A model generated the notes under the pieces. It ran no database searches. It was not told the origin of the DNA and saw only the letters and a program-made list of their open reading frames with translations. A program made the position numbers and the translations under genes. DNA of 64,000 nucleotides from Paralichthys olivaceus (Eukaryota; Chordata; Actinopteri; Pleuronectiformes; Paralichthyidae), in the NCBI RefSeq assembly GCF_024713975.1, contig NC_091098.1, positions 15,920,316 to 15,984,315 of the forward strand, in the 5' to 3' direction. Every line of letters starts with the position of its first letter. The first letter of the stretch is position 1. Shown piece after piece: positions 1 through 64,000 of this stretch.

Positions 1-2801
1 GCGTGCCGAAAGTAATATCCGTAATAATCCTTTATTCCAGTATTTGAACATACCTTGGTGAAAAAACCCAGTCTTCAAACTGTATATTTTTCATGAATTA
101 GACAGAACGTGTCCCTCATTGATCTAGTTACTCTTACTGCCTTCCCTTCTAAAGTCTCCACACACAGAGGACGACATGATCATTCAGTTAATACAAAAAT
201 CATAAAAGCAGCTGTAGGATATTCTCTGTTGTGCAGCTTACGTTAGTGCACATTGGTCATCATGGGGAATGTTGAATAATGAAAGGGATGACCACAGACA
301 CACTACATTTCATTTTATTTGAATGTGGATTGGAGTGTATCACATATGACACGTCGTTGTTAGTGCTAACATCGCCATTTAAATGCAAATGCCAGCAGGT
401 TCAAAATAAAAAAGGAAAACATGTCGCACTTGCCTTTGGAAATGATTCTGAACTGAACACACAGACAGACAGACTGGCGCGCGTGTACGTCACGCACAAA
501 CAAAACTCAAGGACCCGCGTGTGGTTAAAACGCTCCTAACGAAGACTCAGTTGAACGCACGTAATCACAGTTTGTATTAATAAAGTTAAAGTTTGATCTT
601 TTAAAGAAATGACTGTCCTGCAAGACAATGGAAATATTCAAAGGTGAAAATGTGACATTGTTTCGTGGACAACATTCTGGATCATTGTAGCATCAATGAC
701 AATATTGTCTGTTTAAAAAAACTGGGAATTTTGTAAACAACATATTTCAAAAATATTAAATTCGTCCAGTAAGTTTTATGTATTTAACATAAAAGAATTT
801 AACCCAGTGGTTTAAACGAAGTTCATTTTGCATTAACCTTCCTGCGATTGATTCTTGACAAATTTAAACCAAACTCTTCAGTGAGAATGAGGCTTTTCTT
901 AAACATTCAGCAGCACGGTGTCAGTGTTAGTATCATGTCCGTGTGGTTTTGTACTGACTGACGCACAGATAACCACGATAACACACACGAATCCAACTCA
1001 ACCGCGCTTTTTCGAACTGAACACAATATCTGCAATGAAAAATAAACAAAACATGCGGATGCTAAGGTGACACAGTGTTTGTACATGCAAAAGTATATTA
1101 CCATTTTACAGTGGGCTGTTTTTATATGTTTGTATGTCTTTGTGTAATAAGTAGCCTCTGAGTTGCACTCTTACGTTAGTGGTCTTGTGTTTTTGAATTG
1201 AAACATTTAAAAACTGCTGTGTGTATGTAACAAATACATCCTGCACATTTCTTCATATTCACTGTAATGTTTGCAATCTTCTCCCTTTTTAATATCACCA
1301 CCTAATTTCGCCTGCACACGGTAAATGTATTTTAAATTGTAAGATATATTTAAGACATGTAAAATTCAAACATCTATTTTAGTTTTACGAATAGTTTTGA
1401 GGAGAAAATTAGAAGAGAGTCACACCAAATGTTTTAGTTTGAAATGGAAAAAAAAGGTACGTGCAAAACCCGCATTCATTTAGTTGAGAGTTAATTATTC
1501 TCCCCTCTGGGCCACACTGAGAAGCATTCAGGAAAAAAAACAAGAACACCAGTAAGACTATTAATTTCACATCTGTAACATTGGAATCACATGTGAAACA
1601 ACAAGAAACATCCTGGCAGTAAGACAAAATTGCGCATAACAATAGCCCAGGTATGCAGTGAATTATTTATTAGGCTGTAAGATGTTTTGTGGTAACAGTA
1701 AAACCAGGAAAAAAGGGAGAAGGGGGGAAAAAACCTTAATGCTTGACGTAATCCTTTTTGGGGTTTAGTTTCCTGTTGCACCACAATAATAAATATTCTT
1801 ACAGGCCCATCAGCCACTAGCGAACTAATTCCACCGTCTAGTTAACATTTTGTAGCCCATTTCACAAAGAGAACCAATTAGTTCACGAAGAGAGGCTGCA
1901 GTGTAGTTAAAGGTAACTTATAGACCTAATAAGATTAAATATGTGGCCTGTTTAACGGATTCACGTGCAGCTCTGTTACAGTGGTAAAGTAATATGAAGA
2001 GAAAAGGCAAATAGATAATCTGCAGGGCAAAATACAAGTTTTATTTCATGCATGAAACATGTTATTCTTCTCAAGTACGTAAGAAAGACGCATTTCACAA
2101 TGTTACCTTCAGGTCAAATGGAAAAGCGAACCGTTGATTTTCAGAAACAACGTCAGAGTTTAACACGTCTCGTTTTTAAAAAAAATTCCAAGTCACAAAG
2201 AGCCTCACGTCTTATCTGATTTTCTATTGAATTACACACCTGCATTTACTGCTTACCTTGCTAAACCGGTGGCAACAACAAAGCCAGTCGATGAAAACAA
2301 ACTCAAAAACACTTTATGACAAAATCCTCGATGGTTTCATCCTCGCAGCTCTGGACGAAAACGCACATCACACGTTGAACGAATAAAAAGTTGAATTAAA
2401 ATCAGAAGTTCTGAAGTGAAACAGAAATCAAAATCTCACGAGCCACGTAGTTAGTCCCCTAAAAAAATCCCCTGCTGCAGCAGTCGTCCTTTGTTCCTCC
2501 TGCTGTCCTGACCGGCCTGTGGTCGCTAGGTGGCGCTGTTGCTCCACCAAACGCCTGCATGTTCCCCAACTTGACCGCGCTGACGTCACGCCAGTCTGGA
2601 GCATCAAGGCCACTTCCATGCCGCTATTGGTCTGAAAATCACATGACATGTCTCCCAGCATCCATAATTATGTTGCTGATATTTTTGCACCCCCCTCCAA
2701 AAGATGTCCGCATCCCTCTGTCCTGATTGTCCCGGAGAAATCCCGTAGTTCAGACCAGTGGAACACACCAAACGATCACTGTGTTGCCAAATGCAAAAAA
2801 A
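1..2801. other. Spacer upstream of hoxc10a (hoxc11a-hoxc10a intergenic)
   Basis: No homeobox exon or other convincing coding segment is visible on either strand; the short open frames lack family resemblance. By cluster order the left edge should face hoxc11a, but no hoxc11a coding sequence is inside the window, so its 3' UTR could only be here unseen. A CACGTG box lies at 1962-1967. The last 300 bases before hoxc10a are more GC-rich, as expected of its promoter and 5' UTR, but I see no clear TATA box. Confidence 0.6.
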
Positions 2802-3548
2802 ATGTCATGTCCGAATAACATAGCTCCCGGTAACTTCCTGATGGATTCCTTAATGGGAGGATCATCTTCCTTCAGGGGTGAGGGTTACTCCAGCAGCCCC
2901 GGAATGTACATCCACTCAGCCGCAGAGTACGGATATTCAGTGATGAGAAACATTGGCAAGATTGGACCATCTCCACTCTCCAAAAGAGACGAGGCTCCTC
3001 CGGGCGCCCTGGCGCTCAGCGGCTTCCAGGATGGGCCCTACCTGTCAGCCCAGCTGGCCACATGGACCCCAGCCTCCAAAAGCAGCAGGGACGAACAACC
3101 TGTTGCCCAGTGTTTACAACCCTGCTCGTTTCCAGCGGGTAACGTCAAAGAGGAGGCGTTTTGTTGCCTCTATCAGGATGACAGCAATAAGGGGAAACAG
3201 ACAACAGAGTCGGCCACTTACATCCGGCTCGGGGACAATAGCTGCCGGCCTCAGCAAACTGCCGCCTCGTCCAGCGGCTGTTTCCAGGTGTACAGCGGAG
3301 GGAGGCCGCAGCAGGACGACCAGCAGCATTTCCCCCCCGGCTTCTCCCTGACACACTTGGCGACATCTGTTGAATCAGCACCAGCATCGACAATCAGCTG
3401 CAGCAAAGCGGCGCAGGAGGCAGCGAGAGAGGCTTCAGAGACAGAGGAGAGTCAGAGCAGGAAGGAAGAGAAGGCCAAGAGTGACAGCTGTTCAGATAAC
3501 TCGGACGGGGAATTAAAAGGTAGATTACTACTACTACTACTACTATAC

Positions 3549-3603
<55 letters not shown>

Positions 3604-3752
3604 ACACACACAGAGATACACTCTCTCACACTCACTCTCACACTCTCACACACTCACACACACTTGTTCATGCACACAAACTCATGCACACAAATAATTT
3701 GTTCACCAAAATATTGTATAATGGATGCATTGATTCTGTCAGTGGTGTTGTT

Positions 3753-3800
<48 letters not shown>

Positions 3801-5846
3801 TGTGTGCATGTGAGTGTGTGCGCGTGCGCGTTGTGTGTCACGGTCCCATAATGCGGACTGGTGTTTGATAGCAGTCATATGGGGTTGTATGAGCATTTGA
3901 CAGCCTCGCCTAGCAGGGGTTATGGTGCCCGTGGTATTTAACACCTTTCCATTAATGTGAGAATGTGAGATGGGCAGTTATCATTGAAATAAACACGCTC
4001 TCTCTCTCTCTCTCTTTCAGACACACACACACACACACTCCTTCTCACTTTCTGTTCCTCCACTCTCTCTCTTACATGGATCATATTCATTTGACGGAAC
4101 CATTTTTAACAGCACAATTTTGCGCCTTAAATTTCTTGTACCGAGCCAATATAACAAAATAGTATGGTATCAGCGGCTGAAAACATTTTGCTCTGGCTTA
4201 ATAATTTAAAAACCTTTTACACGTTTCTCATGCATGATATCTCAGAAATCATCACAAATACACGTTTCTGCGTCGATGAAGCGATAATACACAATCATTC
4301 CAGCCCAGTTTTTGCAGCATAATAATTTAGAATAAAACTGCACGTCTGAGCACACGTGTCTTTTCCTTTACCTCATTTTAAAAGTGGCAGATTGAAAATA
4401 ACAAACTAAATTTGTGGGGGTTTTTTGGACAAAACTACAAATGTGTATAACTGTTATTAGATTTCTATTATTATCAAAATATGTGATCAGTCGATTTAAA
4501 CGCTCGTAATAATATCGATGATTATCATAACTATATCATATGATAGTTTGCCCATAATAAATTGACGATAGCTACAATTATGTTATTGCACATCCCTTTG
4601 ACTCTTTTTCTTTTGCTCCGGTTTAAACCTGGGATCGGTTTGTTGTGTTATTTATGGGTTTGGCTAAAAGCTCCATACATGATGACCAACAAGATCCTTT
4701 TTAATTTCCTTTAATTTAATTGGAAGATGTACCAAAGGCAACGGGAGCGACTTTTTGAATATGTTTATGTGTGTGTGTGTGTGTGTGTCCCCTTAATCCC
4801 ATATTAGTGAATTAAACGTTTTGACAATGATTAAATGTGGGCCACTAATTCAGTGTTCACATTAGGGTAATTATTACTGTAACCTGCGTGTTGTGCGCGT
4901 GTGTTTGTGTGTGTGTGCGCGTGTGTGTGTTTGTGTGTGTGTGTGTCTTTGTCTTTGCAAAAGAGGCGTTATCCCCCAGAGTCCACAAGCTAATCAAGGA
5001 ATTAACAGAATGTGCAGCAGTGTGATTTTTTTCCTTCTCTATCACACACATGTCTTGTGCCTTTGTCCCTGTTATGTTTATATCATTATTATTGGTAGTA
5101 GTAATCTTGTATTATGCTACAGAGACTTCCTAATGTTTTGGGATGAACCTCCAACATTTTTTCATTTGGCACTCGTGTGCAGAAGTAATAAATTTTTTAT
5201 GGGAGTCTGAGGTCCAACAAGACAAAAGAAGTGCTTACACACCCTAGTTTGATTTGATCTAATTATAGCCATACGTCATACAAAAGCAATTTGCGAGCAG
5301 TAGGAGTTGTAGCTTAAGGTGGGATGTTTTGTGTCGTTCATTTGATCAAGGCAGTCACGGAGGGTCCGGATCTGGGTGAATCTGTTTTTTTATTCACTTT
5401 GTTGCTGCTGGACGGTCTTCAGCGTGCGTTTGAGAAATGTGTGTGTACATGTAGCAGCATCCATTGTATTGATTGTGTCATGAAGCTGCATGTGATCCCT
5501 GCACAAATTCTCCAGACTGCTGCAGTTTGACCATGGTTGTAATTTCTCTTTGTTTTTCTCTGGTGCAGATGATTTATCTGCGGAGAAGACGATGGGGAGC
5601 TGGTTGAAAGCCAAAAGTGGACGGAAGAAGCGGTGTCCCTACACAAAGCACCAGACGCTGGAGCTGGAGAAGGAGTTCTTGTTCAACATGTATCTGTCTC
5701 GGGAGCGCCGCCTGGAGATCAGCCGGAGTATCAACCTGACCGACAGACAGGTCAAGATCTGGTTCCAGAACAGACGCATGAAGCTCAAGAAGCTGAACAG
5801 GGAGAGTCGCGAAAGGGGGCAGGGTGCAGTTTACAGCTACTCGTGA
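2802..5846 (+). CDS. hoxc10a: Hoxc10a homeodomain transcription factor; exons 2802-3519 and 5569-5846
   Basis: Abd-B-class (group 10) Hox protein, nuclear DNA-binding regulator of posterior axial and fin patterning. Two exons join to 331 residues. Exon 1 ends in codon phase 1 at an AAAAG|gtagat donor (3520); exon 2 follows a ggtgcag acceptor (5568). The N-terminus MSCPNN, a PLSKRDE motif near residue 60 and the [10 protein letters not shown]-type stretch near 140 point to HoxC10 rather than HoxA10 or HoxD10. The homeodomain is about 257-316, with the group-10 [21 protein letters not shown] helix 1 region, WFQNRRMK in helix 3 and the PBX-contact tryptophan at W251. The start is the ATG at 2802; the frame stays open upstream without an ATG. 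The tail after the homeodomain is unusual: [12 protein letters not shown] replaces the usual group-10 ending. The 2.05 kb intron carries long C, CA and TG tracts. A poly(A) signal AATAAA lies at 6335. mir-196a lies 1.6 kb downstream. Confidence 0.96.
3550..3613. repeat. Poly-C tract of about 40 nt running into (CA)n
   Basis: In the hoxc10a intron, 30 bases after the donor, a CTA triplet run is followed by about 40 consecutive C and then CA dinucleotides. Such tracts are length-unstable and error-prone in sequencing, so the exact length should not be trusted. Confidence 0.95.
3757..3792. repeat. (TG)n microsatellite in hoxc10a intron
   Basis: An uninterrupted run of TG dinucleotides, followed by further interrupted TG and CG-containing repeats to about 3830. 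It could pair with the CA tract at 3590-3613 in the same intron. Confidence 0.95.
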
Positions 5847-7420
5847 GGAGATATTTACGCACACACACATCTACATCTACACACACACACGCACACACAC
5901 ACACACACACAGAAACACACACAGAAACACACACAGAGACATAACACAAATATGACGCATGACACAAATACAGACATGCATGTGTCATTCATCAATTATC
6001 AATTTTCTCTTTATCTGGTACACACACCACAAACACACCTTCCTAAATTAATGATGGAACTCCTCATCCTGCAGTCTATAGACTTTGGTTTCCAGGTGAA
6101 CAGCAGCATGAGGACGGCGATGTGCTGTTACCTGGTGATTACATCAATAACACAACATTAACAAACCAAACAAAAGGAGGAGACGCTCTCCAGCAGTGTA
6201 TAAACAACTAAGCAGCATCACTCTGCTGAGCTTTAATGAATGTTGTGCCACTTCTCGTGCAGCTTCCTCCCCCGCTGTGCAGTGTGCATGCACAAGATGA
6301 TATCAAGCTATGTCATGGCACACGATTCCAAAACAATAAAAGGAGGGGAAAACGGAAAGGTTTTATACCAACTTTGTCCTTCCCCTGATGGCATAGTGGT
6401 GGGAATGAGAGGGAGGGAGAGACACTGCGGATGAGAGAAGGAGATCAGGGCAGTTTTAATAGAAGTGAGAGACCATAACGTTGATTTAAATATTATCCAG
6501 GTGACCACAGTAAGTCAAGGTCATAAAATTCTAATGTCAGGTTCGCCCTGGAAAGCGTTGGGGGAGGATTTTATGATCTGCAAATATAATGTGCTGCAGC
6601 AGTAAAAGATGCGTTTAAAGGTGTGTGTGGAGGAGGGCTAATCCACACAGTAGAGACTGCACTGTGTGCAGGATCCAGCCGAGTCGCCGGGGCTGGCAGG
6701 AGCAGCCACCCTCCTCCTGCCCGGGATAATGGGAGCTGCACGGGAGCATGAAGATAAGAAAGATGGTGGATAAAAGGGACCGCGATGGCTGCAGGGACAA
6801 TAACAACAACAACAACACGCATCACGGCAAACACGTGGATAACTAAACGCGGCAGGAAGGCGTCTGTGGGAGGCGAGTGAAGGTAGGACTCATATTTCAT
6901 GAATATTTCCACGTCCTGTGCTGGAAACTGTGCCACATCTGTCAGGGAAGCCTGCTTGACAGCTCCAGTGGCACGCACGGTGCATGCCTGCTCACGTTGA
7001 TAACTCACATGAAGTTGCTGATATTAATAAGCTGCTGCTGATTTCTTTTGTGTTTATTCCATTGTGCTGGTCTAATATTGTTGGCATTGTGTTTCTGGGT
7101 ACATACTCTGATTTAATTATTTTAACGATTGCATATATGAAACAGCTGAGTACACGTTGTGCTGTGCAGCTACATTATATCCATGCTGTTACAACTATAG
7201 GATATAAAAGCTGACACGTATCTTTATGAGTTAACTCTTTAACACGTGCATTGCTATCTAGGCGGTGTTATTGAGAAAGTAGCCTGGCTGCAGCCTGGTG
7301 TGTTTTTTTATTGTGCTGGTACTCGCCTTTCCTCTTTGTGCTGGATAGTGTTAATCCTCACTTGGCTTTGTGCATGCATGCTTTGTCCTTGTCCGTGGAT
7401 TCTAACCCCCTTTTCTGCGC
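5847..7420. other. hoxc10a 3' UTR and hoxc10a-mir-196a spacer
   Basis: CA-rich simple repeat follows the stop codon (about 5859-5938). An AATAAA at 6335-6340 is a reasonable poly(A) signal, which would give a 3' UTR of about 0.5 kb. No second gene is seen before mir-196a. Confidence 0.6.
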
Positions 7421-7514
7421 GAAGCTGAAGCGTGGTTTAGGTAGTTTCATGTTGTTGGGGTTGGCTTCCTGGCTCGGCAACAAGAAACTGCCTTGATTAC
7501 GTCAGTTCGTCTTC
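7421..7514 (+). ncRNA. mir196a: mir-196a microRNA precursor
   Basis: The mature 5p arm at 7438-7459 is a full match to the miR-196a sequence as I know it (seed AGGTAGT). The 3p arm at 7475-7496 matches the known star strand in all but its last bases. The two arms fold on each other around a loop of about 15 nt, and the flanking stem (GAAGCTGAAG on the left, CGTCTTC on the right) also pairs. The location between group 10 and group 9 Hox genes is the conserved one; the human HOXC counterpart is mir-196a-2. miR-196 represses Hox messages by cleavage or translational block. Candidate sites in this window lie in the hoxc8a and hoxc6a 3' UTRs. Confidence 0.97.
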
Positions 7515-10500
7515 ATCAAGGGCACAATTTCCGCTGAATTACCCCCTATAGTCACACAGGTTGCCCCCGCAAATGGCATTGTAAATGAACTGAGCTGCAA
7601 TATCTTCGGACAGAGACGTTTTCTTTCTTTGGCTGTTGTTTTGTGGCGGGCTGTAAAACCTCCCGAAGCTCTCAGAGGGAGAATAGGTTGTAAACAACAT
7701 GGGGTAAAGTTTTAGACTGCGTTGTGCTGCATCTGTCATCACTGGCTGTCTGCTTGGGTTTAATGGTTTCAGCTGCTTTATGATCTGATATATGGATGGA
7801 TGGATGGATTGATAGATGGATGGATGGATGCATGGGTGGATATTTGGCTCTTATTTGTTTATCTTGCAAATGAAGCAGGTATATAAATTGATGCGTATTG
7901 ACATTCCCATGATCCCATGTGAGCACTCTTTGTTCTTGTGTCTGTTCATCCACGGCTCAGACATGTGTCTTTTTCCTCTCTTAATTTTTGTAATATTTCA
8001 TGACAAGCAGGAACTTAATAATAAAATATCTGACAGTATACGATGTCAAATTATTTACAAATTTGACAGTTAATGCTTTAATGGCCGCATTCATTCGATT
8101 ATAAATCAAATTTTGTTAATTCAGACCAGATTTTTTTTTGTCCCGTGGAATTTCTAAAATTATTATTTTGTGCATTCATTAGTGTAACTAGGCTACTTTA
8201 TTCCATATTTTCATTGTCCTTAATCGTGTACATCCCTGTGTCAGAAGTTTTGTTGCTCGAGATAAAGATACTTGCGTTTACACACAACCATTATTTTATA
8301 AAATAATTTCACTTTATAAAACGAAAATAATTTGTTCGAAATTAGACTCCAGTAGCATCAGTATTGAACTTTTTTATTTTCTGTAGCACTGAAATATTGA
8401 AATGATTTAGCAAACATGGGATGTAATATATCACATACACACATTTACCATCATGAGTAGACTAACTTTATTTTTCTTTTTGCCTTAAACCAAACAGTTT
8501 GGTTATTGACAACATGAATCAATAGCAATGTACAAGCAGAGGTTAAATAAGGTCACAGAGGAAAACAGAAATCTTCAGGACAGCTTATCGAGAAGAAACA
8601 ATCATTTATTCATGGAGAGTCTGCTCCTGTGGCGTAGTCAGCAGCTTTTTTCTTGCAAGGGAGACTAGTGTTTATACTGGTCACTATTTCCCCTTGTTTC
8701 CTCAGCCCCCTGCTCCCTTTGGCGGTGGTGCAACTGGAAGAGACAGTCTGGAATCCAAAGTCACTTTCATTCAGCTGCAGTGAATGAGTGTCTCCCTTGG
8801 AATGCATCACTGACAAAGACTTTACAGCGCTGGAAACAGCCCCGAACCCTGCACAGATTCACCCTAAAACCATATACACATAAAGCAATTTATTTCACTT
8901 TGTAGTGGCGCACAGGAACTGAGGGCTTCACACAGACACCTCTTTAGGACAGCTGAGGATGTGTTACTGCCATGGCATGATCAGACACGAAGCAACTATG
9001 CTAACCTCTTTTCTTTTTCGCCTTTTCTGCCCTTTTTTTGTAGGTTAAATTAGATTTTGGTTTTGAGATGTAAAGTAATATGTTTAGTATTTGGACAATT
9101 TTACAATAATTAGTAAATGATTCGGTTGAGAAGACAAAGGACAGTAACTTTATTTCAATGGAAAATGTTCAGATATTCCTTCGTATTTTTATTTTGAGCA
9201 TTTTCAGCGAAATTGAACTAAAGTGCGTTTTTTAAATTGAGTGACAATTGGGCTAATAATTAGGAATGATTTCCTATTTTAATGGTGTGGAATTAGAAAT
9301 TAAAGCTGCATTAAGAAAGAACAAAATCCATGCTAAAACTGATGATCTGATCAATATTACACGACGATTACTCTTATCATATCTGGTATGATGTATTATC
9401 TTTATTGATTAGCAATAGATCCCACAATGTGTTATTCTGTAAAACATGGGAATTAGATTTGAGGTGTTTAGACTGAAAACGTTGATTTCGATGGAGCATT
9501 ATTCTCTAATTAAGACGCGTATCTGGCTTCTCTGTTTCTGTGCTGCGGGTATTTGTGGTGGTGTCTGTTCCGCACATGGGGACTTTTATAAATAGCTTCT
9601 GATATTCACTTTGAATTTTTCCATATGCAGAGCTTGTGTGCGGATAATATGATCCAAATGTTGACTATAGATAAAGCACCAATTGGTTTACACTGCGACG
9701 TGCGAGTGTGGGGGATGGCAATATTTACAGTGCTTAGGTCTATATGTTGTGATTTAACCACTGTTACCAGAAGAATCATTTGAAATGGTCATTTATATCC
9801 GTCCACCCTGAGGTGAAGCAAACTGGTTATTCTGATGGAAGTGAAAGCAAACAAAGTCCACACTGAATTGACACTGGAATGTATATTTTACATGAACATA
9901 CACAGGAGATAATTGTGTCTTGATACGCCCATGTGGTTTGTGATTATAAGGAAATAAATGCACAATATTCTGTCGTAATCTGCAATTCAATCTTTTTAAA
10001 ATAATTAATATTTAAACTGCCGTTTGAATATTTGCCTTGTTATTTAAATCGCAACCGTTTCATGATGTGTAGTGAAGCTGCTTGGTCAGTATGTAACTTT
10101 TATTCACGTTATAACCTTTCAAAGCTGGATTTAGGCAAAACATGCATTCTTTTTTTAAGGGGTTTGTAGATATTGGATTTAAGGCGTTGGTCCTCAAATA
10201 GTTATTTCAAACAGTAACAGTATACACCCAAACTGTGACTCAGCGTCAGGCTTTTTTCTCCACTTGCCATGTAAAGACTCAAAACTCCTAATAAATGTCC
10301 TGTTTAACCAAAACCACTCTGTCCACGTCAGTTTGGCGTTACTTGCACAGGCACAGCTATCTCACTCGTATTTGCTCTGATGTTATGAATGGAAACTTGA
10401 TCGTGTGATAGAGAAATGTCAGACACGGGCTCATATGGTCGTATCAGTTTCAAGTATTGACGTTATCACGACCAAATTTACATACTTAAGGTATATGGGC

Positions 10501-13500
10501 ACATCCAGGCTGAAACACGCAGTATTTCCATGTAATGTTACAGAGTCAAAGGATAGATGGAGACAGACTGAAGCCTTTAAGAGGCAAATGTGTGATTTTG
10601 GACAATAAGTACAAAATTGACTTAACTTGGCTGCAGAGGAGCGCGAACTAAACAAGCATTGTTGTTTCATTTATTCTATTAACCTTTACGCACTCTTTTA
10701 TCTTTTATCTAGTCTTGTGTATTGATGACACTGGAGGATATTCTCCTGAACGAAATGAACAACTGTCACTTTTCGCTTTGTTCATCGTAGCAGGATGTTT
10801 TTCTATCTCAAATCTTCAACAGGGCGTGACCATTTGAAATAAAATAATAAAAAGGTTTATCCATGCGAGATAGAAGCGTTTCTATGGACGTATAATTGTA
10901 TATGTTTCAGTTGCTGTTTCAGTTTTGTTCGAACGTGGCACAAGACAGAAATTTGAGAAATAAGAAACAACTGAGGAAATCTTGATGATGTAGTTTTTAT
11001 TATAGCTCATCAAACATGGATAAACATGTGGAATGGATACGTTGTTTAAAATAATATTACTTACATCATTAATGGACACACACACGCACGGGCGCGCACG
11101 CCCACGAGAACATAAAGGATTGAGGATTTCAGTGGATTACTCTGGACATGGCTATATGACTATATAATGTATTTATATGACCATATGTTATTGTAATAAA
11201 TGGTCATTGGGCACTTTGTCATTCAGCTGTAATGGCAGCAGTTGAATTAACGGACTCAGACCTTCAACCTGCAGAAAACACACGTGCACACACTCACACA
11301 CACACACACACACACACTCTCTCTCATAGACACACACACGTATACGATGTGGTGTGAGATAAGGTAGATGCAGTTAACGGCTTTATTTGAGTAAACATGT
11401 GGGGGAATATTTGAGTCTCTGCAGGCTGGCGCAGTCATCAGCGCACTCCAGGATACCGTTTGGCGCTATCGGGGTTCAGGTCTGGCGTCTGGCCTTTTAA
11501 ATTTCATGGTTGAAACTGAACTCAGCAACCATGACACGCATCGCACTTCCCAAATGCGTCTATACATACCGATTACATTTTGTTTCACGCCATGTGCGTG
11601 AAGACTGAATATTGAATATCACGTCAGTTCATTGTGTAGCGTGAGAAATAATTTGGACACATTTTTGGGGGAAATTGTATCTAATATGTGACGTCAATGG
11701 ACCCGTGTATTTTGGCTTCCACAAACGTTTTTTTTTTATTTCAACACTTACATTCGGATTCATACAACTATACTAAATTGTGTTTTATTTTGAAGTTTGT
11801 GTCTTTGGTTAAACACCATGTCGTACTTTATGGATCATAGTGCGCCCAGTTTGTGTTAATTTCAGCGTGTAGTGGTTTGCACGGCTGCACTATTATAATT
11901 TCACTTTTACGCATTACAACTGTCTGATCTGCACGCTCTTATACATACATACAAATATTTCTCTGTCATCTTAAAGTTTGATCAGCCGTTTCCAGACCGC
12001 CTGCCTTGTTTTTATACTAACCACTTGTCCACAGCGAGAGGAAAACAATATGAAATGTCAGAAACAATTACAAACACCAGCACGCATATAACCCCAAAAA
12101 CTAACAGCCTCCAAAACACCAAAACCACCTTCGGATAAAACATAAACGCATACACACAGCATCAAAAACCCCAAAACAACACACGTCAGCTTCACCATTA
12201 TTTTTCTTAACCCAAAAAGCACAAAAACTCTTTCGCACCAAAGTCACCACATCACAGAAATACAACATGTGCGGCTTTTAGTGGGATTTACTGATGCATC
12301 AGCCATGCCCCCATCCATTCTGCACATACATGCATTAAAGTTCATTATTATTTATGGTACAATTAGTCTAATTGTCTTCCCCAATGACACTGGTGCCTTC
12401 CTCGCTTTCCCCCGTCTCCTGCGCATGTAAGTATTGTCTTATATTTGTCTCCTGCAGAAGAGTTCAGGGTGGTTTTTACAGCCTAATAACTGACAAGCTA
12501 CTGGTGCACTGCAGGGCAAATACAGTAAAGTCCTGCCATTAGACACAACACGAACATTATTCCCAATCTTGAGAGCCTTCATTTGGTTGAACCTCTTCAA
12601 CGAACCCTTTTACCTCCACTGCTCCTCTGTCCTCCTCCATCCTGTCCTCGGCCTTTCTCTTTCCTTGTCTTTAATGCAAATAGTTTCACTCGCATCTTGT
12701 GGCAGTGGCTTTACGTTTAAGCTGGGGGAACCCGGATGTACTCTTATTAACGACAAGTTTATGAACAATCAAATGGTCCTCGTTAAAATTTATTGATGGG
12801 CATAAAAAACATGAACGGTCACCATGCAGCCGAATATAGCCCGCTGTAGTGGGCTGCTTGTCAAGAATCCGAATCCCCTCCTCTCCTATCTCCGCAAATC
12901 CCACTTAGGAAATGTTTGGTCTGTTGTGCCCTCGTTAAAACAGTGCAAAGTTTATTGTTGGGGTGTCCTGCATCCCGGAGTTTGATTCCCCCCTCTCCTC
13001 TGTGTCTATATATGTATATGTGCGCGTGGCTACTGTGAAGGCTTCTCTCTCTGTTAAGAAATTAACAACATTCCGCAGGAAGTTATAAACCCTCCACGTT
13101 ATCGAATGCGCTGCGGGTTTAATAAGGATAAAACTCGTCAACGATTCAATAAACACTTTAAAGCTGTAACTCTATTCCTCGCGGCAACGTGGGGCTACGG
13201 TGGGTTTTTGCCAGACAGAGATTGATTACACCATCAAATAGTGCCTTGCTCGCTGTGAGGCGCAGCGCGCACAGGTCTGTTCTGCGACTGCACACATCCG
13301 CTATCAACACTTATATATATTATCTTTATATAGAAACATGGCGGTGAGAGTTACCTCCAATGCGTCCGAGAGAAAAGGAGCGAAAGAGCGTATTCTTTAA
13401 TCCGATTTATGTGCCACGGTATCCCAGGATAAGTGGCGCATTGATCCACTGTACAATTTTTGTGGGGGTAAATATAATCACGTGGCGTCGAGGCAGCCAA

Positions 13501-13623
13501 TAGCAGGAAGGGAAGCGTTGAGAAATAATTACCTGCCTTGATTGTTCTATGGCTAGATAAAAAAGTACACATACACTCCATATAATAATCGGATGCATGT
13601 AAAAGAGTCGGGGAGGCTTCGAC
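7515..13623. other. mir-196a-hoxc9a spacer
   Basis: About 6 kb, largely AT-rich, with short simple repeats (a GGAT-type run near 7793-7835; CA near 11289-11337). No coding exon was recognised on either strand. Points of note are a homeodomain-type palindrome at 12359-12375 and a strong-looking GTAAGTA donor motif near 12427 that could end an upstream noncoding exon. The final 200 bases form the hoxc9a promoter. Confidence 0.55.
13479..13501 (+). promoter_or_regulatory. hoxc9a proximal promoter: CACGTG E-box and CCAAT box
   Basis: CACGTG at 13479-13484 and CCAAT at 13497-13501 lie about 125-145 bases before the hoxc9a ATG. An AT-rich AGATAAAAAAG stretch near 13554 could serve as a weak TATA element. 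The role is inferred from position and motif only. Confidence 0.5.
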
Positions 13624-15417
13624 ATGTCGACCACGGGTCCCATAAGTAATTATTATGTGGACTCCTTGATCAACCATGAAAACGAGGATGTCCTTGCTGC
13701 AACTCGCTTCTCGGCGCCCGGTTCGCACCCAGCCGGCCCTCGTCCGACGTCCCTAGTACCGGAGTGCTCCGACTACCCTTCCTGCAGCTTCGCACCCAAG
13801 GCACCGGTCTTCTCCACCTCCTGGGCCCCCGTGCACTCCCAGTCATCAGTGGTTTACCATCCATACAGTCACCAACCTCACATAGGCACAGACTCGAGGT
13901 ACGTGCGCTCGTGGCTGGAGCCGATATCAGGCGCCGTGACTTTCCATGGCTATCCGGGAAACGGCAGGCACTACGGGCTGAAGCCCGACGCCTTCCAGGA
14001 GCACAGAGCCGGCGAGTGCCTCGGCTCCAGCGGACGGACCTACACGGATTATCTGTACTGCTCGTCCACTGACACGCGAGACAAGACGCTGCAAAACATA
14101 CCCTCTCCCGAGTCGGAGCTCCTGGCTTCGGGGAAACATAAAGACGAGAAGCCGGAGCTAGATCCGAGTAAGTTCAAGCTCCTGCAGTCTTTTACAACCG
14201 GGTGGAAGTCTGTTGCTTTGAGATTGTGTAAAAACTGCTTTTGCTTTGGAGGCTTTTTAACGCCCCCGTATGAAATTATAAAGTGTTTGAGCCTCTTCTT
14301 TGCTGCGCAGCTCTGAATCGCCTCAGCTTTAGGGGGAGAAGCTTTAGGAACTATAAAAGACAAACGCTATTAGGCTGATATTGGGGCAATAAAACCAGAC
14401 GGGGTTGTAAACATGGACTCAAACCTACAGGAAGACGTTGAATTTGGAGGGACGTTGCTTGATGTGAAAAACGTGCGAAGTGTTTCTTTTTTAGACATGA
14501 ATCAATATTCATCACTAAATGCCTTATGGAGCATTTTTACGACCATATTTTGACCCCGTGCCATCACATACAGCACGTCAAGCCCCATGAGCCGAGTTTT
14601 AAAAAGAAATGTAGGCCAATCGTGCGAGGTAAAGCCACTAATTTCCATTTGACTCCCACTGGTAACCCACTTTATTCACACACATAAATACGAGAAGATC
14701 CACACGCAGATATATTTGCATTAAAACTCTGCTTTTCACTCCGGATCCAGAACAAATTCACATGACTCCTGCGGCCAACTTGAGGAATGTAGGGACACAT
14801 AGGAGGACTTTCAGCACGGACCTGTAACGGCTTGAACTACTGGCCATTTTATGGGCCAATAAAGTGAATAAGCGCATTGAGTATTTTACGACGGCGTGAC
14901 TCGCAAGTTAAAGTGACAAGGAAGCAAATCAGTGTAAAATGGAGCTGAGAATCTCTCCATCTAAATGTTGACTATCAGCTGCAACACCAGAGAACAGTGT
15001 GATGTATTTAAATTGACGCATCATCACCATCACCATCATTGGAATTGCTGTGAATCCAGAGGCGCATTTTTCCTCATGAGGCAGTCATTTAGTTTTGATA
15101 ATATCCCTGTGTGTGTCCCCCTCCTCTTATTTTTGTTATTTTCATCTTTATGGGGTTTTTTTATACTTGCAGATAACCCTGTGGCAAATTGGATACATGC
15201 CCGCTCCACAAGGAAGAAGCGATGCCCTTACACAAAGTACCAGACTCTCGAACTGGAAAAGGAGTTTTTGTTCAATATGTACCTGACTAGGGACCGCCGG
15301 TACGAGGTGGCCCGGGTCCTGAATCTGACCGAGCGGCAGGTCAAAATCTGGTTTCAGAATCGGCGAATGAAGATGAAGAAAATGAACAAAGAAAAGAGCG
15401 ATAGAAAAGAACAATAA
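13624..15417 (+). CDS. hoxc9a: Hoxc9a homeodomain transcription factor; exons 13624-14167 and 15173-15417
   Basis: Group 9 Hox protein of 262 residues; human HOXC9 is 260. It acts in thoracic/trunk patterning in the nucleus with PBC partners. The start [16 protein letters not shown] is the hallmark of Hox9 proteins, and the following SCSFAPK and VFSTSWAPV segments match HoxC9. Exon 1 ends in phase 1 at CCGA|gtaagt (14168). Exon 2 begins after ttgcag (15172), giving N-N-P-V-A-N-W across the junction; W188 is the PBX-contact residue. The homeodomain is about 194-253, with [15 protein letters not shown] and [11 protein letters not shown]. The intron is about 1.0 kb and holds a TTTTATGGG/AATAAAG motif pair near 14849. 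The neighbours (mir-196a upstream, hoxc8a downstream) are canonical. A possible poly(A) signal lies near 15645. Confidence 0.98.
14841..14864 (+). promoter_or_regulatory. Candidate homeodomain/Cdx-type element in hoxc9a intron
   Basis: TGGCC and GGCCA form a small inverted repeat around ATTTTATG, immediately followed by AATAAAG. TTTATG and AATAAA are the core motifs bound by posterior Hox and Cdx homeodomains. It lies 310 bases before exon 2. Function is inferred. Confidence 0.35.
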
Positions 15418-18400
15418 CGTGGACTGCAGTCAGAGGACACAGCCGTGATGAACAGTCACATGGACAGCACAAACGTACCAAAACACACGACGACCCCTTC
15501 CTCTCCTCCACCTCGCCACCTCTTCTTCATATTTATCACTTTGTTGGATTTTGTATTAACCTTCAGTTCGAGACTGTTTGATGCTGATCATGTTATTTTG
15601 CCATCGCACAAATTGTGTCAAGCGTTGAAGACAAGACAAAGAGAAATAAAAAAGAATTCTAAGAAGACACTTACATTCTGTTTTCACTTTGAAATACCTT
15701 TATATAAATACCTATTATTTTTTTGTTCTTGTAATAGAAAAGCCTACCACAGCAGTTTGTTTACGTTAGGAAGAAAAAAGAAAATACTTGAATTCTTTAG
15801 AATTTTGACAAACCCACAATAATTTATGATGTGAATGTTTTTCTCTCTCATGTTTACTTCCTTTGTACGTTGTTGTGCAGGTGTAGTATTTTGTACAGAC
15901 ACAGAAAACATCTGCGTTCTAGGTTGTCTTGTATTTTTTTGTGATAGTTGTTGCTGTATTTGTGCATCTTCTCTCTCTTTGGTTTTTGGATTGTAGTTTA
16001 CGAGTTTAATTATATAGTGTAGATATAGAAACTCTGCAAATATAAACATAATCACTAAGTGCTGGTTTTCTGTATTTATTGTGACTCAAAGTGGACATCA
16101 CGCTTGTGCGCATTTAGTAATTAGTCCACGGCTGCACTCGAGGGCCCAACGAACTGAACCTCATCTCACACAATATCTTAATTCAAAAAAGCCGCAGAGA
16201 AAGTGAAGCCAAGCCAAACCATTATTGTACAACCGAGGCTGCAGATCGCGAACATATTATAGCTTTCTAATTAATTGTGTCTCTATACAACTCTTCCTCT
16301 GCTGTGTTTTGGTCGTGCACAGCTATATAAGGCCTCCGTGAGCTCTGCTATTGCGCGTGATGACGAAGCCGAATCCCTCACGGTGTCTGCACAGTTAATA
16401 CTTGAGCAGGATACAGTTGTTTTCCTTTTTTGCTTTGTGTTATTTCTTTATTTAGTGGTTTGGATCAGCCGCATTTTCAGCGTTTACAAGTTACGCACAT
16501 TCTGAGGAAAATGTGCGTACAAATCAAATAAATACACATTAACCATTTGGAGAAAATGCGCATTTCTCCAGATATAATAATAGTAGTATGGTTTTGCGGA
16601 ATATAATTCTTTCTGCTGTTGTTTACATTTTACTAATGTGGAGGTGCTGCAGCAGTAGCCTACATTGTAAACTGTAAACAAAAATAATTTAAAGAGAGAT
16701 CATTTAAATGCATACAACACAAATACCTCATTTCTAAGAATGCGGGCAGATTGATATGTAGATATCAACAACTGCTGCGTAGCATTTAAAAAACAATCGA
16801 ACTGAATCTCTTTCTAAATGAGCTTTGACTTCACAGAAAACCTCAGACTGAATTTGAGCAGCTGAGGTTTAGGTGAGAGACAATTTCCCATGTCTCGCAT
16901 TTGTTTCCTGGGATAGGCCTAAATTGCCTTTTTGTGGTGGCAAACAATACGGACAGGATGCAGCAATTTCAAAGACCAATCCAGCACATTTCCGCTCGGC
17001 TCGGACAAAAATGCCAGTTTTACAGCCCCTGTTGGAGCTCGGCTGTTTGTCTCAAATGCAGACGAACAAAGCAAACTCGACTAACTGGCTAGACGTCTGG
17101 GCTAAATTACTTTATGGTTTTAATGGAAGGTGGTGGTGGACTCGTTCAAAGGAGAGTCATGCGCACTGTTCGGGGGGACTTCTTGCCTGATGGGCTATCA
17201 GCAGCCCCTCTGCACTTCATCCCATGAGTGGACTATCAGCCCACAATTAGATGGGAAAACGTCAATAGTTAATAAATAGTTCATAAATATGACTGCAGCA
17301 GTGCACCCTGGTACAACTGTAGGTACAGTGGCCGTGGCGATAAATGATAAAACACACATTTGGAGCTTGTACAGCACGGGATAGTGGAGCTGTTTACTTC
17401 CAGATGTGGTGGTAAACATCTGCTTTATTTAAGGAAAAAGACCAGATACATTCATGCTTTGGACAAATGGGGAGATCCTTTCTTTCCACTTCACCGTTGT
17501 CTCTGATTGGTGGATTCACTCAGGTTTAGGGACGCATCTCGACACTAGATGACGCTGTTGGTCCACGTTTTGAGCAGAGTGTGTGTGCGTTGAAGGGCTT
17601 TTTTTACAGCTCTGTGGCTTGGCTCAAGAATGAATAGTAACCTATCGATGACAAAATGACAGATATGGTCACGCACCGCATTTTGCGTAATAGGCCACAG
17701 AGCAGCACTCAGGAATGCAGCGAGGTGCTTGTTGTGTTGGAAACAGAAAGTGTGCAGATTGGATTTCTTTTATTTTTACATTGTTATTATTATTTAGTTT
17801 CCTTCCATGTTCTGGGGTAAATATTTATTTCTGTTTTTGCCAATTTGTTGTTTTGAAAATCTAATCCCATCTCCGAGATTCTATGAATTTACGTGGCTGT
17901 TGTGGTATTTTTTTATTACCTCTCATTGTGTGCTCTTTAGAACCGTCACTGGAGCTTATACTGGAATTACTTTTAACGAGGGGCAACAATATATACATTT
18001 CTATAAATATATAAATAGATTATAACGACAATATGTGTCTGGATTGTTGCTATTTTTTTAATTTGTATTTGTATTTTTAAAGCTGTGAAAAATAATATGT
18101 CAGTTATTCACCAATATTTTGGTGGAAAAACCCCAACTGACAATGTAATTAACAAAGAGACAGGAAACGTATTAAAAACATACAATTTCTACTTTAATAG
18201 CAGTTATAAAAAAAATCACATCAATTGCATTACATGGATACAACACATGGCAACACTGACAGCAGGAATAGCAACAACATTAGACAATAAATTGCATCAA
18301 AGAACCACAAAACATACTGATGATAATAATAATACTAATAATAATTTAGAAATTGCAGTTTCTTTTATTTAAGAAGAGCTACCTGCTCTTTTGTACATTT

Positions 18401-19745
18401 CCATGTTTGACGGTATAGGAACATCTGCACCAGCGCCCAAGAAATGTGCAACTATGATTGTCAATCTGCATATTTATAGAGTGTGAACGGTCTATAAATT
18501 CGCCCCGTGCGCCTTTCATATTTTACGATGATGCGTATAAAACGTCAGTAACCTCACAAAAACCACACTGGCATATTTGGAGAGGGGGGGGATGAGGGAG
18601 GGCGTCCATACGACTATTGAGCTGGGAAATGTGCGCGCGTTGATTGTGGCTAAACATCCCATGTAAAATTTTATGAACTCCTCCACGTGGGAGATTTACT
18701 GCTCATCCTCGTCGGTTTTACGGGGTCAGTAAGTGGCACCCAGTATTCATAGGTCGTGTTTATATTTGCGTGTGTCGGTGTTTTACAGCGCACGGTGCAA
18801 AGTGTGCCGCTCTGCTCCTGCAGCTCCACGACATTACACGGCCGGGATGTGTTGTGTGAAACCCCAAATGATTCGCCTGTGTCACACAGCTTCAGTTGTG
18901 TCTTGCTTTTGTACTATTTTGTAGAATTGCTTTTAACGATTCTCCACGAGCTCCTGGAGTCAGTAAAGGGTCAACTATTTTCTAGGAATTGGTGCGTAAC
19001 CTTCGTTTGGGCCTGAGAGGGCAAACACCAGCTCATGACACCTTTACATAGTAGATACTCCTGCTTCGTGCACCTCACTACCTCCATGCAGAGACGACAG
19101 GACAAACTATAAACTCGGACATGTGGTGAAAATGCATCATGCTTCACAGTCTTTACATTTGAGCCGTTTCCCCCCTCGACTCCATTGATCAGCTCGACTT
19201 TTTAAGTTATAAATACAACATTGATCACGTTTAAAGCCTCTTGGGTTGTTGGTTATGATTAGTGTATCCCCTCTCAAGGTGGATATATATACGTAAGGGC
19301 CCACGTCTGACCGGTCACAGAGAGATGAAGGGGTGGGGGGTGGGGGGGAGGAGGAGGGGGTGCGCCTGTGCATGGTGGGGGTGGTTGGGTGGGAAGCTCA
19401 AAAAAAAAAAAAAAGGAAAAAGACAGAAAAGAGCAGCGTCTGTGACTGTGCCGGTCGAGCAAGTCAGCTTTTTAACCGTACACATCCGAAGCCAAAGCCA
19501 TGAGCCGGGTTTGAGCCTCGAAAAAAAACCACCACCCCACTCACGACTGCGAGCGAAATCCGATGAGAGGAACGGCTCAGAGAGAGTGAGCTGCCGTAGA
19601 TTGTCCAAAGGGGCAGCGTTTCTCCTAGTTCCGGTTTGTCTGCCTGTGCGCGCTGCGCGAGTTGGGACCCTAAACAAAAGGCTGCCATCATCCTAAAGGA
19701 GATATTCCGCTGCGAGAGAGCCCGTCTGCTTGATGCCAACCAAAC
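15418..19745. other. hoxc9a 3' UTR and hoxc9a-hoxc8a spacer
   Basis: No coding exon was recognised. The first 0.3-0.7 kb is a plausible 3' UTR with AATAAA-type signals. In mammals an early enhancer of Hoxc8 lies in the corresponding spacer; a TTTATGG-containing AT-rich patch near 17110-17130 is a possible counterpart, but I cannot align it. A CACGTG box at 18684-18689 sits next to TTTTATGAAC. A TATA-like run near 19283 lies about 460 bases before the hoxc8a ATG. Confidence 0.5.
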
Positions 19746-21876
19746 ATGAGCTCCTATTTTGTTAACCCTCTTTTTTCTAAATACAAAGGCGGTGAGTCAC
19801 TGGAGCCAACTTACTACGACTGCAGGTTTCCACAAAGCGTCGCCCGCAGCCACACGCTGGTCTACGGACCCGGAGCAGCCGCGCCGGGCTTTCAGCACCC
19901 GTCCCATCATGTGCAGGACTTTTTCCACCACGGGACCACGGGGATCACGAATCCCGGATACCAGCAGAACCCCTGCGCTCTTGCGTGCCACGGAGACGCA
20001 ACGAAATTTTATGGATATGAAGCCCTTCCGAGGCAAACGCTTTATGGTACCCAGCAAGACGCAAGCCTAGCGCAATACCCAGACTGTAAATCGTCGAGCA
20101 GCTCTAACCCCGGAGAAGGACAAGGCCACTTAAATCAAAACACCTCTCCCAGTCTTATGTTTCCTTGGATGAGACCCCACGGTCAGAATCGTACAATTAT
20201 TTCCTATTCTTTCTGTGTTGCTCGGTGCGCGCGCCTGTGAGTGACTGTGTGTGTGTATGTGTGCGTCAGCGTGTGTCTGCCTGTGTGTTTGTCTGTATGT
20301 GTGCTGAATATGCCTGAGCACATGTGTGTATATATATGTGAGTGTGACTCAATAACTATAAAACGAAATAAGTGAGGGAACATGATGGGGCACATACAAC
20401 CTGTACTGCAGGCTGCTGTTACTCTGCAGCACATGTCCATACAGGGCTGAGTTGTTGCTTTGAAAAGTGCCTTTAAAACACTGGATTGCTCATCGCAGCT
20501 CATGACACCAGCTCTTTCAAGTCAATTATCGTTCACATAAGATATTTCACAAACTCCGGAAAGGCACTGTGGGGGGGAGATGATGAATAAGTCATAGTTT
20601 AAAATATGATGCTACCACACAGCTCAGAATGAGCATGCAGAGTGACAGGAGGGTTAGCTGCAGACACAGCATGTCCCGGTTTACCCAGAATCCGGGGTTT
20701 AAGGATTTGGGGGTAATTCGATCCACAGGCCCATCGTGGCTCAGACTCATACGGCCATAATCATAAAGGCTTTGTAGACATTACCTCTTCCATTCACGGA
20801 TCATCATGTTCAGGCTATCAGGCTACATTAACTCCACACAGGTGTAAGACTCATTTTTATCTGCTCAGAGACATTTAACATTAGCCATGCCCCCATCTGT
20901 TGTTACAGTGCACCTTCACCTCTCTTTCAACACAATACATTCACCTTATTTCTTTACATTTTACACTAGTGAGTGAGTGAGTGAGTGTGTGTGTGTGTGT
21001 GTGTGTTTGTGTGAAAATCAGACATTTAAAAGCCACGTTACTAGAGAGGAAAACCATGCTTATATTACTATAAAGAGGCTTTAATTTAAAATAGACTATA
21101 ATACACAAGGTTTGTAGGAACATGCCATAATATACATATAATATAATAATTCATAATTATAGCCCCACTCTTTAAAAAAATAAAAATACACCGTCTTCTC
21201 ATACTCACCTATAGGAACACTTGAAGTGGACGTTAAAGTTGCATCAGACAGCTGATCACTCCAGCACACACAACTGTAAATGGCACAAACATGAGTGAAA
21301 ATTACCATTAATACTAACTATAAGATTTTTATTTGAAATGTCCCCCAAGAGCAAATACATCTCACTGATAATGTACACAACATTTAAATAAAGCTTCCCA
21401 ACCGTCTGTATGAGTGGAAATGAGCTGCTGTGGGCTGAACGCCAGGATTAGTCGCCTATTCATGCTGATGGAAAATAAAATATGCAGAATTAATGCATGA
21501 TTTTATTTTTTTGAAATTGGGGAACCGTCCAGCTAACTTCTGGCTTTATTTCATTCAAGCCCCAGGAAGACGGAACGGGAGGCAAACCTACAGTCGCTAC
21601 CAAACTCTTGAACTGGAGAAGGAGTTTCTCTTCAACCCTTACCTGACCCGCAAGCGGAGGATCGAGGTGTCCCACGCCCTGAGCCTCACCGAGCGGCAGG
21701 TGAAGATTTGGTTTCAGAACAGGAGGATGAAGTGGAAAAAAGAGAACAACAAAGACAAGTTTCCGGGTCAGAGGGGAGAGGCCGAAGCCGAGGGCGAGGA
21801 GGAGGGCAACGAGGACGGTGAAGGGGAAGAGGCCGAGGAGAAAGAAGCGGAAGAGAAAGAAGAGACCAAGGAGTGA
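19746..21876 (+). CDS. hoxc8a: Hoxc8a homeodomain transcription factor; exons 19746-20181 and 21560-21876
   Basis: Group 8 Hox protein of 250 residues (human HOXC8 is 242). The first 30 residues, starting [18 protein letters not shown], and the [10 protein letters not shown] and [11 protein letters not shown] segments are diagnostic of HoxC8. The hexapeptide MFPWM is at about 138-142, just before the intron. Exon 1 ends in phase 1 at CCCACG|gtcaga (20182); exon 2 starts after ttcaag (21559), giving A-P-G-R-R at the junction. The homeodomain is about 149-208 with [15 protein letters not shown] and [11 protein letters not shown]. The C-terminal 40 residues are strongly acidic (Glu-rich), as in other HoxC8 proteins and somewhat longer. 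The presumed 3' UTR runs to an AATAAA at 23190 and carries two miR-196 seed matches. Confidence 0.98.
20753..20769 (+). promoter_or_regulatory. Candidate homeodomain motif cluster in hoxc8a intron
   Basis: GGCCATAATCATAAAGG contains two closely spaced CATAA cores, the type found at intronic Hox binding elements. Inference from motif and position only. Confidence 0.3.
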
Positions 21877-22627
21877 TTTTATGGTCCTTTTTTATGGTTA
21901 TATGGCTGAAAAAAGGAAGAAAAAGAGAGAGAGAGAGGTCCCATAAACAGAGGAAGAGTCACAAGGAGGCAGAGAGCGTCAACTTTATGACCATCCTTTC
22001 ATTTTGTCAAGAGGGAACAGGAATCCCACAAATATTGCTGTCATAAATAGACAAAATTCTCCCTTCTCACGATTCTCCCAACATCGCATTTCCGTTTGAC
22101 ATTTTGTAGAAGCTACACAAGCTTGTAGCATTTTGTTTTTTTGTCGTAGAAGAAGGGGGAATAAATCTAAAACGCATGTTAGATGGAAAATGGCTTAGCT
22201 CTTATTATTATTATTATTATTATTATAACTATTATTTGTTTTTTACTCTCACAAATTTGCTTTTTAATAATAACAACATCAAAAGCCTAGCCAATAAGAT
22301 CAAAGACATGACCAACGCCGACCTGTGTTGTAAATAGATAGCCTACATTCAAAAAAATAAGAACATCATTTCAGTCAGAGTAACCAATGTAGGCCTATAA
22401 CTTAGTAGTGAGTGTTCAGACATCATCATCATCATCATCGCAGCAGTTACATTGGCTCCCAGCCTGTGTATAACCCCACACGTTTTATTCTTCTAATTGT
22501 TACTGTAAACTGTTTTACTCGTCTTCATGTGAATGGCCTAGACAAAGATAGCCATTATAGCTCCTCAGACATCTTCTTGTTTTCTAGGATATACCAGGGA
22601 AATGCAATCGTTTGAAATCCTTTGATG

Positions 22628-22634
22628 CTACCTA
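22628..22634 (+). promoter_or_regulatory. miR-196 seed match (7mer-A1) in hoxc8a 3' UTR
   Basis: CTACCTA pairs with miR-196 nucleotides 2-7 and has an A opposite position 1. It lies 750 bases after the hoxc8a stop and before the AATAAA at 23190. Confidence 0.55.
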
Positions 22635-22848
22635 AAACCTGGGGAAATTGCAATAGAGATTTCTGAATATAAGAGATTTCATATGGTTTTAATTTTGAAA
22701 GTGTTCTATATCAAAAACCTTATATTAAGTTATGTATGTAGCATTTACCCAATATTACAATATACACTTGTTTGAAGACAATTTGTGAGTCTTGGGAAGA
22801 CAATTATAGCTCAAAGCCAAGCGAACAAGTTAGAGATTGTACCACGGC

Positions 22849-22856
22849 ACTACCTA
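22849..22856 (+). promoter_or_regulatory. miR-196 seed match (8mer) in hoxc8a 3' UTR
   Basis: ACTACCTA is a full 8mer match to the miR-196 seed, in the same presumed 3' UTR as the 7mer at 22628. Hoxc8 is an established miR-196 target in vertebrates, which supports this site being real. Confidence 0.75.
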
Positions 22857-25310
22857 AACTCAGAGCCTTGCCTTTGCAGAATTTATATTCCACACTTACA
22901 TGGCATCGCTCTGATCTGATCGCAAGCTATTTCCCCAACAACTAAAACTGCCTATAACGCACATTTTACTGTGTATGATAATACCTGCTACAATTACAAC
23001 GATTAAACAAAAAAAGTAAGGGAATTTTTATTTTAATGTGCTGGTGATATAGCGTAGTTGTTTTGCACTGAATATAATCTTTATGTACGTCTTGTTATAT
23101 ATTGATGTGAACAATATGCTCGTTTCCTGGTGTTTCTCCTGTGAAAGACGGATTTGTGTGTCCCCCGCCATTGTTGATGTAAAATCACGAATAAACAAGA
23201 TGGCTCACAGTCATTTCTGTTTTTTTTATTGATATTACCGCCTCGGTTATACTGTAGCTACTCCCACCTTCCACCCAAAACACACATCAAAATAAGAGCA
23301 TGCATACGTAAAGTGAAAAACCAATAGTCCACAATTTTTTTTTATTGATTTGCCAATTCAGTTTTTCTCTCTAAGATCCAGACTTTTAGATGCAATAGAA
23401 ACCACCAGGGCTCAATATATAACCCTCAGTTTTCATATCATAACATTTCCAGAGGTCATTTGGAACAAATAATGAACCCTTCTACTTGGACTGGAAATGC
23501 ACCAATGCTGGTGTTTTGATGATGCTTTAATTTCCAGGCCATGTGCGCAAAATGTTTAACAGGCGGTGGCAGGAGGGAAGAGGAATGCTGAAGCTTATTT
23601 AATCGCCCATTCTTTGAAGTTTGCATAATTTAAACTTTGCAACTCAATCGATTAAATAAACGCCAGACTTGCCTTTGCGCACGTATCCCTTTACCTTTTA
23701 AGGAGAGGCTGTGGGTCCCGGTCACAGCATGCGCCCTTTCCAAAGCCTGGATCGTATTTGATTCATCTTCTTAATAAAATATAAAAAACAAACTTCCTCT
23801 CTTCAGGGAGGACGCCAAGCTTTTCTTAATGAATCTTGGGATGAATGATGGCAGTTTGAGAAGAGATTAACAAACATCTGCTGGCGTGTTATGTTCATCA
23901 TCAGACTAAATAATGGCAAAGCATGGGGGAGGCTTTGAGCGCCGGAGGTGTTGCGTCCAGACGGAACCTCTGGAATCAAAGCGAGTGAGAGGCCAAGTGC
24001 AGGTATAACACCTTGAGTCCCATCTTCTCCTCCTGCTGTGTTTATGGTCACCGCTTAAAACTCAACTCATATATGAGCAGCAGCCCCCGTAAAACCGAGA
24101 GCCACGTTTATTTTTGCACAGCAACGTGTCTCAAATACATCAATCCAGGTCACTTCAAGTGTTGTTACATCTGCTCAAACACCAGGACCTGCTCGATTAT
24201 ATTCATAGACATCCGATCCCCCTTTTTCAAAACGTGTAATCTGACCTACCCTCCACCTAATGTTTGAAGCACAATTTCACATGTATTCCAGAGCTGCATT
24301 TTTAAAAATGAAGGCCCAGACACACCGCTGTGTTACTGCTGCTGACTTTCCCTTTTTTTAATTTGACTTTCTTATATAAATTTATTAGTGCTACTTAGCA
24401 ACTAATTGCTGCTGTCGTCTCTCCCTGTGGTTGGAGTCAGTCTCAAGCATCTAAATTATTTAAAGCTCCTGGTGCGTCAGGTCTCCCTGCTTTTTTTTTA
24501 ATCTGCCCAGGTAGGCCTATTATCATACTAAACTATTTGAGCCTATTAACTATTAAGCTGAAGTGATCCTTTTGGTGTGTATGTCAGACACTGTGTGTGT
24601 AAATACTTAAACGGTGGAGACTAGTATCAGATGTGGGCGTCAGAGGAATATATGATAGGTCTATCTTTAAATTCAAATTGAATGTGTTTATTTTATTTTT
24701 AATTGAGCAGGTGGATAGTGGGATTTGGAAAATTCAGACTTATGTTAATTCGTTTTTTTAAAAGACAGATGAAAAAGAAAGGAGCTGCAGCTGTTTCTTC
24801 ATTTAATATTTTTTTATTTACGTTCAACCCCAGTAAAACTAACCTGTGGAGAAAAACATGAGCAACAACTGAGAACAACATTTCTTGTGTTTGATTGGTA
24901 AAATTCAACACGTCTAATGAATAGAGTTCCATCGAAGGCACAGAGTTACAGGATGTATGTGATTTTCATAACATTTATTTTTAATTCAGAAGTTCACCTT
25001 GATACAAAACGTGAATAGTGCAGAATTAATACAACAGAGGCAAATGGGGGTTTGCAGATTCTCACTTCAGCGTCGTTCCCCTCTCTGTCTGATTTTGCTT
25101 TATTTTTCCCCTGAATGAATCAATGTTGCTTCAAAGCGCATCCTCCTCACCCAGGCCCTTTTCCTCTGTTTGCCTGCGTGTCTTCTTTAGAACATTTCCG
25201 GATGTGTGCCCCCCCAAGTCGAAGCTATTCTGTGCCACGGATTTCGGGGCCCTTTGTGTGTGTCTGTGTGTGTGCGTGCGTTTGTGTACTTTTACCATAG
25301 GGTTGACATT

Positions 25311-25350
25311 GCCAATAAAGTTTAGTGGACCCGCTGTAAACTTTATTGGC
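25311..25350. repeat. Perfect 14-bp inverted repeat with 12-nt loop
   Basis: GCCAATAAAGTTTA at 25311-25324 is the exact reverse complement of 25337-25350. The loop contains GTGGACCC (25325-25332), which is itself the reverse complement of GGGTCCAC at 25363-25370. No known family is recognised. Confidence 0.85.
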
Positions 25351-26432
25351 GGTGTAAAGGATGGGTCCACATCTTTTTCTCTCTGTGTGTATAGCCAAGG
25401 CTCAGTGTGGAGATCACGGCCTGCAAGGAAAAGATGCACCGCTCATCCAAGTACGTAACATAGATTCATTCTGATTCTTTATTTCATTCGTTGTATAATC
25501 TATTTTTTATATATCAGAAAAGCTAGAGGTCTTTGATCTGAGTCATTTGCGAGATCAAACCTGCGCGTTGAGCTCAAATGAAATGATGTATCCTGTGTTG
25601 TTCATCCTGAATCCTCGTATTTTCCATGTATTTCGATGCTGTAATTTTGCAGAAGGCGAAATGAGCATCCCATAAACCCAGTGGTTGCCTCGTGTTCTCC
25701 ATATATCTCACATGAAAAGTGCATGTCCATGTTCTCCTAAGGTAAATATATATTTTCTTTACTAAACCTGTTGAAAGTCAGAACCAAATTTACAGTGTGG
25801 CAGTAATATTTTTCCCTTTGTCATGAGGTTTGACAGCTGATGTGTTGCGGTTGTTCACTGCAGGCTCCATCTTCACTTTACCTGCTTTTCCAGTTTGAAG
25901 GAAAAATGCGATGGGTTGTAGCAAAAAAAAAAGGACATCATTTTGACTGTCTGTGCATCATGAAACTTGTAGTTTAGAAGATGCTGGATGTGTGGAGCAG
26001 TGACATTTGATAACTGTCTTGTAATCCATCCTCTGTGTCAGCCAATGAGACAGAGGCCCTCATTTGGAAGTATAGTTCAGCCTGATCTAAGTTTAATAAG
26101 ACCTCTCTGTCTCCATGTCGCTTTCCCGCTCTCCCCTCCCTCTCCTTCCTACTCACACACTTTTATTTCCCATTTCCCGTTGGCTCGGGCACCTACATGT
26201 TGGCACACAGCCTGTCCACCAAAGAGGGAGAGACTGTCATATCTCTCTGACGCACGTCTAATTTGTGGCATATGGGGGAAATTTCCGTCATTTCCATATC
26301 TTGTGGCCAATTTTAGTTTTGTCACATTGTGGGAAAATAGGAAAAGGAGAGAGATGGGTGCAAACATTCCTGGTTGTTAAAGGGAGAAATTTACAGCTGA
26401 GTAATAAAAGTTTACGACTGAATCCTTCCTGC

Positions 26433-26576
26433 GATTGGCTGCGGCGAGCCACGTGGCGCACGCTCTATGAACATGAACTTTATGCTGTTGTCTATTCTCT
26501 AGTCCTTCCCTTGTATCAGCAGCAGACCAAGCTTGGGCGTAGAAACCTGTTTTTTCTCCTTTAATCGAATATAAAA
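26433..26576 (+). promoter_or_regulatory. Promoter of a distal first exon between hoxc8a and hoxc6a
   Basis: A reversed CCAAT box (GATTGG, 26433-26438), a CACGTG E-box (26450-26455) and a TATA box (TATAAAA, 26570-26576) are arranged as in a typical RNA polymerase II promoter. Initiation would be expected near 26600. In mammals HOXC6, HOXC5 and HOXC4 share a distal noncoding first exon upstream of HOXC6; this is the likely fish counterpart. Confidence 0.55.
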
Positions 26577-26599
26577 ACGCTGCACTGTCTCTCTGGCTC

Positions 26600-26948
26600 T
26601 ACTCCGAGTGATATTCATCCGTTTTCCGACTTCCTGACAGACGGGATCTTCGGGACAGTCGCCGCTTCTACCATCCGCCGCCTGCGTCTATCCCCCCCGG
26701 AGGCAATAAAGCCACGACTGGGAAGGGGGGAAAGGAGCAATCGAGCCTGCTGGAGAACAAAAAAGAGACTTTCCCCGGTAAACAGACACCCTGCCTCCAT
26801 AAGCTCCTCATCGCCGAGACGTGAGGACAGCCAACAGCGCACGGGAGATGTGCGCTGTATTGATATTCCCCCCTACTCGCCATCGTGACCCCTCAGCTGC
26901 TGCGTTGGACCACAGAGACTCAGCAAACTACACGTACAGCCCGCTGAG
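26600..26948 (+). other. Probable noncoding first exon (shared hoxc6a/c5a/c4a leader)
   Basis: The segment downstream of the TATA box is GC-rich, has no long + strand open frame, and ends at GCTGAG|gtaaga, a strong splice donor at 26949. Start and end are inferred from the promoter and donor; no transcript was seen. Possible acceptors downstream are at 35197 (before hoxc5a) and 46660 (before hoxc4a). Confidence 0.4.
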
Positions 26949-27941
26949 GTAAGATTACACATTTGTCTATGGCTCTAGCTCAATGGGTTCGTGTGTTTGG
27001 CAATCGGCCGCAGATTTCTGGCTTGGATTTGATGCGTGATGCAGAGGAGAGTGTGTGAGATCATGAGAAGGCGGAGGCGTCTTTTTTTCCTCCCTGCGTA
27101 GCTGTGACCTGACCTGTAGCCTGGGAAGCTGCTGGTGCGCACAGCCACTGTCACTGCGCCTCTGTGGCTTTATGGAGCCAATAACCCACCACCCCTGCGA
27201 GTCTATATCCTCTTCTACTTCAGTCCACATTAGCTGAGCATTTTACAGATGCTGTGCCAGCTAGTTGTAATGAATTGCTCACTGATAGTAAACTTCCTCA
27301 TCACTCATAGGCCCTTCTGACCAGGCAGTGACAAATGACGTCCCGAGCTGACTGATCTGCTCTAATTAGCCCATTTCTTGTTCTTATGCTTGTTGTCACC
27401 TGTTACATCCAGAGTGTGCCAAGAAGCTCAATAACATCTATATGCAGCTGCACGCGCGCGCACATATGTCTCATGCACGCGGACACACACACAGACACTT
27501 CAATATGGGGTATTATATTCACACTCAGCTCTGTGCAGTGCCCCCTAGCGACCAGCAGCACCCCATGTGGAAGTGGGTGGGTGTTGAGGCTTGTTGTTTA
27601 TGGCTGCTGGTTTTCGGCGGCGGTTCACTGCGGATGTCAGCTGACCCGGCTCATCCACCGCTGCCAGCAGGGAGTGTTTGTGTGTGTCTGATTTGTTGTT
27701 TGTCACTTTTGGAGAAGGAAAAGATTTGTCGTTGTGCTACATTGTTTGTTTTTTTTATTATTCGATTGCTGCTCTAATGAGATGCAGTGAGATAATGGCT
27801 GTGTGACATAATCACTGACGACAGTGTGAGGAGTTAGCATGTGATTTTATTTACACCACGAGAACAACCAGATGATGTTTGCCAAGATGTGATCAAATCA
27901 TTTCATTCATCAATCATTCACAAAAAAGAATCTCACTCAGG

Positions 27942-27942
<1 letters not shown>

Positions 27943-27984
<42 letters not shown>
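27943..27984. repeat. (TG)21 microsatellite
   Basis: About 42 bases of uninterrupted TG, directly beside the inverted-repeat element that starts at 28021. Confidence 0.95.
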
Positions 27985-27985
<1 letters not shown>

Positions 27986-28020
27986 TTGTGTGTGTACTTG
28001 TGTATCTCTGAGCCTACAGA

Positions 28021-28201
28021 GTGAGGACATTTTGGGAAAGTGAGGACATTTTGGCCGGCCTCACTTTCTGACCCACTTTTAATGAGCTGTTTGAGGGTTA
28101 AGACTGGGTTTTAGGGTTCGAGATAGGTTTAGGGTTAGGTAATTAGTTTTAATGGTAAGGTAAGTGACTAGGGAATGGATTATGCCAATGAATGTCCTCA
28201 C
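28021..28201. mobile_element. Short element with terminal inverted repeats (MITE-like)
   Basis: GTGAGGACATT at 28021-28031 is the exact reverse complement of the segment at 28191-28201, bounding 181 bases that include a second internal GTGAGGACATT and repeated GGGTTAG/GGTTTAGGG-type blocks. Weaker complementarity continues outside both ends for about 15-20 bases (TGTATCTCTG against CAGATGTACA). It has no coding capacity. I believe similar sequence is common in fish genomes next to TG repeats, but this is from memory and unverified. Confidence 0.55.
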
Positions 28202-28417
28202 TAAGACAGATGTACAGACGTGTGTGAGACACAGTATTAACAATTGAGGCCTTCATTGCATCACAAAACAAAGGTGTGTGTATATTGCAATGTGATCTGT
28301 TGACAATGTAATGCTGCCTCTTTGTTGTATTATTGTGTTTGCAGTTATAGTTTGTGTTTTGATCGTGGAGTTGTGTGTTTCTGCTGCATCTTAGCAGTGT
28401 TGTAATATTGTGTGTGC

Positions 28418-28420
<3 letters not shown>

Positions 28421-28472
<52 letters not shown>
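28421..28472. repeat. (TA)20(CA)6 compound microsatellite
   Basis: Forty bases of TA followed by twelve of CA; likely highly polymorphic. Confidence 0.95.
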
Positions 28473-31400
28473 TTTTGTGGTACCATGGTGGTGGAGCTGT
28501 GTGTTTCTGCTACATCTCAGCAGCCCTGTGTCTCAGTCTTGTCAAACAGTGATTGGCACAGCCTCGTGCTGAAAACATTTTAAAGTCTGATAACCTACTG
28601 TTACACACATAGTTTGCCTTTCCCTCGTGAAACATTGTTGCTGCAATGGATCGTGTCCGCAGATGCCCAACATATATATCTGCCTGCAGAGAGAGAGAGA
28701 AAAGGAGAGAGAGCCCATTAGATCCATGCCATTTGGGTCGTTAGGTACATTTGGTTTAAAATAAGAGTTGAAGAGCACAGTCTATTGTGTTGTGTTGCCC
28801 CACAGTGTTTTTAAAAGCAGAGATGGGCTCACATAAAACTCCATGAAGTCATGAATCTGTCCGCATCACCACATTCAGAACCTCACTTACTAATCCCGAC
28901 AGCACAAAATTTTTTGCCCACTAATGGTCATAATTTATGATGTGTGGATCAACATGCGCTCATTGGGCAACAGCTTCCTGAGTGCTTAACGAGCATAAAG
29001 TCGAACACTTCCGGACATTAATTGGGCCGGCCAGCGATGGTAAAGTGCTTATAGAGGGCTTTACATTGTTAGTATGTGAATTACTCCTTATTAGTAAGGT
29101 TTAGAGGCGGGGGAGAGAAAGCATGAGGGGCTGAGCAGAGTCTGGCTTCCTCGCTGTGTTTTTAATCTTGGCTGATAATGTCGAAATTTTACACGTCCCG
29201 TATCACTAATACTGAGGGATGTTGTGGTGGTGGATGTGTGCATGCGTAAAGAGAAAAGGTTCATGGTAGAGGATGGGCCCTGTTGTGCTGCAGGGCTGCC
29301 AGACTCGGGCCTTGAGCAGAGAAACTGAATGTAAATTTGTGGCCGCGTGATCTATAAGAATAATTATGCTAATAATAACGTTAATAATAATAACAACAAT
29401 AATAATAACAACAATAATAATGATAATCCATGCGTACCGTATTTTTTCTAAAGGCTGCATTACGCACTCACAAATTAAAACATATTTAATGCTGCTTATT
29501 AATATAACCGGTTACTACCTAATAACAGGCTATTGTCAATCATTTATATTTTCCTCTCGGACCGTCTCTTTCTCTGTTTGGAGGATCGTGGTGGAGACGT
29601 GGACCAAACGGCTCCACCGCCTCCTGCGTCAAAAGCTGCGCATGTGATTTGCCTCACGGGCCGCAATAAAGCAGTAAAACACGAGGGGAAGAATGACCTT
29701 TCTAATTCTGCACCCTGGCAAAACCTCCGCTGCATTCCAGTCCCCTCCAGTCCACACATTGGCTTTACTGTTCAGCCTTTATTTACAACCTGGACTTTAT
29801 GGAGCGGCGTGTTTTTGTGGGGTTGGGGGAAGTCTGTGAATGACAATTAGCCTGAAGAGAAACTGTGTGAAACCGAAATTATTTTTAATTGATATTACTA
29901 GAAAGAAAAAAAACGCACTGAATGTAATGTGTAATTTTAGAATTTATATTATTATCTGTGGATGGTGATCAGGCGATAACAACAGAAATTGCTACAGACT
30001 TTTACAAATTGTCTCTGACATTGTGAGTATGACAGATTATTAAAGTTAGACTCCCCACTAGACATCAAATTTAAATTATCACAGTGTGTGCTGTATTTAT
30101 ATGGTTTGATTTTAAATATCTATCGTTCGTGTTGTAGATAAACTCACATTTTCACTTTTATAACATGTTTGTGCTGAGTGTGTTCCCTCTCTGCCTGGTA
30201 ATTACATTAATCTAATTAGCTGTAACTGTATTTTAATAAATCTGTCGTCGACTGTTTCGTAAGTTAATATCAGAATGAAGAGGATAAATGGAACAGCAGC
30301 AGACGGACGGTGCAGCCTCCAACTTTTGCGCTTTTATTTCCCCCAAATTTGCACGTCGCGGATGTCACATATGGCCACGAATAAGCTGAAGGGAAACTTT
30401 TATTGCACCGGCGACTTCCTCCTCTTTGTTCTTGTCTGTTTTATGGGCTATTCAGGATTCCAAACAGCAGACCAAACAGTGCTGCACGTTTAGGCTGCGA
30501 GTATTCACCCTATTGAAGAAATCAATGAGGTGGACCAATAGGCTGCTGGAGCCACGACGACTGCGTTTGAAACAGACATTTTCAATAACTGTATTGATTA
30601 TCCCATTGGCTTCCATTATGGCCTCTCTCGAAAAGCCAGGACAATGTTAATTTTATAGTTATAAATTAATGTGTGCCCACTGTTGAGCAGGTAGTTGGAA
30701 CGCGTCAGAATTTCTCAAAATAAAAATTGAGAATTTGCGTAAAAATGCGCTTTCCTGAATTGTGGAAAAATTCCTATAATTATGTCGATTATGAGAAATG
30801 AGATTGAGGGGCGCTGTCTTCTATAATAATATTTATGTGGATTTTCTTTTACGCGGCACATTTCACTCATACGTAAGATTTGCTAAAAAGAAAATTCTTA
30901 GGTAATTTCCAACCCCATCATTTGCTGCTGAGATAATGATCGGTTCCTCTTTCCTCTGTGTGTAAGAGGAATGTCAAAGTGTGATCAGAACAGGGGGGAA
31001 AAGGACTTGAACATCTGCATAAGCATTTGTAGACGTCACTTTTTTCACTGTAATTCAACGCTTAGTTTCTGCGAGTAACAATATCAAGTACTGTTATGAT
31101 TTAAAGAGACTGTACCTGAGCTCACAGTGAACACCGGCCACAGTTGACTTGACCTGTGGAGGATTTTGTCTGGCGTGTGGCTGGACAGTCGCATAACTCA
31201 CTGGATATTTTTTTCGAGAGAGTGGCAGAAAAATGATCTTCTCGGGCTCACTGGCTTTAGTCGATACATATTGCATACACGATTTTCCACATGCTGTGCA
31301 GTGCTCTCACTTCTGAGCTTGGGGGAAGGTTTGCTGCCTGTGTGTTGCAAGGCTCTGCAGCAGAGATAGTTGTTGGTGAGCTGGGGAGCGTCACTTGTTT

Positions 31401-31731
31401 TATTGCCCTCACGGAACAGAGACCATAAACGCATTCTTAACCACCTACACTCCTCCCCAACCCCCCACCCCGGGGTTCACTGCAAAAGCAATGGAAATTG
31501 CTCACATGCCAGATAATTCATACACAATGGAAACATTAACAGTTGTGTTGGAAAACTCGTCGATATGGGCTGAGGTAAACAACAAATATTCATTTTTAGT
31601 CCCCTAATGCATGCAAGAGGCTGCATGCGCGTCCACGTGTGGGATGAGGGCATGTGGATGGTGTAGGTCTCTGCAGTGGTGTTGTGAAATTAAAAGTGAG
31701 GGAGGTTGTTTTATTTTAGCACAAACACTCA

Positions 31732-31795
31732 CACACACACACAAACAAACACACTCACACTCTCTCTCTCTCTCTGACACACACACACAGACACA

Positions 31796-31830
<35 letters not shown>
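31732..31830. repeat. CA-rich microsatellite upstream of hoxc6a
   Basis: CA dinucleotides interrupted by CT and CAGA units, ending in about 30 uninterrupted bases of AC. It lies about 640 bases before the hoxc6a start. Confidence 0.9.
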
Positions 31831-31832
<2 letters not shown>

Positions 31833-32471
31833 CATCCACATACACACGATCGCATACAATAAATAAAACAACTCAGATTTTGTGTATACCTCAGTAAAAT
31901 GATGTAAACCCAATCAACCCTGTACGACACATTTGTACATGGGTTGATGTGTATTTGTGCGCCTGCCTCTGACTGATCACTGCACTGAATGACATTGGCC
32001 ACACTCCGCGTCGCACTTCCTGCTTAAAAACATCTCTCAAACTTCGTCTCCAGCTATTTCTCAAACGGCCAAGCTGCACCGTGCGCCACTCCAAAAATCT
32101 GCGCCGTGTTTATCGGCATTTAGCAGCATGTTCAAGCTCTGAGCTAAAAGCTACAGTTTCTCCTCAACTCCTGCCTCTCAATTGGTGGAGAACGGTCAGC
32201 TGACATTGTCATATTGTCTCTCACCGAGCCAAGCCTCGGCTATAACACTCGGGTTTGTGCGTCTTAACCGGAGATTGGAAATTAATAATATTGAATCCTC
32301 AAAGTAGCCCACGTCCAGTCGGGAAGGCGGAAAGTCGAAGAAAAAGAAAGGGACCTTGGAGAAAGGTGTGGTTGTTTGACAGAGACGGCAAGGAGATTTA
32401 CTGAGGAGGAGATTGAAAAAAGAGACCGATCAAGAAGTGGGGAGAGTTGGAGAGAGGGTTACAAGCAAGGT

Positions 32472-33610
<1,139 letters not shown>

Positions 33611-33666
33611 TTTTTAAAAAAAATTAGGAAGAGGAGGAAACCTGATGACCATGAAAACCCAACATA

Positions 33667-33674
33667 ACTACCTA
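33667..33674 (+). promoter_or_regulatory. miR-196 seed match (8mer) in hoxc6a 3' UTR
   Basis: ACTACCTA, a full 8mer match to the miR-196 seed, 57 bases after the hoxc6a stop codon and well before the poly(A) signal at 34396. Confidence 0.7.
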
Positions 33675-34783
33675 AAAAATAGACTTGAGAGCGGCGTCAC
33701 TGCATGATGGCTTCCCCGCAGCTCTCCCACTTATATCTCATGTTGACCACAGGAGTGTTGAGCCTTATGAAGTCGAGTCATTTCAGCCACACTATGCCCC
33801 CTGTGTCACTTGGAGCGCTGAGTTGTTTTTTGTGTGATTGCAATATCACACTTGTATTGTGAAAATAAAAAGAAGTATTAATTTCTATGTCATTTCCCCC
33901 ACGCCATTAAAAAAATTGTGTATTTATCCCCCACGCCCCATCCATCACTGTGAACTCTTTGATCACATCACAAAATACAGTGTTGGTCCAGACTTAGTAT
34001 TGTACATGCACATTCCACTGAATCAAAGGAGAGGACCGGGCGGACACTTCCATTTGATCACAGTATAAAATAGTACTTGAACCGTGCGCAGAAAAAAGTG
34101 TTCGGCGTAAAACCTGAAAGTTGCACGCATAATCCAAAAAATATCCACAACCACAAACAGCTGAGATGCCTGTATATAATCCAAGTACTCGTATATAATG
34201 TAAATCCTGTGAGGACTTATGTGCATTTAGCCGCTTTGATAGACGCAGCATAACATACAATTGCGCTTAGCCCCCCTTTATTTTGACCATTTGACTCAAT
34301 AGGATTTCCTTGTGAGATAGATTTGTACACTAGTGATTCTTCACTTCTGTTTGGGAGTTACGAATTCATGTCTTTGTCATAATTGTGTATCATGAAATAA
34401 AACATTTGTAAAACTTTTATGTTTGTATTGTGATTTTTGGACGCACCGCACAATACCTAGCATGTGCCGGATGCGTAAATTACGCACCAAACTCAGTTGG
34501 TGTTTGGGGAGGTTTGAAAGTACATTTTATTCAGATCATGAAGCAAACTGGGGACAAATGAGACGATGAAGTGATTTATAATCAAATAATAAGCTCTTCA
34601 ATATTAGACATTTGACTTAATGATTGGCATTAGAGGAGCACCGGAATGAGCAATAGTGCATTATCCACAATGACATTCCCGTAGCTGTATTACTATAACA
34701 TAACTTTCAGCGACATCCACGTTTCGAGTTCATGCGTAAATATATTTCAAACACGTGAGCATTCAAACCATTATTTTTATTAT

Positions 34784-34826
34784 TATAACAATTCTTGTTA
34801 TTATTTATATAACAAGAATTGTTATA
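34784..34826. repeat. Perfect 18-bp inverted repeat, 7-nt loop
   Basis: Arms at 34784-34801 and 34809-34826 are exact reverse complements (TATAACAATTCTTGTTAT against its complement); the loop is TATTTAT. The arms are AT-rich. No family is recognised. Confidence 0.9.
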
Positions 34827-35088
34827 TTTATTAGCAATGTATATTTTGTGTGACTGACAGTGGACTCGGGGTGTGTTGGGGGGGCAGAGAGCTCAGACCG
34901 GTCCTGACCGTCCTGCCCCATACCAGACACCAGATGACGCTCTTGTCTTACTGTCCTGCCCTTTTTTGCGCTAAAGATCCCTGCCTGGTCCTCAACAACC
35001 AACAGCTCAAAGTTTACCGGACACGTTTCTCCTATTCATCAATATCCCCATTGAGTATCAAAGCCAATTTATGACTGGCCAACATGTG

Positions 35089-35178
35089 CACGTGATCCCA
35101 TACAAATACACCATATTTGGGCAGCGCACGTCGGATCAAGAATAAAAAAAGATACCAAAGCCTACTCCACCTATAAAT
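35089..35178 (+). promoter_or_regulatory. hoxc5a proximal promoter: CACGTG E-box and TATA box
   Basis: CACGTG at 35089-35094 and TATAAAT at 35172-35178, about 240 and 155 bases before the hoxc5a ATG. A polypyrimidine-AG (35186-35197) just downstream could instead be an acceptor for a distal leader exon. Confidence 0.5.
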
Positions 35179-35329
35179 CCTGGATTATTTTTTTTAGAGC
35201 AGACAGCTCTGAATTTTCCAAAAGCGGCTACAAAGAAAAGCAATGATCAACAAAAACAAGGAAATAACCGCAACATCCATCCCGCAGCCCTCTCTAGTTT
35301 AAGACAAATACTATCGCTGGTGGTTTAAC

Positions 35330-36164
35330 ATGAGCTCGTATGTTGACAGCTCCAATTTCAGGCAAACAAGCGAGACAACTTCTCCAAACAGTATGTTTAG
35401 TTACGATCTATCTGGGCACAGGTCCAGCCACTATGAGGATGTTAATGTGAACGGGCTATTCACTTGTCCCGTCCCCACGACCTCTGTGGAGCGGGAGGAG
35501 ATGAAAACTAGCCTGCGTGGCAATGCGGATACTCCTCTCCCGTCAGGACCACAGATAACCATGATCTCCGGTAGCTCGGCTGTGGACGCGAGCGGGCTCG
35601 GCTACGGCGGCGCGCTGCTGGGGCGCGGGGCGGACAGAGACCCGGAGAGGAGCGCAAAGTCCGGCGGCAACAAGAGCCAGGAGGGCGAAAGAAACGCGGA
35701 GAGTGCGCAATCGGCGAAACGACACGCAAACTCGAGCCAGCGTCAGGACGGTGAGCCGCGGCCGCAGATCTATCCATGGATGACAAAACTGCACATGAGC
35801 CACGGTAAAGTTTGCCTATTTTCTGAAGTGCGACTTAGATACTTGCTCTTATTCACTCTTTACGCTGCAACACTTCTTTTCGCCCGTTCCACTTTCCCTC
35901 TTGAGTTTTATAGGCCAAACGCAGGAAATAATAAAAACTCGCGGTCATAAATTTTATGACAAAGGCATCCATTGCTCGTAAACCTGCTCTGTTACGGTGA
36001 AGAGGTGATCTGCGGCGTGATTTATGGACGTATAATTGGATAAGAGAACAAATCTGTGATGTGAAATAATATTACGAATTCAGCCTCCGTGTATTAGTGT
36101 TTCTTTTGCTTTGCTTTGTTTATAGTCTTGGTTTAACTGCATGTTTTACATTGTCACACTCTCA

Positions 36165-36207
<43 letters not shown>

Positions 36208-37216
36208 AGAGAGAGAAGCTTTAGCCTTAAATTGAACTCTGGGAAACACCAATGCCCTGACCCAATCATGAACTTTTCACCTCTATAAGATGTGAATAGG
36301 GCTGCTCCTGCTCCTTAAACCGCTGCCTGACTATTTAGGCTGCAGATGGAGAGGAGCTACTTGTGTTTTGTGTTTCTCCACATTCAAAAAAATCCAGACG
36401 CACACACACAACAAGAATATTCAAAAAGATATATATTTGAAGATCAGCAGCACAGGCCTGTTGCTTTACTTAGCACTCCTGTGCACGAGCAAGTCTATAA
36501 ATAGGAGAAAATAATATATCTGGGGAGCATCAGTTTCCATTTTCTAATCCCACTTCTTTTCATTTTACACATCTGTTTTTCCTCCCACGATATTAGACTC
36601 CAGAGCAGCAGTATTAGGTCGAGACCAGTGTTTACAGAGAGGCCAACACGCCATCACTCATTTCATTTTACATATTGAAATTAGTTTTTTATGTTTTAAT
36701 GTGAAATGGTGTCAAGGCCCCCTCCTTTAAAGTGAGAACATTTATTGGATCTAGTTCACCATCCTTATCAGCCTGACATAAATTTTTATTACACGAATCC
36801 ACAGTAAGTAATATCAGGTTGAATTAGGTTATGCAAAGATATTTGATCTTTTAAATGAGGGTGGAGGAGGACATAAATTCACATTTTTCTGCTTGTAATA
36901 CTTCTTTTTATGGATAGCCAGAGTAATAATATTATTATCTTCCTGTTATTATATTTATTCACCACTACAATGCTACTGAAAGCTAACTTATTTTACTACC
37001 ACTTCAGAATCGGAGGGTAAGCGGTCCAGGACCAGTTACACCCGCTACCAGACTCTGGAGCTGGAGAAAGAGTTTCACTTCAACCGGTACCTGAGCCGCC
37101 GCAGGCGCATAGAGATCGCCCACACCCTGTGTCTAAACGAGAGGCAGATCAAAATCTGGTTCCAGAACAGGCGAATGAAGTGGAAGAAGGACTCAAAGAT
37201 CAAAGTGAAGGAGTAG
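35330..37216 (+). CDS. hoxc5a: Hoxc5a homeodomain transcription factor; exons 35330-35804 and 37008-37216
   Basis: Group 5 Hox protein of 227 residues (human HOXC5 is 222). It begins [10 protein letters not shown]; the N-terminal half is poorly conserved and rich in Ser, Gly and Arg, but [13 protein letters not shown] at 146-158 is the HoxC5 hexapeptide region. Exon 1 ends in phase 1 at GCCACG|gtaaag (35805). Exon 2 begins after acttcag (37007), giving [11 protein letters not shown]. The homeodomain is about 162-221 with [20 protein letters not shown] and [11 protein letters not shown]. Two positions differ from the usual group 5 sequence: S for T in NRYLS, and IAHTL for IANNL. The protein ends six residues after the homeodomain. 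Exon 2 is short and has no long independent open frame. A poly(A) signal AATAAA lies at 38028. Confidence 0.97.
35944..36027. promoter_or_regulatory. Homeodomain-type near-palindrome and TTTATGG site in hoxc5a intron
   Basis: GTCATAAATTTTATGAC (35944-35960) has 7-bp complementary arms around three bases, 140 bases after the donor. TTTATGG follows at 36021-36027 with an ATAATTGG beyond. The 12-base core CATAAATTTTAT recurs in the hoxc4a intron. Confidence 0.45.
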
Positions 37217-38936
37217 AAGTGGCCCCGGTGAACATGGGGGTGCACGCAGCACGTTTTCAGCCCCACACTGCACAGTGCTGGAGCGCCGCCTGACCTCCGG
37301 ATGAACTGCTAGGAGCAATGACATCATGACACCGCTCTGTGTGCTTTATCACCAATTATGTGTCACTCGCTGCAGTTTGGGACCTAATGTATTGAATATC
37401 GCTCACTTTGATCAATCGGTTTACATTTCTAAATTAATTTGCAGCCCATGCGATGATAACCTCACTTGACTGCACGATGGGGACAAGAGGTTGAGGGGAG
37501 CAGGGCCCTGCACGCTGCGAGGCTGCTGGTCTGCGGTGCACTGAGAGGCTGCACAATAATAATACTAATACTAATCCGAGGTTTCAATGAGGAGGCTGCA
37601 GTGACAGCATGCAACATTCCCAGCTGTGTGTCATCACAAACACTTTCAGATGAACGGGATCAAATGAAGGCAAAAATATTTCTGACTGGTTGTAAAGAGC
37701 TGTCCTGTGAGCAAGTGTTAAATATTGCCACCACTAAGAACGACTTTTCCTCTCTTCTTCCCTTTCCTGTTGATTTTAAGTGGACTCTCTAACATGTTGC
37801 AGTGCAGAGTTGGGATGTCGTTGGACGTGTGGTGTCTGTTAGTGAGTGGATTTTCATTTCCATCCATGTTGTCCTTGTCAAATCCCTGTGAATCTAAATC
37901 ATGATGTAAAATGCAGCGACTGTGTGTGAAAATATTGTGATGTGCAATGAAGTCATTTCGCTTCCTCTTTGTGAACTGGAGGTTTACACGAGGCTGTGAA
38001 ATAACTTTCATTTTGTTAATTGTAACCAATAAACTCTCATTATTAAAATTCAGAATACTGTCAATATGCACATTTCTATTATTTTTGTCCCTCCTGATTT
38101 TACAGTTTAATAGTAGAATTACGCACATCAAGTGTATTTAAATATTGTTTTGTTATAAAATCCACTGAAATAAACTACTTAGAAATGGATAGACTATTTT
38201 CAAAGGCTACATTTCCTTTTGTTTCCTCTTCCTGCTCTCTCTCTCTCTCCAGTCTGACTGCGAATCTGCAGAATTTCATTGACTGACAAACGCGCTTAGA
38301 AGTTTAAGGCCCCTCATAAAACTTTATTGCCCCTTTTCCAGCACTCCACCACAGCCAGACTCCGCTTCCTGTTTTGTCAGGGAAGGAAGAGACACACACA
38401 GACACACACAGCCTGTGATAACACGCGCCCACAACACAACATGGATGCAAAACTTCGGCTTCCTGTGACCGCAGAGCTACAGCACCATCATTGTTGCGGC
38501 CATATGGCCACTTTATGATGTCGCCCTGCTCTTTAATGCTGGCATCATTACACTGTAGTTAAAAACAACACCGTCTGCTCCTATTTGAGGATATAAAATC
38601 ATGCCAGTCGCTGCCTGTGATCAGCAGCAGCCTAAATACAGTGTGTGACGCAGTGTAGCCCAAGGTTATGAGCTGATTTCTCTCTAGCGCTACTTAAAGA
38701 AAAATCAAAATCAACTCACCTCTGAAACTAACAGCTTCCTATTCAACTTCCTTGACTGGTTTGAGAACCGGTGAACGAAGCGTCCACTTTCCCTGCGCTC
38801 TGTTGGGGCCTAAACCTAAACGCGGACAATGCATTCAATCCCCTTTTACTATGTCTTTCTTTTTGGGTATTTTAAAGTTTACAAGGTTACATATGCCAAT
38901 TGCCCCAAGGAGGGCCTGTGAATGGTTCATGGGAAG

Positions 38937-39143
38937 CACGTGGTGTCATTTAAGTGGGTTTTATGGCCTGGAAGAGCTGACAAACCTTCGATATATACAC
39001 ATCATATATAATCTTAACTGTCCGGAATCGCAGCTGCCGGCTTCCCCTTCTCTGAGGAGGAAAGGGCTGTGTGGCAGTGAGGATGCAGTACCTTTCTCCG
39101 GACTGTGTAGTCGGTGTGGTGCGAGCGACTGAGAGCTGCTGCA
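38937..39143 (+). promoter_or_regulatory. Candidate upstream hoxc4a promoter and noncoding first exon
   Basis: CACGTG (38937-38942), TTTTATGGCC (about 38960) and TATA-like runs (38991-38997 and 39003-39012) precede a GC-richer segment that ends at GCTGCA|gtaagt (donor at 39144). The nearest plausible acceptor is ccactccag at 46660, six bases before the hoxc4a start codon region. Inferred from signals only. Confidence 0.35.
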
Positions 39144-41177
39144 GTAAGTTGCCTTTAACTTTGCCTACAGGCCTGAGACTGTGCTCTTATTTTCCCGTGA
39201 AATAATAATAGTGTTTGCGAGTTTTCAGTGTGACTTTGAATGCATGGGTGTTAGCATATTAAATGCTAATTTATGTATTATGGGTTGTAAGTGTTTTTAT
39301 ATGCAATCATGGAGCATTTATGTTTTTCATTATAACAAGGATTTAATTGTTAGGAATTTACTGTTGCATATCAAGTGCATTGAAAACAGGAATAGTAAAG
39401 GAAAATTGTTTGTCATGTGGTTAATTTTTTTACGCAGCGTAAAGGATGTGTTTGTTACACATTTCAATCCCGAGAATTAAAACTAAACGCTGAATGATTC
39501 AGTGTCTCTCGCTGAATCATTCAGTGTAAGTCAACAGTTTGCTGCGCGTGCTGTCAGTGAGAGAGGAGGAAAATATTTGAAAGAAAGGAGACGTGAGGAA
39601 AAAATTAAAAAGCAAAAGAAGGTCGGCCAGAGTAATCAAAAATCATCTGGCGTCCAGCTTCATCCACCCCACCCTCTCTCTCTGTCTCTAGTCGACACAC
39701 ACACACACACGGTCTCTCTGTCTCTTATTATATGTAAAAAAAGTTTTTAATAAATGAATCCCCAGTAAAGTCTTATAGTTTGGTGCAGTGGAAGATAAAA
39801 TGTGATTTAAAGGTTATCAGATAGGTTAAATATTTTGTGCGTCATTAAAAATGGATTGAAAATACAAAAGCTGCTGATAAAAAGCTTCCTCTCATTGTTT
39901 CACCTCGACACGAGGTTAGTTTGTTTTTATCCGTCCCTGTTGTTTTTGAGGTCATCTCTTTACTATTGGCACAGGTCTGACTCAAAGATACTACCCAACA
40001 TATCTCTGGCATCGTCCTAATCCAAATATTCTCAGTGCATTGTTGCTGCAAAAAATACAAATCTACTAAAAATGTCTTTTCAATATTTTCTGTTATTCGT
40101 TTGCTTGTTTATTTTCATTTTCGTGTTGGCAATACCCCTCATGCTCCTTTTGTACTTGTTGCCTCACACTGCAGCCACAAATGTTTCTAGATTGATCAGT
40201 TTAGAGCTGATGATGAGACAATTTGATCTTCGCATCATTATTTCGCCCAAAGCAGTTCAGTTTAGAAATAACCTTCTCTTCTTGGTCAGTGTGTGCAGCT
40301 GCAAGTGGCTTGATATTTTATATTAGGTCAGGAACAAGGTGCAGCATTGATGCACTCTTGGACTGTGCTGCAGCATCTGATCTTAATGCACGAATGAAAT
40401 GACAGTGACAGAAATGGAAACGTCTTTGTTTCAACTCTTGTCCAGGCTTCAGCTTTGGTGCACAAATGAACTGAGGTCAGGGCCACTAACCGCATCAGTG
40501 TCTGGTTTACTGTTCGATGCCACTCAGTGTCTGGTGTAGTTTTTGTCTGGATTACAAGTCTGTTTTCAGGTGTGGAGGGTGATCAATTATACACCTCCGA
40601 TAGGGGGCACTGTGTAACACGCACTTGTGTGGGTTAAACACTGTTGGGGGGGCAATGTGTGCAAACCATAGCATCGATTATTGCCCCTTTCTTCTCGATA
40701 TTTAATTCAATTTGCCATATTCCTTTGATGTTATTACTCATATTATTTGTGTTTGCAGGTGGAGAAAAAATATAATAACACCCCAAGAAAATAAAACACC
40801 TAGAAAGTAGTTTTCCTCCAAAAATAGACATTTAAAGTATTTTCTGTTTCGCCATAAATTACAGACAGATTTGATGTGTGATCAGACATCTTCACACATG
40901 TTGCAGAACTTGTATTATGGTCTGAATTATTTTACATCCTCGTGGTTTTTCAGTCACTGTATCTTTTAGAGAACGTTTGAATCCGAAATCTCGTTAAATC
41001 TAATCTGGATATATAAATTTAAAAGATGCAAGATTCCAGCTCAAATCAATCTAATGTGGCTCCAGAGAGACAGAAAAAGTGAAACTGTCTAAACATCCGT
41101 TTTCTCCGCCACGTCCTGAGCTCGTGCATCTCTTTCTGTGACCTGTGGATCTGACACTGTCATCATTCAACACGCAG

Positions 41178-41194
41178 AGGTCATTTCCGGGTGA
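41178..41194 (+). promoter_or_regulatory. Candidate retinoic-acid response element (DR5)
   Basis: AGGTCA-TTTCC-GGGTGA fits the RGKTSA direct repeat with five-base spacing bound by RAR/RXR. It lies 5.5 kb upstream of hoxc4a and 2.8 kb upstream of mir-10b. About 0.5 such matches would be expected by chance in a window of this size, so position is the main support. Confidence 0.35.
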
Positions 41195-43286
41195 ACGCAG
41201 ACTTCTCTTTGTCTGAGTCCAAATAAGATCCACAAAGTGGCATTCCATCGTTTTCCACACCTCTACCAATTTATTTACAATGTGAACACAAAGTCGTGAT
41301 CTTTTTAATTGACTGATCGCCGTAATTCAAGTCCAGGGATTTCTATTCCTGGAACATCTCTGCCCGAGGAAAAACCAAAATGCCTCTAGATTTAGTTTTA
41401 CTGTCTGAAAATGACCCGTCCTCCATCCCTGTCCTCGGTCTCATGTCCTGCAGGAGTCCGCACATGTCCGAGCTTTACTGGGACATTTGTGTCCCTTCGA
41501 TCAGGAGACAAACAGAGATCAGGGACAAAGTGAAGCGTCATTAAGATTAAATAATAACTCAACACATCAAAACCGCGTTTAGAATCAGAGAGAATACACT
41601 TTTAATAATTGAATGGTATGATATACAGGTTGTATATGCCTGTCCTGTTTTTATTTATATCCTGTGTTGCTCATATTTTCATTTTATTTATTTGTATAAC
41701 TTGTATTATCTGAAATGTTCTCTCTCAAACGTATTTTAACACGACTTGACTTAGTAAATACACTCTTAATTAATCCAATGGATAATTCATCGATTATATA
41801 TTTGTTTTAAACGTGGAAATAATTTACCAAATGATTGAATTTGCTTTTTTCCCCCTGTTAACTTAAATTTCTAACAAAAGTCGTTTTCTTACTTAAAAAG
41901 AAGATAATATTCAGGCCATCCAAGATCTAATTTCGTTTCTTCTTTTTGTTTTTTCAGACACTTCATCTGGTCAAAACGAGTCGCGCCGTGGATGTGTCAG
42001 TAAGTGTTTATCCATCGCCCCTCGCCTGTCCACCTGGCTCCGGTCAGAGGATGTGACACTACACGGTGGAGCTTTTCATGTGGCTGTAGGCAAACATCTG
42101 GCTCCACTGACACTCACGTTTTCGCTCTTAACGAATTTGCTTTGGAGGTTTCTGGTGTTTGTGCCATTGTTGCGCATTGAAAACCACAATGTTTAACACA
42201 TTTTTACATCAAATTCTTCAACAAAACCTGCAAGTCAAGCACTGATTACTGTCTCTCAGCAGTTGGGTCTAGTTAACAGTTAGAAAAGTTGGGTTTAACA
42301 GTGCATCATGATTCTAATGAGCCACAATAATGATCTGCAAGCCAACCAATGGTTTCTGTGGGAGATCCAGTATCTACAACTACCTCTGCTCCCCTGGCTG
42401 CTGCTGCTGCTTTTGCAGGGCATTCATGTCTAACTAGTCTCCAGTCTGTCTGCACTTCATTAAAACTTTTTATTTTAACTGGACCATCCTGCCTAACGTT
42501 ATTGCACCTGGGGAGAGTAAACGTGTAAAAGGCTATTAGGTTAAGGGTTTGATTAAAAGCGCATCGTAGCCATTTTCATCAGGGAGAGGGGGGATATTGC
42601 TGCACTGTCAAGGTGCTGCTGGTCTGCCAAATTAAAAACAGCCATGCATGGAAAGAGCAGCCGCCTCCACATAGTTTTGCACAGATTTATTTTGTTTACA
42701 TATGTACATGTGTGAACACGCTTGTACACGCTGTTTTTTTGCTGGAGAAAAAAAAAGGGGGGGGGGGAGAAAAGCTCACCGATTTCTCAAATGAACAAAT
42801 GAAACATCAAATTAGTCCGCCTGAGGGCCTCATTTTTTGTACTTCTGCATTATAACTAGTTATTGAACTAGGTGCAAGATCTGAAAGCCATTTGTGGGGA
42901 GAAAGAATTCATTGCTGTCTCTCCATCAATAATCCGTGGCAGTGAACTATTGGAGCCAGTCAAACGCGAGGGGTGAAACGCGGGTCAGGCTGTCTAACTA
43001 ATATTAAAATGCGCCCGCCAGAGCGCGTGGGCCGAGTGGGGAGTATGTGCTGTGCTTCTGCGCACATGGTTGGGTGCACGACAAGAAGCGTGCATGTAGA
43101 TGAGCATACAGTGCGGCAAGACGAGCAAGAATCTGGTTTTATTTAGTCCTGTCTCCTCGTTAGTTCGCTGCTCCTGGTCTTGGGAGGCTTTGTTCTTCAA
43201 TTTTTTAAAAAATCTATCAAGCTGATCCACAGAGTGCACGAGGAGAAATATGTAGATGGGGATGTGTTTTGACAGTGGCTTGAAGT

Positions 43287-43307
43287 CCCCCCCCCCCCCC
43301 CCCCCCC
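43287..43307. repeat. Poly-C tract of about 21 nt
   Basis: Uninterrupted run of C; exact length uncertain as with any homopolymer. Confidence 0.9.
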
Positions 43308-43641
43308 GCACTTCCACTGTAATCAATTCCATTGATTCACAATCTGAGCATGTTTGCTGTTTTTAATAACCTCGGAACAGGTCACATGTCTGATATTGCA
43401 TTTGTCATCCGAGGCCTTTCTCATTAGCTTCCAGAGTGGCAGGAAGAAAGGTTACTGAGCGGTCAGTATGGTAATGGCGAGCAGAAGAAATGGTTGGGAA
43501 CAATAGAAACTTATTTTTCATCCGTGCTGTCACGCCGTCCCTTTGTATCCGCCGTGTTTGTGAGCGAATATTCATAGAGGAGCCACCTCAAAGGCAGAGG
43601 TTGAATGTGGAGAAAAGAGCCTCTTGTCCTCTGCACACGAC

Positions 43642-43649
43642 GTGTGTGT

Positions 43650-43693
<44 letters not shown>
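43642..43693. repeat. (GT)n microsatellite
   Basis: About 50 bases of GT with one interruption, 300 bases upstream of mir-10b. Confidence 0.95.
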
Positions 43694-43695
<2 letters not shown>

Positions 43696-43986
43696 ATGCA
43701 AACCTGTGTAGCCTTTACGCACGGATTTTTATATTGCAGGGATGTTATTTTAGATGTTGTAAGTATCGTGTCAATTGCGGAATTGATTTGTGGGATTCCG
43801 AGTCCTCCTGACTCACAGCATCCGCTCTGGCGCACGTTTAGTCAAGTATCCATTGCAGCCTTAATATCTGTTGTGACTAGACTCGATTGCATGCTACTCC
43901 GGTTACACACACGACGACGTGCTTGCACGGATCTTTGCCTGAGAGACTTCTCCACCTCCTTTTACAGTTTGCATCCTAACAACATT

Positions 43987-44075
43987 AGTTGTCTATATGT
44001 ACCCTGTAGAACCGAATTTGTGTGAAGTACAAACAATCGCAAATACGTCTCTACAGGAATACATGGGCAACTGAA
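43987..44075 (+). ncRNA. mir10b: mir-10b microRNA precursor
   Basis: The 5p arm at 44000-44022 is a full match to miR-10b as I know it (seed ACCCTGT, with AACCGAA in the middle, distinguishing it from miR-10a's ATCCGAA). The 3' side at about 44040-44061 pairs with it: CTGTAGA with TCTACAG, ATTTG with CAAAT, and the outer stem ATGTA with TACAT. The place between group 5 and group 4 Hox genes on the coding strand is the conserved site of mir-10. The predicted 3p strand differs from the one in mammalian mir-10b, so its exact ends are uncertain. A miR-10 seed match is present behind hoxc4a. Confidence 0.95.
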
Positions 44076-46439
44076 ATACCACGCCAGCCTCTGGATTCCT
44101 GTCGCTCCTGTTCCTCTCTGCACGTCTCTCTTGACTTTTCCTGCTGCTGCACATATACGAGCATCACACACAGACACAATATGCAATGCACTCACATTGT
44201 CACAAACGGCATTCACTATCCAGACAAGCATGCACTGAGTCGCACAGGCCACAGAGAGAAAACCCTTGTGTGCAGTCTGCGGCTTCATGTGTCAAACCCT
44301 GTAAAACACGTTAGGAACCGGGGTCGTTTAAAAGTGACTGATTTACGGCTTTTATTGCTCTATAAAACGCCTCTAACATCCTCGCTAGAGGTAATAGAAA
44401 TGTCGTGCGCATTCTCGACAAACATGACAGAAATATACCATTTGACCTGGATTGTTTTGAGCACGTTATGTAATTGTTGCAACTTTAACAGACACTGTGC
44501 TGCTGCTTTTCATTTTTATTCTTACCATTCATACATGCTTATAGATAAGATAGGGGAGGAGAAATGCAGTTTTTCTTAATGTGTTTTGGAGGCTGCTGAG
44601 CTGTTTGGGAGTTAACCTCTTTCGGTCTCTTTGACCAAAGTTGACTCTGAGATAAGAACGAGGAGCCTACAGCAGCATGACAAGTTTATACAACCAGGCA
44701 GTATCACTTTACAGAACAACAGCATACCTCCTGTAATGGGGGCTGCTGTTGAGCAGAGCCTCAGCCAGGATTAGCATGAAGTATGTGGAGGCTCCATTTC
44801 CAAATGGCAGTTAGGCTGAGATATTACAGCTTGTATCAATTTATTTTGGCATAAGATTGACTGACTCGTATACACAGGACAGTGTTAACATGGTTGCATT
44901 TTTTCCTCTGCCTATCTATGTTGGATTCTTTGAGACGCTCGCTCTCAACAGTTGGATTGTAGCTGCCCTGCGCTCATCTGCTGGTCACAGGGCAGCTATT
45001 GTCCACACACAAACAAAGTTAATTTACTTACTCTTCATGTGGTTTTATTTTGGTTGTAACTAAGCTCCAAAGCTTGCCTCACAAGTAAAACACAAGGACT
45101 TTTGAATGTTGTGAAGACAGAGAGGCATGAGGTGATCAAAACCCCTGATATGTTTGCATTTAATTATCTTATAGTTTCTATCCAGCATGGTATAGAGGAG
45201 GATTGCTCAGTTACTCTCTGGTCTGTGAACCTAACTTCATTGTGCACAGTACTACTGATCAAGCTGTTCTGCTGCTCTCTGGTATGTCCCACCATGATGG
45301 TGCCGGTTGTCAGATCAGTGACACCCCAGTGGTGCTGTTCTGTGTTAGCTGTCGTTTGATGTCACATTGGGAGCTCTGAGTTCGTCTGGTCTGTTGGCTG
45401 CTTCCCTTTTTGCTCAGTCTGTGACATCAGTTGCTGAGCTTCCACCCTGTGTTGTTTCTGTGACATTTCTGTGCTTGTGCTCCACTGTTTGGATGGAGAA
45501 ATCACAACATGTGTGATACTGAATTCTACATACAGATAAATAGCTGTACATTTCAGAATTAGATGTTATTAATAAAGGTTATTTTTTTCAGGGTTTTTCA
45601 CTTAATACTTTTTCACTGTTACCACCGTGACTTTTCTTTATTCTTAACATCTTATTCTGCTCAGTCTCTGGGACAGAACCCTACACCTTTGGCTCCAGCC
45701 ACCTTTTGAATAAGAATATATACAACATGGCGCTTTAATTAAAAGTAAACATGACTGTTTACAAATCAGCACACAATATATCTTGATTTATTTTCATTAT
45801 TTTCTGCTGAGATATTCAAAGCAGCTTTGAAAATAATTTCATTGAGAAGCTTTAGCCAAATACTTCCTTCTTTGTGCAGTTTTTAATCAATGAAAACACG
45901 AAGGCCCAGTTGTTGAAAGAATAAACTGGAACAACCAGACAAATCAATTGAATGGCGTCTTTTATTCAGACGGTGTAACTCTTCCTGTCTCCCACATTAT
46001 AAATGATCGGGCCTATTTTCAGAGATCCACCACACCTCCAGTGCCTCTCTTGACATTTACAGTCCCAGTAAACCTCCACTATTTGTGCAGAATGGTTTTA
46101 ATAGGAACAGCAACTTACAGAAGTGATGCAGCTCTAATTCTTAAGCGCATTAATGGACCATAATGTGTTTCACAGCTGAAGTGCTGCTGGTTAAAGACTG
46201 AGTCTTCATTAATTAGCTGATAACCTTTATTTGAGGCGTGCAGCCTAACAAAATGATTGGTTTGCTATTGTTGTACCTTATCCTTGGCAAATCACCTATT
46301 GTCCCTTTGAATAATTGAGAGCAGCGGATCTTGCCTGTTTTATTTTTTGCCTTGGTCAGCAACTAGCTACTAGTTTTGTCCCCAAGATCAATTGCTTTGG
46401 TAACACAACCAGGGGGAGAGAGAGGCAGGGACAGAATGG

Positions 46440-46472
<33 letters not shown>

Positions 46473-46666
46473 GTTTGTGCCCTCAATGGCGACTGTAGGT
46501 ATGCTAAATACCTCTGGTTCCTTATCCGGGAACTACCTCTTCATCTGCTATTGGGCCATAGAGTCACGTGGTAAAAGTAACTTTACAGGGCTGCTCGCAA
46601 GTAGGAGGGCTTTATGGAGCAGAAAAACGACAAAGCTAGAAAAATTATTTTCCACTCCAGAAATTA
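44076..46666. other. mir-10b-hoxc4a spacer and hoxc4a promoter
   Basis: No coding exon was recognised; a 185-codon open frame starting inside mir-10b lacks an ATG and family resemblance. A GA-rich microsatellite is at 46440-46471. CACGTG at 46565-46570 lies 102 bases before the hoxc4a ATG, and a pyrimidine-rich stretch ending in CCAG at 46660 is a plausible acceptor for a distal leader exon. Confidence 0.55.
46565..46570. promoter_or_regulatory. CACGTG E-box in hoxc4a proximal promoter
   Basis: TCACGTGG, 102 bases before the hoxc4a start. A USF-bound CACGTG box in the HOXB4 promoter is known; this may be the paralogous element. Confidence 0.45.
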
Positions 46667-47977
46667 ATGATCATGAGCTCGTATTTGATGGAGTCTAACT
46701 ACATTGATCCGAAATTTCCTCCATGCGAGGAATATTCGCAAAACAACTACATCCCCGAGCATAGTCCAGAATATTACAGCCGCGCAAGGGACCCTGGCTA
46801 CCAGCATCACCACCAGGAGTTATATCCTCCGCGGGCGAGCTACCAAGAGCGCCAGTTTAACTGTGCAAGCATCCCCGAACCCGACACGCCACGGGGACAC
46901 GGAATACCCCACTCTGCGCACCTGCTGACAGGGAAAGGGCAGCCTGCTTCATGTGAAACCCCACAGTTGTCCATGTCCCCCGCCACCCCACCGGCCGCCA
47001 CCTCCGCCTGCAACCAAGCCACCCCGGAGCATCCAAACAGCACAGCCTCCTCCAAGCAGCCCGTGGTGTACCCGTGGATGAAGAAAATTCACGTCAGCAC
47101 CGGTAGGCAACTTGTGTGTTTATGTTCCCTGCTCCCCTCTCGCTCCTCTCTCCCTTTCCCTCCCTTTATCAGTCCCTCTGACTCCCATCTCGTTGCCAGC
47201 CCCTGTTCCGATAGCAGGGAAGCCTTTGAAATGGCACAATTGAGGCGGATTTACGACTCGGCATTGGTAATTACACCCACCATAAATTTTATAGCCGAGG
47301 TATACTCAGGGCAGCCGTATCACCATGTGGCTTCTGCTGTTATGTATTGCGCGATGGAGAGAAGGGGGAGAAACGAATAAGGGAAAAAAATTGAGCTTTG
47401 TAATCTTGCATTAATAATTTAGCTCATAGTTGGATGTGAGTGTCCTCTCATTACGCACAGATTTCTTAACTTCCCTTTGAAATTTCTCAAACAGCCAAAC
47501 ATTCACATCCAATAAATCTTTCCAGCCATATCTCAGTTGAGGCCATTCTTGTTTACCCCTCCTTTTTTCCTCCCTTCTCCGTCTCCCTTTCTCTCCACTT
47601 CTCCCTTTTTCCCCTCAGTGAACCCTGGTTACAATGGAGCGGAGCCCAAGCGGTCTCGGACAGCATACACCCGGCAGCAAGTCTTAGAATTGGAGAAGGA
47701 ATTCCACTATAACCGATATTTAACTCGGCGGAGGCGCATCGAGATCGCCCACACCCTGGTTCTCTCCGAGCGACAGATAAAAATCTGGTTTCAAAACCGC
47801 AGGATGAAATGGAAAAAGGATCACAGGCTGCCCAACACCAAAGTGAGATCCTCCTCCTCCTCTGGGTCCAACACAGGCTCAGCAGCCGGCGCTGTAGCCG
47901 CTGCCTCGGCCACTAACACTGGGGCCCCCGACGAACTCTCCGGAGCACAGCATGGCGAGGATATTACCAGGTTATAA
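46667..47977 (+). CDS. hoxc4a: Hoxc4a homeodomain transcription factor; exons 46667-47102 and 47619-47977
   Basis: Group 4 (Deformed-class) Hox protein of 264 residues, the same length as human HOXC4. [20 protein letters not shown] and the [18 protein letters not shown] segment are diagnostic of HoxC4. The hexapeptide VYPWM is at 134-138, followed by KKIHVST. Exon 1 ends in phase 1 at CACCG|gtaggc (47103); exon 2 starts after a long pyrimidine tract and cccctcag (47618), giving V-N-P-G-Y-N-G. The homeodomain is about 155-214 with [20 protein letters not shown], the group 4 IEIAHTL block and [19 protein letters not shown]. The C-terminal EDITRL is the conserved HoxC4 ending. The start could also be the second ATG two codons later. 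AATAAA at 48532 is the likely poly(A) signal; a miR-10 seed match lies in the 3' UTR. Confidence 0.98.
47266..47294. promoter_or_regulatory. Homeodomain-type motif cluster in hoxc4a intron
   Basis: GGTAATTAC is followed after a few bases by CCATAAATTTTATAG, about 165-190 bases after the donor. It shares the 12-base core CATAAATTTTAT with the hoxc5a intron. Conserved homeodomain-binding elements are known in mouse Hoxa4 and Hoxa7 introns. Confidence 0.45.
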
Positions 47978-48147
47978 AAACCCCGACCACCGAGTGTGGC
48001 TAGAAGAAGAACTGGTTATTTATAGAACAATTATATATTTTGTTTTCGTAGCTATCTTGTGCGGTTTCCTTTAAGTCCAAAGTTATATAAAATGCATGTT
48101 ATATAGCATGGATTACTGCGAATACCGATGGATTATTTTTACGTGAC

Positions 48148-48154
48148 ACAGGGT
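48148..48154 (+). promoter_or_regulatory. miR-10 seed match (7mer-m8) in hoxc4a 3' UTR
   Basis: ACAGGGT pairs with nucleotides 2-8 of miR-10, 171 bases after the hoxc4a stop and before the AATAAA at 48532. Confidence 0.45.
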
Positions 48155-48830
48155 TTAATTTATTTGAAGCTCAATTAAAATGATGTTTTTTATGAAAAAA
48201 AATGTTTTGAATGAAGGAAAAAAAAGTAGAAAAAATTTACACTTTATCGAAATGTTATTGTGGGCCGTTCTTTTGCCCTGCTGCCCAAGGTGAAATGCAC
48301 AATCTATTTATTTCAAGCAACACTGGAAGGAAATCAATATAATAATAGTTATTTTTGGTATATAAAAAAAGGCTGGAAACACACCATTGATCTTGAACTT
48401 GTATGTTTAGGATGATAACAGTGTGTGAATTACCTCGTGTATTTCAGAAACAGGAACCTGATTTGCAATTTTTAGTTATGTGGTGTTGATGTTGTGTTTA
48501 GACCGTTATCAAGCAGATTATTGTGAAATGCAATAAACGGAGTTTTAGTGTTTCTTGTGCTAATCATATTGGTCAATAAAACAGTGAGTGTCTACTAGTT
48601 TTACATACGTTTGGTCGAACTTCATTTTTGAGGCAGGGTGAGGTCTGGAAGCATTTTGTTTTGGGCTGTTTGGATCAGTCATTTCGGTCTTTAAAGGTGT
48701 ACAGACTTACTGGAACATTATCACGAGGGAAACGAGAATCACTGCTTTTCAAACTGTGTTTTTATCAAACCAGCATCTGCATTTTTTTGCCTCTTTGAAT
48801 TTGCAATGTGTACAAACATTGTGTGTATGT

Positions 48831-48844
48831 TTGTGTGTGTTTGT

Positions 48845-48918
<74 letters not shown>
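48831..48918. repeat. Long (TG)n microsatellite
   Basis: About 67 uninterrupted bases of TG after some imperfect units; one of the longest dinucleotide runs in the window, 300 bases beyond the hoxc4a poly(A) signal. Confidence 0.95.
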
Positions 48919-48920
<2 letters not shown>

Positions 48921-49097
48921 AAGCCTAAATCATAATGGACTTGAGTTCTTTCTACAAAACAAAAACAACCTCTGAAAAATGAAATAGTTTGCGCTGTGCA
49001 TTATGTGCAACCTCATCAGTCTGAAGGGCATTCAATTACCGCTAAAGACGAGCCACTGAGGCCCTTCACTCCACACTGCCTCAGCTCTGCCACAGCC

Positions 49098-49130
49098 ACG
49101 AGGGAAGAAGCTCCCTGCTTCTTCCCTCGT
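49098..49130. repeat. Perfect 13-bp inverted repeat, 7-nt loop
   Basis: ACGAGGGAAGAAG (49098-49110) and its exact reverse complement (49118-49130) flank CTCCCTG. The arms are purine- and pyrimidine-only apart from the outer bases. No following T run suggests a terminator role, and none is expected here. Confidence 0.85.
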
Positions 49131-50607
49131 CCACAACTTGAACACACAAATAAAAAAAGCTGCATGCAAATAATCTAGACGACCTTTGCAAATGTGTTAG
49201 AGATTTTTAAGATTGTTGTGAACATATTCTTATCCATTTTGTAACCTATATAATTGACCTGGTTTTTCTATAATCCAGTGCGCCATACTTGCCACTGAGT
49301 TTTCAAATGTAAAAAAAAACAATGATAGAAAATTAAATAAAATCTAAATAAAATCGTGAATTGCAGATAGATTTCGACATGATGGTCTTCGTTGAATATG
49401 AGAGTGAGGATGGGGATGGAGTCGAGTATGGCTGACCTTTGTTAGCCTCAGGGTGCTGCTTGTGAGCAGCAGTGTTTACGTTATTATTTCTAACTATTTT
49501 TATATTTCGCTTGTATAAACATTTTTTTTTGTGCCATATTTAAATGTTGCACCCCCACCCCCACCGCCCTCTCCCCCTCCCTCCCCACAGAGGCCACATT
49601 GCCTCCTGTGCGCAGCAGCTCGCGAGAACGCAAGAAACGTACAATTAAAAAAAAAAGAAAAGCGCAAAACGCATCTCTGTGCAACGTCATCGTCCGCTTC
49701 TCGTCTGGCAGACGGACTAACAGCGCACCACAGGGCTGTTTACCACTGTATAGACCTGCTGCTGGACTCACACAACTAAAATAAGACAAAAATACCACCC
49801 AAACATGAGCCCACCCCTCCTCCTCAACTCAAGGTTTTTATTTTCTAACACTGATGCGTTCTATTTCTTTTTCTATTTGGAGACGGATTCTCAGTTTAAA
49901 CATGACTGAAACCCAAAGACGCGCAAGAATTTGATAGATTATTGAAATGGTGACATGAATAGGCCTTATATAAAATGCCTGGCGTGGTGGGGGGGCACAG
50001 GGAGCACAAAAGGAAGAGGTATTCTCCATCATCAATCTTTCACTGCACAGCTTTGTGCCGCGTTCTGGAAAAAAAAAACAGCTCAGACAACAGCCAGTTT
50101 TGATCCAACACAAATATTATGTACCAGGCTGTGTGCTTCTCATAGCACCAGCATTCTTAACCTTGAGATCTGAGCTGGACCACGTCTACTGGACCTTACA
50201 GCGGGTAGAATCTGCTGTCTTTTGGGGGGATGTGGTCTTTTGGAGAGGCGTTAGAATGGTGATGAGACGGCGCTGAGAAATGAATCCAGGAGCCTTTATG
50301 TTGCCGGACAGATTAGAGAAATTAATGTGCTCGCCACAGTCGCAGCATCCCTCCAGCCCCTTTTCGAGGCCCTGTCGCCTCCATGTCGCGAGGCTGAAAA
50401 GCTACTTTATTGAAGTTTTGGGGGGCGAGTGGGAGAAGGCCGAGTTCAGCTCGAGGACACATTTTCTGTCCCATTAGGCTCATTTCAGTCTGGATGGTCG
50501 ACCCCTCCAACCCTGTGACCTGACTCCCTGCTCTGTACGTGTACCTTCTGTGTGCGCCCTCGCTGGTCCCCCTTGGCCGCGAATTTCTTTCTTTGTTGAT
50601 ATTTTTG

Positions 50608-50859
50608 GGACATCACTGAATGTGTTGCACCCTTTGTCATCACAGTTGACCCAGGACAGTGTCGAACTCTGGGACAGTCCTCTGCTCGGCGTCTTGTAAA
50701 TCAACAGGATTTATCGTAATAATAACTATTAGAAAAAATGTAACTCCTTTAATTTGAGCATGTTGCATGGATTTTTTTGGTAGGACATCACTGAATGATT
50801 TGCACCCTTAGTCATCACAGTTGACCCAGGACAGTGTTGAACTCTGGGACAGTCCTCTG
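50608..50859. repeat. 77-bp direct repeat, two copies 175 bp apart
   Basis: Copies at 50608-50684 and 50783-50859 are the same length with about four mismatches, beginning GGACATCACTGAATG and ending GGGACAGTCCTCTG. The sequence between them is unrelated. Confidence 0.9.
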
Positions 50860-50895
50860 GAGAACTTTAGGACTCATTAAAAACAAGTTTTGAAT

Positions 50896-50986
50896 GTCAG
50901 GATTTACAGCTAAAGGCCCAAATGAATGCATGCTCCTGCAAAAGTCAGGACAAATTGACAACGTGTCTTTTTACTTACTCATGAAG
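50896..50986. repeat. Dispersed repeat, copy 1
   Basis: This segment, starting GTCAGGATTTACAG and ending CTCATGAAG, shares ordered blocks with 54221-54367: GGCCCAAAT, TGCAAAAGTCAGG, AAATTGACAA and GTCTTTTT. Nature of the element unknown. Confidence 0.75.
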
Positions 50987-53154
50987 AAAATTCTAGCCCC
51001 ATATAATAATCCTCTATAATAATAATAATATAGATTGTATTTCTTAAATTAGATCTGCAAGCAAAGTGCTGCAGATTTGTGGTAACTTTAACTGGAGCTA
51101 ATGCATTGACAGGAGAAATACACGTGGTTGTAATATTCTGAGTGATTGTGCAAGATGAATATAAATCTGATTCCCAAGTTTGTGCAGGGAAACAAGAGAA
51201 ATATTGAATTGCACTGTCGTTTTTCAAAATATCTTAAAAAACTGTTGCATTCCCTAAACTCTCCCAAAACAGAAGGCAGTAAAAATAGTTTTGTGCCGTC
51301 ACGTGACTTAAGAGAATAACTGGTCTCAGGTCAGCACTTGCATTTTAAAAGTCAGCTGCCAGTTGTAGATGTGTGTGTGTCTGACAGAACTGGGTCAACT
51401 GGTCATTGTAATTAGTTTATGAACAGACAAGGACCTTCAACTTGCAAGCTCTCGAAAGCTCGTCAAGGTTTTATTTTTATCCAGATGCTAATGGTCTTCC
51501 TCAGAGGAAACAGAATTTAACCTGCATACTCTTTTCTGCTTTTTTGCTTTACAAGTTAACATTTACTGCAAAATACTCCCAAAAATCTTTAAATAAAATG
51601 ATAACAAAATAAAAATCAAATGTCAGGAATGTTGACAACCCCTGAGATATTGCTTAGCTGGTGAAGCCAATGCATCATTGTTCTTGTGTTTATTTGGATA
51701 ATCTTACTTGGTGTTCTCATTGCAAGCAGCCGGGAATTTATTCTAATATTCTTATTTCCATTTTCACTATAAGCAACAAGTCTGGTGTGTGTGTGTGTGG
51801 CCTGGAGCAAATGTTCAGCAGTGATGGAACAATATTAGACAGCATGTCCTCCAACATAAACAGTTGGCACCAAGAGCCAAACATCCAATCCCAGTGTCTG
51901 TCGTGTGTGTGTATGTGATCATTTATCCTCCTTCTCGTGTGTGTGTGTTGTGTGTGGTTATACAGATGCATCTTTTATTACACACCGCGATGTCCTTCTT
52001 TTGTTTTGAGCTCTTGTAATTTAACATCTACATGAGGAATATATTATTATTCTTTTCTTTTCATGACTTTTTGTTGACTTTGCTTTGCCAAGGACGAAAC
52101 TTTTACGCGCAGCCGTGTGTTGGATTTATGATGGGGACAAACAAAACGTGTGGTTTTAGAATTATTTTTCAAACAAAAGCTCACGTTGTCGTGTCAGTCA
52201 TAAATCAGTCTAACCTCCGCTTTTGTGTTATTACACTTTGCGGAAACTTTTCTAAACATGGGTATTTATCATGGGATAGAAACCTACATTATAAACTTTA
52301 CGCGTTTACTTTTCTGCTCTCATTGTCTAATATATGCGTGAACTTTGATAGTCTTACCTGTCAGAAGAAGGAATTAAAAAACAAACATAATATCCTTGAA
52401 TAACAGCTTCATGTTTTTTTTCTCGTACAGTTTGAAATAAAAGATTTGAATGCTCCTCCAGCTGTTTGGCTTCAGCCTGCTCTTTCCCCTTGAGTTTGGA
52501 GCAGTTTGGCTGTTATTGTAAGAATTCAGTGTATTTTACGCGCTTCGGACTCAGTGTTTAAATTCCTCAGCACTTACTCAGCTCTTACTGGTTTCTTCTC
52601 TGACTTGACACTGTTGAATCACACATGATTTTCAGCTCACATTGCACCGCTGCAGGCTACTCGTGATTTATGAGCGCACCTCAGGCGAGGGCTCTCTCTC
52701 TCTCTTTCCCTCCCTCTCCCTCTGTGTAGATATAAAAACTTTACACAAACAGCCATCGAAATGTATGAAACAGAAATGATCAGCTGTTCTGGTGCAGGCT
52801 CTGGTTTATTACCTGCTTTTATTTCTTTATTTTTCTCCTTGTGCGTCGGGGTAAGTGCACATGTGTTTGTTTTTCCTCTCTCCTCTGCACTCGTCTCAGG
52901 TGAGTGTCTTCTTCAGCCACTTTGCTTTGTAATGAAAGGCCCGGGCCCGGTGTATTGTTATCGTGTAGTGTGTTTAAACGGCAGCCATGGCAGCTGCATA
53001 AAGGCTGAGAGTTGAAACAGGGGTCACGCTGCTATTTTCCAGGGACAGACACTCTCTCGCATTGACCAGCAGTGGGTGTGTCATAAATCCGTAAATCTCT
53101 CTCCCATCCGTTCACTCGAGGGAGCAGATGCACCATGTCTTTTCTTTGTGTGTG

Positions 53155-53191
<37 letters not shown>
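53155..53191. repeat. (CT)n(GT)n compound microsatellite
   Basis: About 20 bases of CT followed by about 17 of GT. Confidence 0.9.
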
Positions 53192-54220
53192 CTTTTTTGT
53201 GCATGTGTGAGTGTGTGTATAGGAGAGAGAGGCAAATACATTTACATAAAACTAGATTTTAAAACTCCATCAGACATGTTAAAATGATTTACTGTCAGGG
53301 CTGGAAAACATTTAAAAAGCAGAAGGGGGGGGGGACACGCACGCAGCATCATCTCGGGGATTCACACTCTTGATGTCCCACGTCACTCACACACACACAG
53401 ACGCACGCACACACTCATGGGGGATGATGGTGTCCTGGGTAAACTTGCCAGTTAATACTTTATGTCATCATAACGCCTCGGTGAGGAATATTTCATTCGC
53501 CTATTTGCTGCATCGTTGAGGACCTTCGAAATTACAGTCATTTTCCTCCCGTTCAAGGTGTCACCGGGGGCCCAGTCACTGCACTGAGTTATGATTATGT
53601 TATTCACTTTTCATTAGCAAAAATGATCTGAATATGGCTCGCCGAGACTATAGATCGACAATTATGTGTAGGTTAAGTGAAAACGCGCGTTTCATTTGAT
53701 TTGCTCCCCCTGAAAATGATCCACTGATGTATTTGTGTGGCCACCAGTTGCATGATACCACAGTTCATCTTTATGCTCAGAGCATCAGGGCTTGTTTTTG
53801 TTCACGTCCTCGCAAATTGCACGCGTGCAATTCAAAAAGCTGGATTCATGTCAGATGTAATCAAAACCTAAAAACTGCCAAAATTCAAAATACAGAATTT
53901 AGATCTGCTCAATGAATTGACAAGACTGCAGCCATAAAAGTTTGTTTACGTCAGTAAAACAGCACTTTCATTCACATAACTGAGGAACAAGCAGATTGGA
54001 TTTAAATTGTCAATATTTTTCCACATCCTTAGATTTTACACGAGAAAACAGCTACATATTTCTTTTGTAGCTGTGTTTTAATGTGAGTCAATCCGTATTG
54101 AAAATTAGGTTTTATCTGAATGGATTCTTTTATATATATATACATTCAAATGTTAGACTTTGAGTAACTTCACTGGCTCAGAGTTGCAGGATTAATACCT
54201 TTCATGCACTTCATCCACAG

Positions 54221-54367
54221 GTCAGGATTTACAGTGGTGCACACACACACACACACACACACGCCAGCAGCAGCTATAGGCCCAAATTATAATGCACATA
54301 CTTATGCAAAAGTCAGGTGCTGTTTGGGGGAAATTGACAATGTGTGTCTTTTTCCTCACTTATGAAG
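54221..54367. repeat. Dispersed repeat, copy 2, with internal (AC)n
   Basis: Same ordered blocks as 50896-50986, but with an (AC)n expansion at 54239-54262 and small insertions. Same orientation as copy 1. Confidence 0.75.
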
Positions 54368-55003
54368 TGCAGTCTGCAAACTCTAGTCCTTTCATTTCAC
54401 TCTGCATTGTTTACAGCAATATAGGGCACCGGGCCCATAAATCTTCCGCTTGCTCTGCCAAGACAGCGCCATTTGTATGCACCGTTTTAACCGACAGCAT
54501 CCTCTGCCCATTAACGTCTTCTCCCCAGCTCCCTCTCTCAGTCTCCCCTTATCTGCTGCGCTCTGTCCCCTTGGAAATACATTAACTGATCCGTGCTTTG
54601 GTTTGAGCCCTGGAAACCAATTATGTTTTGTTTTTTTCGTTAGTGAAAGGGAGTTTATAATTTGTAGAAAATAAAAATATACGAAGGATCGTGCTGCGCG
54701 CTACAGAATTCTCGGCCTGTGCGCATTTGCAGACACCCCCCCATCTTGTCCTCTTTCTTCTCTCGTTCTCTGCAGGCGAACTTATTGCTGTGAAAAATAA
54801 AAAGTTTATCGACAGTTTCCTCGGCTGCTTGTGTCAGCGGGCGAGAGAGGGAGCGCAGAAGGTGTAAGGAGGAATTGTAAAAGGGTTGACACCCAGAGCG
54901 ACCGGCGCGCTTTTGTGCGAGAGAGAAAAATGATTTATTGCCACCGAGGCGGTTCAAACAGAGTTCACGGAGAATTGTGGTGGAGGCGCGGAGGAGCTAA
55001 ATT

Positions 55004-55071
55004 ATGGTCTTGCTGAGCCAGTATATCATAGATCCTATCTCCAATTCAGAGAGTGTGTTCAAGGGTGTGAG
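55004..55071 (+). other. Candidate hoxc3a upstream exon end (possibly coding)
   Basis: An ATG at 55004 opens 22 codons (MVLLSQYIIDPISNSESVFK and two or three more) that run straight to GTGAG|gtaagg, a good donor at 55072. Candidate acceptors with pyrimidine tracts are at 56988 and 57052. No join to the in-frame start of hoxc3a is possible without meeting a stop, because TGA at 57350 is in frame before 57362, so it is more likely a leader exon. I do not recognise the peptide. Confidence 0.25.
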
Positions 55072-57361
55072 GTAAGGAAAACAAAACGAATTTAATTACT
55101 TTCCCCCATTTCAGCGCTGCGTCCTGATCCATGCTGCCCAATCCACCTGTTTCTATCAATAATCACAATAATAACAAGGAGAGGAGCTGATAGATTTTTC
55201 TGGTGCACAGGCTGACGTCGTTATGGTTTAATTCCTATTCTATTTCACTCTGTCTCTATATAGACTGTGGAGATATTTGGCACTTTGCTATTATTTTAAT
55301 GGACAGGCTGGAAACTGGCTGCAGTCATTAGCTCCTTCTCAGCCTCTGATTAAAATTAAAATTTAATCAATAATAATTACAGGAAAATCAAGACACTTTT
55401 ATCCTGATTGTAGCTGCCAATAAGCCTTACTCTAATTGTAACTGTATTGAAATCAATGAACTGTAAAAATAAAATATGCAGCCTGTTTAAATTGAATTAA
55501 ATAGAAAAGCAAGTGTATTCAGGTTCAGGTAAAGGCTCAGTTTTGGAGGCAGCAGCAGTAGGGGGAAGACTCCTCTCCTTCCATGCTATGCAACCCTGAG
55601 TGCATAATCCATCACCTCTGAGAGACGTTTAAAGAGGCTTTTCTCGACAGCTTTGTTGTAGTGAAACACGAGAAAGAACTTAAATCTAAAGCCATGGTTC
55701 AACTATGATGGATACAGGAAACAGAATATGCTAACACCGTAGCCTGCGCATCCCCTCTCTCATTCTGGGCGAGGATGCTTTTGGCTGCTATTTAGAAAAA
55801 AATGTTTTGATCACTTCATCGTTCTAGTTGAGGATCCAATTTGCATACATTAGTGTATTTTTTTAATTAAGCAACTTTTAATGAGAGTTCTCCACCTCAG
55901 TGTGACTTAATTGGGCCACATTTGATTCAGATTTTAGCCCAAATAATTTCCCCTTAAAATATTTATTGCAGAGGTTTTTAATGAGTTTGCAGTATTTACA
56001 TTTTATTTAAATACTTTGCAGCTTCATTGCTTTATTTCCCAGTTGCATTGGTGCACTTTGTAAATGCAAACAGACGCACATAGAGCAGCTCTGCTCAACA
56101 TCTCCTCCTCCTCCTCTTTGTCCATGCAGCCGAGCAGCAGGCGGGATGTTTACCATCAGAACATGTGCAGTGTTTGACTGTTGCCTCTCACTGCCACACA
56201 CACGGGGACACTTGATACTGTACAGTGATGCCTGATTAATGCAAACGCGTCGAATCGTCCTATAGAAAAGAAAAATTCTCTAATGATTTCCTCCTTTGTC
56301 TTTGTGTGGCAATGACTGTCAAGCCTTTGTTTGACCACTCCCAGTGATTCCTATTAAAGCTGCACACTTCCACACCGACAGTTATGAGCATCTGCTCGTA
56401 TTTGTAGGAAAATCCCGCCTATTTATAATGAGTTGCTAAATTTGTTGCGAATAAAGCTATTAAAAAAATAATCGGAATTAATTATTTTACAGGCAGAAAT
56501 CGACCTTAGAGAAGATATCAAAAGAAAAGCCATAGCTGCAGCATGACTACAAAATCAACTATTAATAATTCTATTCAAATTACGCGTAAATACGTAGGGA
56601 CACAGTTCATTCGATTATTTAGTCTGCATTGCACATCTGGAAAGCTTCAGTAAAATAATGACATGTGGTCGATATAATTATCCAGAGTGGATGAGACGCA
56701 GCAGCAGCAGTCTGCGGGTCGAGCTCGTCGCGTTGCTCTTGAATAAAAAAACCTACCAACGCGCACAGAGGACTGAGTGGATGTGCAGCTGCAGGCGGCG
56801 GCTCCGTCTAATAAACGCTTCCTGTCAAAAGATTTACAATATTACAAGAAAATCAACAGCGAGACGTTTCTCACCACACATGTAATCTCTGTCTGCCTCC
56901 CCCCTGCTCCTCCTCCCTGCCATCCCCCCTTTTCTCTCTCTCTATCTCCATACTAAACCCCTCTTCTTTCTTTCTCCTTTCTATACAGGTGTTGGCATCT
57001 ATTCATTCATATTCCGTTGTGTGATTTTTATTTTCCTCCTCAATCCCTACAGGTGCAGAAACGCAGGCAGCTCGTGGAAATGTTGTCTGAAGCTTCTTCT
57101 TCTTCGAGCGCCCCAAATTGCAAGCGGATTACTTTGCAACTCCAGAGCTCTGTCATTGGAGGAGGAGGCCACACGTGACCACAGCACCCGTCTGGTAAAT
57201 ATTATTCAAATATTCCACATGGTTACTCCAAGTTCTTCCCTGCATGGATTTACACAGTCAGGTTAATTGTGATGGGATATTAGACAGAGAGAACCCCCTT
57301 GTCTTTTACTGCTGCTGAGGGATTCCTGGTTTTATTTGAGACAGTTTGATGAGCTGGCTCC

Positions 57362-59489
57362 ATGGACCCCCAACAGCCCACCACCCTCCCACTGCAGCTG
57401 CATGGCAACAGTTTTGCTATGAGCTCTGGACAAATGCCAGTGCCAGAGTACAATGGCGGAGGCGGTGGAGGCCAAGACGCAGAACTTAATCAGCAAAACA
57501 TGACCTCCTCCGTTCATGTCAGTTCCAGGTTGAGCCCAGATGAACAGTTTCAGAGCCCACTGGAGCCCCCGGTTCACTGCCATGCCAAGGGCAAGCTGGA
57601 CATCAAGAGCAGGAGCTGCACTCTACTCACCATCTGCCGCTCCGGAGTAATTTTTCCCTGGATGAATCCACGGACAACTGACTCTGATCAATCTGGTAAC
57701 TCTGCCCTTATTTATTACCGAGTATCTCTCACTTTTTGAACTGAGTGAGCAGAATGTTGACTGGTGGGGTAACGCCATAAAACTGTTCCTCATTTGAGCC
57801 TTGAATAACTCAAACTATATCTGACCTTCATCAAGTAACTTTTTGTTACACGACAACACTGAACCATTTCATACTGAACAACTACATTCGCTAACAGACC
57901 AGTAATATGTTTAATGTGTCACCTGCATAATTTTTAATGCACATTCACGTGAAGGCTTGCTCTCTCTTCTTAGATTAAAATAGTCCAGTGTATGAATGAG
58001 CGTTAATGTTGCAGCACTGTAAAACAAATGTGTGTGTCATGCTCTCAGCTGTTTGTTTTTCCACTCCTGCAGGCAAAGTGGAAACAGAAAGGCTTCAGTC
58101 AGTGAGCTGCACAAAAACATCATGAACAGGGTTTTATTATGAATTATTACATCTGAATCAGTAAACATCCCTTTGTGTTCATAAGTCATGAAATAATAAG
58201 TCAAATCAAAAGTCAAATCTGTCCAAATACATTTATTCAAAGGGGGAAAATCCCATGGTGTCCATTAAATATACAACAAGAAAAAAAAGACAGCTGCAGA
58301 ATAATTTTAGAATAAATAAAACACAAATATTCACTAATCGTTTATCTTCATTTTCACAGTGATGCTGCAAACAAGCCTGTAACAGGGAAGCTGCAGCCTC
58401 TCAGTCTGGTGGAGGATTGTTAAGCACTGCAGTTTACTCTCTGAGGTCACTCCAGGCCTTATTAAGTATCCATTAACCCCTGTATGTTATATTGTTATTA
58501 ACAGGCCCCTGCTATCGCTGATATACATGTCAAATGGAATCTCTAATGGTGGTTATTTTCAGTGGTATGGTCCCATGGTACCTTTTAAGTGACTGAGATG
58601 GGGATTTGACAGGCCTGCTTCCGTGTGTAGCTGTGATTAATGTGGCCTGTCAGGCAGCCGTAGTGGCGTCAGATGTTTCCCCCAGACTGTTTCTTCGGGT
58701 GGTAACTTTCCCTGAACACATGACACAGTAGACAGCCAGTCTTGTACAGTGTCTCAAGCATGAGTGAATACACAGGAAGGGCTGAGGGCCCTATGGTCTC
58801 AGGTTGATTGGTTGAGGATTAACGTGGTCCTTATTGGCACATGAAGTCCTCCACGTGGGGGGTTATGCATCTCAGGTCAGACTTGTCAGATATGTGGCAG
58901 CTGCTTTTAACACCCTCTTTATGTGCTTCCTCCAGCAGTAGTCGGCGGCGGTGTGGCTCCTGGTCCACCACACAGAGGCAGACCTGGCCTGAGGAAGGAG
59001 AGAACGGCCTTCACTAACAGCCAGCTGGTGGAGCTGGAGAAGGAGTTCCACTTCAACCCTTACCTGCGTCGTTCCCGGAGGCTGGAGATGGCCGCCGGGC
59101 TGCAGCTCACCGATCGCCAAGTCAAGATCTGGTTTCAGAACCGCAGGATGAAGTACAAGAAGGAGTGCAAGTATGGAAAGATGTTGGGTGTGTCCCAGCG
59201 GTCTCCCTGCCGCCCTTCCTCCAGCTCCAGCTCGTGTGCAGATCAGCAGAGGTTCCCTGGTGCATGTGCCGTCAGAACGTCCTCTTCCTCAGACCTGCAC
59301 TTCATGGATTATGCTCCTGTGTCCTCCTCCCTCATTGTCTCTCACAGTGACGGCAGCAGCGGTCAGTGTGTTCACCCGGCAGACCCTCCCCATCTGAGTT
59401 GTATATTTCCATCTGTTGCAAATGGTCTACCACTCTCCTGTATGGCCGTCGATAGCCTTCACCATGCTGGCATTTCAAACTGGCCCTAG
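57362..59489 (+). CDS. hoxc3a: Hoxc3a, divergent group 3 Hox protein; exons 57362-57695 and 58936-59489
   Basis: Homeodomain protein of 295 residues (294 with the alternative acceptor). Group 3 is supported by [12 protein letters not shown] in helix 1, EMA in helix 2 and RRMKYKK in helix 3; the homeodomain is about 130-189, with Q179 and N180 at the DNA-contact positions 50 and 51. The hexapeptide IFPWM is at 97-101, near the end of exon 1, as in Hox3. Exon 1 ends in phase 1 at TCTG|gtaact (57696). The acceptor is a tandem cagcag, so exon 2 may begin at 58936 or 58939. The usual Hox3 N-terminal YYDNS-type motif is absent; the ATG at 57362 is preceded by an in-frame TGA. The C-terminal region (about 105 residues, Ser- and Cys-rich) is much shorter than in Hoxa3/b3/d3 and lacks their conserved ending. 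The gene follows hoxc4a in position and orientation. AATAAA at 60081 is a likely poly(A) signal. Mammals have lost this gene; zebrafish retains it. Confidence 0.9.
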
Positions 59490-62400
59490 GGCCCCATAAT
59501 GGCTGTCCCTCCTGTGCTCATCAAAATCTCAATGATACGTCCACTTTCACTTAGTTATGAAAGACTGGAGGACGTGTGATTAGCGTTGCCAGGCTGAAAT
59601 CCCTTCAACACACCCAGTCATGAAGCATTTTAATTAAACTCTGCGGACATATCTTAATTAAAGGAGAACTACAGTGATACCATCCGTGTTTCTCAGGCAC
59701 TGTGAGAGACGACTGCAGCTCTTCAAACCTGCGTCTCATTTTGCATGTACATTGCATGCACAAGACATTTAAGGAATCAGTAGTTATATGTTTTTCTGGA
59801 TGTTACATTTGTATTGTTTTGCATGTGGAACTTATACTATGAGCGAGCTTTATACTTCCCTGTTTGAAGATAATAGTTAAGTGTTTGTCATATATTTTTT
59901 AGTGCCTCTGGTTCATTATTTATGCTGTAAATAGTATTTGTGTAAAAATGTTTTAACTGTGAAACGGACAGAGTAATGTTCCTATTGAATGATGTTATAT
60001 TTTTGTTAAAGCCATTAAAGGATGTGGAAGTCTTTGATACTATTCTTGATTAATTGAGATGTCACGAACTGTACATGCTTAATAAATGCATTTGGGAAAA
60101 TATTGTTTACGCTGTTCATCGCTAATTAAAACATTTTTTTTTCTCCTGCACTATTTCATAATTAAGAAATTCCTGGATTCGGCCTGAACGGTGAAAAAAT
60201 AAAAGAGAGAAAGACTGTGTAATTAAATGACAGCATGCTTTAGATTCATTGAAAACTCAATAGTATTGTGCATTCATGTTGCACAGTCTTGCCACATAAG
60301 CCTCTCCCTCTCCTGCCTCTGAGTTCCCCACCATTAATCACAGAGACAAGGCAGTCTTTCCAGCACTCCAACCACAAGCTCTGAACCCACTGGGCACCAT
60401 GACAAGATCTCCTGCCTCCTCCTCCCCAGCCCCTGCCTTTTCAATAGCCAAATTGTAGTGCTGCAAGTCGGGGCTGGCCTTGCTCTCAGGGGGCATGTTA
60501 GTTGTGTAGGTTAAAAGCCCTTCCAGCAGCCCATAGGCTACAACAGACCAGTGAGGTTCAATTACTTACGACAACATATTATCTTAAAGAACAATGTGGA
60601 CACTCTGAGTGAATGATTCTGTGTCTTTGTGACACGTGGATTCTTAAGTTATGAACCCTGTAGTGGAAATGTTATTTTCCTATTTCCCTATTTTGATTTG
60701 AACATTTTCAACTCACTGAGCTAAATTACCCACTTGGGGATTCATGCATTTATTTGACAGAAGTAGGTCACAGGTTCTCTTGGGTCTCAACAGTTTTACA
60801 CATCAAATAAAGACAGCCGCTTTCATGATGAAGGAGCAAACCCTCTCACTGCCACAGTATCAATATTCTCAGCAAAGTTTGGGACATGCTGACAGTTTTA
60901 TATCAGTGGCCTTACTGTAAATGAGTTGTCGCAGAGGACCACTGACAGCCCTGAAATGAGGGAGGTAAGGAGGAAGCAGATCCCCCTCGTGATCCTGGAT
61001 AGAACCATTTCCTGCTCCTAATTCATGACCTAATCAGTCTCTGGATCAGCTGTCCTTTAGTAAATATTTGACACCATTTGCAGCAGGTCTCGGATAGTGT
61101 CAGGGGAGCGATATAGCTGCTATAACTCTGTGGAAATGTTAAATAAAATAAAGTGAGGTCCTCACCACATCTGTATCACAGAGGTGGTGACAGTCAAGTA
61201 ATTTAAGAGAAACGCAATAAAGGGCAAGAGAGAGGGAGAGAATGAACCGAAGTGAGGAAAAGTTTTTCTCCTCCAGATATGTTTGCTCAGAGAGAGAGAG
61301 ATAGAGAGAGGGGGCTGTGAGGAAGAAGGACCAGACAGTGCTGGATTCCTGAGATTCTTGCATACGCCGGGTGATTTATGGTGTTAATGGTGCAGAGGCT
61401 CAATAGGACCTTTACCTCTGGTTCCTCACCACATTCTCCCTCCAGACACTAAAAGCCAAGAGGATCCACACACTGTCGTGCAGTAATTCTGTGGACGAGG
61501 TCAAGGGGGGTCCCCAGGGGTCAAGGAAAGCCCCCCCCCTCCTCTAAGGGCCCCACTGCAAGGGGAAGAGTCTTCTTCCATTTCAACACTGTTCGCCATT
61601 TGTTCTCACACTATGTTGCTTCCAGTTTGGCAACTAAAGTCATCATTTCCCTTTTACTGTTCTTTAGAGGGTACGATCTGCAAAGCCCCAAAATCCTCAC
61701 ATCTTTCTTTTTATATTCCGAGCTTTGATCAGACCTGAGCGATGCATTAAGTGGATCTTTGAAGTGATGAATGACGCCAGCCGTGGTGCCATGAAACCAG
61801 CTTTGGTTACGGTCCATCATTAATTTCAAACATTTTTGCGTTTTTGTCCTTTACAGTGACGGATGCTCCACTGTCCCATTTGCAGCTGTTGTGAAGCTGA
61901 GTTTTGAGGTTGGATTTGAATAATGTTCCATGCATCGGGACGTTTCTTAAGCTGCCGTGAAAACAAAACTGCTGTGTGCTTTAAAAGAGACGTGCAGCTT
62001 TAAGCGACTTCCAAAACATTTGCCCCTGTGTTCAACAAATGTGAAGCCCGAAGCTCTTCATATTACCATCTCAGTAATCTGCTGGTGTCTGCTGAAGTCT
62101 CATGTTATGTTGTGTTATTCCTTTTCATTTTATGGGGATCACCATCGGAGGAAATGAAGGGTAATAATGATAATAAATGTCTTTGTGACAGACCCTGCTC
62201 TTTTTCGGACTGTTTGACTGGTTGTTGGTTGGAGAAGTCTGAGGCCTCGAGACCATCAGTGCTTCAACAGATTGTTTGTGCGGTTTCTGTTTGGTTTTGA
62301 TTTTCATCCACTGTTTTTGTTTTTACATCTTCCACCACAAACCACACATGCACTTATTTATTCCACAAATGAATGCAAATGACTGACACTCTTCACCACT

Positions 62401-64000
62401 TTCATGAACTGTGATAAAAAAAACTCTCCAGAAGCACAAACTCCTTTCTGTCATTTCTTTTTTTACACATACTCATGTGTTGCACAAGACAAGAAATCAA
62501 GTTAAGTAACAATTGTATGAAACAGACTACTGAATACAACAAAAATTTTCAACATGACATTAAATCTCAATCAATAGTTTCAGATTGAAACATGATGTTT
62601 ATATAGTTATTTCTATGTAGAGGTTCCCTTATTAACTCAGAGCATGATTTGAACTGTATCACAACACAGTATAGAAATTCAACGAAATAGAATTAAATAA
62701 GACACATCTGATGGAATACAATGATGTAGATACACAAACAAGTAATTAATCAAAGTTAAAATAAATCACACAAGTCTTCTTAAAAGGGTTAAAAGTTTGA
62801 ATCTTCACTTAGAGCAAACTGCCAAATTGTTGTTTGAAGATAAATTATTGAATTCACTGAAGACTATTTTTCAAGAATTGCAACTTTTGTATTTGTGGTA
62901 AAAAAAAATAATGTATTGTAAATTTCTCTGACCACAAAGAAAATATTTTATTTAAAAAAGACAAAAACGATGGTGGTCATGTTTTGTATTTTTTGTACAT
63001 GGTGATGTAAAAAGACACTTTACAATTTGTGTCAATGGACAATGTAACAAAAAATAAACCTCATACACCACGATGAAGACGGTTTGGTGAAAAAACTCTT
63101 GTGCACTGAAGCTTTGATGGACTGAAGCTCTGCTCTGGATTTTCCAAGAGTTACGGAAAAACTTGAAACCTGATGAAAGGCTCTGCTGTGTTATGTGCTA
63201 AACCTTAAATAAGAAATGTTATTTTAAGTGCTTCAGATATTTGGGGCGTTGATATCACCTGTTCATGTGGATGCAAAAAGCTTCTCTGAGAAAATAAATG
63301 GGACGAATGTAACAATAAAGATTAGGATCAACTTGAGGCTAATTTTCCTTCTGAAACATTAGGTTTGAGAATTGACTGGTTTGTGTAAGAGAAGTAAAAA
63401 CCTTCAGTGACTGTTACATGCAACACTCTGGTCCATTGTTGAGTAAAACCCTAAACTTTAATGCCCGGCCTTTAAGAGCTTTTGTTCTTTTTATGACCTA
63501 TTAACCTTCTCAGTCTTTTCCCTCCACAGTAGTAACTGCTGCCCACCACTCTCTCTGGGTGCTTGTTGCTCAAGATGATTGTTAAGTATCAATTTCCTGT
63601 GTCACCTTTATGGGTTTTATTTATTTGTCTGCTCCTTCACGTGGAACAGAGGCTGAGCATCACTCAGGTAGATGGATTATAACTCAACTGCTACGACTCA
63701 TCAATCTTGGAAATTTGACTTCCTGAATCTCATACAACTGTTACTGTCACATTACGGCACAGCATTATCAAGATCAATGACGTTTTAAATGCTTCCCAGT
63801 TAAGGATGATCGGTGACAATAAAAAGGTAAGTTGGTGATGAAAGTGTCTCGGCTGTGGTGAGCAGCTCCGTGCACGTTGAGGTGAAGTCCTCCTGCTGGA
63901 GCTCACTTCTCCCTGTGAAGAGCGAGCAAATGAACTTGTAATCACAGAAACAGAAACCCTGCTAAATGTCACATGTTGACCGTTATCGATCGCTCAAGAA
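59490..64000. other. hoxc3a 3' UTR and 3' flank of the cluster
   Basis: The first 0.6 kb is probably hoxc3a 3' UTR. Beyond it no homeobox exon, hoxc1a or otherwise, is visible on either strand. A GA-rich run lies near 61289-61310. The stretch 62300-63300 is AT-rich with no gene features. On the minus strand near 63860-63925 an AG-preceded open segment could be an exon of a neighbouring gene, but nothing identifies it. Confidence 0.5.

Follow-up and report, generated by a model that had tools for sequence, protein, structure and literature searches.

The 64,000 nucleotides of Paralichthys olivaceus DNA that we analysed (contig NC_091098.1; hereafter, the window) contain, at positions 57362-59489 on the + strand, an intact hoxc3a gene with two coding exons. 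The gene has kept its hexapeptide, its homeodomain core and its splice structure, and the N-terminal motif and the DUF4074 tail of Hox3 proteins are not there. Very probably, this is a teleost hoxc3a that remains intact and keeps its core, that experiences weakened purifying selection beside its Hox3 paralogues, and that is on a path to loss. Nothing of a new kind is seen here, but a known gene whose copy seems to be drifting; both the gene and its patchy loss had been described before.

The joined frame (57362-57695 plus 58936-59489) has 888 coding bases and encodes 295 amino acids, without internal stops or frameshifts. Based on frame and splice scores, the first coding exon (57362..57695, +) runs from the start codon at 57362 (GGCTCCATGG) to a phase-1 donor, and splice scores delimit the phase-1 intron that follows (57696..58935, +). 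The second coding exon (58936..59489, +) includes the stop codon at 59487-59489, and starts at a tandem CAGCAG acceptor, so that position 58939 is equally in frame and would give 294 amino acids, one residue less. When scored with position weights, the acceptor at 58936 ranks 29th among the 3750 AG sites scored in the window, and the donor at 57695 ranks 98th among 3860 GT sites. A donor after 57763 scores higher, but by then the frame has already closed, at 57739, so that this donor cannot be used. Phase 1 is also the phase of the best-scoring intron in hoxa3a, hoxb3a, hoxd3a, hoxb3b and hoxc1a. By themselves, the open frames are modest evidence for a gene: the frame stayed open in 142 of 5000 Markov resamples of exon 1 and in 26 of 5000 of exon 2. 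That the gene is real is settled by a Pfam homeodomain match at 2e-22. Downstream, an AATAAA read from the letters (60081..60086, +) is a possible polyadenylation signal.

The window contains seven Hox homeoboxes, all on the + strand, which we take to be those of hoxc10a, hoxc9a, hoxc8a, hoxc6a, hoxc5a, hoxc4a and hoxc3a; here and in the other clusters, the gene names were assigned by residues and order. The gene under study has hoxc4a on its 5' side; on its 3' side, some 15 kb further on and beyond the window, comes a hoxc1a homeobox. This is the place of teleost hoxc3a in the HoxCa cluster. Between 59490 and the window end, the search for a hoxc1a remnant gave a best E value of only 0.55; hoxc1a sits outside the window. 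Some 5-10 kb past the window end (positions 2228-7773 of the fetched stretch L014), we observed two pieces of hoxc1a, the hexapeptide TFEWM and a complete homeodomain, which are read in open frames of separate, unjoined exons. The HoxCa cluster of the window also contains a mir-196 precursor at 7429-7503 and a mir-10 precursor at 43993-44067, both of which are in locations that are usual for these microRNAs within a Hox cluster.

The homeodomain family search of the animal's own genome (588 Mb, 25 contigs, the window being in contig C6) scored 150 of 442 candidates, so that further Hox genes may exist; the comparisons below use the window and 18 + 3 fetched stretches, chosen for groups 1-6. 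Four other Hox3 genes were read: hoxa3a, hoxb3a, hoxd3a and hoxb3b. Three of them (hoxa3a, hoxb3a and hoxd3a) are canonical, with a start of the form MQK.TYYD and a DUF4074 tail (E 3.8e-35, 8e-23 and 7.1e-35, respectively). We also observed that hoxb3b (7436-9341 of the fetched stretch L013) is partly eroded: its N-terminus is shortened and starts MEMQK, it ends APKLTHL, and it has no DUF4074 match.

Two elements of hoxc3a are typical of a working Hox protein. Firstly, the hexapeptide, which is the Pbx-binding motif, reads IFPWM in the hoxc3a frame (57650..57664, +). This is the group 3 type: all four other Hox3 genes read have it, and in the three Hox2 genes read the motif is EYPWM or EFPWM. 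Secondly, the homeobox (58989..59168, +) encodes a complete 60-residue homeodomain (Pfam PF00046, 5.2e-24). The earlier view of the first-pass annotation, that hexapeptide and homeodomain are intact and the splice signals good, is thus borne out by the IFPWM, the Pfam match and the site ranks. The homeodomain residue changes that it quoted are exact, hoxa3a, hoxb3a and hoxd3a having HFNRYLCRPRR and NLLNL[TS]ERQI at these places. The homeodomain differs from that of hoxa3a at 18 of 60 residues, and at 18 or 19 from those of hoxa3a, hoxb3a and hoxd3a, whereas hoxb3a and hoxd3a each differ from hoxa3a at 1 and hoxb3b differs at 6. None of the 18 differences falls in the 26 columns at which 24 other Hox homeodomains of the genome all agree; with columns hit randomly, P would be 2.4e-6. 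Compared with only the six other homeodomains of the window, which share 32 invariant columns, hoxc3a departs at F8 and V14, and of these two V14 is the group 3 residue. Several of its replacements are ordinary residues in other family members: P24 occurs in hoxc8a, D42 and V45 in hoxc10a, and A36 in group 2. The changes in the homeodomain are therefore confined to columns at which the Hox proteins of this genome vary, and hoxc3a has the intact core expected of a functional Hox transcription factor.

This pattern bears on the possibility that hoxc3a was recently silenced, its frame still being open and its expression or constraint gone. In favour of this, the cited passages describe hoxc3a as a pseudogene or lost in pufferfishes, and as lost in several other fishes (PMC2080641, PMC5168715, PMC7327861). 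In P. olivaceus, however, the 18 homeodomain changes spare every column that is invariant among the 24 others, the coding bases are free of stops and frameshifts, and the GC3 of the homeobox is 0.87, against 0.65-0.87 in its neighbours, which makes silencing very unlikely.

The termini, on the other hand, are not those of a Hox3 protein. The N-terminal MQK..YY motif is absent from hoxc3a, and in the 106 C-terminal residues (59169..59489 with the stop, +) Pfam found no DUF4074, a domain that is present in three of the four other Hox3 C-termini read; nor do these residues resemble other Hox3 C-termini. Both features are usual but not essential for a Hox3 gene, since hoxb3b of the same genome also lacks the YY and DUF4074. 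When the hoxc3a termini were compared with those of the four other Hox3 genes (8 comparisons), 84 to 484 of 500 shuffles scored as high, while no shuffle did so in any of the 6 comparisons among hoxa3a, hoxb3a and hoxd3a. The hoxb3b termini were intermediate (13, 228 and 76 of 500 shuffles as high for the N-terminus; 10, 11 and 27 for the C-terminus). Against human HOXA3, HOXB3 and HOXD3 sequences, 59, 186 and 36 of 500 shuffles scored as high for the hoxc3a N-terminus, and 225, 498 and 322 for its C-terminus. A frameshifted remnant of a Hox3 tail was sought in the six frames of the window, with nothing better than E 1.3. The shuffles, the profile searches described below and the absence of DUF4074 thus confirm that hoxc3a is without the usual Hox3 N-terminal motif and C-terminal region, as had been proposed. 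Published primer motifs for group 3 are AYTSAQLV, RPRRVEMA and QIFPWMKE, and the primer motif given for the HoxC3 start in sarcopterygians is MQKGPYYE, with exon 1 products of 400-480 bases (primer passages of PMC3038165). Of QIFPWMKE, hoxc3a keeps only IFPWM, and neither the Q nor the KE; the stretch from its start codon through IFPWM has 303 bases.

The usual N-terminus might have been supplied by a coding exon further upstream, which would have spoken against the first-pass annotation; the sequence search of the window revealed no canonical one. The hoxc3a frame opens only at 57353, three codons ahead of the start codon. A scan for the Hox3 N-terminal motif over 48300-57400 gave a best score of 19, against a mean best of 20.5 and a maximum of 27 in Markov resamples (n=40); over 1-57400 the best score was 23, a figure without a resampling control. 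Hox3 N-terminus profiles, built from human or own-genome sequences, gave a best E value of 2.3 in the six frames of the window. Accordingly, a canonical Hox3 N-terminus in an upstream coding exon within the window was rejected, there being no motif or profile match; for hoxb3b itself, the own-genome profile gave no more than E 0.012 when it was run against two sequences, and an N-terminus eroded like that of hoxb3b would escape it. Splice scores do suggest a possible 5' untranslated exon (57053..57194, +), whose acceptor at 57053 ranks 11th in the window, with a paired donor after 57194 and an onward acceptor candidate at 57398. As a coding exon it was discarded: it would join at 57398 in frame, but that frame has no start codon. 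If the exon were joined at 57398, translation of hoxc3a could start at 57419 or later.

Assignment of the gene to a paralogue group was not decided by trees. Its homeodomain shares 42 of 60 residues with hoxa3a and hoxd3a, 41 with hoxb3a, hoxa2a and hoxb2a, 40 with hoxa1a and hoxa2b, and 39 with hoxb3b. In the own-genome tree (60 columns), hoxc3a lies on a long branch (0.47) within a set of groups 1-3 (support 100/100), and in the best tree its neighbour is group 2 (support 49/20). The five Hox3 genes together formed a clade in 0% of 200 bootstrap trees, yet this clade is not rejected (p 0.31); placement with group 1 is allowed as well (p 0.52), whereas the test rejects group 4 by a narrow margin (p 0.040) and group 5 without doubt (p 0.006). 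In the tree of human and window homeodomains, hoxc3a stands beside group 1 (support 20/0), hoxc3a and the other Hox3 genes lie on one side of a branch in 17% of 200 bootstrap trees, and the p values are 0.59 for group 3, 0.46 for group 2 and 0.051 for group 4. The Hox3 phylogeny proposed in the first-pass annotation therefore gave a divided answer, the best trees lying outside group 3 and a group 3 placement being allowed. Its broader claim of a functional-looking, strongly derived hoxc3a stands as regards the intact frame, the kept core columns and the termini unlike Hox3, but group 3 membership is not what the trees recover.

Could the gene instead be a surviving hoxc2a? The weak union with group 2 in the best own-genome tree is in line with this, as are R2, N10, A36 and V45, which agree with group 2. 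Groups 2 and 3 differ in this genome at 15 columns, and there hoxc3a agrees with group 3 at 5 (V14, M34, I47, Y56 and K58), with group 2 at those 4, and with neither at 6. Among the homeodomains compared with it, V14 and M34 are confined to the four other Hox3 genes read, each of which has both, and Y56 is confined to three of the four; of the further group 3 residues, S10 and A11 are absent. Together with these residues, the IFPWM hexapeptide speaks against a hoxc2a, and the N-terminus is unlike the MN[YF]EF start of the three Hox2 genes read. Moreover, a Hox classifier is reported to have classified the A. burtoni proteins, by implication including HoxC3a, according to their names (PMC2246111, in its passage on classification). 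We consider a hoxc2a most improbable, and group 3 the best reading of the letters, because of IFPWM, V14, M34, Y56 and the map position.

Constraint was assessed by pairwise Nei-Gojobori dN/dS of homeoboxes between paralogues of the same genome, for which 60 columns are few and dS is high. Between hoxc3a and the four other Hox3 genes, dN/dS is 0.23-0.37 (dN over dS 0.217/0.85 with hoxa3a, 0.245/0.83 with hoxb3a, 0.209/0.91 with hoxd3a and 0.293/0.79 with hoxb3b), against about 0.02 in the two canonical pairs computed (0.036/1.55 for hoxa3a-hoxb3a, 0.029/1.94 for hoxa3a-hoxd3a); for hoxb3b-hoxb3a it is 0.074/0.80. The dN itself is 0.21-0.29 for hoxc3a and 0.03-0.04 in the canonical pairs. In Tajima-type relative-rate tests over the 60 columns, none of 12 was significant (largest chi-square 2.78); private changes were more numerous in hoxc3a in 8 of 8 tests with hoxa2a or hoxa4a as outgroup, and fewer against all 4 comparators with hoxa1a as outgroup. 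The relaxed constraint suspected at first is thus favoured by the higher dN and dN/dS, but not by the relative-rate tests. Judged by comparison with paralogues only, the homeobox seems to have evolved faster and yet under constraint, which would mean relaxed, not neutral, evolution.

An adaptive account, in which positive selection for a new role would have fixed the changed loop and helix 2 of the homeodomain and the new termini, would also explain why both termini are unlike those of other Hox3 proteins, not merely cut by a stop, and why the homeodomain changes avoid the invariant columns. It has been published that Hox homeodomains came under positive selection once clusters had duplicated, with group 3 represented by A, B and D and C3a not named in the relevant passage (PMC1636070). 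Such neofunctionalisation is nevertheless improbable: the pairwise homeobox dN/dS values are all below 1, and the partly eroded hoxb3b points to simple decay of the Hox3 termini where copies are redundant. It is rather unlikely, too, that hoxc3a encodes a core-only Hox3 protein with a lineage-specific role, its hexapeptide and homeodomain retained, its termini replaced by unrelated sequence, and with P24, R27, S29 and G37 shifting its preference in DNA binding or in partners.

That hoxc3 was lost in mammals and some fishes, as the first-pass annotation stated, agrees with a published record of patchy retention and loss. According to the passages of these reports that concern the gene, hoxc3a was described in the cichlid Astatotilapia (PMC2080641), is implied in medaka (PMC2246111), and is present in Senegalese sole and missing from P. 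olivaceus data, on which the authors were cautious (PMC9774920). It is given as lost in Gulf pipefish (PMC5168715), while another report has it as a pseudogene in Protosalanx and as lost in Paedocypris (PMC7327861). As to expression, it is listed among the genes that differ between stickleback spines (PMC9525239), and zebrafish neural lineages express it (PMC7886338). HoxC3 is reported as lost in mammals, birds, crocodiles and turtles, a figure legend leaving marsupials and monotremes open, and as kept in squamates, amphibians and lobe-finned fishes (PMC3038165). By these reports, hoxc3a of cichlid, stickleback, zebrafish and Senegalese sole occupies the same place in HoxCa, 3' of hoxc4a and 5' of hoxc1a where the latter is kept. 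Astatotilapia HoxC1a is stated to be 30% identical to that of zebrafish, mostly in the homeodomain (PMC2246111), so fast evolution at that cluster end is not new, and hoxc1a is reported lost in some other fishes (PMC2246111, PMC5168715). Our literature search, for which most subscription papers were outside the scope, yielded no description of terminal loss in hoxc3a, and a text search with the letters of its homeodomain matched no paper. No relatives of hoxc3a were found in viral contigs, nor in plasmids (near mode). Among genome contigs, one distant animal-type homeobox (43% identity; stretch L001, 1977-2150) was observed, in a contig that is catalogued as Endozoicomonas sp. YOMI1; it is perhaps host DNA in a bacterial assembly.

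The reading that we prefer, that of an intact hoxc3a under weakened purifying selection, can be put in terms of redundancy. If hoxa3a, hoxb3a, hoxd3a and hoxb3b cover the group 3 functions, purifying selection on hoxc3a would be weakened, and selection on its Hox-Pbx core may have been reduced because canonical Hox3 paralogues remain. The protein would still bind sites of the Pbx-Hox type through its homeodomain and hexapeptide, would have lost whatever contacts the Hox3-specific termini make, and may be on the path that ended in gene loss in other lineages.

The paralogues of the same genome provide the scale for this erosion. Like hoxc3a, the genes hoxa3a, hoxb3a and hoxd3a have IFPWM, a phase-1 intron and RRMKYKK in the homeodomain; unlike hoxc3a, they keep MQK.TYYD and DUF4074, and differ among themselves at only 1-2 of 60 homeodomain residues. 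The hoxb3b gene resembles hoxc3a in being shortened, without a DUF4074 match and of weak N-terminal similarity, but differs from it in having MQK near its start and APKLTHL at its end, and in keeping 54 of the 60 homeodomain residues of hoxa3a. Within one genome, Hox3 erosion can thus be seen at three stages, namely canonical hoxa3a, hoxb3a and hoxd3a, partly eroded hoxb3b, and core-only hoxc3a, and this three-stage set is handy for asking which Hox3 functions require the conserved termini.
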